From an uncultured Flavobacteriales bacterium (GTDB taxonomy: Bacteria > Bacteroidota > Bacteroidia > Flavobacteriales_G > Salibacteraceae), in contig CALCCE010000095.1 in the NCBI GenBank assembly GCA_937899835.1, positions 1 through 64,000 of the forward strand: 64,000 bases of DNA, given 5' to 3'. Position numbers and translations under genes: made by a program. Each line of letters begins with the position of its first letter. Within the stretch, counting starts at the first letter, position 1. Under the pieces are notes generated by a model. It was not told the origin of the DNA and did no database searches. It worked only from the letters and a program-made list of their open reading frames with translations. This document shows positions 1-64,000 of this stretch, piece by piece.

Positions 1-257
1 GTTTCAACTGAAGCCTTCTGATCTCGAGGTATTGGTCGGTCAAATCTTTGAGGTGATTGATTTTGCGAAACACACCCCAAAGTTCTTGATGAGTCACCAA
101 ATCCATGAAGTGGTCAAACTGCTGTTCATTCGAAAAAATCATAGGAACATATTTTAATTGATTCATGTCCCTGTGGTTTGGGGGCTACAAAATTCACCAG
201 CAAGGTTTCGGTACGAACCCGCAGGGCTTGACCTTGATCGTGAAATTTTACTTCCAT
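1..257 (-). pseudogene. Frameshifted small protein gene, runs off left edge
   Basis: Two overlapping minus-strand reading frames look like halves of one gene. The first starts at an ATG (position 257), begins MEVKFHDQGQALRVRTE and stops at 126 after about 43 codons. The second continues off the window edge with NEQQFDHFMDLVTHQELWGV. They meet at a run of six T on the minus strand (plus-strand A at 133-138). Removing one T joins them as SYDFSNEQQFD without a stop. The alternative is that the downstream frame starts on its own at ATG 166 or 142. I do not recognise the family. It lies beyond the pruA terminator, so it is a separate unit. Sequencing error, real mutation and slippage are all possible. 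Confidence 0.45.
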
Positions 258-356
258 ATTAGCCAAGAAATAGGTAAGGCCCCCTATTTACTGAAAATGA
301 GAATAAGTATTCGAATAGATTTAAGGAAAAGCGTTTGCCAGCCAAAACACTTTTAT

Positions 357-391
357 GCAAAAAAAGGGGACCCTCTTGTGAAAGTCCCCTT
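357..391 (-). terminator. Intrinsic terminator of pruA
   Basis: An 8-bp perfect stem (AAGGGGAC at 364-371 with GTCCCCTT at 384-391) has a 12-nt loop and is followed, on the minus strand, by a run of seven T. It lies about 27 bases after the pruA stop codon. Confidence 0.85.
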
Positions 392-417
392 CAGAAAGTA
401 AGAGATAATATGGCTAC

Positions 418-2043
418 TTAGCCCAGAAAAGGATAGCGGTAATTCGTAGCAGGAACAAAAGTTTCCTTGATCGTGCGTGGTGATACCCAACGCAATAAGT
501 TGAGGTAAGAGCCCGCCTTGTCGTTTGTGCCCGAACCACGAGCACCACCAAAGGGTTGCTGACCCACCACCGCACCAGTGGGCTTATCATTAATATAAAA
601 GTTACCCGCAGCATTCTCTAACCGTTTGGTCGCCAAAGCAATCGCATACCGGTCTTGTGAAAGTATTGCTCCAGTCAAAGCATATTCGCTGGTTTCATCT
701 ACCAGGTCCAAAGTGGCTTCAAACTCGTTTTCAGGGTAAACGTAAATCGTAATCACTGGACCAAAAATTTCTTCACACATGGTGCGAAACTTGGGATTGC
801 TGGTAACTACAACAGTGGGTTCGATGAAATAGCCCTTTGACTTATCGTAGTTGCCACCGGCGATAATCTCTGCATCGCCTGCTCCTTTGATGTAGTCAAT
901 ATAACTTGCAATTTTATCGAATGCCCGTTCATCGATCACCGCATTAATGAAGTTGGACGGATCGTCGGGTGGACCCATTTTAAAGCTGTTTACATCCGTC
1001 ACCACCTGTGCTTTCACAGCATCCCAAATGTTTGAAGGAATGTAGGCACGAGAAGCAGCCGAACACTTTTGTCCTTGGAATTCAAAAGAACCACGCGTAA
1101 TGGCGGTAGCAACTTCGGCCGCAACTGCGCTACGGTGTGCTACAATGAAATCCTTGCCTCCGGTTTCTCCCACAATGCGAGGATAAGACCGGTATTTCTC
1201 AATGTTGTTCCCAACCGTTTTCCACAAGTTGCGGAAAACGCCTGTTGAACCGGTAAAATGAAGACCAGCAAGATCACGGTGGTTGAAAACAACCTCACCG
1301 GCATCAGGTCCGTCCATGGTGATCAGGTTGATCACCCCATCGGGCAATCCGGCAGCTTTGAACAACTCCATGATCACTTGTGCTGAATACACCTGGCTAT
1401 CGGCAGGCTTCCAAACGCAAACATTGCCCATCAAAGCAGCAGAAGCTGGAAGGTTGGCGCAAATAGAAGTGAAATTGAAGGGAGTAATGCAGAATACAAA
1501 TCCTTCCAATGGCCGGTATTCCAAGCGGTTCCACATGCCCGGAAGGCTATCCGGTTGGTTGAGATAAATCTCTTGCATGTAGTAAGCGTTGAACTTTAGG
1601 AAATCGATCAGCTCGCAAGCAGCATCGATCTCAGCCTGAAAAGCATTTTTGCTTTGTGCCAACATAGTAGCAGCATTCATTTTGGCCCGAAAAGGCCCAG
1701 CAAGCAAATCGGCCGCTTTGAGAAAAATACTGGCCCGGTGTTCCCAGGAAAGGGAAGCCCAGGCAGGACGAGCCGCCAAAGCAGCATCAATAGCGGCTTG
1801 AGCGTGTTCTTGAGTACCGTAGTTGAAATGGCCCAACACATGTTGGTGGTCGTGGGGAGGAGCCATTGGGCGTTTGTCATCAGTGCGAACCTCTTCGCTA
1901 CCAATATACATAGGAACATCAATAGTTTGACTACTCAACTCGCGGTAAGCGGCCATCAATTCTTCGAGTTCCGGACTTCCGGGAGCATAGCTCAAAACCG
2001 GTTCGTTCTCAGGATATGGAATGCTGTAAACTCCTTTAGACAT
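418..2043 (-). CDS. pruA: L-glutamate gamma-semialdehyde dehydrogenase (1-pyrroline-5-carboxylate dehydrogenase)
   Basis: This enzyme oxidises glutamate-5-semialdehyde to glutamate with NAD+, the second step of proline catabolism in the cytoplasm. The 541-residue protein is a full-length stand-alone aldehyde dehydrogenase of the P5CDH type. Visible motifs are the Rossmann-region FTGSTGVF near residue 263, the general-base Glu293 in VGETGGKDF and the nucleophile Cys327 in FQGQKCSAASRAY, which is typical of P5CDH. The length matches Bacteroidota PruA rather than the bifunctional PutA. No proline dehydrogenase is adjacent, so that step must be encoded elsewhere. The gene stands alone between its own promoter match and an intrinsic terminator. 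Confidence 0.96.
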   Translation of the reverse strand: MSKGVYSIPYPENEPVLSYAPGSPELEELMAAYRELSSQTIDVPMYIGSEEVRTDDKRPMAPPHDHQHVLGHFNYGTQEHAQAAIDAALAARPAWASLSWEHRASIFLKAADLLAGPFRAKMNAATMLAQSKNAFQAEIDAACELIDFLKFNAYYMQEIYLNQPDSLPGMWNRLEYRPLEGFVFCITPFNFTSICANLPASAALMGNVCVWKPADSQVYSAQVIMELFKAAGLPDGVINLITMDGPDAGEVVFNHRDLAGLHFTGSTGVFRNLWKTVGNNIEKYRSYPRIVGETGGKDFIVAHRSAVAAEVATAITRGSFEFQGQKCSAASRAYIPSNIWDAVKAQVVTDVNSFKMGPPDDPSNFINAVIDERAFDKIASYIDYIKGAGDAEIIAGGNYDKSKGYFIEPTVVVTSNPKFRTMCEEIFGPVITIYVYPENEFEATLDLVDETSEYALTGAILSQDRYAIALATKRLENAAGNFYINDKPTGAVVGQQPFGGARGSGTNDKAGSYLNLLRWVSPRTIKETFVPATNYRYPFLG

Positions 2044-2091
2044 GGTGTTTTTCGCAGTTTTCTGGTTGGAAAATCAGATTGAAATCACCGC

Positions 2092-2121
2092 CAAAGTTAC
2101 GCTTTTGACCATAGCCACCAA
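2092..2121 (-). promoter_or_regulatory. Promoter of pruA (TTG-N19-TAACTTTG)
   Basis: On the minus strand, TAACTTTG (2099 down to 2092) matches the Bacteroidota -7 consensus TAnnTTTG, with TTG at 2121-2119 exactly 19 nt upstream as the -33 element. The predicted start would leave a leader of roughly 45 nt before the pruA ATG at 2043. Confidence 0.6.
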
Positions 2122-2156
2122 GGACCTGAAAAAGAAGTAAATGTATGGATGGAAAA

Positions 2157-2543
2157 TTAATTCAGCCGGTGTGGAACGATCATGAAAAATTCGGGAATTC
2201 GCACCCGAAATTGTCCATTGTCCAGTTTGCGTTGCATCAGGTAGGTGCCGTGCATTTTTCCAATTTCGGTAGTAAGACTACAGGCCGATTCATAAGAATA
2301 TAGATCACCCGGTGCCAGGGTGGGTTGTTCACCAATAACCCCTTCTCCTTCCACTTGGCGATGTTCCCCGTTCGAATCGAAAATGAACCAGTGCCTGCGC
2401 AATAGCTTCACCGTGTAATCACTCATGTTCTCAATTTTAATCTGATAAGAGAACAAGTAGTTGTTCCTCCTTGGATCAGAATACTCAGGCTTGTAAGTGG
2501 CCTTAACCGAAATTTTTATGCCAGCAGTGACTGCGGTAAACAT
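2157..2543 (-). CDS. apaG: ApaG / CorD family protein (DUF525)
   Basis: The 128-residue protein is almost entirely the ApaG domain, a fibronectin-III-like beta sandwich. Recognisable segments are the N-terminal GIKISVKATYKPEYSDP, the central LLRRHWFIFDSNGE, the GEGVIGEQPTLAPGD stretch that in the family carries the conserved glycines, and the C-terminal MHGTYLMQRK. Members are linked to Co2+/Mg2+ resistance and nucleotide metabolism, but the biochemical role remains unsettled. It is probably a separate transcription unit, with 77 nt between it and the plug gene upstream. Confidence 0.92.
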   Translation of the reverse strand: MFTAVTAGIKISVKATYKPEYSDPRRNNYLFSYQIKIENMSDYTVKLLRRHWFIFDSNGEHRQVEGEGVIGEQPTLAPGDLYSYESACSLTTEIGKMHGTYLMQRKLDNGQFRVRIPEFFMIVPHRLN

Positions 2544-2620
2544 GATTATCTAATGAGGCTCAAAGTGAGACTAACAAGTATAGCGAAACATCCAATGGGA
2601 AGCAAGCCGAAACGAACGAC

Positions 2621-3937
2621 TTAGGGAAATTGAAAAGTTTCAGCGGCCACAAGACGGTCATAGTCGTCACCCAAGGTGCGGTGATACACCAAAACCGTGT
2701 AGGTGTTTCGGGTTTGTGAGTGGGTACCTTCTACTACTGAAACATCGCCAGAGGGAGCACCATCAGCTACAAACTGATACTCGTAGTTGTAAAAACCTTG
2801 TTTCAAAAACACGGAAGCCTCGTACTGTTTGCGGTTTTCGTTGTACACCATTTTGAAATCCCGCTGGTACTGCCAGTTGGTTAGTGCGCCAAAAATGTAG
2901 ATATCTCCGTTGGGTAACCTTCGATCGTAAGGCAACACAAAGTGCACATAAGCATAGTCAGCGTCCACATCACTATCGGTGTTTCGCTCATCAATTTTAA
3001 TCAGGCGCCAACCATTGATATCGGGTTGGTCGAGGTATACCCGGAACGATCGGCGTTGATCGGGCAGCAAATAAACATGATTGGTACCGTCAATACGTGC
3101 CGTTCTCTCGATTTCTGCGCTGCGGTAGTTGAGGTCTTTTGTATCAAATGGACGGTACTCATTCCCCCCCATAAACACGTTTTCCTCATCACTGTCGTAC
3201 GTCAATTTGTCGTTTTCGGCAAAAGTGGGCTTGATACCGGTTCGTACATTGTCCCAGCGGTAATTTTGCATCAAAACCACATGAACGTCTGTGTAAGGGT
3301 TGGTTAGTTGATAAGCATCAAAGTTCAATACAAAGTCAATTTCCTGATGCGATCGCCGTTGGTTAACGTTGGTGGCCCAATGAATATCCGGAACAACTTG
3401 AATGCGTTTTTCGGAGATGATAAAACGACGGGTAATTACCGGCTCTTGGGGATTTCCGTTTCTGTAAACTACCAAAATGTAGTTGCCCGACTTGGTGAAC
3501 TTGATGTTCTGATTGGGAAAGGTGTATGAATAATGAATAAACCGCTGAAAAGTGTTGCGAGAATACCGGTATTCAGTGATGAAGTCGTCAGGTAGTCCGT
3601 CTACATATTCACTGTACATCAATTCGGATGGCTGCCAGTTGACGTTGCATTGAATAAATGTGACTTGAAAATCAGTGTAATTGGCAGTAAGGTCATCGAA
3701 ATCGAGTCGTAACGTTTCCTCAGAATTCAAGGACAGGAAAGGGGGACTTAATTCCCATTGATCACGGTACAGCATTACCGTGGTGATCTCAGGCAAATAG
3801 GAATGGTCTGCGTAGCGTATTTCGTTGTCGAGGTAATATTCTGAAGCAGTAGAATAATCCTGTGCGATAATCGCGGAAGAAAGACTTAAGAAAAGCCCTG
3901 TCAAACCAACGAAACGCACTATCAGTCTGTTGCACAT
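2621..3937 (-). CDS. DUF5103 family type IX secretion system plug protein
   Basis: The 438-residue protein has a signal peptide (hydrophobic stretch ending near residue 25, followed by QDYSTASEYY) and then the DUF5103 fold. Family features are the early LRLDFDDLTANYTDFQVTF region, the CNVNWQPSELMYSEYVDG motif and the FTKSGNYILVVYRNG strand. In Flavobacterium a DUF5103 protein was seen plugging one state of the SprA translocon of the T9SS, so this one most likely acts in the periplasm or at the outer membrane in T9SS cargo gating. No other T9SS core gene is adjacent. It is divergent from nqrA, with both promoters in the 160-bp gap. Confidence 0.88.
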   Translation of the reverse strand: MCNRLIVRFVGLTGLFLSLSSAIIAQDYSTASEYYLDNEIRYADHSYLPEITTVMLYRDQWELSPPFLSLNSEETLRLDFDDLTANYTDFQVTFIQCNVNWQPSELMYSEYVDGLPDDFITEYRYSRNTFQRFIHYSYTFPNQNIKFTKSGNYILVVYRNGNPQEPVITRRFIISEKRIQVVPDIHWATNVNQRRSHQEIDFVLNFDAYQLTNPYTDVHVVLMQNYRWDNVRTGIKPTFAENDKLTYDSDEENVFMGGNEYRPFDTKDLNYRSAEIERTARIDGTNHVYLLPDQRRSFRVYLDQPDINGWRLIKIDERNTDSDVDADYAYVHFVLPYDRRLPNGDIYIFGALTNWQYQRDFKMVYNENRKQYEASVFLKQGFYNYEYQFVADGAPSGDVSVVEGTHSQTRNTYTVLVYHRTLGDDYDRLVAAETFQFP

Positions 3938-4012
3938 GTGAGATTAAACGTGATAAACCGAAATTAGTATTCCCGATACAAACCAAAGGGTGATAACCGA
4001 GCCCTAAAGGCC

Positions 4013-4020
4013 CAAAATTA
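4013..4020 (-). promoter_or_regulatory. Candidate -7 element for the plug gene
   Basis: TAATTTTG on the minus strand (plus-strand CAAAATTA) matches the -7 consensus about 75 bases upstream of the start at 3937. The nearest CAA that could act as -33 is 25 nt away, longer than usual, so this is a weaker match than the nqrA promoter it faces away from. Confidence 0.4.
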
Positions 4021-4031
4021 GCCCAAATTTG

Positions 4032-4061
4032 TTTGTAGGATTAAACAAATTCGTAATTTTG
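4032..4061 (+). promoter_or_regulatory. nqr operon promoter (TTTG-N18-TAATTTTG)
   Basis: TTTG at 4032-4035 and TAATTTTG at 4054-4061 are spaced by 18 nt, a near-perfect match to the Bacteroidota sigma-ABfr consensus. Transcription would begin near 4065, giving a leader of about 34 nt before the nqrA ATG at 4099. Confidence 0.75.
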
Positions 4062-4098
4062 TGCATCATTTTTTCGAGCAAAGTTACCACCTATTACG

Positions 4099-5451
4099 AT
4101 GGCTAAAAGCGTCAAAATAAGGAAGGGTGTAGACATCAAGCTTGTTGGTAAAGCTGAAAAAGTCTACACCGTTACCACTTCCGACACTTACGCAATTAAA
4201 CCTACCGATTTTCACGGGGTAGTACCAAAGCTGACCGTCAAAGTTGGCGCGGAGGTTAAAGCAGGCGATTCCCTATTTTTCGATAAGAATCACCCGGAAG
4301 TGATTTTTACCTCACCCGTTAGTGGAGAGGTGGTAGAAATCAACCGGGGAGCGAAGCGAAAAATATTGGAAGTTAAAGTGCTGGCTGACAAGCAGGTACG
4401 TTACAAGGAGTTTCGCAAGGCTGATCCTAAAAGCCTCAGCCGGGAAGAAATTCTTGGGCAGCTCTTAGAGGCGGGCATATTTCCATCGATACGTCAACGA
4501 CCGTTCGATGTGATGGCCAATCCGCAGCTGACACCAAAATCAGTGGTTGTTTCGGCCTTCGATAGTGCCCCACTTGCCCCCGATTATGACTTCATTGTTC
4601 ATGGGAAAGAAAGGTTGTTTCAGGTTGGTATTGATGCGTTGACTCAGTTAACCACTGGCAAAGTGCACCTCAATGTACGCGGTGATTCAAATCCCTCGGA
4701 AGTGTTCACCAAGGCAAAGAATGTACAACTCAATAGCTTCAGTGGTCCACATCCGGCCGGTAATGCTGGAGTACAACTGCACCACATCGATCCTATCAAC
4801 AAAGGAGAGAATGTGTGGGTGTTAGATCCTCAAGCAGTTCTGGCCATCGGAATGCTATTTGAAGAAGGCCGTTACAATGCCGAACGGGTAATAGCACTGG
4901 TAGGTTCTGAAGTAGAAAAGCCTCGTTACATCAAGGTAATTCAGGGAACCTGCGTGAAGAACCTTTTGGAGGGCAATTTAAAACAAGGTAAAGACCTTAG
5001 AATCATTAGTGGTAACGTACTCACCGGAACTACCATCACCCAAGAGGGCTACTTAGGATTCTATCATCCCCAGATAACTGTCATCCCAGAAGGAAATCAC
5101 AGCGAATTTTTGGGGTGGATTGCTCCAGGGTTTGATAAATTTAGCCTATCAAGAACGTTTTTTAGTTGGTTGATGCCAAGTAAAAACTACAGCTTGGATA
5201 CCAACAAACACGGAGAAAAGCGTGCTTTTGTTGTAACAGGACAATATGAAAAGGTATTTCCAATGGACATTTATCCTATGCACCTCATCAAAGCCATCAT
5301 GGTAGAAGATGTAGAGTTAATGGAAAACCTGGGAATATATGAGGTGGCTCCAGAAGATTTCGCCTTGTGCGAATTTGCCTGTACCTCCAAGATAAACCTT
5401 CAAGACATCGTTCGAGAAGGTTTGGACATTGTAAGGAAAGAATACGGATAA
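4099..5451 (+). CDS. nqrA: Na+-translocating NADH:quinone reductase subunit A
   Basis: NqrA is the cytoplasmic, cofactor-free subunit of Na+-NQR, which couples NADH oxidation by quinone to Na+ export. The 450-residue length is normal. Family segments are the N-terminal KIRKGVDIKLVGKA, the biotinyl-lipoyl-like hammerhead (KAGDSLFFDKNHPEVIFTSP) and the C-terminal FALCEFACTSKINLQDIVREG. It is the first gene of an ordered nqrABCDEF operon, only 20 bases before nqrB, and follows a strong promoter match. Confidence 0.98.
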   Translation: MAKSVKIRKGVDIKLVGKAEKVYTVTTSDTYAIKPTDFHGVVPKLTVKVGAEVKAGDSLFFDKNHPEVIFTSPVSGEVVEINRGAKRKILEVKVLADKQVRYKEFRKADPKSLSREEILGQLLEAGIFPSIRQRPFDVMANPQLTPKSVVVSAFDSAPLAPDYDFIVHGKERLFQVGIDALTQLTTGKVHLNVRGDSNPSEVFTKAKNVQLNSFSGPHPAGNAGVQLHHIDPINKGENVWVLDPQAVLAIGMLFEEGRYNAERVIALVGSEVEKPRYIKVIQGTCVKNLLEGNLKQGKDLRIISGNVLTGTTITQEGYLGFYHPQITVIPEGNHSEFLGWIAPGFDKFSLSRTFFSWLMPSKNYSLDTNKHGEKRAFVVTGQYEKVFPMDIYPMHLIKAIMVEDVELMENLGIYEVAPEDFALCEFACTSKINLQDIVREGLDIVRKEYG

Positions 5452-5471
5452 TAAAGAGAAAGAGAGACGAG

Positions 5472-6695
5472 ATGAAGCTATTCAGAAACCTGCTAGACAG
5501 CGTCAAGCCTCAGTTCGATGAGGGTGGCAAGTTGCATAAGTTCTTACCTGCCTATGATGCTTTTGAAACTTTTCTTTTTGTTCCAGATCACACCACGCAT
5601 TCCGGATCACACATCCGTGATGGTATTGACCTGAAGCGCACCATGATCATGGTGGTGCTCGCCATGGTGCCCTGCTTGCTGTTTGGTATGTGGAACACAG
5701 GCCACCAACACTTTCTTGCCCTTGGCGAGATGACCGGGCTTGGTGATGGATTGATCGACAAGTTACTGTATGGAGCATTGCGTGTGATGCCCTTAGTGGT
5801 GGTTAGCTACGGTGCTGGCTTGGGAGTTGAGTTTTTGTTTGCCATTATTCGAAAGGAACAGGTAAACGAAGGATTTCTCGTATCAGGAATGCTTATACCG
5901 CTTTGTATGCCAGTGGAAGTACCACTCTGGATGGTTGCTCTGGCCACTGTGTTTGCCGTGGTTATCGGCAAAGAAGTATTTGGAGGTACTGGAATGAACA
6001 TCCTTAATGTAGCATTGACCGCTCGTGCCTTTTTATTCTTTGCATATCCTACTATGATGTCGGGAGACAAAGTATGGATAGACGCCTCTACCGCTGATGG
6101 ACAGACTTTGGCAGATAGTTATACAGGAGCCACTGCCCTCGGTGATTTAGCCAATCTTGCCAAAATGGATGCTGGTGCTGAAGGCACTACAGCCATTTGG
6201 TCTACTTTCCAGGCAGGTGGAGATTATAGTTTTATGAACGCCTTTCTGGGATTCATTCCAGGTTCAGTAGGCGAAACTTCAGCGTTAGCATGTTTGCTTG
6301 GAGCGGGTATTCTCCTCTTCACTGGTATTGGTAGCTGGAGGATTATGCTTTCCATGTTATTTGGTGGTTTGGTAATGGGAGCCATCTTCAACCTTTGGGG
6401 TGATAACATGTTTATGGAAGTCCCACCACACCACCAATTGGTAATTGGCGGATTTATGTTCGGTATGGTCTTTATGGCTACTGATCCCGTTACCGCTTCC
6501 CAAACCAATACAGGTAAATGGATTTATGGTTTTGGATGTGGCTTTTTCGGGATCATGATTCGGGTGTTCAACCCAGCGTATCCGGAAGGCATCATGCTGG
6601 CCATTCTCTTTATGAATGTAATGGCTCCGTTCATTGATCACTACGTGGTGCAAGCCAACATCAATCGCCGACTCAAACGTCTCAAAGTCGCTTAA
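5472..6695 (+). CDS. nqrB: Na+-translocating NADH:quinone reductase subunit B
   Basis: NqrB is a multi-spanning subunit that carries riboflavin and a covalently bound FMN and is thought to form the Na+ path. I chose the ATG at 5472 because translation from there begins MKLFRNLLDSVKPQF, as in the family; a longer in-frame extension overlaps nqrA and is not NqrB-like. The 407-residue protein shows at least eight hydrophobic spans. The covalent flavinylation motif is TGAT at residues 218-221, so Thr221 is the predicted FMN-phosphothreonine, installed by the ApbE encoded downstream. Confidence 0.98.
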   Translation: MKLFRNLLDSVKPQFDEGGKLHKFLPAYDAFETFLFVPDHTTHSGSHIRDGIDLKRTMIMVVLAMVPCLLFGMWNTGHQHFLALGEMTGLGDGLIDKLLYGALRVMPLVVVSYGAGLGVEFLFAIIRKEQVNEGFLVSGMLIPLCMPVEVPLWMVALATVFAVVIGKEVFGGTGMNILNVALTARAFLFFAYPTMMSGDKVWIDASTADGQTLADSYTGATALGDLANLAKMDAGAEGTTAIWSTFQAGGDYSFMNAFLGFIPGSVGETSALACLLGAGILLFTGIGSWRIMLSMLFGGLVMGAIFNLWGDNMFMEVPPHHQLVIGGFMFGMVFMATDPVTASQTNTGKWIYGFGCGFFGIMIRVFNPAYPEGIMLAILFMNVMAPFIDHYVVQANINRRLKRLKVA

Positions 6696-6714
6696 CTTCT
6701 GAAAGACAACGACC

Positions 6715-7476
6715 ATGGCTATTAATAAAAACAGCAACACATTCACCTTCCTGTTCGCCACAGGTTTGGTGGTGGTATTTGGTTCCTTGCTTGCCATTGC
6801 GGCCGAAGGGCTCAAGCCCTTTCAAAAGGAAAACCTGCGGCAGAAGAAAATGCTTGACATTCTCACTTCCATGGGCATAGAGGCCGAACGCTCTCAGGCA
6901 CCTGAGTTGTTCCAAACCTATAACAAACAGCGTATTCTACTCTCAAGCACAGGAGAGGTAATTAGCTCTTTGGAAGGTGATATTGATCCGTTAAACGCAG
7001 AAGATGCTTTTAACGTTGACATTAAAAAAGAATACAGAAATTTCCGGGGAGATGACGCCTCCAAACGTCGTTATCCCATGTTTATGTTCGAAAAAGAAGG
7101 AGAAACCCTCTACGTTGTACCCATGGTAGGCACAGGCTTGTGGGGACCAATTTGGGGCTTTATGGCGCTAAAAGATGACCTTAACACCGTATATGGTGCC
7201 ACCTTCGATCACAAAACCGAAACCCCTGGGTTAGGGGCAGAAATTCGCACCCCACAATTCCATGCACAGTTTCCTGGAGAAATGATCTACAACACCAACG
7301 GTGATTTCGTCTCCATTGAGGTAACGAAAGGTGCCAGCGGCCCTGATAACAAGCATGCAGTTGACGGAATCACCGGAGGAACCATCACCAGTGACGGTGT
7401 GGATGAAATGATCCGGCGTACGCTGACGGTTTACCAACCTTATTTTGAATCGCAAAAATCACTCTCTTCCTTATGA
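6715..7476 (+). CDS. nqrC: Na+-translocating NADH:quinone reductase subunit C
   Basis: NqrC has one N-terminal membrane span (about residues 10-30) and a periplasmic FMN-binding domain. The covalent FMN site is in ITGGTITSDGV, making Thr223 the predicted attachment residue; the motif is TGGT instead of the commoner SGAT. The PGLGAEI segment of the FMN-binding domain is present at about residue 173. At 253 residues it is of normal length. Its stop overlaps the nqrD start by 4 bases (ATGA), implying translational coupling. Confidence 0.97.
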   Translation: MAINKNSNTFTFLFATGLVVVFGSLLAIAAEGLKPFQKENLRQKKMLDILTSMGIEAERSQAPELFQTYNKQRILLSSTGEVISSLEGDIDPLNAEDAFNVDIKKEYRNFRGDDASKRRYPMFMFEKEGETLYVVPMVGTGLWGPIWGFMALKDDLNTVYGATFDHKTETPGLGAEIRTPQFHAQFPGEMIYNTNGDFVSIEVTKGASGPDNKHAVDGITGGTITSDGVDEMIRRTLTVYQPYFESQKSLSSL

Positions 7477-8171
7477 GCACTGAAGCACCAGTAGTAGAAG
7501 AGAAGAAAGTAAAAGCGCCCTCAGAGCCGCTCTTCTCCAAGAAAAACCGGAAACTACTTTCCGACCCAATGGATGACCAAAACCCGATTACCGTTCAGGT
7601 ACTCGGAATTTGCTCCGCTCTCGCGATTACTGTTCAGGTAAAACAAGCGGTAGTAATGTCTTTATCCGTATTGGCGGTAATGGTTTTTGGCAACATGATC
7701 ATCTCCTTGATGCGCAACATGATTCCCGATCGAATTCGAATCATTGTTCAGTTGGTGGTAGTGGCATCGCTCGTAATTCTTGTAGATCAGGTCTTGAAGG
7801 CTTTTGCTTTTGAGGTGAGTCAGGCCCTTTCCGTATTCGTGGGATTGATCATTACCAATTGCATCATCATGGGGCGTTTGGAAGCATTTGCTCTTGGAAA
7901 CAAAGTATGGCCTTCCGTCCTTGATGGGTTAGGCAACGCTGCTGCTTATGGTGTGATTCTTATCCTGGTGTCGGTAGTTCGTGAGCTCTTTGGATCTGGA
8001 AAATTGTTTGGCTTCGAATTGTTTGGCAATGCCACTGAAGGTACCGGGCTGTACGCCATTGGATACATGAACAACAACCTGATGATTTTGCCTCCGATGG
8101 CACTCATAACGGTCGGTGTCATTATTTGGATCCAGCGCAGCCGCAACCGAAAACTGATCGAAGAGAACTAA
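7473..8171 (+). CDS. nqrD: Na+-translocating NADH:quinone reductase subunit D
   Basis: NqrD is a six-helix membrane subunit that, with NqrE, holds an iron centre inside the membrane. The two ligand cysteines are visible: Cys47 in LGICSALAIT and Cys130 in ITNCIIMGR. At 232 residues it has a lysine-rich cytoplasmic N-terminus of about 35 residues before the conserved DQNPITVQVLG, somewhat longer than the Vibrio protein as I recall it. It overlaps nqrC by 4 bases. Confidence 0.97.
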   Translation: MSTEAPVVEEKKVKAPSEPLFSKKNRKLLSDPMDDQNPITVQVLGICSALAITVQVKQAVVMSLSVLAVMVFGNMIISLMRNMIPDRIRIIVQLVVVASLVILVDQVLKAFAFEVSQALSVFVGLIITNCIIMGRLEAFALGNKVWPSVLDGLGNAAAYGVILILVSVVRELFGSGKLFGFELFGNATEGTGLYAIGYMNNNLMILPPMALITVGVIIWIQRSRNRKLIEEN

Positions 8172-8207
8172 ATCAACATTCATCATCCCCAACAGTAACA
8201 TCTAATC

Positions 8208-8816
8208 ATGGGTTACGCTGATATTTTTCTAAAAGCCATTTTTGTCGAGAACATGATCTTTGCCTACTTCTTGGGCATGTGTTCTTACCTGGCGGTTTCC
8301 AAAACTGTGAAAACAGGTATGGGACTTGGTTTGGCCGTGATCTTTGTACTCGGCATCACCGTTCCTATTAACTACTTACTTGAAAACTACGTTTTGAAAG
8401 AAGGGGCACTCGATTGGTTAGATACCAGTTTTGCCACCCTCGATTTGAGCTTTCTAAGCTTTATTATGTTCATTGCGGTCATTGCATCCATGGTACAGTT
8501 GGTAGAGATGATCGTTGAAAAATTCGCTCCAGCGCTGTATGGTGCACTGGGAATTTTCCTCCCTTTGATTGCAGTAAACTGTTCCATTTTAGGTGGAGCG
8601 TTGTTCATGCAGGAGCGTCAATACGCTAATATTGGTGAAGCCACCATTTTTGGATTGGGATCAGGAGTAGGTTGGTGGTTGGCCATTGTGGCCATCGCAG
8701 CCATCCGCGAAAAAATTCGCTACTCTCACGTGCCTGAACCATTGAGAGGGCTGGGGATTACTTTCATCATCACCGGATTGATGGGAATTGCCTTTATGAG
8801 CTTTATGGGTATATAA
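8208..8816 (+). CDS. nqrE: Na+-translocating NADH:quinone reductase subunit E
   Basis: NqrE is the pseudo-symmetric partner of NqrD, six membrane spans in opposite orientation. The iron-ligand cysteines are Cys25 in [11 protein letters not shown] and Cys125 in [12 protein letters not shown]. The 202-residue length is standard. It follows nqrD after 36 bases and precedes nqrF by 38, so all six genes are probably one transcript. Confidence 0.97.
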
Positions 8817-8854
8817 TAGAAGGATAATTAGAAGAATCTAATAAGCGAGAGAAA

Positions 8855-10153
8855 ATGGGAATTACAATTGGACTTACTATTGGGGTCTTCCTGCTGTTTT
8901 TGACCATGCTGGTGGCCCTGATCTTGTTTGCTAAAGCCAAACTGTCCCCCTCAGGACTGGTAAAAGTGACAATTAACGGAGAAAAGACGATTGAGGTAGA
9001 AGCTGGGAGCACGATTCTTTCAACATTAGGAAACAACAAAATTTTCCTGCCCTCCGCATGCGGTGGAGGTGGTACTTGTGCCATGTGTAAGTGCCAGGTG
9101 CGTTCCGGCGGTGGAGAAATTCTTCCTACCGAAAAACCTTACTTCTCCCGGAAAGAGATTGCCGACGATTGGCGGCTGGGATGCCAGGTGAAGATCAAAG
9201 AGGACATGGAAATTCAAATTCCTGAAGAAATCTTTGGTATCAAGAAATGGGAATGTGAAGTAATTGAAAACTACAATGTAGCTACCTTCATCAAAGCCTT
9301 CACGGTTAAACTTCCCGAAGGTGAAAATCTCGACTTTGAAGCAGGTGGATACATCCAGGTAGATGTGCCACCAATTGAAGTCAATTACAAAGACATTGAC
9401 ATCGCTCCCCATCCCGATGATCCTGCCGGACCTGATAAGTTCAAAGAGGACTGGGACAATTTCAACTTGTGGGACTTGAAGATGAAAAATGATGAGGAAA
9501 TTTTCCGTGCTTATTCGATGGCCAACCACCCGGCCGAGGGTAACATTATCATGTTGACCATTCGTATCGCTACTCCACCATGGGATCGCGCTAAGAACGC
9601 TTGGATGGACGTGAATCCTGGTATTTGTTCCTCGTTCGTATTTGGATGCAAGCCGGGTGATAAAGTAACTATTTCGGGCCCTTACGGAGAGTTCTTCATC
9701 AAAGAAACCGATGCAGAGATGATCTACATTGGTGGTGGTGCTGGTATGGCCCCGATGCGCTCACATTTGTTCCACCTCTTCCACACCTTGAAGACCAAAC
9801 GTAAGGTTACTTACTGGTATGGTGGTCGCTCTAAGCGAGAGCTTTTCTATCTGGAAGATTTCCGTAAAATAGAACGAGAGTTTCCCAACTTCCAGTTCGA
9901 AGTGGTGCTCTCTGATCCTATGCCAGAAGACAACTGGACGGAGAAAAAAGATATGGACGACAAAGAAGGTGATGGATTTCTCGGTTTTGTACACAACGCG
10001 GTGATCGATCATCAGTTGAAAAAACACGATGCGCCAGAAGAAGTAGAATTCTATTTCTGCGGTCCACCACTCATGAACCAGGCGGTTTTGAAAATGGTTG
10101 ATGACTGGGGAGTACCTCCCGAAAATGTTTCTTTTGACGACTTTGGTGGATAA
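8855..10153 (+). CDS. nqrF: Na+-translocating NADH:quinone reductase subunit F
   Basis: NqrF is the NADH-oxidising entry subunit. It has one N-terminal membrane helix (residues 4-28), a plant-type [2Fe-2S] ferredoxin domain with ligands Cys69, Cys75, Cys78 and Cys110, and a ferredoxin-NADP reductase-like domain. In the latter, RAYSMANHP binds FAD, GGGAGMAPMRSH binds NADH and the C-terminal FYFCGPPLMNQAV closes the nucleotide site. A 432-residue protein is slightly longer than the proteobacterial one. It ends the operon just before an intrinsic terminator. Confidence 0.98.
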   Translation: MGITIGLTIGVFLLFLTMLVALILFAKAKLSPSGLVKVTINGEKTIEVEAGSTILSTLGNNKIFLPSACGGGGTCAMCKCQVRSGGGEILPTEKPYFSRKEIADDWRLGCQVKIKEDMEIQIPEEIFGIKKWECEVIENYNVATFIKAFTVKLPEGENLDFEAGGYIQVDVPPIEVNYKDIDIAPHPDDPAGPDKFKEDWDNFNLWDLKMKNDEEIFRAYSMANHPAEGNIIMLTIRIATPPWDRAKNAWMDVNPGICSSFVFGCKPGDKVTISGPYGEFFIKETDAEMIYIGGGAGMAPMRSHLFHLFHTLKTKRKVTYWYGGRSKRELFYLEDFRKIEREFPNFQFEVVLSDPMPEDNWTEKKDMDDKEGDGFLGFVHNAVIDHQLKKHDAPEEVEFYFCGPPLMNQAVLKMVDDWGVPPENVSFDDFGG

Positions 10154-10175
10154 TGATCGACCAACAAGACATTAT

Positions 10176-10208
10176 AAGCCGTTCGCAGTTTTGCGAGCGG
10201 CTTTTTTA
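10176..10208 (+). terminator. Intrinsic terminator after nqrF
   Basis: A 12-bp stem (AAGCCGTTCGCA, 10176-10187, with TGCGAGCGGCTT, 10192-10203, one G-U pair) has a GTTT loop and a run of six T from 10202. It ends only about 10 bases before the apbE ATG, so it separates nqr from apbE transcription unless read through. Confidence 0.85.
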
Positions 10209-10217
10209 CTTTATAGG

Positions 10218-11315
10218 ATGAATACATCACGCTTTTTTACTGCCATCATTGGATTGATTTTACTCTTTTCTGCCTGCCAGAACACTCCTGAAAAAGTAAA
10301 CACGGGCTACTTACACATCCGGGGCGCTGCACAAGGCACTTCCTATTCCATTAAGTACAAAGACCCCACGGGTAGAAACATTCGGGCAGCACTCGATTCC
10401 ATCTACGCCGAGATGGATCAATCCATTTCCAATTACAAAGCAGGTAGCCTCATCCAACAAGTGAATGACGCCGATTCCATGCATAAGATCGACCATCATT
10501 TCCTAACCATGCTGCAGCGTTCGCAATGGGCCTACGAGTTGAGTGAAGGTGCATTCGATCCCACCATTTGGCCTTTGATGCAATTCTGGGGTTTTGGGGG
10601 AGAAGGAATAAAAGAAGTCGATAGCATAGATTCTGTGGCCTTGGATTCGGTGCTTCAAATGGTAGGATTCAACAAAGTGCGCCTCTTTGATGGCAAGCGC
10701 CAGTTGAGTATTCGTGAGGCTATGTATAGTTCTTACCGCCCTGATTACTGGACCATTTTAAAAGATCATCCCGACCTCCAATTGGATTTTAATGCCTTAG
10801 GTCAAGGCTATACGGTAGACATAATTGCTGCGTATTTAGATGGGTTGACTATTACAGATTATATGATTGAGCTGGGCGGTGAAGTACGGGTCAAAGGCAA
10901 AAACCCTTTTGGTAACCCCTGGACCACTGGTATTGTAAAGCCGGTAGAAGACAAGCTGGCAAAGGACCAAATGGCCGTTTTGCCCTTGGACAATCAATCG
11001 ATCACAACCTCTGGCAACTACCGCAAATTTTACCAAAAAGATGGCCAGAAGGTAGCCCATACCATTAATCCTAAAACCGGTTCTACTTCGCAGCACAACT
11101 TATTGAGCGCAACGGTTGTAGCCCCTGATTGTACCATGGCGGATGCGCTATCCACTGTATGTATGGTTTTAGGTATGGAGAAGGCTCGTGAGTTGGTTGA
11201 GCCCATTGAAGGAGTATCGTTGTTCTTAGTGTATGCCGAGGAAGATGGTTCGATGGCAACTTATACTTCACCAGAGATTGAAGGAAGTCTTAAGATAGAG
11301 ACGGAAGAACAGTAG
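10218..11315 (+). CDS. apbE: FAD:protein FMN transferase ApbE (lipoprotein)
   Basis: ApbE cleaves FAD and attaches FMN to threonines of periplasmic flavoproteins, here most likely NqrB and NqrC. The start at 10218 gives a lipoprotein signal ending LLFSAC (Cys20); an in-frame extension upstream runs through the terminator and is not real. Family motifs are AAQGTSYSIKY near the N-terminus, DFNALGQGYTVD in the middle, ELGGEVRVKG, then HTINPKTG and DCTMADALST with the Mg2+/FAD ligands. The 365-residue length is typical. Placement straight after nqrF is the usual arrangement. Confidence 0.96.
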   Translation: MNTSRFFTAIIGLILLFSACQNTPEKVNTGYLHIRGAAQGTSYSIKYKDPTGRNIRAALDSIYAEMDQSISNYKAGSLIQQVNDADSMHKIDHHFLTMLQRSQWAYELSEGAFDPTIWPLMQFWGFGGEGIKEVDSIDSVALDSVLQMVGFNKVRLFDGKRQLSIREAMYSSYRPDYWTILKDHPDLQLDFNALGQGYTVDIIAAYLDGLTITDYMIELGGEVRVKGKNPFGNPWTTGIVKPVEDKLAKDQMAVLPLDNQSITTSGNYRKFYQKDGQKVAHTINPKTGSTSQHNLLSATVVAPDCTMADALSTVCMVLGMEKARELVEPIEGVSLFLVYAEEDGSMATYTSPEIEGSLKIETEEQ

Positions 11316-11325
11316 GGGAGAAAGT

Positions 11326-11514
11326 CTATTGATTTTTGCACTGCTCACTCGGACGAGCACCGCAGATACCACAGGAAGCCCCCTCTTCTTGAAGAAGCGG
11401 ATTGTTGCTGGCACAAGTACCTGCAAATTTACCTTCCTTTTTGACTAATATCTTAATGGCAATCCCGGCAAACGCCAAAGCCATCATTCCAATTGCTAAC
11501 AACACTACTTTCAT
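11326..11514 (-). CDS. Small Cys-rich membrane protein, candidate NqrM-like maturation factor
   Basis: The 62-residue protein has one N-terminal membrane helix (about residues 3-22), a basic KILVKKEGKF stretch and a C-terminal tail with four cysteines: Cys34 in GTCAS, Cys48 and Cys51 in CGIC, and Cys59. This layout resembles NqrM (DUF539), which is needed to load iron into NqrD/NqrE and has a helix followed by four cysteines, although the Cys spacing differs. The gene is convergent with apbE, 10 bases away. Linkage to NQR assembly is my inference. It could also be an unrelated conserved membrane protein. Confidence 0.7.
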   Translation of the reverse strand: MKVVLLAIGMMALAFAGIAIKILVKKEGKFAGTCASNNPLLQEEGASCGICGARPSEQCKNQ

Positions 11515-11545
11515 CCCGTGGAACTTTGTACAAATATACTACAAA

Positions 11546-12283
11546 TCAGCGGGGTAAAAGTTTTCCATTATCATCAATAAAGGTCTCTATTTCATTAGGC
11601 GATCCTGAATAGAAAACGTTCCCAATATCCTCGATGCGAACCGAAAGCCGATCAAGGGCATGCACATAAATATCACCAATACCAGTATGTGAAACGGTTA
11701 CTACTCTACCAGGAAAATTTTCCAGTTCCATGAACCCGTTGCTGGCAGAATAAGCAAACAACTCATCGGTAGCGCCAAATATTTGAAGTCGGCTAATGCC
11801 GGTGTGTTGCCGAATAAAACTTTTGTCGGTTTGCAACAGTAGGGTGATGTCTCCTCCGCCCACCCAATGATCAAGGTCGAATACTGGTGTACGAAGGGTA
11901 TCAGCGCAGCTTATGGCTTCACTACCATTGTGTCCTACTTTCTTCAATTCTACCGTGTGTACGTAAACCGTAGGATGTTTGGAAAGGTCTCGCACCCAAT
12001 TGCAGCGGTTGTTGTTGCGCAGCACCAGGGTAGAATCTTCCACCGAAGTTTCCACTTGATCGATCAATTGCTCCCAGGCAACTACCCTCACCTGATATAA
12101 GGTGTCGGGAACCAATACTACCCGAACATCGTCGTAAACATCCAGCTGGTGAAAGGCACTTAGGCTCCGGGTGACTTCCGTTTCAGAACCGCTGCCCTTA
12201 AAACAGTCCCACCTGGCCTCTTTGCTGCACCCCATGAGTAACAAAACAGAGCAAACAACCGCTATGGAGGAAGTAATTTTCAT
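11546..12283 (-). CDS. DUF2807 (GIN domain) lipoprotein
   Basis: A lipoprotein signal ends LLLMGC (Cys19), and the rest of the 245-residue protein is the head GIN domain (DUF2807): a right-handed beta helix with recurring short strands and the family opening FHQLDVYDDVRVVLVPD. The fold is common on Bacteroidota cell surfaces, with no assigned activity. The ATG at 12283 was chosen because it gives the signal peptide and overlaps the stop of the upstream lipid A deacylase gene by 4 bases (ATGA). Confidence 0.88.
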   Translation of the reverse strand: MKITSSIAVVCSVLLLMGCSKEARWDCFKGSGSETEVTRSLSAFHQLDVYDDVRVVLVPDTLYQVRVVAWEQLIDQVETSVEDSTLVLRNNNRCNWVRDLSKHPTVYVHTVELKKVGHNGSEAISCADTLRTPVFDLDHWVGGGDITLLLQTDKSFIRQHTGISRLQIFGATDELFAYSASNGFMELENFPGRVVTVSHTGIGDIYVHALDRLSVRIEDIGNVFYSGSPNEIETFIDDNGKLLPR

Positions 12284-13392
12284 GGTGTTTTCCAACGATA
12301 TCCGACACCCAATTCGATATAATCGGCAACGAACAAATGCGACTTTAAAGTGAGGCTGCTTACGAGATAGTCGTTCCAGTAGTACCGGGTGCCAATCCGG
12401 TTGTAGATAAAGCCATCTTCTTTGTAACCGGTACGTAAATAGCCACCAATACAAAAGTTGATATCCATTTTTCCAAGAAAGAGATGGTATCCAGCAGTGA
12501 GCCCCGATTGGAAAAGGTCCAGATCATTGTCTACTTCTTCTCCAAGACTACGAAACTGAGGCCGTATGGCGGTGTTGTAGATCGCATCTAAACCAATGGC
12601 CACCATCGCCTTTTCAGAATACCTGCGGCCCAATTCTCCGCTAAAGGTATAGACGAAGTAGCTTTTAGGGTCGGAAAGGCTCACTTGTTTGTTGCCAACC
12701 AGCAATGCAAACATCGATTCGTAACGGTGCTTGGGAGGAGATTTTTCCCACTTTGGGGGCTGCTCTTCCGCAGGACCAAAACGGTAGCCCAAACCAGCAT
12801 GAAGCCCAGCGGTATTGATGCCCAAATTGGGCTTTCTGGCCGAACCATTGGAAAAGTGAATAAAACTTAGGCCCGTGCGCAGTTGCAAGCCGTCATAAAG
12901 CGGTATTTCCAATTCTGCCAGCGATCCAATGGCAGCATTGAAATGCGAACCAATCGCGATGTTTTGAAAATTATCGATGCGTTCGTAAGTCTTTGATACG
13001 TAGGTAATGCCCCACCCAATCTGATAGCTCAGGATCAACTTTTTCCGAGACAGCACCGGAAATTGAAAATAGGGGTAAAGCCCGGTAGAGCGCCCCAATT
13101 CTTCATCGTTTCCTAAGTATAAATGGTAGAGTGAAACACCAATTCGAGGATTGCGAAATTGTTGGTGCCAGGGGCGCTTGCCGTTGGTGACCCACTCAAA
13201 ATTGATGACACCGGCCCGTGCTCCATCTTGAATGAGGTGGCGCATCGATTTGCGGTGAGGAATAGCATAAGCATGCAAATACCGCCCGGAGAGGTAAAAG
13301 GTATTGGATGCACTATTTTCCTGCCCTTTTCCCGAAAGGGGCCAAAAAAGGACCAAACACCACCAACACCACAGGACACTCTTCCAACTCAT
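12280..13392 (-). CDS. PagL-like lipid A deacylase / acyloxyacyl hydrolase, outer-membrane beta barrel
   Basis: The 370-residue protein has a signal peptide and alternating strands ending in an aromatic-rich VELGVGYRWKTP, as expected of an outer-membrane barrel. The active-site motif of PagL is present as IHFSNGS (His179, Ser181, Asn182). PagL removes an acyl chain from lipid A; larger Bacteroidota homologues are usually annotated as acyloxyacyl hydrolases. The protein is much longer than Pseudomonas PagL, so substrate and chain position are uncertain. It is translationally coupled to the DUF2807 lipoprotein. Confidence 0.82.
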   Translation of the reverse strand: MSWKSVLWCWWCLVLFWPLSGKGQENSASNTFYLSGRYLHAYAIPHRKSMRHLIQDGARAGVINFEWVTNGKRPWHQQFRNPRIGVSLYHLYLGNDEELGRSTGLYPYFQFPVLSRKKLILSYQIGWGITYVSKTYERIDNFQNIAIGSHFNAAIGSLAELEIPLYDGLQLRTGLSFIHFSNGSARKPNLGINTAGLHAGLGYRFGPAEEQPPKWEKSPPKHRYESMFALLVGNKQVSLSDPKSYFVYTFSGELGRRYSEKAMVAIGLDAIYNTAIRPQFRSLGEEVDNDLDLFQSGLTAGYHLFLGKMDINFCIGGYLRTGYKEDGFIYNRIGTRYYWNDYLVSSLTLKSHLFVADYIELGVGYRWKTP

Positions 13393-13453
13393 GGGCGCTA
13401 AAAATAACGAAAATAAGCCCTGGAAAGAGAGACGCTTCCCCTTGCATTTGGCC

Positions 13454-13461
13454 TATTTTTG
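13454..13461 (+). promoter_or_regulatory. -7 element 6 nt before the mazG start
   Basis: TATTTTTG matches TAnnTTTG exactly and ends 6 nt before the mazG ATG at 13468, so transcription should begin within a few bases of the start codon. No clear -33 TTTG lies at the usual distance. Confidence 0.5.
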
Positions 13462-13467
13462 CGCATT

Positions 13468-14250
13468 ATGGAAGAAAAACTTGCTGCCTTCGAACGCCTC
13501 TTAAACATCATGGACGAGTTGCGTGAGCAATGTCCATGGGATCGCAAACAGACCTTGGAAAGCTTGCGGTACCTTACCATTGAAGAGACCTACGAACTGT
13601 CGGATGCTATTTTAGATGGTGATTTGGAAGAAGTGAAAAAGGAGTTGGGCGACCTCCTGCTGCACATGGTTTTCTATGCTAAGATCGCCTCTGAGAAAAA
13701 AGCGTTCGACATTGCCGATGTGCTCCATGGCATTTGCGATAAGCTGGTGCACCGACACCCGCACATTTACGGAGATGTGGAAGCAGCTACCGAAGAAGAG
13801 GTAAAAGCCAATTGGGAGCAGCTGAAGTTAAAAGAAGGCAAAAAATCGGTTTTGGAAGGCGTGCCCAAAAGCCTGCCCGCTCTGGTAAAAGCCAACCGCA
13901 TTCAGGAAAAAGTGAGAGGGGTAGGCTTTGATTGGGAAGAAACGCATCAGGTGTGGGACAAACTGCAAGAAGAGCTTGGTGAATTAAAAACCGAGGTAGA
14001 AGCCGAAGCGGCCCCCGCAAGAATAGAATCAGAATTTGGCGATGTGCTGTTCTCAATGATTAACTACGCGCGCTTTATTGGAGTAAACCCGGAAGACGCA
14101 CTGGAACGCACCAACAAAAAATTCATTCAGCGCTTTCAATACCTGGAATCAAAATCCAAAGCGGATGGTAAAACCCTGCAAGACATGACCCTTGAAGAAA
14201 TGGATGTTTATTGGGAAGAAGCCAAAAAACTAAACTCAGAACTTACTTGA
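13468..14250 (+). CDS. mazG: Nucleoside triphosphate pyrophosphohydrolase MazG
   Basis: MazG hydrolyses nucleoside triphosphates to monophosphate and pyrophosphate, a housecleaning role. The 260-residue protein has two MazG domains: the first with EETYELSDAI and KKELGDLLLHMVFYA (metal-binding acidic residues), the second with LQEELGELKTEVE and ESEFGDVLFSMINYAR. The ATG at 13468 gives the family start MEEKLAAFERLL; an in-frame TTG three codons earlier lies inside the promoter match and is rejected. Its 3' end overlaps the convergent PAP2 gene by 15 bases. Confidence 0.96.
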   Translation: MEEKLAAFERLLNIMDELREQCPWDRKQTLESLRYLTIEETYELSDAILDGDLEEVKKELGDLLLHMVFYAKIASEKKAFDIADVLHGICDKLVHRHPHIYGDVEAATEEEVKANWEQLKLKEGKKSVLEGVPKSLPALVKANRIQEKVRGVGFDWEETHQVWDKLQEELGELKTEVEAEAAPARIESEFGDVLFSMINYARFIGVNPEDALERTNKKFIQRFQYLESKSKADGKTLQDMTLEEMDVYWEEAKKLNSELT

Positions 14251-15093
14251 GGTTTCTTTTTTTCTTTTCCAGGGAACCATGCGAAGGTGGTCCGTTCGTC
14301 GGTTAACCCAATAGCTGAAGCGACCAATGCCGTAGCCCAGTAAGCTGCCAATCACTACATCAGAAGCCCAGTGCTCACCCTGGGTAACTCTGGAGAGAGC
14401 TACTATTCCCGCCAGCGAATAACAAGTGGCACCTACCCATTTTTTATTTTGGTAACTCCTCGTCATATAGCTGGCCATGCTCCAAGCCATGGCCGAATGA
14501 GCCGAAGGAAAAGCCCTTTTCGGACCACTTGGGTCTTCGATAAGATCAGACCAAGACCGAGGCAAGAACTGCCATTCCTGTGCATTGCTGGTAAGGGTAG
14601 GTCGACTGCGGCCGGTTAATGCCTTAAAGAGGTAGCTGGAAATGAGACTGTGGCCTACACACTGCCCCAAAATAAGGCCGTGCCTGCGCATTTTCGGACG
14701 TTGTCTCCAACTGCCGTAAACGTAGAGTAAAGTTGGTACCCCAAGTACCAGTGGAAAGCCACCCCCAATGGTTATGCCTTCACTCAGGTTGCGGAGGGTA
14801 GCCCGAGAAGCTATCCATGTTGAAGTTTCGCGTTCTATTGACGCATCGAAGGCATAAGAAAGTGCGAAGGCACTCCCAGCCATTAAAGTGTAGGTTGAGG
14901 TAGCTTTTAAGTCTTTGAAAGGATGAACATAAAGCTTGAGATGATGGTCAAGAAAAACCCTTCCCACCCACGTCTTAGGATAAGGTTGGCGGATTAGTGG
15001 AGCTTGTGCCCCTAAGTCCAAGCTTAGGATTACAAGGAAGAGGAGAACAACCCCTACCCTTATTGGTTTAATAAATAAGTGATTGATAAACAT
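14236..15093 (-). CDS. PAP2 family membrane phosphatase
   Basis: The three phosphatidic-acid-phosphatase signature motifs are all present: KALTGRSRP, PSAHSAMAWSMASY (PSxH form) and SRVTQGEHWASDVVIGS. These residues form the acid phosphatase active site that acts on lipid pyrophosphates or phospholipid head groups at the outer face of the membrane. The 285-residue protein has an N-terminal signal or anchor (ending around LSLDLGAQAP) and several helices. I used the ATG at 15093; a TTG seven codons upstream is possible. Substrate cannot be told from sequence. Confidence 0.9.
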   Translation of the reverse strand: MFINHLFIKPIRVGVVLLFLVILSLDLGAQAPLIRQPYPKTWVGRVFLDHHLKLYVHPFKDLKATSTYTLMAGSAFALSYAFDASIERETSTWIASRATLRNLSEGITIGGGFPLVLGVPTLLYVYGSWRQRPKMRRHGLILGQCVGHSLISSYLFKALTGRSRPTLTSNAQEWQFLPRSWSDLIEDPSGPKRAFPSAHSAMAWSMASYMTRSYQNKKWVGATCYSLAGIVALSRVTQGEHWASDVVIGSLLGYGIGRFSYWVNRRTDHLRMVPWKRKKETSSKF

Positions 15094-15191
15094 CCGTTTG
15101 AGATCGGGACTCAAGAAGCTAATTTTGTCTATCGATTCGTTAGAATCTGCAAATCAAAGTAAAAAATCTAACCTAAATAGAAAGGACCAAC

Positions 15192-15509
15192 ATGGCAGTA
15201 GTAGAAGCCACCGACCAGGAATTCAAACAAATGCTGGCGGACAACGAAAAGGTAATTGTAAAATATTATGCAGGTTGGTGCGGTAACTGTAAGCTTTTCG
15301 CTCCCAAATACCGTCGACTCTCTGGCGATGATCGGTTTGAAGGAGTTACCTTCCTGGATGTGAACGCGGAACACAACGAAGTAGCACGCCAAATGGCAGG
15401 AGTGAACAACCTACCGTTTTTTGCCACCTTCAAAAATGGAGAGTTGGTAGAAGGGCAAGCCACCTCCAAAGAAGATTCTGTGGTAAACCTGCTCAACAAC
15501 CTGAACTAA
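15192..15509 (+). CDS. Thioredoxin family protein
   Basis: The 105-residue single-domain thioredoxin has the active site WCGNC (Cys30, Cys33) and a cis-proline loop (NNLPFFATF). It lacks a signal peptide, so it is cytoplasmic. The GN dipeptide between the cysteines differs from the GP of the main thioredoxin, pointing to a specialised reductant. It is followed after 1 base by a DUF6952 gene and faces a 2-Cys peroxiredoxin gene, suggesting that it recycles that peroxidase. Confidence 0.92.
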   Translation: MAVVEATDQEFKQMLADNEKVIVKYYAGWCGNCKLFAPKYRRLSGDDRFEGVTFLDVNAEHNEVARQMAGVNNLPFFATFKNGELVEGQATSKEDSVVNLLNNLN

Positions 15510-15510
15510 G

Positions 15511-15753
15511 ATGAAGATCCCGGCGATAAAAAAACTGGTAGAAACTGCCAACCTTAGCGAACTCAAAACGGCCGAGGCGGCATTGCTGGAAGAGCTAACA
15601 CCAGCCATTGAAGTTGGCGGAGAGGATGAAGGAGAGCAGTTGACCCACGTGTTGGCGGCCATCTACATCCTTGAAGAAGTAGAAGCCAAACAAATTGATG
15701 TTAAAGTCGCCTTGCGTGATTACATAGGCCGGGTGAGAAGCTCCATTACCTGA
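15511..15753 (+). CDS. DUF6952-like small protein
   Basis: This 80-residue, mostly helical acidic protein begins MKIPAIKKLVETAN and resembles the short DUF6952 proteins of Bacteroidota that sit beside thioredoxin and peroxiredoxin genes. It has no cysteine and no signal. It is 1 base after the thioredoxin gene and ends just before an intrinsic terminator, so the two form one short operon. No function is known. The assignment to DUF6952 is from memory of family appearance and context. Confidence 0.75.
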   Translation: MKIPAIKKLVETANLSELKTAEAALLEELTPAIEVGGEDEGEQLTHVLAAIYILEEVEAKQIDVKVALRDYIGRVRSSIT

Positions 15754-15773
15754 CCAAGTGTTGAATTGATTTG

Positions 15774-15811
15774 AAAGCTCCTGTCGAAGGTTCGGCAGGA
15801 GCTTTTTTTAT
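15774..15811 (+). terminator. Terminator of the thioredoxin-DUF6952 operon
   Basis: A 13-bp stem (AAAGCTCCTGTCG with CGGCAGGAGCTTT, one G-U pair) with a 6-nt loop is followed by a T run. Confidence 0.88.
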
Positions 15812-15835
15812 GCCTGGCAGGTAGTTATCGAAATA

Positions 15836-15875
15836 AAAAAAGCCCGCTATGCTCAAAGCATAGCGGGCTTGTTAA
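15836..15875 (-). terminator. Terminator of the peroxiredoxin gene
   Basis: A perfect 14-bp stem (15840-15853 with 15857-15870) and a 3-nt loop are followed on the minus strand by a T run. T-rich sequence on the plus side means it may also back up the upstream terminator. Confidence 0.9.
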
Positions 15876-15892
15876 GTTTTTCTTACTCCTAC

Positions 15893-16522
15893 TTAGTGTG
15901 TAGACAGGTAGGAGGCAACACCATCGAAGGTGGCGTTCATGGCGTCTTTTCCAGACTCCCAGTTGGCCGGGCAAACTTCACCGTGTTTCTCAACATGTTG
16001 CAAAGCGTCCAGCATCCGCAGAGCTTCATCTACGTTACGTCCCAAAGGCAGGTTGTTCACCAGTTGGTGTTGTACCACACCTTCTCCGTCAATCAAAAAC
16101 AATCCACGATAAGCAATCATCGGACCATTGGCTACGTACTCACCTTCATCGTTCACATCGTAGTCTCCGGCAAGCACACCGTAGTTCATCGAAATGGTTT
16201 TGGAGGTATCGGCAACGATGGGGTAGGTGATACCTTGGATACCACCGTCATCTTTACTCATTTGCAGCCATCCCCAGTGCGACTCCTCGGTGTCGGTGGA
16301 GCACGCTACAATCTCACAATTGCGACTTTTGAACTCTTCCAGCTTTTCTTGGAATGCGTGGAGCTCGGTTGGGCAAACGAAGGTGAAATCTTTCGGATAG
16401 AAGAAAAAGATCACGTGTTTTCCTTTGTATTGTTCTAAGGAAAAGCTTTCAACGATTTCTTCTCCGTTGATCACGGCACCAGCTTCGAAATGTGGGGCCT
16501 TTTTACCTACTAATACAGACAT
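15893..16522 (-). CDS. Typical 2-Cys peroxiredoxin (AhpC/Prx1 type)
   Basis: This cytoplasmic peroxidase reduces H2O2 and organic hydroperoxides. The peroxidatic Cys50 lies in DFTFVCPTE and the resolving Cys184 in GEVCPANW, giving the two VCP motifs of typical 2-Cys enzymes. The 209-residue length from the ATG at 16522 is standard; an in-frame extension of 10 codons upstream is unlikely. The likely electron donor is the thioredoxin of the convergent operon. It has its own -7 match about 80 bases upstream and its own terminator. Confidence 0.94.
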   Translation of the reverse strand: MSVLVGKKAPHFEAGAVINGEEIVESFSLEQYKGKHVIFFFYPKDFTFVCPTELHAFQEKLEEFKSRNCEIVACSTDTEESHWGWLQMSKDDGGIQGITYPIVADTSKTISMNYGVLAGDYDVNDEGEYVANGPMIAYRGLFLIDGEGVVQHQLVNNLPLGRNVDEALRMLDALQHVEKHGEVCPANWESGKDAMNATFDGVASYLSTH

Positions 16523-16603
16523 TGTTATTTGTTGTTTAAAGTTACTTCCCAACGGTTTTTATATGGGAAATAGATGAATTCAAATTCCTTGATTTTGAGC
16601 AAT

Positions 16604-16611
16604 CAAAGGTA
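16604..16611 (-). promoter_or_regulatory. -7 element of the peroxiredoxin gene
   Basis: TACCTTTG on the minus strand matches TAnnTTTG about 82 bases upstream of the ATG at 16522, implying a leader of about 75 nt. No clear -33 element was found. Confidence 0.45.
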
Positions 16612-16660
16612 TCGAATCTCCAACCATTGGAAAAATGGATAGCCCCACCCAAAAATCTGG

Positions 16661-17389
16661 TTATTGGGTCAAATAAGCAATTAGGATTCCAAATATGATA
16701 ACTCCGAACTTGTAGCGATTGAACAAATGGTTTTCGTTGCTTTCGAACAGAATGGTAGTGGAAATGTGCAACAGAATTCCCAAAACAACCCCTAAAATCA
16801 GCGCTGGATAATGCGCTACATCGCGAATGAAATGTTCGCCTAAAAAATGGCTTAACGCAGTGCCCAAGGGCATCATGGCGGCAAACACCAGTAACCAAAG
16901 CACCGCCCGCCATTTCGACAGCCCCGATTGCAGCAGTAAAGCCATGAGTACAACGGCAACAGGTATTTTGTGCAGAATAATGCCCAACAAAAGACTGTTG
17001 CCGTGGCTGTGCCCATCCCCACCCGCGTGGTGATGGTCGTGTAGTGGCATACCTTCCAGAAAAGAGTGCAAACAAAGGCTTATAAAAATTGCGTAAGGGA
17101 AGCGCTTGGATTTTTCGTGTAAGTGTACGTGCCCGTGTTCAATTCCACCCGAAAAGTAGTCGAGAAACAGCTGTATGAAGAACCCGGTAAGTATGTAAAT
17201 ACCTGCTTTGGGTCCGGCTTGATCGTATACCTCTGGCAATAGATGAAGTACTGAAATACCAAAAAGGTAAGCACCACTAAAAGCAAGGAGCAATTTTAGC
17301 CATCGCGCATTCTGTAGGTTGAAAAAGAGAACGGCACATCCACTGGAAACCACCAGCAGGGTAAGAAGAATGTAAAGGTGTAGACTCAA
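16661..17389 (-). CDS. ZIP family metal transporter
   Basis: The 242-residue protein has about eight hydrophobic spans and the two ZIP metal-site helices, LCLHSFLEGMPLHD and LGIILHKIPVAVVL, plus a histidine-rich cytoplasmic loop (HDHHHAGGDGHSHGN). The family imports Zn2+, Fe2+ or Mn2+ into the cytoplasm. The only start compatible with the first membrane span is a TTG at 17389, one base after the methyltransferase stop region, so translation probably depends on coupling to the upstream gene. Confidence 0.9.
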   Translation of the reverse strand: MSLHLYILLTLLVVSSGCAVLFFNLQNARWLKLLLAFSGAYLFGISVLHLLPEVYDQAGPKAGIYILTGFFIQLFLDYFSGGIEHGHVHLHEKSKRFPYAIFISLCLHSFLEGMPLHDHHHAGGDGHSHGNSLLLGIILHKIPVAVVLMALLLQSGLSKWRAVLWLLVFAAMMPLGTALSHFLGEHFIRDVAHYPALILGVVLGILLHISTTILFESNENHLFNRYKFGVIIFGILIAYLTQ

Positions 17390-17390
17390 T

Positions 17391-18140
17391 TTAGGTGGGT
17401 TGGACTACCAGAATTAACCGGTCGGAAGTTGCTTCTTGATAGGAGCCAAGTGTATAATCACCAAATATATGCAAGATTCGAAAACCACTTTCTTGAAACA
17501 AGCGCTCAAATTCTGCAAGGGTAAAAGCAGTTACGTTTTCCTGGAAAGTGTAGGACCGCCCCCGATCTTTGAATTCGATCGTTTTTACGATCTGTTGACC
17601 GTTCCATCTTTTAGACGTGTGAAAAATAATGTCTTCCCGCACCACACGTGCCTCGTGTGGAATGTGCTTTTTTACCCAATGAGCATTAAAAAAGTCGAGA
17701 ATGAAACAGCCATCAGTCACCAGGTTTTCGCGAACCGCCTTGAGAACCTTGAGGTTATCAGCAGGATCATCGAAATAACCAAAGCTGGTGAAAAGATTAA
17801 ACACCATTTCGAAGCCTTGAGGTCGGAAAACCTCGCGCATATCGTGCACCTGAAAATCGAGTCCGGTTTTCAGATGTTGCTGTGCAAAAGCGATGCTTTG
17901 TTGAGAAAGGTCTACTCCGGTGGTGTTGTAGCCCAGCTGATGTAAAAAAATGGAGTGCCTTCCACGGCCACAGGCGAGATCTAGAAATCTCGCCTGTGGG
18001 GAAGGTTGTATAAAATCAATCAGGTGCCTGATGAATTGCCGTGCCTCCGCTTCATCTCGATTGGCATAAAGCAAGTGATAGTAAGGGGTATCGAACCACG
18101 TGGCATACCACGCGGCACCTCTTTCCAGGGGATGGCTCAT
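17391..18140 (-). CDS. Class I SAM-dependent methyltransferase
   Basis: The 249-residue protein has the Rossmann methyltransferase motif I in RFLDLACGRGRHSIFLHQLGY, the acidic ribose-binding GVDLS and motif IV-like MVFNLFTSFGYFDD. A C-terminal half with SYTFQENVTAFTLAEFERLF resembles small-molecule methyltransferases. Substrate is not identifiable. It is 1 base upstream of the ZIP gene and 22 bases downstream of the S46 peptidase gene, so the three may be cotranscribed. Confidence 0.88.
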   Translation of the reverse strand: MSHPLERGAAWYATWFDTPYYHLLYANRDEAEARQFIRHLIDFIQPSPQARFLDLACGRGRHSIFLHQLGYNTTGVDLSQQSIAFAQQHLKTGLDFQVHDMREVFRPQGFEMVFNLFTSFGYFDDPADNLKVLKAVRENLVTDGCFILDFFNAHWVKKHIPHEARVVREDIIFHTSKRWNGQQIVKTIEFKDRGRSYTFQENVTAFTLAEFERLFQESGFRILHIFGDYTLGSYQEATSDRLILVVQPT

Positions 18141-18162
18141 CGGGCCTGATGTTCAATCAATA

Positions 18163-20382
18163 TTAATTGGTAGTTCCGTCAACCGGAGCATCCATAGAAG
18201 CCTCTTCCTTTTTCGGAGGGTCTTTTACCAAAGTCATTTCCTCTACAAGGTGTCCGGCTCCGGCAAATTTGTCCACTACAAAAAGCACGTAGCGAATATC
18301 CACCACGATGCAACGTTGCAACTTTTGCTCAAAGGCAATGTCGCCACTCATTGCTTCCCAGTTCCCATCGAACGCACAACCGATCAATTGACCTTTGCCG
18401 TTGATTACCGGGCTACCAGAGTTTCCACCAGTAATGTCGTTGTTGGTGATGAAGCAAACCGGCATTTCACCGTTTACGCCGTATTGTCCGTAATCTTTAG
18501 CCGCATACAAGTCCTTGAGTTTTTGAGGTACCACAAACTCATCGTTGTTGGGGTCTTCTTTCTCCATCACACCCGCCAGGGTAGTGAAGTAGTTGTAATA
18601 AACCGCATCTGCAGGATAGTAATCCAACACCTGACCGTAGGTCAAGCGCATAGAAGAATTTGCATTCGGATAGTACTTTTTGTTCGGATTCATTTCTCGC
18701 AATCCAGCAACGTACAAACGATTTCCTTTGTCGAGGTTGGTGTAGTATCCGCTCAAAGTAGGACGAATGTTGCTCAGGTAGTGGTTGAAGAAAGAGGCAA
18801 ACATCTGATAAGCCGGATCCTTATCCAACACCTTTTTGGATGGCTTTTCTAAGAAAGCATTCAAACGCTCCTCAGAAGCAAAAACAGACTTGGCAAAAAC
18901 GTAGTCGGTCCACTTCTTGTAATCGCCTTTAAACTTGCCTTTAATCTGCTTATTCATTACTTCAGGCTGCATCTTGGCCACCAGGTCTTCCCCGTAGAAA
19001 CGCAACAAAGCCGCAGTAACTTTACGATCAGTGGGCATGTTGTAGTTTTTCCAGTGTTTGGCAGCCTGGGCTTTTAGCGCTTTCACCGCCCCATCCAATT
19101 TTAATGGATCAACATCGTCCTTGGAAAGTACCCGCTTCAAGGAGGAAGCACGGTAGCAAAGCAACATGATCTCCGAACCGAACACACATTCGTTCAAATA
19201 GGTACGAGCAAGGCTGTAATCGCCCATTTCTTTGTAGGAATTGGCAATTAGATCGATGGCTTCACCGTACATTTCCTTGCGCTTGTTGTCGGCATTTACC
19301 CAACTTTGAAACGCATCTTCTTCTGCCTTCTTTTTGTCGTATACCTTCAGGCGTTTCAAGCCACGGGTTTGCCCCTTGAAGTACTTGTAGTAATTGCTTA
19401 CACCTGCGTATTTTGAAGCGTATTTGATCCGGGTTTCATCGCTGGCGTTCATGTCTTCTTTCATCAAGGCCAAACGCTGCTCGCGAATTTTAACGGTCGC
19501 CGGTTGGGTCAACTCAATGGCTTCTTTTACGCCATAAGAGGTGAGGTAGCGGTCGGTGCTTCCGGGATAACCCATAACCATGGCGTAATCGCCCTCTTTC
19601 ACTCCATTCATCGAGATGGGCAAGTGGTGACGTGGCTTCAGGGGCACATTGTCCGCTGAATAATCGGCTGGTTTTCCGTCAGGGCCTGCATATACCCGCA
19701 ACATGGAAAAATCGCCGGTATGACGGGGCCACATCCAGTTGTCGGTGTCGCCACCATATTTTCCGATAGAAGAGGGAGGAGCCGCTACAAGGCGTACATC
19801 GCGAAAGGTTTCGTATACAAACAGATAGTATTCGTTGCCTTCAAAGAAACTCTTGACGGTGGCATTGTAATCCGTGTCTTTCGTTGCAGCTTCTCTGATA
19901 TCTTTCGACTTTTGTGCAATCATTTTGGCACGGTCGTCCTCAGAAGTATTGGCATTGATGCCTTCCAGCACCTGCTTGGTAACGTCTTCCATCCGGATCA
20001 GAAAACCGGCGGTCATTCCGTTGGCAGGCAACTCTTGCTTGCGGTTCATGGCGAAAAAGCCATCCGTAAGGTAGTCGTGATCTACCGAGCTGTTGTCTTG
20101 AATCGCGCCAAAAGCGCAGTGGTGATTGGTGAGCATCAGTCCTTGACCAGAGATCATTTCTGCTGTACAAGAACCACCACTCAACATCACGATGGCGTCT
20201 TTTAATGAACTATTGTTAATGCTGTAGATTTCTTCAGCCGTTAATTGTAGCCCTTTCTTCTGCATGTCCTGGTAGTTCAGGCGCTGTACAAACATGGGCA
20301 GCCACATGCCCTCGTCAGCCCGCGAAACCCCTGGGAAAAGTAAGGCGCAAACCGTAAGGCAAAGAATAACTCTTTTGAGCAT
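18163..20382 (-). CDS. S46 family dipeptidyl-peptidase, DPP7-like
   Basis: S46 peptidases release dipeptides from the N-terminus of oligopeptides in the periplasm. The 739-residue protein has a signal peptide ending near ADEG and the split chymotrypsin-like triad: His in TNHHCAFG (87/88), Asp224 in RHTGDFS and Ser655 in GGNSGSPV. The S1 specificity position is Gly673 in FDGNWEAMSGD. DPP11, which needs Asp or Glu at P1, has Arg there; Gly is the DPP7 state, favouring hydrophobic P1 residues. The final DPPKKEEASMDAPVDGTTN tail looks disordered. Such enzymes feed amino-acid use in Bacteroidota. Confidence 0.95.
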   Translation of the reverse strand: MLKRVILCLTVCALLFPGVSRADEGMWLPMFVQRLNYQDMQKKGLQLTAEEIYSINNSSLKDAIVMLSGGSCTAEMISGQGLMLTNHHCAFGAIQDNSSVDHDYLTDGFFAMNRKQELPANGMTAGFLIRMEDVTKQVLEGINANTSEDDRAKMIAQKSKDIREAATKDTDYNATVKSFFEGNEYYLFVYETFRDVRLVAAPPSSIGKYGGDTDNWMWPRHTGDFSMLRVYAGPDGKPADYSADNVPLKPRHHLPISMNGVKEGDYAMVMGYPGSTDRYLTSYGVKEAIELTQPATVKIREQRLALMKEDMNASDETRIKYASKYAGVSNYYKYFKGQTRGLKRLKVYDKKKAEEDAFQSWVNADNKRKEMYGEAIDLIANSYKEMGDYSLARTYLNECVFGSEIMLLCYRASSLKRVLSKDDVDPLKLDGAVKALKAQAAKHWKNYNMPTDRKVTAALLRFYGEDLVAKMQPEVMNKQIKGKFKGDYKKWTDYVFAKSVFASEERLNAFLEKPSKKVLDKDPAYQMFASFFNHYLSNIRPTLSGYYTNLDKGNRLYVAGLREMNPNKKYYPNANSSMRLTYGQVLDYYPADAVYYNYFTTLAGVMEKEDPNNDEFVVPQKLKDLYAAKDYGQYGVNGEMPVCFITNNDITGGNSGSPVINGKGQLIGCAFDGNWEAMSGDIAFEQKLQRCIVVDIRYVLFVVDKFAGAGHLVEEMTLVKDPPKKEEASMDAPVDGTTN

Positions 20383-20433
20383 AATACGTTGATTTTTAAA
20401 TGCTTGAGGAGGTGTTTAGATTAGTGTGAGCCA

Positions 20434-20441
20434 CAAATTTA
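20434..20441 (-). promoter_or_regulatory. -7 element of the S46 peptidase gene
   Basis: TAAATTTG on the minus strand matches the -7 consensus about 52 bases upstream of the ATG at 20382. No good -33 element is visible. Confidence 0.45.
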
Positions 20442-20529
20442 TGAATTCCGCCCAATGCGCTCTGCATATAATGTCAAACGGTTCAATGGCTTTATGTGTG
20501 GAATGCCTTTTAAATGCATGGGATTGTGT

Positions 20530-20537
20530 TAGTTTTG
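20530..20537 (+). promoter_or_regulatory. -7 element upstream of the 20586 lipoprotein
   Basis: TAGTTTTG matches TAnnTTTG and would give a leader of about 45 nt. It is divergent from the S46 peptidase promoter. Confidence 0.4.
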
Positions 20538-20585
20538 AAGTGCTTCGATGGCAGAAAAAGGAAACAAACACTGTGATTCAACGTA

Positions 20586-21419
20586 ATGAAGGGCATGTTT
20601 AAACAAACGGTAGGCAGTTGCCTTCTGATAGGTCTGCTGGTATTTTCCGCTTGTAAGAAAACGGAGATTGATCGAGAAATGCAATCCGCACAAGACTTAC
20701 ATCTCGCAGAAACGGTTTGTAATCAAATCATTGCCATTGCTCTGGCCGAAGCCCACGCTGAACCATTGGTGAACAATCGAACCGATTCGACCGATAGCAA
20801 CCGCCTGGCAGTGGATTGCGCCAGCAAAGGTTTGTTCGGTCAGGTAGCAAATTTTCCCGGAGGAACCGTCACCTTATCCCTCGATTACAATGGGGTAGCC
20901 TGCGCTGACATTGATAACAAAGCCCGGCAAGGAAACCTTTCCTTAGTCTTTACCAATAATTATTGGTCCAATCGAAATGCCTCCTTCGTGGCCAGCCCCT
21001 CCGGATACTTTGACGAAACCGTTATGGTGAATGGCAACTTCAATTTTCGACACGTAGGAACTGACACCTTCGAAGTAACATTGGAGTTTGGAAAAATTAC
21101 CGGGAGCGGATTTTCGTTCGCCTACACCTTCTCCAAGCAAGTTTATTGGACCCAAGGCTCCGATACTGATGCTAATCTTACCGATGATGTATTTGTAATG
21201 GAGGGTAGCTTTGAAGGTACCAATCGAAATGGCCGCAGTTTTACCGGAGCTATCGAAACTCCTATTGTTTGGGAAACAGTTTGCGGATATTCGAAAATCG
21301 GAGAGGTGACCATTGTACCGTCCGCATTGGCCGCCAGAAAAGTGATTTATAGAACAAATTGCATGAATACTGCCACATTGAACCTACATGGGGAGGATTC
21401 GGCCCTCAGTCTTAAATGA
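20586..21419 (+). CDS. Hypothetical lipoprotein
   Basis: I do not recognise this family. The 277-residue protein has a lipoprotein signal (LLVFSACKK, Cys23), a short helical region with several histidines and acidic residues, and then a beta-rich body with repeated aromatic and Asn/Gly turns, suggesting a surface or periplasmic beta sandwich. Cysteines in VDCASKG, GVACADID, TVCGYSK and TNCMN could form disulfides. It stands alone between the divergent S46 gene and the SiaB gene. Confidence 0.75.
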   Translation: MKGMFKQTVGSCLLIGLLVFSACKKTEIDREMQSAQDLHLAETVCNQIIAIALAEAHAEPLVNNRTDSTDSNRLAVDCASKGLFGQVANFPGGTVTLSLDYNGVACADIDNKARQGNLSLVFTNNYWSNRNASFVASPSGYFDETVMVNGNFNFRHVGTDTFEVTLEFGKITGSGFSFAYTFSKQVYWTQGSDTDANLTDDVFVMEGSFEGTNRNGRSFTGAIETPIVWETVCGYSKIGEVTIVPSALAARKVIYRTNCMNTATLNLHGEDSALSLK

Positions 21420-21539
21420 TTTCTTGTAATTTTATCTTACTTTAGGCTCATTATCGGAATCCTGTTGGAAGATTCTGATGGCTTTCAATGTATACTTCTA
21501 TTTGCCAGAAACTCACCAATTTTCAAATAAGTATAGCCG

Positions 21540-22088
21540 ATGATAGACATCCACGATTTCTACGATGAAATGGAGCGGGAAAACATTATGCTTTCCTTCA
21601 AAGGTGAAGTCACCTCGGAACTACTGACCTCCATATTACAAATCATGGAATCGAAGTTGGACAACATTTCCGAAGCACCTAAGGTGAAGCGGAAAGTGTT
21701 CAACGTGTTGGTAGAATGTTTACAAAACCTGTATCATCATATGGATGAGTCGCCGGTAGCTTCTACCGAAGATGGCAACTCCAAACGCAAAGCCGTGTTT
21801 ATGATTGGTAAAACCGGAGAAGGATATCGCATCATCTCCGGCAACTACATGCACACCGAAAACGTGAGTCCCTTACAAGGACGTCTCGATGAAATTAATT
21901 CCCTCGATCGTGATGGCTTGAAAGCCTTATACAAACAAGTCCTAAACAATGGACAAGTTTCGGAGAAAGGGGGAGGAGGGCTCGGAATGATCGACATCGC
22001 TCGAAAGTCGGGTCATCCGCTGGCGTATAATTTTACCGAAGTCAACGAAAAGCTTTCATTCTTTACACTGAACATACTAATTTCCTAA
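21540..22088 (+). CDS. SiaB family protein kinase (DUF6272)
   Basis: The 182-residue protein is a HATPase-like kinase of the SiaB family. The N-box-like VECLQNLYHHMDE lies near residue 60 and a glycine-rich ATP lid, EKGGGGLGMIDIARKSG, near residue 143. In Pseudomonas, SiaB phosphorylates SiaC and thereby stops SiaC from activating the diguanylate cyclase SiaD; SiaA (a PP2C-like phosphatase) reverses this. Here SiaB is followed after 14 bases by a SiaC-type gene, but no SiaA or SiaD homologue is in the window, so the output is unknown. Confidence 0.85.
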   Translation: MIDIHDFYDEMERENIMLSFKGEVTSELLTSILQIMESKLDNISEAPKVKRKVFNVLVECLQNLYHHMDESPVASTEDGNSKRKAVFMIGKTGEGYRIISGNYMHTENVSPLQGRLDEINSLDRDGLKALYKQVLNNGQVSEKGGGGLGMIDIARKSGHPLAYNFTEVNEKLSFFTLNILIS

Positions 22089-22102
22089 TTCAACATAAAC
22101 AG

Positions 22103-22489
22103 ATGGATACGATTCATATCGAAGGAACTCCTAAAACACCCACCATCAATTTTAACCCCGAAAACGGGTTGTTGGAGATTCAGGGACGTTCCATTCCGGA
22201 AAACGCAGTCGATTTTTACAAGCCAGTGGTAGATTGGCTGACCGAATACGCTCAAAGCCCTGTTGGTCAGACGGTAATGAATATTCAGTTAGAATATTTC
22301 AATACCTCCTCCTCTAAGTGCATCCTCGATGTGCTGAAAAAACTGGAGGTGATCAACAATCAAAGTAGCGGTTCTGTGAAAGTACGGTGGCACTACGAAG
22401 AAGACGACGAAGACATGCTGGAAGCAGGTGAGGATTACGAAGCCATCATCGATGTGTCTTTCGAGATGATCGAGGTAGAGGAAGAGTAA
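22103..22489 (+). CDS. SiaC family regulatory phosphoprotein (DUF1987)
   Basis: The 128-residue acidic protein has the DUF1987 fold and the segment LEYFNTSSSKCILDVLKKLE, with Thr68 followed by serines. Pseudomonas SiaC is phosphorylated by SiaB at Thr68, as I recall, so the phosphosite seems retained. It is the likely substrate of the kinase encoded just upstream. The C-terminus is strongly acidic (EEDDEDMLEAGEDYE). The pair ends at an intrinsic terminator and converges on the ABC transporter gene. Confidence 0.85.
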   Translation: MDTIHIEGTPKTPTINFNPENGLLEIQGRSIPENAVDFYKPVVDWLTEYAQSPVGQTVMNIQLEYFNTSSSKCILDVLKKLEVINNQSSGSVKVRWHYEEDDEDMLEAGEDYEAIIDVSFEMIEVEEE

Positions 22490-22512
22490 TTCACTTTCCA
22501 ATCCAAAGAATC

Positions 22513-22546
22513 AAAAGGCGATTTCCAAAAGGAACTCGCCTTTTTT
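22513..22546 (+). terminator. Terminator of the SiaB-SiaC pair
   Basis: A 9-bp stem AAAAGGCGA/TCGCCTTTT with an inner TCC/GGA helix, a small internal loop and an AAAA tip is followed by six T. Confidence 0.8.
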
Positions 22547-22639
22547 GTTGCTGCTTTCTATCAATGAATAAAAAAAAGAAAGTTGTGATGGAGTGATGGA
22601 AAGTCCCAAGTTAGCTTAATACTCCTGCTGGAACTCTAA

Positions 22640-25600
22640 TTATTTCTTAGCAAGCCCCTTTATCATTCCACCTAATTTACCAGTCAGATTGAGAAACTTG
22701 CGTAAGCTTTCGAAATAAAGGGTCACCATCAATAGCACTGATATGGACCATACCACCAAAAAGTTTACCCAATAGGTATCGTAGTATAAACCCATAAACT
22801 TCTTTCGAGGAGCATAAAAATGTGCTCTGAATCCGTCAGGGTCAAGGTAGATCGGGTCTGCCCTTTGAATGAGCTCGCCGTTGGCCTCAGAGATTTGATT
22901 CACTTCAGTTTTGTTAGAAACCAGATCGCTGAGGCTTTCATTAGTATAGTTGTTTTTTGCCTCCCGATAAGCTTCTCGACTGGCTTCATCGGCGGTACTT
23001 TCCCGTACCAACTCATCTTTGAGGTTGCTGTTGGTGTTGTATTGGGCAATATACACCTTGTTGATTTTCTTCAAGAACTTTTTGGTGGAATTGAGCACCT
23101 CCTTCGAAATCGATTCGCGGTCGAGTTTCGCTAAAAATTCAGGATGTTCCCACCCAAGGTACTGAAGCTCTTTGATCAGCTCATTGCGCAGCAAGGTCAG
23201 GTTTTCGGTAATTTGTTCCTGTTTTTCTTCGTTTTTCAGGTTGTTTTCAACGTTGCCTACTTTGCCTTGTAAGACCGGCACCCAAAAGTTCTTCTTAAAA
23301 GAGGCAACGCTCATTTCCTTGTTGTAAGGATAGAAGCGGGTCTCGAATTCGTTGTTTTTAAACTGGTTGACTACCAAACCCTCAAACGCCCAACGAGAAG
23401 TCATTACCTCACCGATAAAAGGCACGTTTTTTTGAGTAGTCATCGTTGGGTTCAGCTTCTCAAACTTCACAATAACCCCACTGAAGAGCAGCTGGGGAAT
23501 GATGAGAAACGGAATGAGAATATAAATAGTAACTGCTGAATTAAAGCTCGCCGAGATGTTCAGCCCAAGAATGTTGGCAAAACAAGCCGTGGTAAACAGC
23601 ATTAGCCAATAGTCGAAGAACAACCCTATCTCCAAAATCGCATTACCAATCAGCACAAACGAAAGGGTTTGAATGGCCGAAATGGTAAACATGATCAGAA
23701 TCTTCGACATCAGATAGCTGCCTTTACTCAAGTTGAGGAAAGACTCCCGTTTGCGAATTTTCTGATCTTTTATAATCTCCTCTGCACTCACACTTAATCC
23801 GAGGAAAAGTGCAACAATAACCGCTATAAAGATGTAAGCCGGAATGTTCTCATTGTTGAACAACAGGTACTCGTTGCCTTCATCCGTCGAAATGTTCCAA
23901 TATTTTAGGAAGAAGGAAAGCACAAAGGCCAAAATCGGAGCTTCCAACAAGTTGATCAGCATGTACTGCTGATTGGAGATTTTGGAAAGTAAATCACGCA
24001 AAACAAACACCTGTAGTTGGCGCAACTTATTGGGAATCTTGAAGGAAATTTTAGGCAGTGATGGTGCCGACTGAGTAAGTTTTAGCGTTTGATCAAAACG
24101 ATTCAGGTAGTACTTATTCCACTCTTTCGGAGAGATTTTACGATCTGTTGTAGCGTTTCCATATTCGTCCAACACCTTCGTTTCGATGATGTTGAAGATT
24201 TGCTCCGGATTCACATTACCACAGGTCGCACACTCGCTGCTTTGTGTAATTGCTTGATTTACAGCGGTCTTGAAGTATTGGATACCATCGAGTGGGTTGC
24301 CATAATAAATGGGATATCCACCAGTGTCCATGATCAGCAGCTTGTCAAACATCTTAAAAATGTCTGACGATGGCTGGTGGATCACCACAAAGATCAGCTT
24401 GCCTTTCAGCGCCAATTCTTTGAGGAGGTCCATGATGTTTTCCGAATCTCTTGAGGAAAGACCGGAAGTCGGTTCATCTACAAACAAAACAGCGGGTTCC
24501 CGCATCAATTCCAAGGCAATGTTGAGGCGCTTACGCTGACCACCCGAAATGGTCTTATCCAGCGGGTTGCCTACCTTCAAATCCTTGGTTTCGAACAATC
24601 CAAGCACATTCAGCAGGTCCTCAACAGTCTTATTGATCTGCTCGTCATTGTAATCGGCAAAGCAGAGTTTTGCATTCAGGGCAAGGTTCTGGAAAACGGT
24701 GAGGTCTTCCAACAGCAAGTCATCTTGCGAAATATACCCGATCATACCTTCCACAGCATCCTTCTCCGAATGGATGTTGCGTCCGTTGATCAATACCCCA
24801 CCAGTGGTGGGCACATAGTTGCCGTTCAGTACGTTGAGCAGTGTCGATTTTCCTGCACCACTGGCCCCCATGATCCCGATCAACTTGCCCGATTCCTCTT
24901 CAAACGTTAGGGGATGCAAGCCCATGTTGCCTCCCTTAAATTGATACGTGATGTCCTCGGCGGTAAACACCACCTTCGACTCTGTTTTGTCGCTCAAAAA
25001 GCGACTGATGATATCAGAGTAGTAAATCGGAAGCACCTTGGTGCTTCGAATGGAAGAACCTTGGGTAAGAATATAGGTACGATCAGGGTCGATAACCTGA
25101 CCGTTGATGTACAATTCTTGTTGGCCAAAGTAGCGAACTACGTAAGTACCAACACTTTCTACCGAAAGAATAATGAGTTGTTCCTCACCAAGGGTTTCGG
25201 CCTGGATATGCTTGTTGTGCTCCCGGCCTATCAGCCCGGTAGTGCGGTTGATAATGAGGATTTCCTCAATATCGGGCACATCGTTGCGCTCACAAGTAAT
25301 GAATGCCAGCGCATTGTCCAACTCTGCACGTTGAACATTGAAAACCTCACTTACTGTTACGATGAAATCAAGCTCTTGTTGGTTGATTTCTTTATCGGCA
25401 TATACGTATTCGATGATGCGAAGCAGCACAAAGATTTTCTGCTTCTGGGTCAGTTCTCCGTTGATCTGTGTACAGATCCGCAGAACCTTTACCGAGTTGA
25501 GCGATGTACGCTTGCGCGAACTGTCCTTGCGTTTTTTGGAAATGTTGTGGTGGGCCTCCAAAAACACATCGTAGAGTTGGAGGTATTCCTCAATTAGTTC

Positions 25601-25720
25601 CTGATTGAGGCGCTGCTTGAGAAAGGTCTCTACTACGCTTCGGCTCCTATTGTTGATACCATCGTAATCTGCAACGATGGCAAACAACTGCATTAGAGCT
25701 TTAAGTATTCGTTCGCTCAT
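22640..25720 (-). CDS. TerB/FHA-like/ABCG-type fusion ABC transporter
   Basis: This 1026-residue protein combines several modules. Residues 1-145 are helical and TerB-like (LRIIEYVYADKEINQQELDFI). Residues 150-240 are beta-rich and look FHA-like (LYINGQVI then TQGSSI). Residues 250-490 are an ABCG/White-type ATPase with Walker A GASGAGKST (285-293), signature ISGGQRKRLN (391-400), Walker B VLFVDEPTSGL (411-421) and His448. From about 570 come ABC-2 type membrane spans, a large non-membrane insertion (about 775-970) and a last span near the C-terminus. It is the last gene of an operon with a lipoprotein and a secreted protein. Substrate is unknown; export or signal-controlled membrane work are both possible. 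Confidence 0.85.
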   Translation of the reverse strand: MSERILKALMQLFAIVADYDGINNRSRSVVETFLKQRLNQELIEEYLQLYDVFLEAHHNISKKRKDSSRKRTSLNSVKVLRICTQINGELTQKQKIFVLLRIIEYVYADKEINQQELDFIVTVSEVFNVQRAELDNALAFITCERNDVPDIEEILIINRTTGLIGREHNKHIQAETLGEEQLIILSVESVGTYVVRYFGQQELYINGQVIDPDRTYILTQGSSIRSTKVLPIYYSDIISRFLSDKTESKVVFTAEDITYQFKGGNMGLHPLTFEEESGKLIGIMGASGAGKSTLLNVLNGNYVPTTGGVLINGRNIHSEKDAVEGMIGYISQDDLLLEDLTVFQNLALNAKLCFADYNDEQINKTVEDLLNVLGLFETKDLKVGNPLDKTISGGQRKRLNIALELMREPAVLFVDEPTSGLSSRDSENIMDLLKELALKGKLIFVVIHQPSSDIFKMFDKLLIMDTGGYPIYYGNPLDGIQYFKTAVNQAITQSSECATCGNVNPEQIFNIIETKVLDEYGNATTDRKISPKEWNKYYLNRFDQTLKLTQSAPSLPKISFKIPNKLRQLQVFVLRDLLSKISNQQYMLINLLEAPILAFVLSFFLKYWNISTDEGNEYLLFNNENIPAYIFIAVIVALFLGLSVSAEEIIKDQKIRKRESFLNLSKGSYLMSKILIMFTISAIQTLSFVLIGNAILEIGLFFDYWLMLFTTACFANILGLNISASFNSAVTIYILIPFLIIPQLLFSGVIVKFEKLNPTMTTQKNVPFIGEVMTSRWAFEGLVVNQFKNNEFETRFYPYNKEMSVASFKKNFWVPVLQGKVGNVENNLKNEEKQEQITENLTLLRNELIKELQYLGWEHPEFLAKLDRESISKEVLNSTKKFLKKINKVYIAQYNTNSNLKDELVRESTADEASREAYREAKNNYTNESLSDLVSNKTEVNQISEANGELIQRADPIYLDPDGFRAHFYAPRKKFMGLYYDTYWVNFLVVWSISVLLMVTLYFESLRKFLNLTGKLGGMIKGLAKK

Positions 25721-25770
25721 ATTGGGTGCGAAAGCGGTGACAGATCAAGGCCACCGTTTAGAGAAGGCTT

Positions 25771-26196
25771 TTATTGTTTAAATCCCACCAAAAGGATAGC
25801 ACAGCCAGAAGAAGCCGAATAGTCTGGATCAAGTTGCGCTTCAACAATACAATCCAGCGTGTTGGTCACCTGAAAATCCCAGTACACTGCATTGTGATGG
25901 TCGGCATTGGAAAACAAAAGGTTACGTTCCTGATCGTAGACCCGAAATAACAGGTTTCTCTTCCCGATACGGCTACAGGCTGCCAAACGGTAGGTAGTAC
26001 CTCCAAACATGGTTAGCCGAAACTCCGCCACCTCATCATTCAGCAGGAGAGCACGGTATTGCTGTCCATCAGAAATGAATTCGGAGGAAATGTTATTGCT
26101 ACAAAGGTTGGCCAGACTATCGCATTGTGCGAAGGCTGAACCGGTACTTAGAAATGCGGTAATAAGAATTACCAGCTTCAAAAATCTCATGTGCAT
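25771..26196 (-). CDS. Small secreted protein, unknown
   Basis: I do not recognise this 141-residue protein. A signal peptide ends SAFAQCD, and the mature part is a compact beta-rich domain with six cysteines (CDSLANLC, AACSR, LDCIVE, GCAILL among them). Its order of strands and the final GCAILLVGFKQ resemble GOLD/PPC-like beta sandwiches, but this is a guess. The ATG at 26196 or 26190 could be used. It lies 6 bases after the lipoprotein gene and 50 before the ABC fusion gene. Confidence 0.72.
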   Translation of the reverse strand: MHMRFLKLVILITAFLSTGSAFAQCDSLANLCSNNISSEFISDGQQYRALLLNDEVAEFRLTMFGGTTYRLAACSRIGKRNLLFRVYDQERNLLFSNADHHNAVYWDFQVTNTLDCIVEAQLDPDYSASSGCAILLVGFKQ

Positions 26197-26202
26197 GCTT
26201 GG

Positions 26203-27108
26203 TTAACCTACCAGTTGGTTGCGAATAGCGGCAATTTTATCCGCTAAGATTTGTAGTTTTTCTTGAGTGATACGGGCTTCGGATCGGCTGTTGATCACCG
26301 TTAGCTTTTGATCGGGATTGGTTTCGGGCGCCTCATACGTATAGCGGAGGTCCACATCTCTATATTCCGATTGCAGGTCTTTAAGTTGTACCAATAAATT
26401 TTCCAATTCGTCGGTACGGTTTTCCAACCGACTCAGTAGTGCCAGGAGGTTTTCTAAAGAAGACCGTTGTTGACCTACCCGGTTGCGCAATTCATCGCTG
26501 TCTGAGTTAATGGCAATGCTGGTAGCAAAGTACATCGACTCTACCCAGCCACCGGCCAGAATCAAGATGCCCAACTCCTCGCTTTTATTTTCTTTCAAAT
26601 AAGAGTCACTGAGCAAGTACGCTTCTCCTACAAGACTCAACAAAGAGTCTGTGTTTTCAATGTTGTTGCCAAAGCGATCGAGCAAGTTGTTGGTGAAGAC
26701 ACTCGCCATCCCCATCTCGTTGCTGATCTTTTTGCAACTGGCCAAAAATTTCAATCCCTCCTGAGTTTGGCGATTCACCAAAGCGTAACCCAGGTCTGCA
26801 CCATAAACCCCCATGTTGACCGCTTGAGAAAAGCGAGTGGAATAGGCATCTACCTTATCCGGGTTGTTTAGCAATTCCGGATTAAATGTGGCACCAGCTT
26901 GTTTTAGGTCAAAGGCCGTTTGAATCGGCGATGGAACACTAAACATTTTGTTACCAATTTTTAGCACAGAAGGTGTTTGTTCTTTGTCCGGGTCCTTGGC
27001 CTTTTCGGCATTGGAACCATCGCCACCCGACGAACAAGCTGATACCCCAATGGCTGCTACCAACAACCACGCTACGGAGCGACTCCGTAATTTTCGTTCA
27101 AAAGACAT
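26203..27108 (-). CDS. Helical lipoprotein, unknown
   Basis: The 301-residue protein has a lipoprotein signal (IGVSACSSG, Cys25) and then an almost wholly helical body, with a coiled-coil-like stretch around residues 215-260 (SLENLLALLSRLENRTDELENLL is the core) and a second near the C-terminus. No family is recognised. The ATG at 27108 was preferred because it gives a compact signal peptide; one at 27129 is also in frame. It is the first gene of the operon that ends with the TerB/ABCG fusion and may be its periplasmic or outer-membrane partner. Confidence 0.72.
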   Translation of the reverse strand: MSFERKLRSRSVAWLLVAAIGVSACSSGGDGSNAEKAKDPDKEQTPSVLKIGNKMFSVPSPIQTAFDLKQAGATFNPELLNNPDKVDAYSTRFSQAVNMGVYGADLGYALVNRQTQEGLKFLASCKKISNEMGMASVFTNNLLDRFGNNIENTDSLLSLVGEAYLLSDSYLKENKSEELGILILAGGWVESMYFATSIAINSDSDELRNRVGQQRSSLENLLALLSRLENRTDELENLLVQLKDLQSEYRDVDLRYTYEAPETNPDQKLTVINSRSEARITQEKLQILADKIAAIRNQLVG

Positions 27109-27187
27109 TAAGCAGGATTTTGGGACCATTTATAACTTCGCAAGTAAGGAAAAAATTATGAGAACTCAAAAGTGCCAAAATAAAGGA

Positions 27188-28987
27188 TTAAGCCCGATTT
27201 TCCGGCATTTCGCGGAGGATTCCAGAACGTTTTAGCGACCACCTCAGAAGGACCATTGAGATCACTGAACAGCCACTCCAAATTCCTGCTTCCATCCACA
27301 TTGCAAAGATTGTTTTTCCAAGTGCAAAAAGCACGGAATAGGTGAGAAAAATTCCGCTTAACCAGGCTAAAATCAACCAAGATGTGTTACCATCTGCTGC
27401 ATCCAGTCCGGTGACCTGCCGAATCTTCTTCCAGCTCCCCGCTGGACGAACTCTACGATAAAATTCTTCAAGGGTTGCATCATCAGTAGGTGGAGTGATA
27501 AAAGTAGCAATCAACCAACACACAGTAGAGAAGACGATGGTAAAGAAAAAACTGTTGGGCCAGGTCATGTCAAAAACAAAATTCCCTAGGGTGTAGCCCA
27601 CCAATGGAGCGAGTGTAGCGGTAATTTCACTCCAGGCATTGATGCGCCACCAATACCAGCGCAAGATCAACACCAGGCCCAGACCAGCCCCACATTCTAT
27701 CAAAAAACGAGCTGCCTGATCTACCGTTTCGATCTGTAGCGTGACCCCAAAAGAAATCACCATGATGAGCAGAGTAGATACCCGGGCCGCCCAAACATAG
27801 TTTTTCTGGGCAGCTTCAGCGGAGGGGAACGAAGATTCAGGCTTTAGAAATCGTTTGTAAAAATCGTTGGTCAGGTAACTCGCCCCCCAATTGAGGTGCG
27901 TGGAAATCGTACTCATGTAAGCCGCGAGAAAAGCCACAAAAAGCAATCCGAGCAGCCCGTGTGGCAGGTGGTCGACCATGGCCCGAATGTAACCGTTGCC
28001 TGCTTCCTGAGGGCCCAGGTCTGGGTAGAGCACCAAAGCACAAAGCCCCACCACAATCCAGGGCCAGGGCCGCAGGCAGTAGTGTGCAATGTTGAATAAC
28101 AAGGTAGACAATAGGGCATCTTTTTCACTACGGGCACTCATCATACGCTGCGAAATGTATCCCCCGCCACCCGGCTCATTGCCCGGGTACCAGCTGGCCC
28201 ACCATTGAAACATGCCATAGGCAAGGAATCCGCCGATGGAAAGGCTGAATACCTCTGCTGCCGAACCCCCTCCCGAATCTCCCGAAACCTGGGGAAAGAA
28301 ATCAAAACGCCACGCCGGCAGTTTTTCTTTCAGGCCAGCAATGCCACCTACTTCCTCAGAGTTGACCACCAGAAAAGCCAATACGATACAACCGGTCATG
28401 GCCAATACAAATTGAACAATGTCAGTAATTGCTACACCCATCAGGCCAGATAAACTGGAATAAAACGCCACCAAGACCATCAACCCCGCAGCTATCCAGA
28501 TACCCTGCTCTGCTGGCAGACCAAAAAACTCGGTAAGAATTTTCAGCAATGCCGCATTGACCCACCCAATGATGATGGCATTCAAAAAGATACCCATGTA
28601 TATGGATTTAAACCCTCGTAGTAGCGTTGCCGGTTTACCGCTGTAGCGTAACTCAATGAGTTCCAATTCGGTCAAAACCCCAGACCTACGCCACATTTTG
28701 GCAAAGAAAAAAGTAGTGAGCATGCCGCCAATCAACATGTTCCACCATTGCCAGTTGCCCGAAATGCCAAAACGGTGAATTTGCTCGGTAACCCAGATAG
28801 GTGTATCAGCGGCAAAAGTGGTGGCCACCATCGAAATGCCTGCTATGTGCCAAGGCAGATTTCTGCCCCCCAGAAAGAAATCGGAAATGCTTTTACCCGC
28901 CTGCGCCCTAAAGCGCAAACCAATCAGCAAAGTGAGCAACAAGTAGCCAACAACCAGGGCCCAATCCAAGGTATTTAAGGTGTCCAT
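27188..28987 (-). CDS. Sodium:solute symporter (SSS/SLC5 family)
   Basis: The 599-residue protein has about 13 membrane spans. SSS features are the N-terminal DWALVVGYLLLTLLIGLRF, SDFFLGGRNLPWHIAGISMVAT, and a later LNWGASYLTNDFYKRFL segment typical of the SGLT-like branch in Bacteroidota. It would use the Na+ gradient, such as that made by Na+-NQR, to import an organic solute that cannot be named. The start at 28987 gives the family N-terminus; the reading frame extends upstream but that part overlaps priA and is not protein-like. Confidence 0.92.
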   Translation of the reverse strand: MDTLNTLDWALVVGYLLLTLLIGLRFRAQAGKSISDFFLGGRNLPWHIAGISMVATTFAADTPIWVTEQIHRFGISGNWQWWNMLIGGMLTTFFFAKMWRRSGVLTELELIELRYSGKPATLLRGFKSIYMGIFLNAIIIGWVNAALLKILTEFFGLPAEQGIWIAAGLMVLVAFYSSLSGLMGVAITDIVQFVLAMTGCIVLAFLVVNSEEVGGIAGLKEKLPAWRFDFFPQVSGDSGGGSAAEVFSLSIGGFLAYGMFQWWASWYPGNEPGGGGYISQRMMSARSEKDALLSTLLFNIAHYCLRPWPWIVVGLCALVLYPDLGPQEAGNGYIRAMVDHLPHGLLGLLFVAFLAAYMSTISTHLNWGASYLTNDFYKRFLKPESSFPSAEAAQKNYVWAARVSTLLIMVISFGVTLQIETVDQAARFLIECGAGLGLVLILRWYWWRINAWSEITATLAPLVGYTLGNFVFDMTWPNSFFFTIVFSTVCWLIATFITPPTDDATLEEFYRRVRPAGSWKKIRQVTGLDAADGNTSWLILAWLSGIFLTYSVLFALGKTIFAMWMEAGIWSGCSVISMVLLRWSLKRSGILREMPENRA

Positions 28988-29119
28988 AAGAAGCCAAAGG
29001 AACAAAAATGCACCGTCGGTATCCGGCCTTTCGAGCACCAGTAATTCAGTAGAGTGTGTTGAAAACCAAGCGCCTAAATCAAGGCTGTTGACTTCTGAGG
29101 GCATGGCAATGGCATTCCT

Positions 29120-29127
29120 TACATTTG
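29120..29127 (+). promoter_or_regulatory. -7 element 4 nt before the priA start
   Basis: TACATTTG matches TAnnTTTG and ends 4 nt before the GTG at 29132. Transcription should start at or near the start codon. The closest upstream TTG is too far (29 nt) to be a normal -33 element. Confidence 0.5.
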
Positions 29128-29131
29128 CTTC

Positions 29132-31609
29132 GTGTCCGAAACCACCTACTTTGCCGATGTCATTCTCCCTTTGGCAGTGCCTCGCTTGTATACCTATCGG
29201 ATACCGCGAGTGCTCAATGCAGAGATAGTACCCGGAGTGCGGGTAGTAGTACAATTCGGTAAAAGCAAATTGTACAGTGCCCTTGTGCGCAAAGTGCACA
29301 CTTCTCCTCCCAAAGAGTACACCGCCAAATACCTGGACTCGGTTTTGGATCAAGGTCCAATAGTACTGGAGAAACAGTTCGAATTTTGGGATTGGATGTG
29401 TAAATATTACCTCTGCCACATCGGTGAGGTGATGAATGCAGCCCTACCGGGTGGTTTCCGGTTGACCAGCGAAACCAGGGTGGTCATGAACCCCAACTTT
29501 AGCTCCGATTACACCCAGCTTGATGATCGGGAATACCTCATTGCAGAGGCCCTGGAAGTGCGCATGGTATTGAGTATTGATGAGGCTTCGGACATCCTTC
29601 AGGTCAAAACCGTTTATCCCATCATCAAGTCGATGATCGACAAAGGGGTAGTGTTGTTGGAAGAAGAGCTGAAGACCCGCTATAAACCTCGCATGATATC
29701 TTTGGTGGAGCTCACCGAAGTAGCCAATCAGGAAGAAAAATTGGAGGTGCTGTTCAATGAGTTGGAACGGGCACCCAAGCAGCAGCAGGCACTGATGGCC
29801 TACGTTCAGTTGAGCCAGCGGTATTCCAAGGCCCCCCAACCGGTAAAAAAGCTGGAACTGCAAGAAAAAGCCCAGGTGAGCGCTTCCATCGTCAATCAAT
29901 TGGTGAAAAAAGAGATTTTCAGCATTAGAGAGGTGCAGGAAGGCCGATTGCAGGAGTATGAAGGCGACAGCAAAAGTCTGACCCAATTGAGCGAAGCGCA
30001 ACATGCCGCCTACACCGAAATCCAATCCGGTTTTGGAAAGCAAGACGTCACGCTTCTGCATGGTGTCACCTCTTCGGGAAAAACCGAGATTTACGTTCGC
30101 CTGATTCAGGAAGCGATCGAACAAGGCAAGCAAGTGTTGTATTTGTTGCCCGAAATTGCACTCACCACGCAAATCATCAGCCGTTTGCAACGCTATTTCG
30201 GCGATCGGGTAGGGGTATACCATTCCAAATTCAACCAGCACGAACGGGTAGAACTCTGGAACAAAATGCTCGGAAAAGCTGGTGAATCCTACGATGTGGT
30301 GTTGGGCGCGCGCTCCGCAGTTTTTCTTCCGTTCCAAAATTTAGGGCTCATCATTGTAGACGAAGAACACGAGACATCTTTCAAGCAATTTGAACCTGCT
30401 CCGCGCTACCATGCCCGAGACGCAGCCATTGTAAAGGGCTTGAAACACGGAGCTAAGGTCTTGCTGGGATCGGCTACTCCTTCCGTCGAGTCTTACTTCA
30501 ATGCCCTCAACGGGAAATACAGTTTAGTGCACCTCGACCGGCGGTATGGGGGAGTTCAATTGCCCGAAATTTTTGTGGCCGACATCAAAGAAGCGACCCG
30601 CAAAAAATTGATGAAATCCCACTTTACTCCGGACCTGCTCAAGGCTATGGGCGAAGCACTGGAAAATAAAGAGCAGGTCATTCTTTTTCAAAACCGGCGT
30701 GGCTTCTCGCCTTACATCATTTGCGAAACCTGTGGTTGGAACCCCGAATGCAGCCGCTGCGATGTAGGGCTCACCTACCACAAGTATTTTGAAAAACTAC
30801 GTTGCCATTACTGTGGCCTCGAATCGCGCATGCCGCACACCTGTCCGGCTTGTGGAGCTTCCACCTTGACCCTCAAGGGCTTTGGAACCGAGAAGATAGA
30901 GGAGGAGTTGGGCATCTTTTTTCCCGATGCCAATGTGGGCCGAATGGACCTTGATACAACACGATCCAGAAATGCCTACCAACGCATCATTCAAAGCTTT
31001 GAAGATCGGGCCCTGGATATATTAGTAGGTACCCAAATGGTGACCAAGGGGTTGGATTTTGATAACGTAGCGCTGGTGGGCATACTCAATGCCGATAGTT
31101 TGTTGAGCTTCCCCGATTTTAGGGCCTTTGAGCGTAGTTTTCAACTCATGGCGCAAGTGTCTGGCCGGGCTGGCCGCAAGCAAAAGCGGGGCAAGGTCAT
31201 TATCCAAACCTACAATCCACACCATACCATCATCCGTCAAGTGATCGACAACCGATACAAGGAAATGTACCAGGATCAGGTGTTGGAGCGTAGAAACTTT
31301 CGGTATCCGCCTTTCTACCGGCTGGTACGCATGACTTTAAAACACCGGGACCGGGAAATGACACGGGAAGCATCGGCCGTTTTTGCCAACGAACTGCGAA
31401 GGTATTTTGGTACCCGGGTGTTGGGCCCGGAACCACCTTTGATCGGTCGTATCCGAAACCAGTATTTGCAGCAAGTGCTGTTGAAAATAGAACGCAACAC
31501 CCGGTTGGCACCGGCTAAAAATCAGCTGGAGCAGGTGCTTTCAGAGTTTCGATTCGAAAACCCCAACTTTAAATCGGTGAGAATTGTGGTTGATGTAGAC
31601 CCGATGTAA
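29132..31609 (+). CDS. priA: Primosomal protein N' (replication restart helicase PriA)
   Basis: PriA recognises stalled forks and reloads the replisome. The 825-residue protein has an N-terminal DNA-binding domain (FADVILPLAVPRLYTYRIP), a helicase core with Walker A GVTSSGKTE, the DEEH box in IIVDEEHETSFKQ and motif VI-like VSGRAGRKQKRG, and the inserted zinc region with paired cysteines (CETCGWNPECSRC and CHYCGLE, TCPACG). The start is a GTG at 29132, giving MSETTYFADVILP; no ATG fits the family N-terminus. It is convergent with yjbQ with only 3 bases between stops. Confidence 0.97.
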   Translation: MSETTYFADVILPLAVPRLYTYRIPRVLNAEIVPGVRVVVQFGKSKLYSALVRKVHTSPPKEYTAKYLDSVLDQGPIVLEKQFEFWDWMCKYYLCHIGEVMNAALPGGFRLTSETRVVMNPNFSSDYTQLDDREYLIAEALEVRMVLSIDEASDILQVKTVYPIIKSMIDKGVVLLEEELKTRYKPRMISLVELTEVANQEEKLEVLFNELERAPKQQQALMAYVQLSQRYSKAPQPVKKLELQEKAQVSASIVNQLVKKEIFSIREVQEGRLQEYEGDSKSLTQLSEAQHAAYTEIQSGFGKQDVTLLHGVTSSGKTEIYVRLIQEAIEQGKQVLYLLPEIALTTQIISRLQRYFGDRVGVYHSKFNQHERVELWNKMLGKAGESYDVVLGARSAVFLPFQNLGLIIVDEEHETSFKQFEPAPRYHARDAAIVKGLKHGAKVLLGSATPSVESYFNALNGKYSLVHLDRRYGGVQLPEIFVADIKEATRKKLMKSHFTPDLLKAMGEALENKEQVILFQNRRGFSPYIICETCGWNPECSRCDVGLTYHKYFEKLRCHYCGLESRMPHTCPACGASTLTLKGFGTEKIEEELGIFFPDANVGRMDLDTTRSRNAYQRIIQSFEDRALDILVGTQMVTKGLDFDNVALVGILNADSLLSFPDFRAFERSFQLMAQVSGRAGRKQKRGKVIIQTYNPHHTIIRQVIDNRYKEMYQDQVLERRNFRYPPFYRLVRMTLKHRDREMTREASAVFANELRRYFGTRVLGPEPPLIGRIRNQYLQQVLLKIERNTRLAPAKNQLEQVLSEFRFENPNFKSVRIVVDVDPM

Positions 31610-31612
31610 ACG

Positions 31613-32023
31613 CTATTGCTGAATACTTGCCAAAATTTTTCTGGAACCACCATGGTTGCGAAATTCTGCCAGATAAATGCCTTGCCAGGTGCCTAAAGTC
31701 AAACGACCGTTGCGGATAGGCAAGGTCAATTGAACGCCGGTTAGAGCCGACTTGAGGTGGGCAGGCATATCATCCGGACCCTCATAAGTGTGTAAAAAGT
31801 AAGGTGCATGTTCAGGGGCGATCCGGTCCAGGTAGGCTTCCATATCGGCACGCACCGTAGGGTCGGCATTTTCATTCAGCAACAATCCGGCAGAGGTATG
31901 CTGTAGCAAAAGGTGCAGCATACCGTTTTGAGGTAAAGGTGGCAACTGCGCAACCAGCTGCTTCGTTACCAGGTGTATGCCACGCGGTAAAGGAGGAAGG
32001 TTCAAATCAAAGTGTTGGACCAT
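31613..32023 (-). CDS. YjbQ family protein (UPF0047)
   Basis: The 136-residue protein is a single UPF0047 domain with the conserved [20 protein letters not shown] and the C-terminal [17 protein letters not shown]. Homologues such as E. coli YjbQ show weak thiamine-phosphate synthase activity and rescue thiE mutants; the true role is uncertain. Nothing near it belongs to thiamine synthesis. Confidence 0.92.
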
Positions 32024-32155
32024 AGGTTCGTCAAGAGGCGAAAAAGGTGCGTTGAAGAAACCTCGGCACCACTACCTCTTTAGTGCATAGAAAGACCAAC
32101 TCGCTGGTTGAGCAAGGGGAAATCAAAAGAAAAACAAGAGAGGGCTCAGGTAAAC

Positions 32156-32527
32156 TCAGTACTCGTTACCGCTGTCTTGGGGCTCAGGTGTTGAAGCACC
32201 TAAATCTTCGAAACTAATGTTAGTGAACTCGTTTTCAAGGCGTTCAGCCATGTGCTCACTTTGCTCAGTTTTCAATTCGATGATTTTTTTGAAGCTCTCG
32301 GCCAGCGCAGTACTAAACTTTTCAAAGTCTTCCTTGTAAAGGAAAATCTTGTGTTTTTGATAGGAGTACGAACCATCCTCGTTGTACTTCCGTTTACTCT
32401 CGGTGATGGTTAAATAATAATCATTGCCACGAGTGGCTCTGACATCAAAAAAGTAGGTGCGTTTTCCGGCTCTTACTGCCTTAGCGAAAATCTCTTCTCG
32501 GTCAGTTTGTTCCGTTCCATCCAGCAT
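32156..32527 (-). CDS. DUF3276 PUR-alpha-like nucleic-acid-binding protein
   Basis: The 123-residue protein has the DUF3276/PUR repeat typical of Bacteroidota: KAVRAGKRTYFFDVRATRGNDYYLTITESKRK, then KIFLYKEDFEKFSTALAESF. Related PUR proteins bind single-stranded DNA or RNA and the Borrelia one regulates genes. The acidic C-terminus after residue 95 looks disordered. A -7 element is 45 bases upstream, so it is probably its own unit. Confidence 0.92.
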   Translation of the reverse strand: MLDGTEQTDREEIFAKAVRAGKRTYFFDVRATRGNDYYLTITESKRKYNEDGSYSYQKHKIFLYKEDFEKFSTALAESFKKIIELKTEQSEHMAERLENEFTNISFEDLGASTPEPQDSGNEY

Positions 32528-32571
32528 AAATCCAGCAATGTTAAGGGTTCCACGATATCGACTCAGTATAA

Positions 32572-32579
32572 CAAATCTA
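32572..32579 (-). promoter_or_regulatory. -7 element of the DUF3276 gene
   Basis: TAGATTTG on the minus strand matches TAnnTTTG, 45 bases upstream of the ATG and just past the stop of the ABC exporter gene. A leader of about 40 nt is expected. Confidence 0.45.
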
Positions 32580-32602
32580 ACTTTTTTTTCGACTCGTTCC
32601 CC

Positions 32603-34399
32603 TTAGGGGCTTACTTTTTCCTCTTCGAGGAGTTGTTTCTGGAACAGTTCGAAATAGACTGATTGCTGTTCTATCAATGCTTCGTGGTTGCCCGACTCGA
32701 TCACTTTGCCGTCGTCCAACACCAAAATATTGTCGCAATGTTTGACGGAAGAAACCCTGTGGCTGATGATGATGGTGGTTTTGTCCTTCATGATGCGCTG
32801 AAGGTTTCGAATGATGGCTTCCTCCGTTTCGGTATCTACCGCAGAAAGACAATCGTCGAAAATCAGAATTTTAGGAGCTCGTATAATGGCCCTTGCAATA
32901 GAGATACGTTGTTTTTGTCCACCCGATAGCGTGATGCCGCGTTCGCCTACCTTGGTAGAAAATCCTTCTGGAAATTCTTTGATATTGGCATACACCGAGG
33001 CATCACGGGCCGCTTGAGCAACCGCCGATTCGTCGATCTCATCCTGCCGTAGACCAAAGGCAATGTTGTTGGCAATGGTATCGGAAAACAAAAACACCTC
33101 TTGCGGTACGTAGCCAATCTGCCGGCGAAGCGAATCGAGGTTGGTTTGACGGATGTCGCGTCCATCAATAGAAATAGTGCCATCCGTTACATCGTATAAG
33201 CGACAAATCAAGTTGGCGATCGTAGATTTACCCGACCCTGTGCGTCCGATGATGGCCAAAGACTTGCCCGGCTCGATGGAAAATGAAAAGTTTTTGAGGG
33301 CTTGAATCCCCGAATCGGGATAAGTGAAGGAGACGTTGTTGAACTCAATGCCACCTTTGATGGTGTGGTCTTCGGTAGCGGCATTGGATACCTCAGGCGT
33401 AGATTGTAAAAATTCGTTGATGCGTTCTTGAGAAGCAGCAGCACGTTGTACAATGGAGGTGACCCACCCCAAGGCTGCTACCGGCCATGTGAGCATGTTG
33501 ACATAAATGATGAATTCGGCAATATTGCCCGTGCTTACCTCTCCGGCAATGGCCAGTTGCCCACCAATAAATATGGTGGTAATGGTACTAAGACCAATCA
33601 GCAACAACATGAAGGGCATGAACAATGCATTTACCTTTGCCAGGGCCAACGACTTGTCTTTGTAGCTGTTGCATTCACTCAAAAAAGAGTCTTCCATAAT
33701 CTGAATTCGATTGTAGGCCTTTACCACTCGAATTCCCGAAAAAGCTTCTTGCGCAAAACTGCTAAGGTTAGAGAGTTGAGCCTGCACCCGCTCACTTTTT
33801 TGATTGATGACATTGCTGACGTAGTAAATGGTGATGCTCAAAACCGGGAGTGGCAGCAATACATACAAGGTCATCTTGGCATTTACACTCAACATCGTAA
33901 TGATCACCAGGATGAACAGCACAATCAGGTTGATGGTATACATGATGGCCGGTCCCAAATACATCCTAACCCGGCTTACGTCTTCACTGATGCGGTTCAT
34001 GAGGTCGCCAGTTTTGTTCCGCTTGTAGAAGGCCAAAGACAGTTGCTGGTAGTGGTTGAAGATGTCGTTTTTGAGGTCGTATTCAATAAGACGGGACATA
34101 ACGATGATGGTCTGCCGCATGAAGAACATGAAAACCCCTTTGATCAGCGCCATTGCGAAGACCAGCAGCCCGAAATACATCACCGTTTTGGCCAACAGCC
34201 CGGCAATGGTATTCTGCGATTCAAAGCCGTTGAACAACTGATAAGTAACCAGCATCTCGCCCACCACATCAAAAGCATGGCGAATGATCTGAGCAGGAAA
34301 AATAGCAAAGATGTTGGAGGCTGTAACAAACAGAATTCCAAGCAATAAGCGCCACCGATAGCGAAAGAAGTAACGGTTGAGAACTAAGAGAGATTTCAT
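32603..34399 (-). CDS. Type IV ABC exporter, fused membrane and ATPase domains
   Basis: The 598-residue half-transporter has six membrane spans (residues 15-320) followed by an ATPase with Walker A GRTGSGKST, signature LSGGQKQRISIARA, Walker B ILIFDDCLSAVD and H-loop ISHRVSSV. It resembles the MdlA/BmrC branch of multidrug or lipid exporters. The residue after the Walker B Asp is Asp, not the catalytic Glu, as in the degenerate partner of heterodimers, yet no second half-transporter is adjacent. Substrate cannot be predicted. Confidence 0.92.
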   Translation of the reverse strand: MKSLLVLNRYFFRYRWRLLLGILFVTASNIFAIFPAQIIRHAFDVVGEMLVTYQLFNGFESQNTIAGLLAKTVMYFGLLVFAMALIKGVFMFFMRQTIIVMSRLIEYDLKNDIFNHYQQLSLAFYKRNKTGDLMNRISEDVSRVRMYLGPAIMYTINLIVLFILVIITMLSVNAKMTLYVLLPLPVLSITIYYVSNVINQKSERVQAQLSNLSSFAQEAFSGIRVVKAYNRIQIMEDSFLSECNSYKDKSLALAKVNALFMPFMLLLIGLSTITTIFIGGQLAIAGEVSTGNIAEFIIYVNMLTWPVAALGWVTSIVQRAAASQERINEFLQSTPEVSNAATEDHTIKGGIEFNNVSFTYPDSGIQALKNFSFSIEPGKSLAIIGRTGSGKSTIANLICRLYDVTDGTISIDGRDIRQTNLDSLRRQIGYVPQEVFLFSDTIANNIAFGLRQDEIDESAVAQAARDASVYANIKEFPEGFSTKVGERGITLSGGQKQRISIARAIIRAPKILIFDDCLSAVDTETEEAIIRNLQRIMKDKTTIIISHRVSSVKHCDNILVLDDGKVIESGNHEALIEQQSVYFELFQKQLLEEEKVSP

Positions 34400-34444
34400 G
34401 TAAAAACGAGGCCGCCAGGGTGTTTTGCCTAACCAAAAAATAAG

Positions 34445-34504
34445 CTAATTTTGCCGACCGAAAACAAGCATTATCCCTGCGGCAATTGCGAATTTCAAAA
34501 TTAG
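34445..34504. promoter_or_regulatory. Facing TAATTTTG elements forming a 9-bp inverted repeat
   Basis: CTAATTTTG (34445-34453) and CAAAATTAG (34496-34504) are perfect inverted copies 42 nt apart. Each contains a -7 match pointing into the interval: the plus-strand one towards leucine dehydrogenase, the minus-strand one towards the ABC exporter gene. They could be overlapping promoters or an operator pair. Confidence 0.35.
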
Positions 34505-34551
34505 GGATATTCTTACGATCGCACGACACGCTTTTAATCTCATTCTCACGC

Positions 34552-34559
34552 TAAATTTG
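34552..34559 (+). promoter_or_regulatory. -7 element 5 nt before the leucine dehydrogenase start
   Basis: TAAATTTG matches the -7 consensus and ends 5 nt before the ATG at 34565, so a transcript made from it would have almost no leader. Confidence 0.5.
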
Positions 34560-34564
34560 ATGCA

Positions 34565-35674
34565 ATGGTGGAAGTAAACACAGTTCGCGAGACTGCGCAA
34601 ACCAACAACGAGGTATTGAATCCGATGACTGCCATGGGGCACGAACAACTGGTTTTTTGCCAAGATCAGGCCACTGGCCTGAAAGCCATTATTGCCATTC
34701 ACAATACTGTTTTAGGGCCTGCTTTGGGCGGAACGCGTATGTGGAAGTACGCCACTGAAGCAGAAGCGTTGAACGATGTTTTGCGCCTCTCGCGGGGCAT
34801 GACCTACAAGGCGGCCATTTCCGGTCTCAACCTCGGCGGAGGAAAAGCAGTAATTATTGGCGATTCCCGGACCGAAAAAACCGAAGCTTCTATGCGGAGG
34901 TTTGGAAAGTTTGTAGACAGCCTCAGTGGAAAATACATTACCGCTGAAGATGTGGGCATGACGACCAAAGACATGGAGTACATCCATATGGAAACCAACC
35001 ACGTAGCCGGGAAACCAGAAGCCTATGGTGGAGGCGGTGACCCCTCTCCGGTAACGGCTTATGGGGTTTATATGGGCATGAAAGCCTCTGCTCACCAACT
35101 GTGGGGAAATGATTCACTTGAAGGAAAAACTGTGGTGGTACAGGGGGCTGGCAATGTGGGCCGCAACCTTATTGGTTACCTCAACCAAGAAAAAGCTAAC
35201 GTGCTTGTCTCCGATATTTTTGAAGACAAACTCAAGCAAGTAACCAGTGAATACAAGGTGAAAGTGATTGATCCGGCTGATGTGTATGACGTTCCCATGG
35301 ATGTGTATGCACCTTGCGCCCTCGGAGCAACCGTCAATACCGATACCCTCAACCGCTTGAAATGCTCCATTATCGCCGGAGCAGCCAACAACCAACTAGC
35401 AGACGAAAAGCTGCACGGTGAAATGGTGATGCGCAAAGGCATGGTCTATGCGCCCGACTTCCTAATCAACGCCGGCGGGTTGATCAACTGCTACTCTGAA
35501 GTACACGGAAGTTACAACCGCAAAATGGCCCTCACCCAGGCTGAAAATATTTACAACACCACCTTGGAAATTTTGAAGCTCTCACAGCAAAAAAATATTC
35601 CAAGTTACCAGGCGGCCAATAGCTTGGCCGAGCAGCGGATCGAAGCCATTGGCAAGATCAAGCTCAGCCGCTAA
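34565..35674 (+). CDS. Leucine dehydrogenase (Glu/Leu/Phe/Val dehydrogenase family)
   Basis: The enzyme deaminates branched-chain amino acids to 2-oxo acids with NAD+, for catabolism or branched-chain fatty-acid precursors. The 369-residue protein has the dimerisation-domain motif GGTRMWKY, the glycine-rich catalytic LNLGGGKAVIIGD with the active-site Lys, and the NAD fold GAGNVGRNLIGYL. Sequence and length fit leucine rather than glutamate dehydrogenases. It precedes nusB by 29 bases. Confidence 0.92.
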   Translation: MVEVNTVRETAQTNNEVLNPMTAMGHEQLVFCQDQATGLKAIIAIHNTVLGPALGGTRMWKYATEAEALNDVLRLSRGMTYKAAISGLNLGGGKAVIIGDSRTEKTEASMRRFGKFVDSLSGKYITAEDVGMTTKDMEYIHMETNHVAGKPEAYGGGGDPSPVTAYGVYMGMKASAHQLWGNDSLEGKTVVVQGAGNVGRNLIGYLNQEKANVLVSDIFEDKLKQVTSEYKVKVIDPADVYDVPMDVYAPCALGATVNTDTLNRLKCSIIAGAANNQLADEKLHGEMVMRKGMVYAPDFLINAGGLINCYSEVHGSYNRKMALTQAENIYNTTLEILKLSQQKNIPSYQAANSLAEQRIEAIGKIKLSR

Positions 35675-35703
35675 TTCACTATTTTCAACAGGGGAAACTA
35701 TCC

Positions 35704-36654
35704 ATGCTAAATCGACGGTACCTTCGGGTAAAAGCGTTTCAAGCGCTTTATGCTTTTTTTCAAGCTGAAGGAGGCGATGTATTGAAGTCGGAGAAAGAAA
35801 TGCTGAAAAGCATTGAAAAAATCTACGACCTCTATCTTTTAATGCTGTTACTCATTACTGAAGTAGCAGACTCGGCGCGTGACCAGATCGAGACAGCACG
35901 TCAGAAACGACTGCCAACGCACGAAGACCTGAACCCCAACCTGCGGTTTGTCAACAACATTGCACTCAATATTCTGGAAGAAAACAACGCCTTCCAAAAG
36001 CTGGTAAGCAACAAAAAGCTTACCTGGTTCACTGAAAACGATCAGGTACGTAAGCTCTACCGCGAAATACGCGAGAGTCAGGAATACCAGGAGTACATGA
36101 ATTCCAACAATCCGGGTTTTGATGCTGATCGCAAGTTCATCATTACCATTTTTCGGGAATACATGGCGGAGTTTGAAGTCTTTCAACAGCTTTTGGAAGA
36201 CCGCTCCATCTATTGGTATGACGATCTTACTTTGGTGGTACACAATGTGGTAAAAACCTTTCAACAACTCAAGCCTTCCGCCGGAGCGGGCTCCAACATT
36301 TTGATGCCCCTTTATAAAGACCGGGAAGACGACTTGCAATTCGTGAAAGAACTCTTCAGAAAAACCATCTTCAATGAAAACGACTACCAGGAAATGATTT
36401 CTTCCAAAACCAAAAACTGGGAAGTGGATCGGATCGCAGTACTGGACGTCATCCTCATGAAAATGGCCCTTTGTGAATTTGAGCACTTCAATTCCATTCC
36501 GGTAAAAGTATCGCTCAACGAGTACATTGAATTGGCCAAGAGTTATAGCACTCCGAAAAGTAAAGTTTTCATCAATGGAATTCTGGATAAACTGCTGATT
36601 GATTGGCGCAAAAGCGGCCGAATCAAAAAAACTGGCCGTGGGCTAATCGAATGA
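35704..36654 (+). CDS. nusB: Transcription antitermination factor NusB
   Basis: NusB helps form the antitermination complex on rRNA transcripts. The protein begins MLNRRYLRVKAFQALYAF, the usual NusB N-terminus, and ends with the conserved KVSLNEYIELAKSYSTPKSKVFINGILDKL. At 316 residues it is about twice the E. coli size because of a long central insertion, which is normal in Bacteroidota. It heads the nusB-DUF1573-yajC-ybbR-coaE block conserved in this phylum. Confidence 0.95.
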   Translation: MLNRRYLRVKAFQALYAFFQAEGGDVLKSEKEMLKSIEKIYDLYLLMLLLITEVADSARDQIETARQKRLPTHEDLNPNLRFVNNIALNILEENNAFQKLVSNKKLTWFTENDQVRKLYREIRESQEYQEYMNSNNPGFDADRKFIITIFREYMAEFEVFQQLLEDRSIYWYDDLTLVVHNVVKTFQQLKPSAGAGSNILMPLYKDREDDLQFVKELFRKTIFNENDYQEMISSKTKNWEVDRIAVLDVILMKMALCEFEHFNSIPVKVSLNEYIELAKSYSTPKSKVFINGILDKLLIDWRKSGRIKKTGRGLIE

Positions 36655-36696
36655 GCTTAGGGCTTCCTTTGCGAATCTTATTACTTTAGCAGCATT

Positions 36697-37176
36697 ATGC
36701 AAACCTACCGTATGAAACGTTTGACTTTTGGAGCCGCACTGTTAGTGTTGATGACGGCTTGCGACCCGGCAGTGAAATCATCAGGAGATGAACCTTTACT
36801 CGACCCTTCGGTGGTGCAAAACAACCAAACTGCCTCAGCAAAATCGCTGGAGAACGTGCCCGTAATGACCATTGAAAACGAGGTACACGAGTTTGGAGAG
36901 ATCACCCAAGGTGAAAAGGTGACCCATACCTTTAAGTTTAAAAACACCGGCAATTCGGAGTTATTGATTGCTTCTGCCAAAGGAACCTGTGGTTGTACGA
37001 TCCCCAGCTATCCGAAAACCCCAATTGCTCCCGGAGCAGAGGGCGAAATTGATGTAGTATTCGACAGCAATGGTAAAAGCGGATCGCAGCACAAAAAAGT
37101 ATCGATTGTAACCAATGCAACCCCCAGCACTTACACTGTAGCGCTTCGGGGACAAGTAATCGCACCAGAAAAATAA
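36697..37176 (+). CDS. DUF1573 lipoprotein
   Basis: The 159-residue protein has a lipoprotein signal (VLMTACDPA, Cys22) and one DUF1573 immunoglobulin-like domain with HEFGEITQGEKVTHTFKFKNTG and the hallmark GTCGCTIPSYPK. Its role is unknown; it is nearly always found between nusB and yajC in Bacteroidota. The start could instead be the ATG at 36712, which still keeps the signal. A -7-like TACTTTAG lies at 36682-36689, one base off consensus. Confidence 0.92.
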   Translation: MQTYRMKRLTFGAALLVLMTACDPAVKSSGDEPLLDPSVVQNNQTASAKSLENVPVMTIENEVHEFGEITQGEKVTHTFKFKNTGNSELLIASAKGTCGCTIPSYPKTPIAPGAEGEIDVVFDSNGKSGSQHKKVSIVTNATPSTYTVALRGQVIAPEK

Positions 37177-37180
37177 TCTT

Positions 37181-37534
37181 ATGCAACTGGCAACCCTTTT
37201 GATGTTGGGCAGCCCCGATGGCGGGGAAGGCGGAGGACCAAGCATGCTCATCATGTTTGCGCTTATAGGAGTAATCTTCTACTTCTTCATGATTCGTCCA
37301 CAGGCCAAAAAGGCCAAAGAGACCAAGAAGTTTCGCGAAGCCTTAGGTAAAGGTGACCGTATTGTGACCATTGGTGGTGTCCACGGCAAGATTGCTGAGA
37401 TGAAGGAAACCACCGTGATCATTGAAGTAGAAAATGGAGGAAGGTTAAAAATCGAACGTTCGGCCATTTCGATGGAATATACCAGCGGAGGCGGAACCAG
37501 CGAATTGCAGCAGCAAACAGCCAAAAAATCCTAA
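37181..37534 (+). CDS. yajC: Preprotein translocase subunit YajC
   Basis: YajC is an accessory subunit of SecDF-YajC at the inner membrane. The 117-residue protein has one membrane helix (MLIMFALIGVIFYFFMIRPQ) with the conserved MIRPQAKK boundary and the following FREALGKGDRIVTIGGVHGKI domain. It begins 5 bases after the DUF1573 stop. The Ser/Gly/Gln-rich C-terminus is low complexity. Confidence 0.95.
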   Translation: MQLATLLMLGSPDGGEGGGPSMLIMFALIGVIFYFFMIRPQAKKAKETKKFREALGKGDRIVTIGGVHGKIAEMKETTVIIEVENGGRLKIERSAISMEYTSGGGTSELQQQTAKKS

Positions 37535-37543
37535 CCTGCGACC

Positions 37544-38542
37544 TTGGAGTCGAGCCCGCAACGGTTAAACGACCAGCTTAAGCAGGTACTCCGGCTTCGG
37601 CGAAGCCAAAAAACGTCCATCTTTCTGGTTTGTGTGGTGATCGCCTCGCTGTTTTGGCTACTCAACGCATTTTCCAAAGACTATGCTACCATTGTAGACC
37701 TTCCGGTACGTTATACCAACCTTCCGGAAGATCAGGTGCTCACCAGTGAATTACCGCAACAATTAGCGGTAGAGCTGAGAGGCTACGGTTTTGATCTGCT
37801 TTCTTATTTGTTGGGCACAGCTGATGACACCTTGGTGGTCAATGGCAACGACCTGATCAGCAGCCGGAAAAATCCCAATACTGTACTCTATTCTACGCGA
37901 CCTTTGTTTGAGCGCATGGCCGGACAACTCAATCCAGGGGTGCAACTCAAAGGGATACTGACGGATACTTTGCGTTTTCGGGTAGAAGAACGCATCACCC
38001 GGTTGGTTCCGGTAAAAGCCAATGTGCAATTGCAGTTGGCCACACAGTACCTGGAGGCGGGACAACGGTTGATTGATCCACCGGTAATTGAGCTTTCCGG
38101 GCCACGCTCGGCAGTGGTGCAGGTGAGGGAAATAAATACGGAGGTGCTGCAACTCGATAATGTGAATGCAGATGTGAAACAGCAACTGGCTTTGGAAATA
38201 CCGTCCGGCAGCAACCGTTTTGAAATGAAGCCCTCCAATGTAGCCCTGCAAATTCCGGTCGATAAGTTTACCGATGCCAGTATTGACCTACCGGTAACGG
38301 TAGAAAATTTACCAGAAAGCTTGTCCCTCAACCTGATTCCTGATACGGTCACCCTCAACTATCAGGTAGCCTTGGGCCGCTATTCAGAAGTAAAACACGA
38401 AGACTTTCGGCTGGTGGTGGACTTCGCTGAGTTCAACGAGAAACACCACAAAAAACTACGCGTTCGGGTAGAGCAGTCGCCTGCATTCATTAGTAATCCG
38501 AGCCTTGCTCCTAAAAAGGTCGAATTCATTTTGAAACGATGA
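37544..38542 (+). CDS. YbbR/CdaR-like protein
   Basis: The 332-residue protein has one N-terminal membrane helix (TSIFLVCVVIASLFWLL) and periplasmic YbbR-like beta repeats (for example VDLPVRYTNLPEDQVLT and IDLPVTVENLPESLSLN). CdaR proteins regulate the diadenylate cyclase CdaA in Firmicutes; whether that holds here is unknown and no cyclase gene is nearby. The only workable start is a TTG at 37544, since the next in-frame Met is far inside. It overlaps coaE by 4 bases. Confidence 0.85.
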   Translation: MESSPQRLNDQLKQVLRLRRSQKTSIFLVCVVIASLFWLLNAFSKDYATIVDLPVRYTNLPEDQVLTSELPQQLAVELRGYGFDLLSYLLGTADDTLVVNGNDLISSRKNPNTVLYSTRPLFERMAGQLNPGVQLKGILTDTLRFRVEERITRLVPVKANVQLQLATQYLEAGQRLIDPPVIELSGPRSAVVQVREINTEVLQLDNVNADVKQQLALEIPSGSNRFEMKPSNVALQIPVDKFTDASIDLPVTVENLPESLSLNLIPDTVTLNYQVALGRYSEVKHEDFRLVVDFAEFNEKHHKKLRVRVEQSPAFISNPSLAPKKVEFILKR

Positions 38543-39141
38543 CTTGGAGTATCGGTCTTACCGGAGGTATTGGGAGCGGAAAGTCTACCGTTGCTCAAGT
38601 TTTCGAAGCCTTGGGCGTTCCGGTATACTACAGCGATGCCCGAGGACGCTTTCTTCTAGCTCACGACCCAGATGTGCAAAAGCAGGTTCAACATCATTTT
38701 GGAGCCGAGGTATTCCGCTCTGGCCAGCCCGATCGGGCGGCACTTGCGGCCAAAGTGTTTGGCAACCCCAAAGGCCTGGAACAACTCAACCAAATCATCC
38801 ATCCGGCAGTAGGGCGCGACTTCCAGCAATGGAAAGCGAAACAAAACAGCGGTTATGTATTGAAAGAATCGGCCATTCTTTTCGAGCACAACCTGCACCT
38901 GCAATCCGATAAAACCATTCTTGTAGTAGCACCAGAAGCGGTGCGCATTCGGCGGGTCATGGCACGTGATGAAGCAACTGAAGCAGCCGTAAGGGCCAGA
39001 ATGAATCACCAATGGTCTGATGATCAAAAAGAAAAACTGGCCGACTTTGTGGTGGTGAATGACGATCAGCAGATGGTTATTCCACAGGTGTTGGCCATTC
39101 ATCAAGAATTGCAGACGCTAGTCAACAGGCCCAAAAATTGA
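38539..39141 (+). CDS. coaE: Dephospho-CoA kinase
   Basis: CoaE phosphorylates dephospho-CoA to CoA, the final step of CoA synthesis. The 200-residue protein has the P-loop GLTGGIGSGKST near the N-terminus, the following YYSDARGRFLL segment, a conserved IIHPAVGRDFQQW and the lid region RVMARDEATEAAVRARMNHQ. Start overlaps the ybbR stop (ATGA). Confidence 0.96.
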   Translation: MTWSIGLTGGIGSGKSTVAQVFEALGVPVYYSDARGRFLLAHDPDVQKQVQHHFGAEVFRSGQPDRAALAAKVFGNPKGLEQLNQIIHPAVGRDFQQWKAKQNSGYVLKESAILFEHNLHLQSDKTILVVAPEAVRIRRVMARDEATEAAVRARMNHQWSDDQKEKLADFVVVNDDQQMVIPQVLAIHQELQTLVNRPKN

Positions 39142-39171
39142 CTATTTTACTATCCCCCCAATTGAACCACC

Positions 39172-39525
39172 ATGGAAGTTGAAAACGATACCCTCGATCA
39201 GGCAGCCCCAAGCGAGTTACCCAACGCAGTTGCGGTGTTGGTTTTGGGCATTTCCTCCATTGCCACTTGTATGTGTTATGGAGTGCCGGGTTTGGCATTG
39301 GGCATTGTAGCTTTAGTGATGGCACAAAAATCGCGGAAGCTATACTTTAAGAATCCTGGATCCTATTCCAAAAACTCTTATGGGAACCTGAATGCCGGAT
39401 ACATTTGTGCCATAATTGGAACCATCTTTTCCGGGCTGTTTGTGCTATTCATTGTAGGTTATGTGATTTTCTTTTTGGCCATTTTGGGCAAAACCCTCGG
39501 AGAATTACCCATCAACCAGTTCTAG
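39172..39525 (+). CDS. CCC-motif (DUF4190-like) membrane protein
   Basis: The 117-residue protein has two hydrophobic hairpins: LVLGISSIATCMCYGVPGLALGIVALVMA and AGYICAIIGTIFSGLFVLFIVGYVIFFLA, with a short polar loop (NPGSYSKNSYGNLNAG) between them. The pattern, including the CMC segment, matches the Bacteroidota CCC-motif membrane proteins. Function is unknown. It is paired with a DUF2752 gene 6 bases downstream, as is common in Flavobacteriia. Confidence 0.85.
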   Translation: MEVENDTLDQAAPSELPNAVAVLVLGISSIATCMCYGVPGLALGIVALVMAQKSRKLYFKNPGSYSKNSYGNLNAGYICAIIGTIFSGLFVLFIVGYVIFFLAILGKTLGELPINQF

Positions 39526-39531
39526 AACGGG

Positions 39532-39831
39532 ATGGACTTTTCAATCCATTTAAAAGACCACCTTTTACCTTGCCATATCAAGCAAGTCACCGGTATTGAC
39601 TGTCCGGGTTGTGGTTTCCAACGAGCTTGTTTGGCCCTCTGTCGTGGAGACCTGATGCAAAGTCTGGAACTGTTTCCGGCCTTATTGCCCATGTTGGCCC
39701 TTGGTTTGTTTTTGTTGCTTCACCTGAAGTTCCGCTTCTCCTTTGGTCCAAAAATCTTACTCAGCCTGTTTTTACTCTCCTTTAGCTTGATGTGGATCAA
39801 CTTCTTTGTGAAGCTTTCCCATATTCTCTGA
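39532..39831 (+). CDS. DUF2752 membrane protein
   Basis: The 99-residue protein has the DUF2752 signature IDCPGCGFQRACLALCRGD, whose cysteines may bind metal, followed by two membrane spans. No activity is known. Confidence 0.9.
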   Translation: MDFSIHLKDHLLPCHIKQVTGIDCPGCGFQRACLALCRGDLMQSLELFPALLPMLALGLFLLLHLKFRFSFGPKILLSLFLLSFSLMWINFFVKLSHIL

Positions 39832-39872
39832 TACAATTTAAGCGACTTATTTAGAGTTAGTTAGTTTCATTG

Positions 39873-39916
39873 TTCCTAACCCTATGTACAGGATTTTAAT
39901 AATCGATTGTTAGGAA
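39873..39916. repeat. 8-bp inverted repeat in the 250-bp gap before the response regulator
   Basis: TTCCTAAC (39873-39880) and GTTAGGAA (39909-39916) are perfect inverted copies 28 nt apart. The rest of 39832-40081 holds no ORF, tRNA or clear promoter that I can see. Confidence 0.3.
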
Positions 39917-40081
39917 TTTGAACACACTTTAAGAAACCACAACGCGGAACTAAATAGTTTTGAATAGTAGTTGCTCCAGCCAATGCAATCTCCATTTTTC
40001 CTTTGGGAATTTCGGTATCAGTTGGAGATGTTTGTTTGATGAATCACCGACATTTTGTGAAAGTGGAAAGCGAATTAAACC

Positions 40082-40522
40082 ATGTTTGAAACCTCAGCAA
40101 CCACAGAAACCTCTGAATTAGCCAGTATTTGGCTTATTGACGACGATCCGGTCAATAACTTTATCTGTTCCAGGTTGATCACCGAAGCGGTGGCTCCTGA
40201 CGATTTAGGGGTTTACGAAAAGGCAGATGATGGATTGACCCAGCTGCGGGTAGCGCTACAAAATCCAGAAGCTTCTCTGCCCGATTTGATATTTCTTGAT
40301 TTGGACATGCCAGTGACCAGTGGATGGGACTTTTTGGAAGAATACCGGCAGTTTGGTGCTGCCTTGCCCAAGTCTCCTGTCTTGTGCATTCTTAGTTCCT
40401 CGGTCTATGAGGGTGATTTGGAAAAAGCAAAAGACTATCCTGAAGTAGTTCGATTTTTCTCCAAGCCACTGACTGTCGAAAACCTGAGCGAGATTCAAAA
40501 CCGATTCTTTCCAGCGGCTTAA
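40082..40522 (+). CDS. Single-domain response regulator
   Basis: The 146-residue protein is one receiver domain: acidic pocket LIDDDPVNN, phospho-acceptor Asp in LIFLDLDMPVTSGW, and the switch Lys in FFSKPL. There is no output domain, so it probably works by protein interaction, like CheY. An N-terminal tail of about 15 Ser/Thr/Glu-rich residues precedes the domain. No histidine kinase is adjacent. Confidence 0.9.
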   Translation: MFETSATTETSELASIWLIDDDPVNNFICSRLITEAVAPDDLGVYEKADDGLTQLRVALQNPEASLPDLIFLDLDMPVTSGWDFLEEYRQFGAALPKSPVLCILSSSVYEGDLEKAKDYPEVVRFFSKPLTVENLSEIQNRFFPAA

Positions 40523-40531
40523 GCCGCTTTC
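40513..40531 (+). terminator. Possible short hairpin terminator over the response-regulator stop
   Basis: AGCGGCTTAAGCCGCT is a perfect 16-base palindrome containing the TAA stop (stem of 6, TTAA loop) followed by only TTT before C. It is a weak terminator at best. Confidence 0.35.
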
Positions 40532-40573
40532 TCCCTTCGGAAAATCCTACCTTTCGCTGCAAAAGTTGGCAGC

Positions 40574-42103
40574 ATGAAAATTCTTTCCGCCCCGCAGATT
40601 CGGGCTGCAGATGCCGCAACCATTGAGCGGGAACCGATCGCTTCGCTCGATCTTATGGAACGAGCTGCTTCAGCGTGTGCCAATTGGTTGATGCAGAGGG
40701 TAGAGGCCAGGCAACCTGGATTTGAACACCCAATCTTTCACATCATTTGTGGAGTTGGCAATAACGGTGGTGATGGCCTGGTCGTTGCCCGCTTGCTGCA
40801 TGCCAAGGGATATCCGGTTGCCGTATACGTATGTGTTTTTTCGGAGAAATTTTCCCCCGATTTTAAAGCGAATGCCAAACGCCTCAAAGCAGCAGGTATT
40901 CCAACCCACGAAATTCGCCATAGCAAAGACCTACCAGAGTTGCCATCGGAAGGCATTCTGGTAGATGCGCTTTTTGGCTCCGGCTTGTCTCGGTCCGTAA
41001 CCGGTATTGCTGCTACAACCATTCAGGCCATCAACCGTGCGGCATTGACCAAAGTCGCTATTGATTTGCCCTCTGGTCTTCACGCAGAAGACAACCGTGA
41101 ATTTGATCCCAAAAACACCGTAAGGGCCAACTTTACCTTGTGTTTTGAGTTGCCCAAGCTGGCCTTTTTGTTTCCCGATAATGCCGACTTTGTGGGCAAC
41201 TGGCAGGTATTGCCGATCGGCTTAGACCCGAAATTCATTGCCGAAGCCAGCACCAGCAACCACTATCTGGTAGCACCGTTACTCCAACAATTGTTGCGCA
41301 GTAGGGCGCGTTTTTCGCACAAAGGTAGTTTTGGTCATGTAGCGCTGTTGGCCGGTAGCAAGGGCAAGATAGGTGCAGCCATTTTGGCCGCCCGTGCTGC
41401 CATGCGCAGCGGAGCTGGTTTGGTAACGGTTCATGTTCCAGATATCGGTAACAATATCCTGCAAACGGCCGTGCCCGAAGCAATGGTCGTTTGCAATGAA
41501 GCGCCCCACTACCTGGAAAATTATCCCGCCGATCTGGGCGGCAAGCACTTGGCAATAGGCCCTGGAATTGGAACGGAGACCCAAACCGCCGGTGTCCTGA
41601 AAAGGTTGATTCAGTCAGCAGAAGGCCCCGTGGTGTTCGATGCGGATGCGCTCAATTTGCTGGCACAACAGCCTACCTGGTTGTCTTTTTTGCCTCCACA
41701 CAGTATTCTTACGCCACACCCGGGAGAGTTCAAAAGACTCGTAGGGCGCACGGATGGCGAATATGGTCGGCATCAAGCTTTGATTCAATTGGCGAGAAAG
41801 CATCGGGTATTTGTCGTACTCAAGGGAGCACATACTGCCATCGCCGACCCGGATGGAACGGTTTATTTCAATTCTACTGGCAATCCCGGCATGGCTACCG
41901 GCGGAATGGGAGACGCACTGACAGGTATTTTGATAGGACTGTTAGCCCAAGGGTATCCTCCAAAGGCAGCCTGTTTGTTGGGTGTTTTTCTACACGGTTT
42001 GGCGGGTGACCTCGCAGCACAGGAAAAGGGCATGGAAGCCTTATTAGCCAGCGATGTTATCGATCATTTGGGAGCAGCTTTTCAGCACTTGCGCAACACT
42101 TAG
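40574..42103 (+). CDS. nnr: Bifunctional NAD(P)HX epimerase / ADP-dependent dehydratase
   Basis: The enzyme repairs hydrated NADH and NADPH. The N-terminal half is YjeF_N with GVGNNGGDGLVVARLL and VDALFGSGLSRS; the C-terminal half is the ribokinase-like dehydratase with GHVALLAGSKGKIGAA, the HPGEFKRLVG motif and NPGMATGGMGDALTGI carrying the catalytic Asp. The 509-residue length is that of the fused form. It is convergent with the SpmAB gene, overlapping by 4 bases. Confidence 0.95.
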   Translation: MKILSAPQIRAADAATIEREPIASLDLMERAASACANWLMQRVEARQPGFEHPIFHIICGVGNNGGDGLVVARLLHAKGYPVAVYVCVFSEKFSPDFKANAKRLKAAGIPTHEIRHSKDLPELPSEGILVDALFGSGLSRSVTGIAATTIQAINRAALTKVAIDLPSGLHAEDNREFDPKNTVRANFTLCFELPKLAFLFPDNADFVGNWQVLPIGLDPKFIAEASTSNHYLVAPLLQQLLRSRARFSHKGSFGHVALLAGSKGKIGAAILAARAAMRSGAGLVTVHVPDIGNNILQTAVPEAMVVCNEAPHYLENYPADLGGKHLAIGPGIGTETQTAGVLKRLIQSAEGPVVFDADALNLLAQQPTWLSFLPPHSILTPHPGEFKRLVGRTDGEYGRHQALIQLARKHRVFVVLKGAHTAIADPDGTVYFNSTGNPGMATGGMGDALTGILIGLLAQGYPPKAACLLGVFLHGLAGDLAAQEKGMEALLASDVIDHLGAAFQHLRNT

Positions 42104-43341
42104 ATCAAGTGTCCGAAGAATTGATAGGCGATGAAAATGGCCGCAATCATACCGGCTAAGTCAGCTAAAAGTCCACAAGTCACCGCATATCGGGAGTTTT
42201 TGATTCCAACGGAACCAAAATACACGGCAAGGGTATAAAAGGTCGTGTCGGTAGAACCCTGCATGGTACTGACCAATTTGCCCACGAAATGATCTGCTCC
42301 GTGATAGTCCATGGCTTCTACCATCATAGCACGGGCACCACTACCACTCAAGGGCTTCATAAAAGCGGTAGGCAAAGCATCTACCCAATCGGTAGGTAAA
42401 CCAACTGCCGCAATTCCAAAACGAACAATTTCCACCAACCAATCCAAGGCGCCTGATGCTCTGAAAACGGCAATGGCTACCAAAATACCGACCAGGTAGG
42501 GAATGATTTTGATGGCAATGGAAAATCCCTCTTTCGCACCTTCGATGAAGGTTTCATAGACGTTCACTTTCTTACGGGCCGCTGCCACAACAAAGCTTAC
42601 CATAATGCCAATGAGCACCAAACCGGCAATGCCGTTGGAGATAGGACCAACCCGATCACTTGAGATTAAAGAAATGCCAAAGAAAATAGAAGCAACCAGG
42701 GTGGAAAGTCCTCCGAGGTAAGCCAGGATAATCGGTTGCAACAAATTGATCCGCTGATAAATGCTGGTAATCAGCAAACCGGCCATGGTAGAAAAAAAAG
42801 TAGCCAGTAGGATAGGAAGAAAAATATCCGCAGGATTGGCCGCACCTTGCTCTGCCCGATAGGTCATCACACTCACCGGAATGAGGGTAAGGCCACTCGT
42901 ATTCAGCACCAAAAACATGATTTGAGAATTGGAAGCCACTTCCTTGTTGGGGTTGTGTTCCTGCAACTGGTTCATGGCCTTGAGGCCGATGGGCGTAGCC
43001 GCATTGTCGAGGCCCAACATGTTGGCCGCGAAATTCATGATCATCGAACCGAAAACGGGTGAGTCCTTCGGAATCTCGGGAAAGATTCTGCGAAAGAAAG
43101 GGCCGATGAGCCACGCCAGGGCATTGACCACTCCGCCACGTTCGCCCACCTTCAGTAAGCCCAACCAAAGGGTGAGTACCCCGGTTAAACCGATGGAAAG
43201 CTTAAAACCGGTTTTAGCCGCATCGAATGACCTATTAATCATCATTTCAAACACCGTCAGGTCCTGGAGGAAAATCAGTTTTCCCAAGCCTACCAAAAAG
43301 GCGACTACGAAAAATCCAATCCAAATATAGTTGAGGGCCAT
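42100..43341 (-). CDS. SpmA-SpmB fusion, nucleoside recognition (Gate) domain membrane protein
   Basis: The 413-residue protein joins two Gate-domain halves equivalent to the spore maturation proteins SpmA and SpmB of Firmicutes. The first holds FAANMLGLDNAATPIGLKAM, the second MQGSTDTTFYTLAVYFGSVG, both signature segments. About ten membrane spans are visible. The organism does not sporulate, so the role must differ. The ATG at 43341 was chosen over a TTG six codons upstream. Confidence 0.9.
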   Translation of the reverse strand: MALNYIWIGFFVVAFLVGLGKLIFLQDLTVFEMMINRSFDAAKTGFKLSIGLTGVLTLWLGLLKVGERGGVVNALAWLIGPFFRRIFPEIPKDSPVFGSMIMNFAANMLGLDNAATPIGLKAMNQLQEHNPNKEVASNSQIMFLVLNTSGLTLIPVSVMTYRAEQGAANPADIFLPILLATFFSTMAGLLITSIYQRINLLQPIILAYLGGLSTLVASIFFGISLISSDRVGPISNGIAGLVLIGIMVSFVVAAARKKVNVYETFIEGAKEGFSIAIKIIPYLVGILVAIAVFRASGALDWLVEIVRFGIAAVGLPTDWVDALPTAFMKPLSGSGARAMMVEAMDYHGADHFVGKLVSTMQGSTDTTFYTLAVYFGSVGIKNSRYAVTCGLLADLAGMIAAIFIAYQFFGHLI

Positions 43342-43409
43342 GGTGCGCAAAATAGCCAAATGGGCCTCAGCACCAGCACTTTCCCAGCTGAGTTTCGAAC
43401 AGCCCGCTG

Positions 43410-43976
43410 TTAGCCCGGAAAGGCGATTTTTAGGAAATTGCCAAAGAGTTGTCGGCCATTCTCACCCGATACCTCCGGGTGAAATTGCACCCCGAAATGC
43501 GGTTTCTCCGGGTGTGCCATAGCCTCAAGGGTGCAAGCGTCAGAAGAAGCCAACGACAGAAAACCATCGGGTAAACTAATGGCTTCACAGTGGTCTTGCT
43601 GGAAATAGGAAGGATTGCTCAATCCTTCAAAAAGAGGATGGCTTGGTTGAAGGTAAATGGCTCGATTTTCACGGTCTTCATTGATCAGGAACACCCTCGA
43701 TCCGTGTAACAATCCCAACAACTGATGCCCGAAGCACAGGCCCAACATGGCGCTTTCACGGTACTTTAACCACCGGTATTTTCGAATCATTGGGAAAGGG
43801 TCATCATCGGTAAGCAGCGAAGGATTACCACTAAAAACCAATGGGGTTGAAGCGGGAAACCGCTCTTCATCCAATTCCAAAAGGGAAATGGTTTGGGTTT
43901 GAGCCCCGAGCGATTGCAGCATTTCGGTTATCTGAGCTATCTTATCGCTCCCGCAGTCAATGACTCCAACTTCCAT
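43410..43976 (-). CDS. Stand-alone class I glutamine amidotransferase-like protein
   Basis: The 188-residue protein is a type 1 glutamine amidotransferase domain. The nucleophile is the Cys in LGLCFGHQLLGLL and the partner His and Glu are in FGVQFHPEVSGENG. It has no synthase domain attached, so it is a free amidotransferase or peptidase of unknown partner. The ATG at 43976 shares one base with the Sua5 family stop (TGATG), so translation is coupled. Confidence 0.85.
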   Translation of the reverse strand: MEVGVIDCGSDKIAQITEMLQSLGAQTQTISLLELDEERFPASTPLVFSGNPSLLTDDDPFPMIRKYRWLKYRESAMLGLCFGHQLLGLLHGSRVFLINEDRENRAIYLQPSHPLFEGLSNPSYFQQDHCEAISLPDGFLSLASSDACTLEAMAHPEKPHFGVQFHPEVSGENGRQLFGNFLKIAFPG

Positions 43977-44599
43977 CAATAATCTGCAATTAGGCCCAAG
44001 CCTTGGCGAACTACTTCCGGCTCATCGTCGGTACAATCTACAATAGTACTGGCCTGGTTATTTCCATATCCACCGTCGATCACCAAATCAACCTGGTGTT
44101 GATAGCGCTCAAAAATCAACTCAGGGTCGGTGGTATATTCCAAAATCTCGTCGTCGTCCAGCACCGAGGTGGTAACAATGGGATTGCCCAGCTGATGGAC
44201 AATTTCGCGCGGAATGTTGTTGTCTGGAACACGGATACCTACCGTCTTCTTTTTGTGCTTGAAAAGCTTTGGAACCCGACTGTTGGCGTTGAGAATAAAC
44301 GTGAAAGGACCGGGGAGTACTTTCTTCATCAACTTGAAGGTGGAATTGTCTACCTGACGGCAATAGTCGGAAAGATGGCTCAAGTCGTAGCAAATGATGG
44401 AGAAATTGGATTTCTCCACCTTGATCCCTTTTATTTTGGCGACCCTTTCTACTGCTTTCGGTTGAAAGATGTCACAGCCGATTCCGTAGACTGTATCGGT
44501 AGGGTAGATGATTACGCCACCTTTGCGCAGCACCTTGACCACCGTATCCATAGCCCGCGGCTGCGGATTGTCAGGGTGAATACGTAACAACTGCGCCAT
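43976..44599 (-). CDS. Sua5/YciO/YrdC/YwlC family protein
   Basis: This family makes threonylcarbamoyl-AMP for the t6A modification of tRNA or binds dsRNA. The 207-residue protein starts MAQLLRIHPDNPQPRAM and has GGVIIYPTDTVYGIGCDIF and LPGPFTFILNANSRVPK, typical of the YciO/YrdC fold. It has no C-terminal Sua5 domain, so it could be TsaC/YrdC or the less defined YciO. The start at 44599 matches the family; an upstream in-frame start would add residues encoded by a hairpin. Confidence 0.88.
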   Translation of the reverse strand: MAQLLRIHPDNPQPRAMDTVVKVLRKGGVIIYPTDTVYGIGCDIFQPKAVERVAKIKGIKVEKSNFSIICYDLSHLSDYCRQVDNSTFKLMKKVLPGPFTFILNANSRVPKLFKHKKKTVGIRVPDNNIPREIVHQLGNPIVTTSVLDDDEILEYTTDPELIFERYQHQVDLVIDGGYGNNQASTIVDCTDDEPEVVRQGLGLIADY

Positions 44600-44614
44600 G
44601 ATCTGAGAAACGGA

Positions 44615-44641
44615 TTCCGGGGCGGATTGTTCCGCCCCGAA
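44615..44641 (-). other. GC-rich hairpin just upstream of the Sua5-family gene
   Basis: CGGGGCGGA and TCCGCCCCG (9 bp perfect, TTGT loop) lie between the transaldolase stop and the Sua5-family start, without a T run on either strand. It could be a processing or stability element or a structured leader. Confidence 0.4.
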
Positions 44642-44650
44642 AAACATCAA

Positions 44651-45304
44651 TTAGTTGGATTTGGCGTGATCCGCCAAGAATTTTTCCAATCCAATATCGG
44701 TCAGAGGGTGTTTCAACAACGCCAAAATCGCCGATAAGGGGCAAGTAGCAACATCAGCACCCAACTCCGCACATTCCACAATGTGCATTGGGTGACGAAC
44801 CGAGGCGGCTAAAATTTCGGTTTCGAAGCCGAAGTTGTCATAAATGGTGCGAATGCTCTCAATCAAGGCCATACCGTCAGAGCTAATATCGTCGATACGT
44901 CCGATGAAAGGAGAAACGTACGAAGCTCCGGCTTTGGCCGCCAGCAAGGCTTGCCCGGGAGAAAAGATCAACGTACAGTTGGTGCGAATATCGTTTTCGG
45001 AGAAATACTTGAGGGCTTTTACACCATCTTTAATCATGGGTACTTTCACCACAATGTTTTCGTGCAGCTCGTGCAGGCGTTTACCTTCCGCTACAATGCC
45101 GTCGAAATCGGTGGAAATAACTTCGGCACTCACGTCCCCGTCTACAATGTTGCAAATGTCTACGTAGTGCTTCAAAATATTGGCCTCTCCACTAATGCCT
45201 TCCTTGGCCATGAGTGAAGGGTTGGTAGTCACCCCGTCGAGAACACCGAGATCACGGGCTTCGCGGATTTGATCAAGGTTGGCAGTATCGATGAAAAACT
45301 TCAT
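44651..45304 (-). CDS. Fructose-6-phosphate aldolase / small transaldolase
   Basis: The 217-residue protein belongs to the short transaldolase/FSA subfamily: [20 protein letters not shown] at the N-terminus, [13 protein letters not shown], the Schiff-base Lys in [15 protein letters not shown] and SPFIGRIDD. It is cytoplasmic pentose-phosphate metabolism. Whether it is a transaldolase or a fructose-6-phosphate aldolase cannot be decided here. The ATG at 45304 fits the family; upstream extension is spurious. Confidence 0.94.
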
Positions 45305-45338
45305 TCTTGTTGGTATTGCAGTGTGGTTATCAAAGCGG

Positions 45339-45346
45339 CAAAGGTA
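45339..45346 (-). promoter_or_regulatory. -7 element of the transaldolase gene
   Basis: TACCTTTG on the minus strand matches TAnnTTTG, 34 bases upstream of the start and just after the SRP RNA terminator. Confidence 0.5.
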
Positions 45347-45422
45347 GTTTTGCGAAGACCAATAAAACAACCCCAAGAGCAAGAAAAAACGTAGGAGAAA
45401 ACGAGAAAAAAGGGCACAAAAA

Positions 45423-45523
45423 ATGGGTAAGCTACTTACATCGCACCGCTACAACTGGCTACCCTTGCTTCCTTCCGGACCTGGGGGAGTTCACCAGGAG
45501 CTGGTCGTATAAGACTTACCCAT
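45423..45523 (-). ncRNA. ffs: Signal recognition particle RNA, small bacterial type (4.5S)
   Basis: On the minus strand the conserved apical hairpin CAGGTCCGGAAGGAAGCA is present (plus strand near 45466-45483), preceded by CACCTGGTGAACTCCC. The ends pair: ATGGGTAAG at the 5' end with CTTACCCAT at the 3' end (45515-45523 and 45423-45431), followed by a T run. Length is about 101 nt. The GGAA tetraloop and asymmetric loop bind Ffh. Ends are predicted from pairing. Confidence 0.93.
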
Positions 45524-45526
45524 CGG

Positions 45527-45534
45527 CAAAGGTA
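45527..45534 (-). promoter_or_regulatory. -7 element of the SRP RNA gene
   Basis: TACCTTTG on the minus strand ends 3 nt before the predicted RNA 5' end at 45523. It gives an internal ruler for the distance from -7 element to transcription start in this genome. Confidence 0.6.
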
Positions 45535-45572
45535 GGAAAAGCCAACGTTGTGTGCCAGGGCAATCGGTGAAT

Positions 45573-45606
45573 TTTGGCCCTTCCGCTGCATATTTGGTTA
45601 TATTTG
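45573..45606 (+). promoter_or_regulatory. Promoter of the DUF4199-glycosyltransferase operon
   Basis: TATATTTG at 45599-45606 matches the -7 consensus and TTTG at 45573-45576 lies 22 nt upstream. The leader would be about 20 nt. Confidence 0.5.
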
Positions 45607-45630
45607 TCCACTGAAATTGCGCCCTTTGGT

Positions 45631-46161
45631 ATGGAAGAAGTCAACAAATCCGGTTCATTCATAGACGTTATTACAGGAGGAATAATCGTTGGATTGGTCA
45701 CTTGTGCAATCACAATGGTGCTCTACTTACTTGATCTTGACAAGGAAACATGGGTGTTTCTTCCCATCAGTGCAGGGATGTTTGCGGTGATATATCTCAG
45801 CTTGGTCAAAGTGAGAAAAATCAAGTTGAATGGATACCTCAGCTATGGTAGGGCCTTAGGCTGGGGAACCTTGATGAGCCTGTTCGGCGGATTGCTCATA
45901 GGCGTATTTTATTACCTCCTTTGCGTGCTTGATCCGGGTTACATAGAGGCTTTGTTGGACAAAACTTACGAAGAGATGGTGAACTGGGGGTTACCTGAGG
46001 ACCAGATCAATACAAGCATGGCGATTACCGCACGTTTTACTGCGACTCCGATCTACATTGCTGTTTCTAATTTTGTAAGCACAGTCATTCTTGGTTTCAT
46101 AGGCTCTCTTGTCATTGCCGCGGTAGTCAAACGCACTCCAGACGACTCCCAAACGATCTGA
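45631..46161 (+). CDS. DUF4199 membrane protein
   Basis: The 176-residue protein has four membrane spans and the DUF4199 layout common in Bacteroidota, with a periplasmic loop EALLDKTYEEMVNWGLPEDQI before the last helix. The ATG at 45631 follows the promoter match; an upstream in-frame start crosses it. It is followed after 4 bases by a GT2 gene; in Bacteroidota DUF4199 and this glycosyltransferase are often paired. Confidence 0.9.
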   Translation: MEEVNKSGSFIDVITGGIIVGLVTCAITMVLYLLDLDKETWVFLPISAGMFAVIYLSLVKVRKIKLNGYLSYGRALGWGTLMSLFGGLLIGVFYYLLCVLDPGYIEALLDKTYEEMVNWGLPEDQINTSMAITARFTATPIYIAVSNFVSTVILGFIGSLVIAAVVKRTPDDSQTI

Positions 46162-46165
46162 CCCC

Positions 46166-47119
46166 ATGAGTATCGATATTTCGGTTGTTGTCCCACTCTT
46201 TAATGAAGAGGAATCCTTGCCAGAATTGGCCGAGTGGATTCAAAAGGTCATGCGCGAAAACCAGTTTACCTACGAAATTGTGATGGTAGACGATGGTAGC
46301 TCCGACCGGTCCTGGGAAGTAATTGGCAATTTGAAAGCCAACCATCCTGAGGTAAAAGGCATCCGGTTTCGCAGAAACTATGGTAAATCGGCTGCGCTCA
46401 ATACCGGTTTTGAAGCGGTAGAAGGCAATGTGGTCATCACCATGGATGCCGATTTACAAGACAGCCCAGACGAAATACCTGAACTCAACCGCATGATTCT
46501 TGAGGAAGGCTTCGACATGGTTTCGGGCTGGAAGAAAAAACGACACGACCCACTTTCCAAAACCATTCCTACCAAGCTGTTCAACTGGGCTACACGAAAA
46601 ATGTCGGGCATTTACCTGCACGATTTCAATTGTGGTTTGAAGGCTTACCGAAAGGAAGTGATCAAAAGCGTGGAAGTGTATGGGGAAATGCATCGGTATA
46701 TTCCTGTATTGGCCAAATGGGCAGGTTTTAAGAACATCGGCGAAAAAGTAGTGCACCATCAGGAGCGCAAGTATGGAGTCACTAAATTTGGCTTAGAACG
46801 CTTCATCAATGGGTTCTTGGATTTGCTTTCAATCACCTTTGTAGGGCGCTTCCGAAAGAAACCCATGCACTTCTTTGGTTTGCTTGGCACGATCATCTTC
46901 ATCGTAGGGTTTTTAGCTTCTTTGTGGATCGGAATAGAGAAAATTTACTTTCTGAGCACCGGAATCAAAGCCCGGTTGGTGACTGAAAACCCCTTCTTTT
47001 ACCTGGCATTGGTCTGTATGATCCTGGGAACCCAGCTGTTTTTAGCCGGCTTCTTAGCCGAACTGATCTCCCGCAACTCACCCGATCGCAACCGTTATCA
47101 GGTTCGAGACCGAATATAG
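46166..47119 (+). CDS. Family 2 glycosyltransferase, DPM/bactoprenol type
   Basis: The 317-residue protein has a GT-A catalytic domain with VVPLFNEEESLPELAEW, the acidic VDDGSSD and MDADLQDSPDE motifs, and FNCGLKAYRKEV. Two C-terminal membrane helices follow (about residues 232-258 and 272-300). This architecture is that of polyprenyl-phosphate glycosyltransferases. The donor sugar is not identifiable. Confidence 0.92.
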   Translation: MSIDISVVVPLFNEEESLPELAEWIQKVMRENQFTYEIVMVDDGSSDRSWEVIGNLKANHPEVKGIRFRRNYGKSAALNTGFEAVEGNVVITMDADLQDSPDEIPELNRMILEEGFDMVSGWKKKRHDPLSKTIPTKLFNWATRKMSGIYLHDFNCGLKAYRKEVIKSVEVYGEMHRYIPVLAKWAGFKNIGEKVVHHQERKYGVTKFGLERFINGFLDLLSITFVGRFRKKPMHFFGLLGTIIFIVGFLASLWIGIEKIYFLSTGIKARLVTENPFFYLALVCMILGTQLFLAGFLAELISRNSPDRNRYQVRDRI

Positions 47120-47225
47120 AAGTCCTGAGAGTCAAGGTGCTCAAGAAATTCAATTCGGAATCAAGTTGGACCCAACCGCTATCATTTTTTGGGTTTGTTG
47201 ACTTATTTGTAATTGTTAAGTTGAG

Positions 47226-47624
47226 TTGCCCACCACTCCGAACATTGCTTTTACCTCTACCGGAAACTACTGGGTATGGGTAAAAAGAGGGGAGGCCTGG
47301 TTTCGTTCGGAAGATTTTGCATTGAGCGATCCTACCAGTGACTGTATTCCCGTCGGACTAAGTGAAAATGAAGCAAGCTACAGTTGGGAACTTTTCCCCA
47401 ACCCAGCGACCGATCCCATTCAGCTACAGGTGACCGGCACACCAATTGAGGCGACCGATATTTCAGTGTGGAATGCCTTGCACAGACAAATGGAGGTCGA
47501 AATTCAGCCAAGGTCTAGCATTAGCTTTCCGCTCGATATGCGTTCGTGTTCGGCAGGAGCCTACAGGGTAAAGCTGAAGGGACAAACCAAACCATTGTGC
47601 GCCAGTAGTTGCTTCTTTCATTGA
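47226..47624 (+). pseudogene. Orphan T9SS sorting-domain fragment
   Basis: The open frame encodes up to 132 residues without signal peptide. Its C-terminal 80 residues look like a type A T9SS sorting domain: SYSWELFPNPATDPIQLQVTG with a final AGAYRVKLKGQ. The first 45 residues (NIAFTSTGNYWVWVKRGEAW) resemble the end of a larger secreted protein. A T9SS cargo needs a signal peptide, so this is most likely the 3' remnant of a deleted gene. The frame opens after a TAA at 47217 and has only a TTG start. Confidence 0.65.
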
Positions 47625-47640
47625 AGCAGACAACCTCAAC

Positions 47641-48165
47641 TCAATTTTCTAAGGTGTACTGGATGATCTTGCGGTAGAGTTCGTTGGGGTTGATTGGCTT
47701 GCAGATGAAATCGTTCATGCCGCTGTCTTGCGCCAAAAAGCGCTCATCATTGCTCACGGCCCCACTTACTCCAATAATGGGAAGGTGTTTGATATCGGGA
47801 CGGCTGTGTCGGCGAATTTCACGGGTAGTTTGATAGCCATCCATTCCCGGGAGGTTGATGTCCATGATCACCAAATCAAAATGACTTTTCACCAACCGAT
47901 CAATCACTTGCCTGCCGTTGCTCACAATCTCCGTTTCGATGTCCCAATTGGAAAGAAAAACAGACGTCACCAATTGGTTAACATCATTGTCTTCCGCCAT
48001 CAGGATGCGCAGACCTTCCAAACTGGGCAGTCCGTCACGCTCTTTACGGGGAAGAAGAGGGGCTCCCGGCTCCGATCGGGTGATCGAAACTGAGCCATAC
48101 CGAATTTGAAATTCCGGTTCTCCCGGCAGTTCAAACCCTGCGTCAGGTTGAAATTCTTGGTCCAA
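47641..48165 (-). CDS. Receiver-domain protein, possibly the remnant of a hybrid histidine kinase
   Basis: The receiver domain covers about residues 53-172, with MAEDNDVNQL, phospho-acceptor Asp in LVIMDINLPGMDGY and switch Lys in FICKPINP. The preceding 50 residues (FELPGEPEFQ, then proline-rich GAPLLPRKERDG) resemble the end of a kinase ATPase domain plus the linker found in hybrid kinases. The only upstream start is a TTG at 48165 and the frame opens at 48180. It may be a short response regulator or a truncated kinase. A -7 match lies at 48208-48215. Confidence 0.7.
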   Translation of the reverse strand: MDQEFQPDAGFELPGEPEFQIRYGSVSITRSEPGAPLLPRKERDGLPSLEGLRILMAEDNDVNQLVTSVFLSNWDIETEIVSNGRQVIDRLVKSHFDLVIMDINLPGMDGYQTTREIRRHSRPDIKHLPIIGVSGAVSNDERFLAQDSGMNDFICKPINPNELYRKIIQYTLEN

Positions 48166-48207
48166 ATTTATCGAGGTTTAGCTCGTGAGCCGCAACTCAC
48201 CGAAGAG

Positions 48208-48215
48208 CAAAAATA
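48208..48215 (-). promoter_or_regulatory. -7 element upstream of the receiver gene
   Basis: TATTTTTG on the minus strand matches TAnnTTTG 43 bases before the TTG start. A second match, TAAATTTG (48170-48163), overlaps that start codon. The remaining bases of 48180-48369 show no gene. Confidence 0.35.
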
Positions 48216-48369
48216 CATCGAATAGTGTGGCGGTTTAAGCAGTACTTAGGGATTACCGTAAGAAAAAAGGAAGCTATTTGAAGTTCCAGTTTTCGGAAAA
48301 TTCCAAAGAGGTGTATTGAGCAAGACCGCTACTAAACTGTTTGCATCAAGATAGAAAATTCGAGGATTT

Positions 48370-49692
48370 TTATCCTGCTTTTGATTCAGAAGTTTCTGAA
48401 ACCGAACGTTCGGCTAATATGGCAAGGGCATAATTTTCCCAGGAAAAATCCTTGGCAGCTTCGGCCACATTATCACGAGGAATGGGTTTTTCGAGGAACA
48501 AGCTCATTTTTTCAGCCATCGAGTTGATGTCCTCCGGCTCGGCGAGGTAGCCGTTGAAACCCTCGCGGATCGTCTCAGGGAAATGGCCCACCCGCGTGGC
48601 AACTATAGGAAGCTTAAAATTGTAGTTCAACGATTCTACACCCGAGGGAGTGGCATACTCGTAAAAAAGAACCCCGCAGTCACTTACTTGAAAGTACTTA
48701 TGGACATCTTCATTGGGCACAAATTCATTCACCAACATCACCCGGTCTTGCAAGCCTAAATCTTCCACCAGCTGAAGTGGGTTGTAATCTTGCTCGTTGT
48801 CTTTACTGCTCAAGAAGATTTTTTTGGCCACTCCAAACACCGCCTTTTTAAGGCGAGTACTAAAACTGTTAGACTTAAGCGTATTCCAAAAGGACTCCCC
48901 ACAAACCAGCAGCGATACATCATCACGCGTATCGGCCAACTTTTTAAAAGCCGGTATCACATGGTGCAATCCCTTGTATTTGCGGATAAATCCAAAAAAC
49001 AGAAAAACGTGTTGGCCCAATCCATGCTCCTGCTTAAAAGCCGCCACATCAAATTCAGGATCGGGCGAAAACAAGTCGTAAACCGGGTGAAACAATTTAA
49101 TCACCGATTTGCGTCCTCGAACCGACCGTGTGCCATCTTCCGAAACTTCGAAGCGCCTTTTGGGAAAAAGTGCCTTTAGTTCATCTGCCGTTTTGTGTGC
49201 GTGTACCACATAGGTTTTTGCTTTGCGAATACCATAGCGTGTGAAAAGGCGGTCGATGTTGCTGTTCTCTTTTTGCACCACGAAGTGCAAATCGAAAATC
49301 ACCTCCGCCATGGTTTGCTTGCGCAATTGGTTTGCAATATAGCCCATCGGTAGGCCCTGAATGGCAATCGCCCATTGAAAAATCACCAATTGAGGCCGCA
49401 GATCCTTGATCACTTTTACCGTTTCGCGCCAGGAAAAAGGATTGTTGTAGTTGGTAACGTACTCTACCTCAATGTTCGTCCCCTCCAGCAAGTCGCTTTT
49501 AGACGATTTGTCTACAAACTCCCGAGGAATAATCGCCGGGTACTGCTGCGTCCAGGAAACAATATGAACATCCACCTCATCAAAACGATCGAGCGCTTTG
49601 GCCAGGGAAGTATTGTAATTGGAAATTCCGCCTTTGAATTTCGGTCCGGGACCGAAACAAACAACTCTGGTTCTTGCCATGGGCAACCGCAT
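48370..49692 (-). CDS. Family 4 glycosyltransferase
   Basis: The 440-residue protein has a GT-B fold: N-terminal FGPGPKFKGGISNYNTSLAKAL (donor/acceptor glycine loop), a C-terminal FFGFIRKYKGLHHVIPAF and the ESLNYNFKLPIVATRVGHFPE nucleotide-sugar region of GT4. It probably adds a sugar in surface polysaccharide or glycolipid assembly. The ATG at 49692 overlaps the epimerase stop (TAATG); the ATG at 49680 is the alternative. Confidence 0.88.
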   Translation of the reverse strand: MRLPMARTRVVCFGPGPKFKGGISNYNTSLAKALDRFDEVDVHIVSWTQQYPAIIPREFVDKSSKSDLLEGTNIEVEYVTNYNNPFSWRETVKVIKDLRPQLVIFQWAIAIQGLPMGYIANQLRKQTMAEVIFDLHFVVQKENSNIDRLFTRYGIRKAKTYVVHAHKTADELKALFPKRRFEVSEDGTRSVRGRKSVIKLFHPVYDLFSPDPEFDVAAFKQEHGLGQHVFLFFGFIRKYKGLHHVIPAFKKLADTRDDVSLLVCGESFWNTLKSNSFSTRLKKAVFGVAKKIFLSSKDNEQDYNPLQLVEDLGLQDRVMLVNEFVPNEDVHKYFQVSDCGVLFYEYATPSGVESLNYNFKLPIVATRVGHFPETIREGFNGYLAEPEDINSMAEKMSLFLEKPIPRDNVAEAAKDFSWENYALAILAERSVSETSESKAG

Positions 49693-50735
49693 TAATTTCT
49701 TCGGTCCAGGGCCGCCTCATATACCCTGCGCATACCGTCTTCAATCGAGATTTTGGGCTCCCAGCCCAAGCGCTCCTTCACATAATCCATGTTGCAGTAG
49801 CGGGAGTGTACCCCAACCGGTTTGTCCAGCAAAGGCTTAATGGTAGGGTTGTAGCCGGCAAAGCGGGTAAAGATTTCGATAATCTCCAGAAAAGAGGTCA
49901 ACCGGCCTTGACCGATATTGATGGCGCTACCATCCGTAATGTGTTCCATCGCCAGGAGCGTACAATCCATCACATCTTCGATGTGTACAAAATCACGTCC
50001 CTGCTTGCCACTGCCCCATACTTCAAACGGGTTTTCTTTGCCCGCAGCGCGAGCAGCAATTGCCGGAATAGGATAGGTAAGATCTTGATCTTCCCCATAG
50101 CCAGAGAAAGGCCGAATACAAGTAACCGAAACACCGTAGTATTTGGCGGCAATAAAAGCCAGGTATTCGCCAGTGAGCTTGGTCCAACCATAAGTCATGT
50201 CGGGTTGGCCCATCTTCTTAAAGTCAATATCCGTTTCGCTCAAGGCAATCGCATTGGTATCGGTTTGCAGATCTACCGGATAAGCAGCACTTGAAGAAGG
50301 GTAAAGTACCCTTGCTGGCTTGTGTTTGGTCACCCAATAGAAAAACTCCGCATCGATAGAGAGGTCAAGAGCCACCATCATAGGGTCACCATCAATTTTG
50401 GCACGGCCACCAACAATGGCAGCAAAGTGAAACACGTCCGAAAATTTGGTGAAATCAAATCCGTATTTGGTCTTTAGAAATTGATCGTCGGCGATCAACT
50501 CCCGAACCACATCTCTAAAGTCTCCTTTAAGGAAAACCATCCGTTCATCTTCGCCGAAAATTTCCAGGTTGTCCAGTTTCCGCACCGGAGTACCTTCCGG
50601 AAGCCAAGTCGAAGGGTGGGTACCCACCGATAAATCATCTACAAAAAAGATGGTGTCTTGGGTAGTGCGGTGCATACGCTTTACAAAGTTGCGTCCTACA
50701 AAGCCGCATCCTCCGGTAATCAGGTGATAGTTCAT
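49692..50735 (-). CDS. NAD-dependent epimerase/dehydratase (extended SDR)
   Basis: The 347-residue protein has the NAD-binding TGGCGFVGRNF, the Ser in PSSSAAYP and the catalytic YGWTK (Tyr-x-x-x-Lys). The chain fits nucleotide-sugar epimerases or dehydratases. It is coupled to the glycosyltransferase gene downstream, so it may make that enzyme's sugar donor. Exact substrate is unknown. Confidence 0.9.
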   Translation of the reverse strand: MNYHLITGGCGFVGRNFVKRMHRTTQDTIFFVDDLSVGTHPSTWLPEGTPVRKLDNLEIFGEDERMVFLKGDFRDVVRELIADDQFLKTKYGFDFTKFSDVFHFAAIVGGRAKIDGDPMMVALDLSIDAEFFYWVTKHKPARVLYPSSSAAYPVDLQTDTNAIALSETDIDFKKMGQPDMTYGWTKLTGEYLAFIAAKYYGVSVTCIRPFSGYGEDQDLTYPIPAIAARAAGKENPFEVWGSGKQGRDFVHIEDVMDCTLLAMEHITDGSAINIGQGRLTSFLEIIEIFTRFAGYNPTIKPLLDKPVGVHSRYCNMDYVKERLGWEPKISIEDGMRRVYEAALDRRN

Positions 50736-50985
50736 GGTTGGTTTGAGTTAGAAAAATACGGGGGCATCCCTCTCGTAATCAGGCTGCAAAGGTGTGAAAA
50801 ATAATACAGAATTATGGGAGAAGACGGATTTTTTGAAGGCCAGGTTGGCCCTTTACTCCACATACCATTTTTGGCTTCTTAGACGTTATGGTAGCAATTC
50901 TATCCAGCCGATGCGAGCACATAACCTACTGGCTTGCAGTCTTCGGTCCGTCTTTCGTCACCCCGATCAATCGGCTTTTCTTTCC

Positions 50986-50993
50986 TATTTTTG
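50986..50993 (+). promoter_or_regulatory. -7 element of the MORN-mnmA operon
   Basis: TATTTTTG matches TAnnTTTG and ends 11 nt before the ATG at 51005, giving a leader of only about 7 nt. The rest of 50736-50985 shows no gene. Confidence 0.5.
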
Positions 50994-51004
50994 CACCAAT
51001 AACT

Positions 51005-51727
51005 ATGAGCGTTTTTCGACCTTTTCTGTTTTTATTGATTTCTCTATGGTTTTCGCTGCCATCATTGGCGCAGGAACCAATGAATCAAACTGATGATAAA
51101 GGCCGTAAACAAGGCATTTGGATCAAGAAACACAGCAACGGTAATGTGCGCTACAAAGGCCGCTTCGAAAATGATCGCCCGGTGGGCGAATTTCAGTATT
51201 ACTATGATACTGGTACAAGAAGCGGTAAATTGGTGTATCACGGTACTACCGACACCGCTGATGCTGAGTTTTACCACAAAAACTCCCGGTTAATGGCCAA
51301 GGGACTTTATGTGAAGGAGAAAAAGGAAGGCCTTTGGAAGTTTTACGATGACCGGGAAATTCTGGCCAGTGAAGAAATGTTTGTAGGTGGCGAACGACAC
51401 GGAAAGGTGAGAACCTTTTTTCTGGACGGGAGTGTCGCCAGTATTGTCAATTATAGCAAAGGTCTAAAAAGTGGACCCTTTAAAGAGTTGTTTCCCGATG
51501 GAAAAACCCGAAGTGAAGGCATCTACCTCGATGGCAATTACGATGGAGAAATTAAATGGTACTTTGCCAACGGTAAAATCAAAACCAAGGGAAAATACCG
51601 AGATGCAGTAAAAGATGGCCTGTGGGTCTATTATAGTTCAGACGGTCGTACGGTTGCCCAGGAATTGTTTGAGTTGGGCCAATTGAGAAAGAAACGCATC
51701 GAAGGAGAGCAAGAAGGAAAACCTTGA
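51005..51727 (+). CDS. Secreted MORN-repeat (YwqK-like) protein
   Basis: The 240-residue protein has a signal peptide (MSVFRPFLFLLISLWFSLPS then LAQE) and a run of MORN-type repeats, each about 23 residues with a G-x-W-x-x-Y/F core: GIWIKKHSNGNVRYKGRF, GEFQYYYDTGTR, GLWKFYDDREI, GEIKWYFANGK, GLWVYYSSDG. Many Bacteroidota proteins of this type are labelled YwqK family antitoxins, but with a signal peptide and no toxin nearby that label is not supported. It begins a chain with mnmA 3 bases downstream. Confidence 0.87.
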   Translation: MSVFRPFLFLLISLWFSLPSLAQEPMNQTDDKGRKQGIWIKKHSNGNVRYKGRFENDRPVGEFQYYYDTGTRSGKLVYHGTTDTADAEFYHKNSRLMAKGLYVKEKKEGLWKFYDDREILASEEMFVGGERHGKVRTFFLDGSVASIVNYSKGLKSGPFKELFPDGKTRSEGIYLDGNYDGEIKWYFANGKIKTKGKYRDAVKDGLWVYYSSDGRTVAQELFELGQLRKKRIEGEQEGKP

Positions 51728-51730
51728 GTC

Positions 51731-52876
51731 ATGAGTAAGCATGGACGTATATTAGTGGCAATGAGTGGTGGTATCGACAGTTCGGTAGCCGCCATGATGT
51801 TGCACGATCAAGGATATGAAGTGGTGGGCATCACCATGAAAACCTGGGATTATGCCAGTTCTGGTGGCAGTAAAAAAGAAACGGGCTGTTGCAGCCTGGA
51901 CTCGATCAACGATGCACGTAACCTGGCGGTCAATCGTGGTTTTCACCACATGATCCTCGACATTCGAAACGAATTTGGCGACCACATCATCGACAACTTT
52001 GTGGATGAATACCTGGCGGGACGCACCCCTAACCCCTGCGTGCTTTGCAATACCCACATCAAATGGGAAGCCCTACTGAAGCGGGCCGACATGTTGAATT
52101 GTGAGTTCATCGCCACCGGCCATTATGCACAGGTGCGGGAAGAAAATGGGCGTTATCTGGTCTCTAAGGGGTTGGACGAAAACAAAGACCAAAGCTATGT
52201 GCTATGGGGCCTTAGTCAGGAAAGCCTGCAACGCAGCCGCTTTCCACTTGGAGGATACCATAAATCCGAAATTCGGCAAATGGCCCACGACCATGGTTTT
52301 CACGAACTGGCCAACAAACCTGAGAGTTACGAGATTTGTTTCATACCCGACAACGACTACCGGGGGTTCCTCGATCGTAGGGTAGATGGATTAGCCGAAA
52401 AAGTAGAAAAAGGTCTTTATAAAGACGTTGAGGGTAATGTATTGGGGCAGCACCGTGGCTATCCCTATTATACCGTTGGTCAGCGCAAAGGGTTGGGCAT
52501 GGCGTTTGGCGATCCGATGTACGTCTTAGAAATTCGCCCGGAAACCAATGAGGTAGTGCTGGGCCACAAAGATCAACTCCAAAAAACCATCATGCACGTA
52601 CGAAACCCCAACCTGATCAAGTTGGACAGCATTGAAGGAGAGTTGGAGGCCATTACAAAAATCCGTTATAAAGACCGAGGTACCCACAGTGCTATCTCCA
52701 AAGAAACCGACGGCCGATTAAAAGTGGAGTTTTACAAACCAGTTTTGGCCATTGCTCCCGGACAGTCTGCCGTTTTCTACGATGGCAATGATGTGATCGG
52801 CGGTGGTTTCATTGCGCGCAAAGAGGAACCCAACGAATTGAAACGATTTACCGATGCACGTCCCGTTCGCCTATGA
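51731..52876 (+). CDS. mnmA: tRNA-specific 2-thiouridylase MnmA
   Basis: MnmA adds sulfur to U34 of tRNA-Lys, -Glu and -Gln. The 381-residue protein has the PP-loop AMSGGIDSSVAAMML, the catalytic cysteines in PNPCVLCN (Cys103) and YEICFIPD, and the C-terminal IAPGQSAVFYDGNDVIGGG. It overlaps the next gene by 4 bases. It sits between genes for secreted proteins, an unusual neighbourhood for a tRNA enzyme. Confidence 0.96.
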   Translation: MSKHGRILVAMSGGIDSSVAAMMLHDQGYEVVGITMKTWDYASSGGSKKETGCCSLDSINDARNLAVNRGFHHMILDIRNEFGDHIIDNFVDEYLAGRTPNPCVLCNTHIKWEALLKRADMLNCEFIATGHYAQVREENGRYLVSKGLDENKDQSYVLWGLSQESLQRSRFPLGGYHKSEIRQMAHDHGFHELANKPESYEICFIPDNDYRGFLDRRVDGLAEKVEKGLYKDVEGNVLGQHRGYPYYTVGQRKGLGMAFGDPMYVLEIRPETNEVVLGHKDQLQKTIMHVRNPNLIKLDSIEGELEAITKIRYKDRGTHSAISKETDGRLKVEFYKPVLAIAPGQSAVFYDGNDVIGGGFIARKEEPNELKRFTDARPVRL

Positions 52877-53529
52877 GCCAATGGTGGTGCATAGGGGCCT
52901 TACTGGTTTTTGGGGCAATTGCCTGTAAAGACAAATCAGGCGAACCCGAAGACCTGGGCTACGACTACTTTCCGGTGGAAACCGGACATTGGGTAGAGTA
53001 CAAAGTTGACTCCATAGTTTACGACCCCTTCAACCAAAGCATCGATACTTTTCAGTTTTTTCTTCGCGAAGAAATTGCCGGTGAGTTTCAAGATCTGGAA
53101 GGCAGGTCCACTTTGCGTATCGAGCGGTTCAAGCGAGAGAATGATACCCTTGCCTGGCGGTTGATTGACGTATGGACAGCCAACCGCACCTCCACCACCG
53201 CCGAAAGGGTGGAAGAAAACGAACGCATCGTGAAGCTGAGCTTTCCGGTGCGACTGAACCAACAGTGGAACGGCAATGCCTTCAACTTGCGCCCGGAAGA
53301 AGACTTTGAATACACTCAGGTGGATGCCAGTGCCACCGTAAATGGAAATACCTTTGCCCAAACGCTAACTGTATTGCAATTCGACAATTCTAACCTGATT
53401 GAACGGGAATATAGCTTAGAACGCTACTCTCGTGAGGTCGGTCTCATCTACAAAGAACTTACTTTACTGGACCTGCAACGTGATTCAGGTCTTGACCTGC
53501 GGATGGAATACCGCGCATACGGAAATTGA
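52873..53529 (+). CDS. Hypothetical lipoprotein
   Basis: The 218-residue protein has a lipoprotein signal (FGAIACKDK, Cys18) and a beta-rich mature part beginning DYFPVETGHWVEYKVDSIVYD, a pattern common in uncharacterised Bacteroidota surface lipoproteins. No family was recognised. It overlaps the mnmA stop by 4 bases and its own stop is 2 bases from the subtilase ATG. Confidence 0.8.
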   Translation: MSQWWCIGALLVFGAIACKDKSGEPEDLGYDYFPVETGHWVEYKVDSIVYDPFNQSIDTFQFFLREEIAGEFQDLEGRSTLRIERFKRENDTLAWRLIDVWTANRTSTTAERVEENERIVKLSFPVRLNQQWNGNAFNLRPEEDFEYTQVDASATVNGNTFAQTLTVLQFDNSNLIEREYSLERYSREVGLIYKELTLLDLQRDSGLDLRMEYRAYGN

Positions 53530-53531
53530 AG

Positions 53532-55181
53532 ATGATCAAAATACTACTGATGGTGATGGGTTTGCTGGGAGCGCTACTTTCTGCAACGTGTCAAATAACC
53601 GCACCCAGTAAGTATTGGATTCAGTTTACCGATAAAAACGGCTCTCCTTATTCGATTGGCCAACCCAGCGAATTTTTGTCTCAGCGGGCCATTGATCGCC
53701 GGCAGCGTTTTGGCATCCCGATCCAAACGGCCGACCTTCCGGTCAATCCACATTACATCGATCAGGTGCTGTCTACCGGCACGGTGGTTTTGATACACCG
53801 TTCTCGCTGGTTCAACGGCATCACTATTCATACCGAAGACTCCCTGGCCCTGGATTCGTTAAACCACTTGCCTTGCGTGAAAACCGTAGAACCGGTGAAG
53901 CGATTGTACGCGGCCGCCGAAAGGAGCGAACGGAAAGAACGCATTCAAACCCAGCAGGGAACTGCTACCGGAGATGCCTACGGCCAGGCCAAAGGACAGG
54001 TCTTGCAGATGCAGTTGGATTTTCTCCACAATGCCGGATTTAAAGGCAGTGGCTTGCACATTGCCGTAATTGATGCCGGATTTCGGGGTGTAGATACCCT
54101 GGAAGCATTTCAAAGTCTGATGACCAGTGGAAGAATGTTGGGCACGCATGATTTTGTAGACGGTGATCAAGCCGTGTTTGCCCATTCTACCCATGGCACC
54201 ATGGTGCTTTCTACCATGGCTGCTAACTGGCCCGATAAGATGATCGGAACCGCTCCTGAAGCCAGCTATTGGCTGCTGCGCAGTGAAGAAGACCGCTTTG
54301 AAACTTTATTAGAGGAAGACAATTGGATTGCGGCTGCCGAATTTGCCGACAGTGCCGGGGTAGACATCATCAACACCTCTTTGGGCTACAATACTTTTGA
54401 CGACCCCAGCCAAGACCATAGCTATGAGCAGCTGGATGGGAAAACCCTCCGCATGTCTATTGCTCAAAATTTGGCTGCCTTTCGTGGTATTTTAATGGTG
54501 ACCAGCCTGGGAAATGAAGGCACCTCCCGGTGGAAAAAATTAACCGTGCCTGCCGATGCCGATAGCGTGTTGGCAGTGGGTGGGGTAACTCCCAATGGCA
54601 GTTTCTCGCGCCTCGCTTCAATCGGACCCACCTATGATGAGCGCATTAAACCCAACGTGGCGGCTCAAAGCGAATTGGTGGCGGTAGCCAGCACCGGCAA
54701 TGTTTTGCTTACGGCAGCGGGAACTTCCTTTGCCTCTGGTTTAGTAGCCGGTGGGGCAGCTTGTCTGTGGCAGGCCTTTCCGCAGTACCGCAACATGGAT
54801 GTATTTGATGCCATCGAACAAAGCGGGCACCGCGCCTCGCGGCCCGACAATGAAGTAGGCCACGGCATCCCCAATTTCTTCAGGGCCTACGACGACCTTT
54901 CTAACCGGAATTTGGTCGTGGTAGAAGATTTCATCCGGGTATACCCGAACCCCGCTACCGAACAAGTCACCATCGCTTTCTTCTCGGTTTCGGAACAAAG
55001 GGTAGAGGTGCAGGTCAATGACTTAACGGGCAGGACCGTATACTTCGACCAATTTGCTGCCTTGGAGGGCAGAAATCTTTTTGATTTGGAATGGGAAGGG
55101 TTGGCCCCGGGAATTTATACCGTAGTCTTAATTACCAATGATGGAATCTTGGAAGAAACGGTTATCCGACAAACTCCCTAA
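53532..55181 (+). CDS. Subtilisin-like S8 peptidase with T9SS sorting domain
   Basis: The 549-residue protein has a signal peptide, a propeptide-like region, and the S8 triad Asp181 (IAVIDAGFRG), His221 (HSTHGTMV) and Ser399 (AAGTSFASGL). The last 80 residues are a T9SS type A sorting domain (FIRVYPNPATEQVTIAFF through PGIYTVVLITNDG). It should be exported across the outer membrane by the T9SS and attached or released. I used ATG 53532; a TTG two codons earlier overlaps the previous stop. It is convergent with the barrel gene, overlapping by 4 bases. Confidence 0.93.
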   Translation: MIKILLMVMGLLGALLSATCQITAPSKYWIQFTDKNGSPYSIGQPSEFLSQRAIDRRQRFGIPIQTADLPVNPHYIDQVLSTGTVVLIHRSRWFNGITIHTEDSLALDSLNHLPCVKTVEPVKRLYAAAERSERKERIQTQQGTATGDAYGQAKGQVLQMQLDFLHNAGFKGSGLHIAVIDAGFRGVDTLEAFQSLMTSGRMLGTHDFVDGDQAVFAHSTHGTMVLSTMAANWPDKMIGTAPEASYWLLRSEEDRFETLLEEDNWIAAAEFADSAGVDIINTSLGYNTFDDPSQDHSYEQLDGKTLRMSIAQNLAAFRGILMVTSLGNEGTSRWKKLTVPADADSVLAVGGVTPNGSFSRLASIGPTYDERIKPNVAAQSELVAVASTGNVLLTAAGTSFASGLVAGGAACLWQAFPQYRNMDVFDAIEQSGHRASRPDNEVGHGIPNFFRAYDDLSNRNLVVVEDFIRVYPNPATEQVTIAFFSVSEQRVEVQVNDLTGRTVYFDQFAALEGRNLFDLEWEGLAPGIYTVVLITNDGILEETVIRQTP

Positions 55182-55927
55182 TTCAGGTTCAAGAATAGAG
55201 ATAGGTTCACGTAAAACCTGTTGACAGTCACCTTTTCCTGCCGGTTGTGTCCATCGTAAATCAAGCGTTCCGGGTTTAGGTTGAAGAGCAATTGGGTGGA
55301 TAAATCATGTCCAAAGGTGAAGCCAAGCCGTCCAACGGGCATCACCCAGTCCGGATTCCAATTTTCAATCAAGTTATCGTTGGCATCAGGGGTTCCCAGT
55401 AGTCCCACCCGAAGGTATTGTACACCAAGACCTACGCTGAAGCCAAAGTCGTCCAGCTCTACTTTGGTAGCATCACGAAAAAAGTTGGCTTGCACCAACA
55501 GTGGAATACTCACCGTGCCAACCACGGTAGAGGCTACAATGTCAGGGTTGTTTGTGGTAATCACAGAAAAACTACCGGTAAGGGGTACATTGAGGGAAAC
55601 ACCGAGCAATTCATTATACTCAAAGATATTGGCACGTCCTTCGGTGGTTACGGTGAGCAAGCTCAAGTTGTACATTTTGATGGGTTCGAAGTAGATCAAG
55701 CCATCGATTTCCTGTGGTTCGTAATAAATCACCCCAGTGTTGAAGTGTTCGGTGAGAATAGTACCTCCCACATACCCGGTGAGAAAGTGGTTCATCTTGT
55801 AAAAAGATATCCACCGCTTTTTCATGAGGTAGAAAGGGTCCTCTAAATCCACTTCGGTTTTCTGTGCCCACCCTCCGAACGGAAGCAATGCGACCAGAAT
55901 GAATAAAAGCCATTTTCTCTTGCTCAT
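55178..55927 (-). CDS. Predicted outer-membrane beta-barrel protein
   Basis: The 249-residue protein has a signal peptide (LPFGGWAQKTE) and alternating amphipathic strands ending in VNRFYVNLSLFLNLN, the aromatic C-terminal signature of an outer-membrane barrel. Possible function is unknown. Its start overlaps the stop of the upstream propeller lipoprotein gene by 4 bases, so the two are made together. Confidence 0.78.
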   Translation of the reverse strand: MSKRKWLLFILVALLPFGGWAQKTEVDLEDPFYLMKKRWISFYKMNHFLTGYVGGTILTEHFNTGVIYYEPQEIDGLIYFEPIKMYNLSLLTVTTEGRANIFEYNELLGVSLNVPLTGSFSVITTNNPDIVASTVVGTVSIPLLVQANFFRDATKVELDDFGFSVGLGVQYLRVGLLGTPDANDNLIENWNPDWVMPVGRLGFTFGHDLSTQLLFNLNPERLIYDGHNRQEKVTVNRFYVNLSLFLNLN

Positions 55928-56919
55928 TGTGGACCTAAAAAGGGTAAGAATTGATTGGTGACCTCATTGAACCAGTAAACACCACCAGAGGTAGAAACGT
56001 GTGGTTGACCTTGTCGCAAGGCCAGGTCGGTGAAAGCTGCAAATCCGCTGAAAGAATAGCGGTTGCACTGTGTGCCATCAAACATTTGGAGCTCCCTTTG
56101 GTTGTTGTAGAACCACATCCGATCCTGATCATCGGCATTGATGTTGGAAACGATGTTGCCCAGGCATTGATCCGACGGATAGGAGGTAACAGTGCCGTTA
56201 GCATAGCGATGCACCGCAATGGTATTGGCACCCTCAGATATCCAAAGCACGCCATTGGGAGACCGGGTGATCTCCAACAGTTGTGTAAAGTTGGGATGGG
56301 AAATGCTCGTCCAGGTACCGTCTATAAAGTGGTACAAAAATTCATTTCCGGTGATCCAGAACCCACCATCGCCATCTTCTACAATATTGGTTATAGACGG
56401 GAGATCGGTGGTACCGGTAAACAGGTTGGGTGCTTGCTCGATGTTGAATTCTCCTCCTTGGTACCATCCGATTTCCAACCGTAGCGTGGCCGGAGTTAAT
56501 CGATTCCAGTAGGAAAAATAAGGGTTGCCAGAATTATCAAAGGCGATGCTGCTGTAGCTTGCCTGGGCGTTGTCGGGAGGGGTAAACAGGTTGAGGTTAC
56601 GGTCGGTCAACTGGAAAAGCAGTTGGTTGGCAAAAAACCAGGTATTGTTGGTACCCGCATCATTGATAGCGGTGAATTGGGCTTGCGGAGGAAGTCCATT
56701 AAAAAACTCCGAGAAAACCGACCACTGATCGTCGAGTCTGCGGTAGAACCTAAAATCGCTGGTCAGGTATACGTTTCCACTGGCATCGAAATGCAGATCA
56801 TCGATGCGATTGGCCATGCTGGGTACCGCGATTTCTGAACGCTTTTCTTTTCGGCAGCCAAAGGACAAACCAACAAGAAACGGAAGAACGATTGCGTAAA
56901 GAAAAACTCGAAAAAACAC
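55924..56919 (-). CDS. Lipoprotein with two-component-regulator-type propeller repeats
   Basis: The 331-residue protein has a lipoprotein signal (GLSFGCRK, Cys22) and repeated short blades of the Reg_prop type, for example DLHFDASGNVYLTSD, SIAFDNSGNPYFSYW, NIVEDGDGGFWITGN, EITRSPNGVLWISEG. Such propellers usually bind ligands in hybrid sensor kinases; here they are on a free lipoprotein. Coupling to the barrel gene suggests a surface or periplasmic complex. Confidence 0.78.
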   Translation of the reverse strand: MFFRVFLYAIVLPFLVGLSFGCRKEKRSEIAVPSMANRIDDLHFDASGNVYLTSDFRFYRRLDDQWSVFSEFFNGLPPQAQFTAINDAGTNNTWFFANQLLFQLTDRNLNLFTPPDNAQASYSSIAFDNSGNPYFSYWNRLTPATLRLEIGWYQGGEFNIEQAPNLFTGTTDLPSITNIVEDGDGGFWITGNEFLYHFIDGTWTSISHPNFTQLLEITRSPNGVLWISEGANTIAVHRYANGTVTSYPSDQCLGNIVSNINADDQDRMWFYNNQRELQMFDGTQCNRYSFSGFAAFTDLALRQGQPHVSTSGGVYWFNEVTNQFLPFLGPQ

Positions 56920-56979
56920 GGTTCGAAAGGGTTAACGCTAGCAAGATAGCCAAAAAGCCGCACAGGTTGCAGTGTCCGA

Positions 56980-57591
56980 TTATTTTATCCGAAAGGCAAA
57001 GCGTTGTTCCCCTTCCAGATAACCCTCCAGGTAATCACCAATTTGTACCGGACCCACTCCTGCCGGAGTGCCCGTGTAAATAAGGTCGCCAGTGCGCAGG
57101 GTAAAAAACTGACTCAGGTAGGCAATCACCCGGTGAATGGAGAAAAGCATGTCGCGGGTGTTGCCGGTTTGTTTCCGCTCACCATTGATATCGAGGTGAA
57201 AATCCCAATGGCCGGAATCGGGAAGGCTTGACAGGGGGACAAATTCGCTGATGGCGGCTGAATTATCGAAGGCTTTGGCTTTCTCCCAGGGTAGTCCCTT
57301 TTGCTTGCAGGTGCGTTGCAAATCCCGGGCAGTAAAGTCTATGCCCAATCCAACTTCATCGTAATACTTGTGCGCAAAGCGCTCTTCAATGTTTTTACCC
57401 AGGCGCTTGATTTTTACCACTACCTCGGTTTCAAAGTGGATTTCTTTGGAAAAATCGGGGTAGAAAAAAGGTTTGTTGCGGGTCAAAAGCGCAGTGTCTG
57501 GTTTTAGGAAAAACACCGGTTCGTTCGGAATGGCATTGTTCAGCTCTTTGGCATGGTCCGCATAATTGCGGCCAATACACATGATTTTCAT
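56980..57591 (-). CDS. Fumarylacetoacetate hydrolase (FAH) family protein
   Basis: The 203-residue protein is a single FAH domain with metal ligands in IHFETEVVVKI and EVGLGIDFTARD, the N-terminal CIGRNYADHAKEL and the C-terminal GDLIYTGTPAGVGPVQ. Relatives act as acylpyruvate hydrolases or oxaloacetate decarboxylases; substrate is not clear. It lies 5 bases downstream of the exonuclease gene. Confidence 0.93.
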   Translation of the reverse strand: MKIMCIGRNYADHAKELNNAIPNEPVFFLKPDTALLTRNKPFFYPDFSKEIHFETEVVVKIKRLGKNIEERFAHKYYDEVGLGIDFTARDLQRTCKQKGLPWEKAKAFDNSAAISEFVPLSSLPDSGHWDFHLDINGERKQTGNTRDMLFSIHRVIAYLSQFFTLRTGDLIYTGTPAGVGPVQIGDYLEGYLEGEQRFAFRIK

Positions 57592-57596
57592 AAGAT

Positions 57597-58373
57597 TCAG
57601 AATCGATTTGAAGCGGCCATACTTTCTTTCACCGCTTTCAATACCCGTTTGGTTTCTGATGGAAAGTCACCTTGCAGCATCCAGCCATAGTAGCCAGGCT
57701 CGTTGCGCAACACGTCGGTAACCAAACGCCCACGGTGTTTGCCAAAGTTGAACAGCACCTCTTTCTTATCGTTGTATACAAACCTGCCCGCCAAATCTAC
57801 ATTGTTGTTTCGGCGGCTAAACTCATGGAGGAAATCCATGTCGTTTTCAAGGTTGTCGTAGCGTTCGATTTGTGCCCGCAGCACTTCGAAAGTAGCCCGA
57901 ATATCCGCTTCAGCAGAGTGGGCATTTTCCAGATTTTCGCCACAGTAAAATTGAAAAGCCGCCGAAAGGGTGCGCTGTTCCATCTTGTGAAAGATGTTTT
58001 GTACGTCCACCAATTTGCGCCCCTCGACCTCAAAAGTGATGCCCGCTCTTTCAAATTCTTCTACCAGCAAGGGAATGTCGAATTTGTTGGAGTTGAACCC
58101 GGCGAGGTCGCATTCAAACAAAAATTTGAACAAAGAACCGGCAACGTCTTTAAAAGTCGGTTCGTTGGCCACATCAGCATCTGAAATGCCGTGAATTGCC
58201 GACGACTCGGCCGGGATGGGCTGCTCAGGATTAATGCGCAGCGTTTTCACTGTTTGGCTTCCGTCGGGCTGTACTTTCAGGATGGCAATTTCTACAATGC
58301 GGTCTTTGGCCACTTGGGTTCCGGTAGTTTCCAGATCGATAAAGGCCAGCGGCCGTTGAAGGTTCAATTTCAT
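57597..58373 (-). CDS. DnaQ-like 3'-5' exonuclease (DEDDh)
   Basis: The 258-residue protein has the exonuclease motifs: Asp13 and Glu15 in FIDLETTGT, HGISDADV, NSNKFDIPLLVEEF, and His with Asp in HSAEADIRAT. The C-terminal 80 residues (FVYNDKKEVLFNFGKHRG) form an extra domain seen in Bacteroidota exonucleases. It may proofread or process nucleic acid; it is not fused to a polymerase. Confidence 0.93.
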   Translation of the reverse strand: MKLNLQRPLAFIDLETTGTQVAKDRIVEIAILKVQPDGSQTVKTLRINPEQPIPAESSAIHGISDADVANEPTFKDVAGSLFKFLFECDLAGFNSNKFDIPLLVEEFERAGITFEVEGRKLVDVQNIFHKMEQRTLSAAFQFYCGENLENAHSAEADIRATFEVLRAQIERYDNLENDMDFLHEFSRRNNNVDLAGRFVYNDKKEVLFNFGKHRGRLVTDVLRNEPGYYGWMLQGDFPSETKRVLKAVKESMAASNRF

Positions 58374-58395
58374 ACTTTGAGAAGTGTCAGTGGGG

Positions 58396-58403
58396 CAAAT
58401 GTA
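58396..58403 (-). promoter_or_regulatory. -7 element of the exonuclease-FAH pair
   Basis: TACATTTG on the minus strand matches TAnnTTTG 22 bases before the ATG at 58373. Confidence 0.5.
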
Positions 58404-58445
58404 ATTAAAGGCCGCTTATTTTAGCCCGGAAGCAAGGGGCCAAAA

Positions 58446-58485
58446 ACCAAAGCTCCCCGCCTGCCGAGGCAGACAAGGGAGCTTC
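58446..58485 (-). terminator. Terminator of the PorE-like gene
   Basis: AAGCTCCC and GGGAGCTT (8 bp) enclose a second helix CTGCC/GGCAG. On the minus strand TTTGGTTTTTGG follows. It lies 25 bases after the stop at 58510. Confidence 0.7.
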
Positions 58486-58509
58486 ACACCACACGAAAAT
58501 CTTCGGTTG

Positions 58510-61500
58510 CTAAAACTTCAACACAATATTATAAGCGCTTTCCGGGGCGTTTATATTCAGTTCACAACGGCGGTTTTGAAGACGTCCTTCCGGGTTGTCT
58601 TCGCCATTGGGTTTGGTATTAGAGGCCACGGGTTGGGTTTCTCCAAACGATACATAACTAATGCGGCTTTCGCTTAAGCCTTTTGACTTCAAATAGGCCA
58701 CAGCTGCCAATGCACGGCGTTCTCCCAAACTCATATTGTATTCCTCGGTGCCGATCCAGTCGGTATGGCCCGCCACGCGCAATACCACTTCTTCATTGGC
58801 CATGAGGTAATCAAACAGTTTGTCCAATTCTGCTTTGCTGGCATCTTTCAAAAAAGACTTATCGAAATCGAAGAGCAGGTTTTTAAAAACGATGGGACCT
58901 TCAGTAACTGCCGGTTGTGGATCGGGTGTTTCTTCCGTGGTAGCTTGGTTTGAAGGAGTGTCCGTAGCTTTTTCTTTGTTTACAGTAGGTTGGGTAGCCT
59001 CGGCCAGCGCTTCTTTAGTAGAAGACGACTCTGATTTAGTGATTTTCTTGGGAGCTTCTTCGGCAGGCGTTTCACCTGGTGGTTTTACTTGATCGGCTAT
59101 TTCGCCCGAAGCCTCCGTGGTAGTGGTGGAAGCTATAACGGCAGCCTGTGCAATTTGATTGTCCAGTTCCGCCAATTGTTGATTCAAATAATTGTCTTCA
59201 GGTCGAATCTGAGCAGCGGCAATGTAGTTGGTGCGGGCCTTTTCAAAATCTTTTTCTTTCAGTGCCTCATCTGCTTCGGCAACTAATTGTCGGAATACAA
59301 TCGCCTCTTGCTCTTTTTGACGTTGATTCTCCAAATCGGCCACCAGCCCGTCGATGGCTACCATGCGATCATTGGGATACTCTACTCCTGGTCTCAACCG
59401 AGCGGCAGCTTGATAATTCAACCGTGCCGTAGCGTAGTCTTTGTTGTCAAAAGCCTGATCGCCCAAAGCTAAATAGTTACGGTACTGATTGTTGACCTGC
59501 TCGGTTTGCCCTTCTTCGGCCATCTGCACCATCAGCTGATCAATTTCTGTGATCTTTTGCTTGGGATACAACTCATCTTGACGCAGCTCCAATGCCAGGA
59601 GATATTCGTTTTTGGCTTTAGGATATTCGGCTTTTATAAAAGCACTGTCGCCAGCCGTAACGTAGTCTGCATAGCGCTGCTCAATGGCCATTTCACGTTC
59701 TGCCAACAAGTTATCGATTGATTTAACTTGCATTTTGGCATAATCTCCCTCAGGTTTTAGGGCTCCCGCAGCCTGGTAGTTGAGCCGTGCCTTGGCCAGG
59801 TCGTCAGATTCCAAATTGGCATTGGCTTGGTCAATCAATTGCTGATAAGCAATGTCTTTTTCAGAATATTCGGCTAAATCCACCTGTTTGCGTTCTCCAA
59901 GGTCCAAAACACTGAGATAAGCCATGTAGTGATAGGTTGCAGTATCACTTTGGGTCACTTGATTTGGCAACCGATCTACATAATCGGAGTAAAGCGAATC
60001 CATCAATAGCCGGTCAGCTTTGCCACTTGGTCCGGTAAAGGAAGAACTTTGATAGTTGGACTTGACTACCGATTCGATATCGAAAAAAGCATCGTTGAAA
60101 CGGGCAATTTGCGAAATGGGTTGGTTCGCCGAATCTCTGATGGTAAGCAGTTGAACTTCTTGATAGAGGTGATAGTACTCACATTGGCGAGGTACTGAAA
60201 AGCGCCCTTCGTTGATTAAAGACTCCCCGGAAGTAATTGCTACGTCATACGTTCTGCGGGTAGGAAGCCGCATCAGGTACTTGCCAGTTTGTGGGTCAGA
60301 ACTGAACGTATAGCTCTGTTGGGTCTCGGTATCGGTTACTTTAATCCGCGCTGCTACCGGTTTTTTATCGTCTCCCGAAACGACCAACCCCCTGATTTCA
60401 GCAGTATTTACCGACAGGCATTCTTGAGAAATTCTAAAAATGTCCATATCACCAAATCCTCCGGTACGAGAGGAAGAATAGAAACCGACCGAGCCACGGG
60501 CATTGGTGATGTAATAAATTTCATCGCCTGCCGTGTTAATGGGCGAACCCAGGTTCTCCGGTTTGCTCCAGTTGCCATTTTCCCAAACCGATTTGAAAAC
60601 ATCGTAGCCTCCAACAGAATTGTGCCCCTTAGATGAAAAGAACAATGTGCTTCCATCGGGGGAAATGAAAGGAGCATCTTCGTCAAAGGCAGTATTGATG
60701 TTGGGACCGAGGTTTTTCAAATCGGACCACTTGCCGTTGGGTAAGCGATTGGTATAGAAAATATCACGGCCCCCCAAACCTTCTTTGCGGTCGCTCACCA
60801 CAAACATTGAACGGCCATCGTTGGAGATAAAGACGTGGGTTTCTTGAAACTTTTTGGTGTTTATCTCATCTCCCATGTCTACAGGAGGCAGCCAACCTTC
60901 TACCCCCAAATCAGAGCGCCAAATGCCATTCTGCCGGTAGATGAAAAGCTTTGTCTCATCTCCGTTATAGTTGATGGCCGCCTCATGAAAAGGAGTATTG
61001 ATGGTGGAGTTCATCACCTCGTTACTCGGGTCCAGGTTGGAAGCTTTGCTCCATTCTCCCGCTTTAAAAACCGTGAAATAAATGTCTTCGAAAAATTTTT
61101 GATCGAAATAGATTTCTCCACCAGTACTTCCCGTTCTGCGAGAGGTAAATAATAAAACCGATTCATCGTCTTTGATAACCGGAGCATAATCAGGAAACTT
61201 TGAATTGATCGCAGCCCCTAAATTTTCTACTTGAATTCCAGCTTTAGGATTGTCTGCAAATGCTTTGCCATGGCGACACATGACCAAATAGCGGTTCACA
61301 TCCTGTAGCAGAATCAATGCATTTCCTCGGTTGCGCGATAAGTAAGACTTGAAACTGTTGTAGGCAACGATAGCACCGTCAAAGTCGCCTTTGTAGTGCT
61401 TGGAGCGCCCGATGTAGTAAAGTATTTCAGGAATAGTGTCCTGTTTCGAATTTTTCAATGCCGATTCAAAGTAGGGGAGGGCCTTTTCTTTTTCAATGGG

Positions 61501-61761
61501 TGAGTTGTAGTAACTCAAACCTGCTCCATAGTTGTAGGCTACACTGTTGGGGTCCTCTTTCAGCAATTGCTGGTAAACTTTTTTCGCCTCCTCAAAGGCT
61601 TCTGTTTCCAGCAACTTACGGCCCTTCTTTTCCAGTTTTGCGGCCTCTTTGCTTTGCGCCATCAATCCACTGCTCAAGAGCAAGCTGAAAACCAGCAAAA
61701 TGCTAGTTCGGCAAACTCTCCAAAAGAGTGTTGTGAAAGAAGGCGGAAGCTTGCTGCTCAT
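58510..61761 (-). CDS. PorE-like TPR/PD40/CRD/OmpA outer-membrane protein
   Basis: The 1083-residue protein has a signal peptide ending LMAQ (about 36), N-terminal TPRs, a PD40 propeller (about 185-450, repeated FISPDGSTLFFSSKGH type blades), a carboxypeptidase-like regulatory domain (AEIRGLVVSGDDKKPVAARI), a region of four TPR-like repeats built on ARLNYQAA, a Thr/Glu/Pro-rich linker and an OmpA C-terminal domain from about residue 955 with AGHTDWIGTEEYN and QNRRCELNIN. TPR-PD40-CRD-OmpA is the PorE order in the T9SS; the added repeats and linker are extra. OmpA binds peptidoglycan. ATG 61761 was preferred over a GTG at 61785. Confidence 0.88.
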   Translation of the reverse strand: MSSKLPPSFTTLFWRVCRTSILLVFSLLLSSGLMAQSKEAAKLEKKGRKLLETEAFEEAKKVYQQLLKEDPNSVAYNYGAGLSYYNSPIEKEKALPYFESALKNSKQDTIPEILYYIGRSKHYKGDFDGAIVAYNSFKSYLSRNRGNALILLQDVNRYLVMCRHGKAFADNPKAGIQVENLGAAINSKFPDYAPVIKDDESVLLFTSRRTGSTGGEIYFDQKFFEDIYFTVFKAGEWSKASNLDPSNEVMNSTINTPFHEAAINYNGDETKLFIYRQNGIWRSDLGVEGWLPPVDMGDEINTKKFQETHVFISNDGRSMFVVSDRKEGLGGRDIFYTNRLPNGKWSDLKNLGPNINTAFDEDAPFISPDGSTLFFSSKGHNSVGGYDVFKSVWENGNWSKPENLGSPINTAGDEIYYITNARGSVGFYSSSRTGGFGDMDIFRISQECLSVNTAEIRGLVVSGDDKKPVAARIKVTDTETQQSYTFSSDPQTGKYLMRLPTRRTYDVAITSGESLINEGRFSVPRQCEYYHLYQEVQLLTIRDSANQPISQIARFNDAFFDIESVVKSNYQSSSFTGPSGKADRLLMDSLYSDYVDRLPNQVTQSDTATYHYMAYLSVLDLGERKQVDLAEYSEKDIAYQQLIDQANANLESDDLAKARLNYQAAGALKPEGDYAKMQVKSIDNLLAEREMAIEQRYADYVTAGDSAFIKAEYPKAKNEYLLALELRQDELYPKQKITEIDQLMVQMAEEGQTEQVNNQYRNYLALGDQAFDNKDYATARLNYQAAARLRPGVEYPNDRMVAIDGLVADLENQRQKEQEAIVFRQLVAEADEALKEKDFEKARTNYIAAAQIRPEDNYLNQQLAELDNQIAQAAVIASTTTTEASGEIADQVKPPGETPAEEAPKKITKSESSSTKEALAEATQPTVNKEKATDTPSNQATTEETPDPQPAVTEGPIVFKNLLFDFDKSFLKDASKAELDKLFDYLMANEEVVLRVAGHTDWIGTEEYNMSLGERRALAAVAYLKSKGLSESRISYVSFGETQPVASNTKPNGEDNPEGRLQNRRCELNINAPESAYNIVLKF

Positions 61762-61798
61762 GTTGGACGAGTCCGTTACATCCACTAATGGATGCTAA

Positions 61799-61806
61799 CA
61801 AAACTA
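61799..61806 (-). promoter_or_regulatory. -7 element of the PorE-like gene
   Basis: TAGTTTTG on the minus strand matches TAnnTTTG, 38 bases before the ATG at 61761. No good -33 element was seen. Confidence 0.4.
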
Positions 61807-61872
61807 TCCATAAGGGCAGCCTGTCTCTTTTAGCCTTTTCGAAATTTTAAACAGGAAACTGTTAATTGACCA

Positions 61873-64000
61873 CTAACGAGCGCGTACTCGAACGTATTGA
61901 AATTGCTCGTAAATCGACTTTCTGGCAATAGGATCGTTCCGGTATTCCGGCCCTTGGACCAACGCAAGAACATTGGAAAAAGTCACCTTGGAAGTGTTCA
62001 CTCCTTTGGCCTTTAAATCAGCGATTAGCCGCTCTCGGGCGCGTTTTGCCCGAATGTCAGACAAGTTTTCGTTGGTTTTGTACGTAGCTGTCGGCACCTT
62101 AGAAGCACTGGCTTCGATAGAGACATTGGCCTCACCGTTCACTTCAATCAAAAGGGCCACTCCATCTACAAAATCACGCCATTTTTCCTCTGAAGCATTG
62201 ACCCGGTTTTTGTTGTAGGTAAAGTAACGTTCGTAGTTTACAGGTGGAGCTTTGGGTGTTTCTTGCGCTTGTGCCACCGTCTGTTTCCCTTTGTCTATCG
62301 GATCAACGCCACCATCCGATTTTTGAACCACCATTGCGCTATCCTTACCCGCGCTGGTATCGTTTAGCATCACCAGCTCCTTAGGCGTAGGTTCCCGGAA
62401 GGTAAAATCTTCTGCTTCGCCGGTAGTTACCAATGTGCGGGTCACTTCGCCGGTGTTGAAATCTGTTTCTTCGTCTACGTCCACCAAATCTACCCGCAGT
62501 CGAGCCAGAGGGGTATCGTCCTCATTAGACAGTTGCAACGATAGCGAATCGTCACCCAACTCGTGGTAGCGGAAGTAGCCTTCGCGGCTTACATATTCAG
62601 AGTATACTACTTTTCCTTGTGGGTCTACGTAGTTCATTTTCAAGCCCAGGGGCAATTCGCGGTCTTCATCTTCCAGTTGCAATTGATAGCGGATATTTTC
62701 GCTCAAAATATCGTCCATCAACACAATGACCTCCGTTTTGCTGGTATCGCCGAAAGAAACCGGACGTAACAAAATTTCACGCTTGATTTCCCTATACTCT
62801 GTTCCGGGAGGCACCGTAATGTCCTCTTCGTAAGATGTGTTCTCGTCAAATTGATAAACGATGTGGTAGTCTTTTCCCGCTGGAATAATGAATACAAAGC
62901 TGCCGTTCCGGCGGTTAGGCCGACTTTCTCCTACCAACAAGCCGTTTTTGTTGTCGGTGATGATAATCTTGGTTTCCTCCGGCAGGGTCATTCCTTTAGC
63001 AATGAGAATAAATCCTTTGAGCAAGGCAAAGCCTCCAAGATCTACCTCCACATCCTCGCGTGGTTTTTCAATCAGGTAAATGTCAGTTTTTCCAAAACCA
63101 CCTTCACGGGCCGAAGAATAATAAGCACGCTCTCCGTCGGGGGTAGTGATGTAGAACACATCGTCGTCGGTGGTATTGATGGGATAACCAATGTTGGTGG
63201 GTGGCGACCAGGAACTGTCGGTACCCAGCTTAGAATAAAAAATATCGTAACCGCCCATGGTTCGGTGACCATTAGAGCTGAAGTAAAGCGTTTTATCATC
63301 CGGGTGGATGAAGGGGCCGTCCTCGTCGAAAGGCGTGTTGATGGTAGGGCCCAGGTTTTGCGCGGCACTCCATTTCCCATCGGGCAAACGGTAGCAGCGG
63401 TAAATGTCTTTCCCGCCATAGCCACCTTTACGGGCACTTACAAAGTACAAGCGTTGTCCATCGGCTGAAACTGTTACGTGGGTTTCGTACTCACGGGTGT
63501 TGATGTCAGAACCCAACAATTCCGGAGTAGACCAAAGGGTATCTTCCAAAGTACTCTTGTAAAGCTGACCGTTGCCATTTTGGTCTTTGTAAATGAAAAT
63601 GGTTTGGCCGTCAGGAGAAATGCCAATGGTGGCATCGTGATCGTCTTTGCGGTTTATGTTCAACAACTCTGGATTGGTCCATTCGCCGGAAGCACCGCGA
63701 TAGGCCACATAAATGTCCTCGTAGTAGAGTTTGTCTTCCACCTCTGTGTACTCGGAGTTGCTGCTGTCGGTGCGCAACCGGCGGGAGGTGAAAAACATAA
63801 AATTCTCGTCCAGGGAAATAACCGGGCTATACTCTGGAAACTCAGTGTTGATGTTTTTGCTTACGTTGATGATGTTGACGTCTACTGGTGTGCTCATCAG
63901 CTCTTTGGCTACTTGACACATTTGCAACTGACGATCAGCATCTTGTAGCAGAAAGTGTTTTTTACCGGCCTCTTTCTTGAATTTTTCGAAGCTACTGATA
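61873..64000 (-). CDS. PorE-like PD40/OmpA-type protein, 5' end outside window
   Basis: The frame runs off the right edge; residues upstream of the in-frame ATG at 63927 (SSFEKFKKEAGKKHFLLQDA) continue without a stop, so that ATG is internal. The visible part has a PD40 propeller (GISPDGQTIFIYKDQNG, FIHPDDKTLYFSSNGHR, TTPDGERAYYSSAREGG), a middle region of beta-sandwich type and a C-terminal OmpA-like domain (FTYNKNRVNASEEKWRDFVDG, DIRAKRARERLIADLKAKG). The OmpA motif is less canonical than in the neighbouring paralogue. It is probably the same kind of T9SS/envelope protein. Confidence 0.85.
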   Translation of the reverse strand, partial: ISSFEKFKKEAGKKHFLLQDADRQLQMCQVAKELMSTPVDVNIINVSKNINTEFPEYSPVISLDENFMFFTSRRLRTDSSNSEYTEVEDKLYYEDIYVAYRGASGEWTNPELLNINRKDDHDATIGISPDGQTIFIYKDQNGNGQLYKSTLEDTLWSTPELLGSDINTREYETHVTVSADGQRLYFVSARKGGYGGKDIYRCYRLPDGKWSAAQNLGPTINTPFDEDGPFIHPDDKTLYFSSNGHRTMGGYDIFYSKLGTDSSWSPPTNIGYPINTTDDDVFYITTPDGERAYYSSAREGGFGKTDIYLIEKPREDVEVDLGGFALLKGFILIAKGMTLPEETKIIITDNKNGLLVGESRPNRRNGSFVFIIPAGKDYHIVYQFDENTSYEEDITVPPGTEYREIKREILLRPVSFGDTSKTEVIVLMDDILSENIRYQLQLEDEDRELPLGLKMNYVDPQGKVVYSEYVSREGYFRYHELGDDSLSLQLSNEDDTPLARLRVDLVDVDEETDFNTGEVTRTLVTTGEAEDFTFREPTPKELVMLNDTSAGKDSAMVVQKSDGGVDPIDKGKQTVAQAQETPKAPPVNYERYFTYNKNRVNASEEKWRDFVDGVALLIEVNGEANVSIEASASKVPTATYKTNENLSDIRAKRARERLIADLKAKGVNTSKVTFSNVLALVQGPEYRNDPIARKSIYEQFQYVRVRAR

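Follow-up and report, generated by a model that had tools for sequence, protein, structure and literature searches.

The window analysed here, a stretch of 64,000 nucleotides, lies on contig C95 of a Bacteroidia genome 6.9 Mb in size. It holds two convergent operons (Table 1), one encoding a SiaB-family kinase and a SiaC-family phosphoprotein, the other a lipoprotein, a secreted protein and a TerB-FHA-ABCG transporter; these reading frames and their convergent orientation agree with those of the original prediction. SiaB and SiaC are separated by 14 bases on the plus strand, lipoprotein and secreted protein by 6 and secreted protein and transporter by 50 on the minus strand, and the operons themselves lie 150 bases apart. 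The hairpin in that gap (-17.1 kcal/mol, z -3.3, with none of 200 shuffles equally stable) carries a T run on its plus side and an A run upstream, i.e., it is bidirectional, and is likely a terminator common to both operons.

Table 1. Features of the locus, in window positions.
Feature	Position	Strand	Basis
Lipoprotein, 277 aa, lipobox LLVFSAC	20586..21419	+	ORF; no Pfam match
SiaB-family GHKL serine/threonine kinase, 182 aa	21540..22088	+	NF038262, PF19788, PDB 6kko_A
SiaC-family STAS-like phosphoprotein, 128 aa	22103..22489	+	PF09345, PDB 6kko_C/7e6g
Terminator-like hairpin between convergent operons	22513..22544	.	Folding energy vs shuffles
TerB-FHA-ABCG transporter, 1026 aa	22640..25720	-	Pfam and predicted structure
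Small secreted protein, 141 aa, signal peptide, five Cys	25771..26196	-	ORF; beside transporter in 72/100 class loci
Helical lipoprotein, 301 aa	26203..27108	-	ORF; beside transporter in 87/100 class loci

In convergent-type loci of other genomes, homologues of the plus-strand lipoprotein are flanked by SiaB and the gene for the PP2C phosphatase, and because of this placement of its relatives we assign it to the SiaB/SiaC side of the locus. The helical lipoprotein of the minus strand, for which an alternative upstream ATG would move the start to 27129, has a cysteine (Cys25) that is invariant in 35 aligned sequences and a predicted model with a pLDDT of 85.5; the best fold match for this model (Z 8.8) falls within the range of unrelated helical bundles and was not convincing. 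The secreted protein has no family match in Pfam or NCBIfam, and where six cysteines had been counted in it originally, there are five, one of them directly past the signal peptide cut.

In Pseudomonas aeruginosa the PP2C phosphatase SiaA and the kinase SiaB together set the phosphorylation of SiaC at T68; when free of phosphate, SiaC binds the cyclase SiaD and activates it, whereas pT68 blocks this binding (PMC7647112, PMC8457831). The SiaB of the window matches the subfamily model NF038262 (E 2e-50, 170.6 against a cut-off of 85), PF19788 (E 1.5e-42) and PDB 6kko_A (E 1.6e-16), and stays below the cut-off of the narrower equivalog NF038264 (91 vs 225). Its SiaC matches PF09345 (E 2.6e-43, 147 bits vs a cut-off of 24.5) and 6kko_C/7e6g (E 1e-18), to which the phospho-acceptor T68 (motif YFNTSS) aligns, and position 68 is threonine or serine in 82 of 82 sequences. 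The locus thus has a SiaC-family protein with T68 and, adjoining siaC, a SiaB-family GHKL kinase. There are no GGDEF matches (SiaD-type diguanylate cyclase) in the genome, and across the order a GGDEF protein occurs in 2 of 42 genomes, the other 40 being without; given that the genome holds none, the output of SiaC must differ from a diguanylate cyclase. We note that genomes encode about 4.2 SiaCs at a size of 3.7 Mb (the size being the mean of 20 genomes), and therefore other SiaC targets exist.

The original prediction also had the switch lacking SiaA. This holds at the window locus, beside which no SiaA-type PP2C phosphatase was found; the genome nonetheless has seven SpoIIE/PP2C proteins, one of them in a paralogous operon, and a PP2C is present in the loci of many relatives too. 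The paralogous operon, on contig C291 (locus L016), is a complete PP2C-SiaB-SiaC-transporter-lipoprotein-secreted protein operon, set in a collinear run of two CheR-like proteins, a CheB-like protein (these names being read from sequence only), a GAF protein, a GAF-PAS-PAS-SpoIIE phosphatase, SiaB, SiaC, a transporter paralogue of 1031 aa, the lipoprotein and the secreted protein. A search elsewhere in the genome for an orthologous phosphatase of the convergent type returned two propeller-PP2C proteins, on contigs C2 and C11; at about 35% identity they may be regarded as candidates for the window copy, this identity being insufficient to name the partner.

The transporter is built of a TerB-like domain (residues 1-143), an FHA fold (about 150-240), an ABC ATPase (about 250-470), an ABC-2 membrane domain (567-787) and a C-terminal membrane-flanked region. 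PF00005 ABC_tran (268-419) and PF01061 ABC2_membrane (567-787) both score above cut-off, and with its Walker A (GASGAGKST), signature (SGGQRKR) and Walker B (LFVDEP) motifs the protein is an ABCG-like (ABC-2) half transporter in which the ATPase is fused to the membrane domain. A sequence search for PDB relatives of the N-terminal part gave nothing useful. Its two domains were examined in an AlphaFold2 model of residues 1-262, computed with 47 homologues (pLDDT 90.5) and followed by a fold search. Residues 1-143 have as their top match the TerB-like PG1108 (PDB 2h5n; VIA-align Z 9.7), and Pfam TerB itself matches residues 8-137 above its cut-off (E 4e-6, 27.7 vs 24.4 bits) and 42 of the 47 homologues at E<=1. 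The matches listed after this top match are FHA-containing chains (Z about 6-7) that correspond to residues of about 150-240. Both domains foreseen originally are therefore found, the TerB-like one by profile and by fold and the FHA-like one by predicted fold, the Pfam FHA model having detected nothing in the transporter.

That prediction went further, however, and proposed that phosphorylated SiaC is the phosphothreonine ligand of the FHA domain and controls the transporter in this way. The FHA fold of the model, the phospho-threonine site of SiaC and the linkage of the genes would all suit such a mechanism, but the loops expected to read phosphothreonine (assigned from predicted strands rather than an inspected superposition) have, among 188 transporter homologues, GR in 4%, SxxH in 0.5%, an asparagine within residues 199-203 in 24% and, at position 202, an acidic side chain in 78%. 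Conservation is instead seen at K/R170-H171, S189, K/R196, G199, L-N-G 205-207, G221 and the linker YYSDI at 233-237. The domain thus appears, from its residue conservation, to be an FHA fold without the canonical phosphothreonine-reading residues (Arg, Ser-x-x-His, Asn), and a scan of the whole genome with the Pfam FHA model gave no match. In addition, pT68 abolishes the binding of SiaC to its target in the system that has been studied (PMC8457831, PMC7647112), so the polarity is likely the reverse of the one proposed. We consider recognition of phospho-SiaC by the FHA domain to be improbable.

The association of SiaC with the transporter, by comparison, holds across the class. Among 295 Bacteroidia genomes the transporter occurs in 149 and SiaC in 172, with both in 146, the transporter only in 3, SiaC only in 26 and neither in 120 (odds ratio 225, Fisher p 8e-52, shared ancestry being ignored in this calculation). 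We also surveyed 100 transporter loci of the class, chosen by transporter similarity alone; their genes were assigned by profile HMMs for which the window proteins (locus L091 for PP2C) served as seeds. Near the transporter lay the lipoprotein in 87, the secreted protein in 72, SiaC in 48, SiaB in 38 and PP2C in 24. SiaC adjoins the transporter in 46 of the 100 loci, against about 0.8 expected by chance, and does so in three gene orders: the convergent layout of the window (25 loci), a SiaB-SiaC-transporter operon with SiaC directly upstream on the same strand (14) and a SiaC-lipoprotein-transporter order (7); three loci have some other layout and 51 have none, with contig ends cutting 15 loci. 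Loci without an adjoining SiaC usually belong to genomes that encode SiaC nonetheless. The link between SiaC and transporter that was first proposed from this single locus is thus borne out by both co-occurrence and adjacency, and the pairing is well supported; the outcome named beforehand as refuting it, a lack of co-occurrence among genomes, did not arise.

The tightest arrangements are operons in which SiaC ends less than 100 bases from the transporter start. For instance, locus L091 in a genome of the same order (G038) runs SpoIIE phosphatase, SiaB, SiaC, transporter, and Flexithrix dorotheae DSM 6795 (L241) has the complete PP2C-SiaB-SiaC-transporter-lipoprotein-secreted protein operon. 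Named records, gathered separately but overlapping with the class sample to the extent that some contigs are common to both, show the same pattern, with the operon type also in a Cesiribacteraceae strain and in Breznakibacter and Saccharicrinis MAGs, and the convergent type in a Carboxylicivirga. The phosphatases differ in their sensors, those of convergent loci being of the Reg_prop/Y_Y_Y propeller type (e.g., L134) and those of operon loci of the HAMP/GAF/PAS type.

Within the window's own family the transporter is near universal and an adjoining SiaC is rare, nearly all loci being without it; in relatives L106-L108 SiaB-SiaC stays with a block of S46 peptidase, methyltransferase and ZIP genes and the transporter lies elsewhere. 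A survey at the family level suggested accordingly that the juxtaposition in the window is an accident of local rearrangement. The class survey overturned this, with the identical convergent layout at 25 of 100 loci, in other families, and an accident now seems scarcely credible. Because the layout recurs in those other families, it is most likely that the family relatives have lost an ancestral convergent arrangement.

Phylogeny points the same way. The 16 operon-type SiaCs group in a single clade of the SiaC tree (100/98), those from the seven SiaC-lipoprotein-transporter loci in a separate one (99/96), and the three layout labels require two changes, the minimum possible, vs 19.4 in shuffles. 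SiaC type therefore matches gene arrangement. This extends to single genomes: the window SiaC groups with the convergent ones, the C291 SiaC belongs to the operon clade, and the two SiaCs of genome G076 are likewise divided between the convergent group and the operon clade. The transporter tree is broadly congruent with the SiaC tree, with repeated loss of adjacency.

Alternatively, SiaC and transporter might serve a common pathway or stress response, with another protein (such as a sigma or anti-sigma factor) as the target of SiaC, the transporter being merely co-inherited or co-regulated. The several SiaCs per genome, the third SiaC of this genome, which lies near a sigma-factor-like ORF (L017), and the many transporter loci without an adjoining SiaC are consistent with such a scheme. 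The recurrence of SiaC and transporter together in three gene orders, the agreement of SiaC type with arrangement and the tight operons argue against it, and we regard it as unlikely.

We propose, with a probability of about 0.6, that a SiaA/SiaB/SiaC-type partner switch governs a TerB-FHA-ABCG half-transporter, with which the envelope lipoprotein and the small secreted protein cooperate, and that the region carries one copy of this module, which is conserved in Bacteroidia; the transporter is taken as the output of SiaC because it is the conserved neighbour and the genome has no GGDEF protein. As input, SiaC would be dephosphorylated at T68 by a membrane PP2C phosphatase whose sensor is either a periplasmic propeller or GAF/PAS; for the window locus this phosphatase would presumably be encoded elsewhere in the genome. 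Unphosphorylated SiaC, presumably the active form and an activator rather than an inhibitor, would then bind the cytoplasmic TerB/FHA/ATPase face of the transporter by direct contact and license transport, much as MlaB acts on MlaF, and rephosphorylation by SiaB would release it. Binding of the dephosphorylated form is favoured because unphosphorylated SiaC binds SiaD and because MlaB, a STAS protein, binds MlaF, an ABC ATPase, with a phosphomimetic at the equivalent threonine weakening this binding (PMC7367683). The transport is probably export, and the lipoprotein and secreted protein would have their roles in the same system. Points that count against the module are the 51 of 100 loci without an adjoining SiaC, the 26 genomes with SiaC and no transporter, and the lack of a linked phosphatase at the window copy.

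The same linkage data would also fit the opposite sense, in which binding of unphosphorylated SiaC closes the transporter, or stabilises it in the manner of an assembly factor, and phosphorylation by SiaB switches transport on. Partner switches such as the SpoIIAA/RsbV systems work in either sense, which lends this scheme some weight, but in the two closest precedents, SiaD and MlaF, the bound STAS-like protein promotes function, and we consider inhibition a possibility of rather low probability. Returning to activation by unphosphorylated SiaC, we would give even odds to a broader proposal: that envelope export throughout the class is gated by a threonine-phosphorylation switch, unphosphorylated SiaC docking on a TerB-FHA adaptor that would have lost phosphopeptide reading, and that SiaABC is a general plug-in switch, here for membrane transport and not for c-di-GMP synthesis. 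SiaC-family proteins are widespread, and the sole output worked out in the literature we found is the diguanylate cyclase of Pseudomonas. If true, a transporter output would assign a function in Bacteroidia both to this pairing of SiaC and to a transporter that is abundant yet unannotated, and the regulation of an ABC exporter by a phospho-controlled STAS protein, so far only proposed for MlaFB, would have a clear example.

Our literature search, which covered papers available without subscription, found neither a pairing of SiaB/SiaC with an ABC transporter nor a TerB-FHA transporter described; the parts are known, and a SiaABC-type switch wired to a TerB-FHA-ABCG transporter appears to be new. 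The likeness to SiaABCD lies in the SiaB kinase, in SiaC with its T68 and in the PP2C that occupies the position of SiaA in the paralogous operon and in relatives; unlike that system, there is no SiaD here, the place of conserved neighbour is taken by an ABC transporter together with a lipoprotein and a secreted protein, and the phosphatase sensors are of propeller or GAF/PAS types. With MlaFEDB the proposed module shares a STAS-fold regulator of an ABC ATPase, MlaB having a conserved threonine in its interface, but MlaB has no known kinase/phosphatase pair and MlaFEDB is an MCE lipid transporter (PMC7367683), whereas here a single chain contains ATPase and membrane domain together with TerB and FHA domains. 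PG1108 of Porphyromonas gingivalis shares the TerB-like fold of residues 1-143 and is a stand-alone protein. In mycobacterial Rv1747 an FHA region likewise precedes a fused ABC ATPase/ABC-2 exporter, and PknF, a Ser/Thr protein kinase encoded alongside, controls the exporter; Rv1747, however, contains two FHA domains, and its kinase is of the Hanks type and acts on the transporter itself (PMC3908365, PMC5549992). The transporter operon of the window has no Hanks-type kinase and consists of lipoprotein, secreted protein and transporter only, and in place of the mycobacterial arrangement the transporter has a TerB-like domain and one FHA domain that lacks the canonical residues, while the kinase is of the GHKL type and is paired with a separate phosphoprotein.

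Immediately upstream of the lipoprotein, secreted protein and TerB-FHA-ABCG transporter genes, the window encodes a sodium:solute symporter, whose gene occupies the same position in several genomes of the order (L095-L099); because of this shared placement, the symporter may be part of the same conserved block. On the other side of the transporter operon, the window carries a ZIP transporter, a methyltransferase and an S46 peptidase, and these form with SiaB-SiaC a block that is conserved in relatives of the family (L106-L108), even where the TerB-FHA-ABCG transporter is located elsewhere.

In three related genomes, a 713-aa protein also begins with the TerB-like N-terminus of the transporter, at about 40% identity over that part; its gene lies within a conserved group whose very large ORFs run to about 870, 1070 and 1900 aa.

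Coordinates of the features discussed
Feature	Locus	Position	Strand
Region of the ZIP transporter, methyltransferase and S46 peptidase block	window	16661-21419	
Sodium:solute symporter	window	27188-29419	-
713-aa protein with TerB-like N-terminus	L102	6277-8418	
713-aa protein with TerB-like N-terminus	L103	7100-9241	
713-aa protein with TerB-like N-terminus	L104	7279-9420	
Third SiaC	L017 (own genome, C11)	9148-9522	
Tandem SiaB-family ORF	own genome, C261	44987-45937	
GAF protein and CheB/CheR-like genes preceding phosphatase	L016 (own genome, C291)	15646-18894	

The genome itself encodes a third SiaC, which has no adjoining SiaB and is next to a small ORF whose sequence reads like a sigma factor. 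Elsewhere, a single open frame holds two tandem SiaB-family kinase domains, and a search for SiaC found none near it. In the paralogous operon, the phosphatase follows CheB/CheR-like genes and a gene for a GAF protein, an arrangement that gives a hint of methylation-type input.
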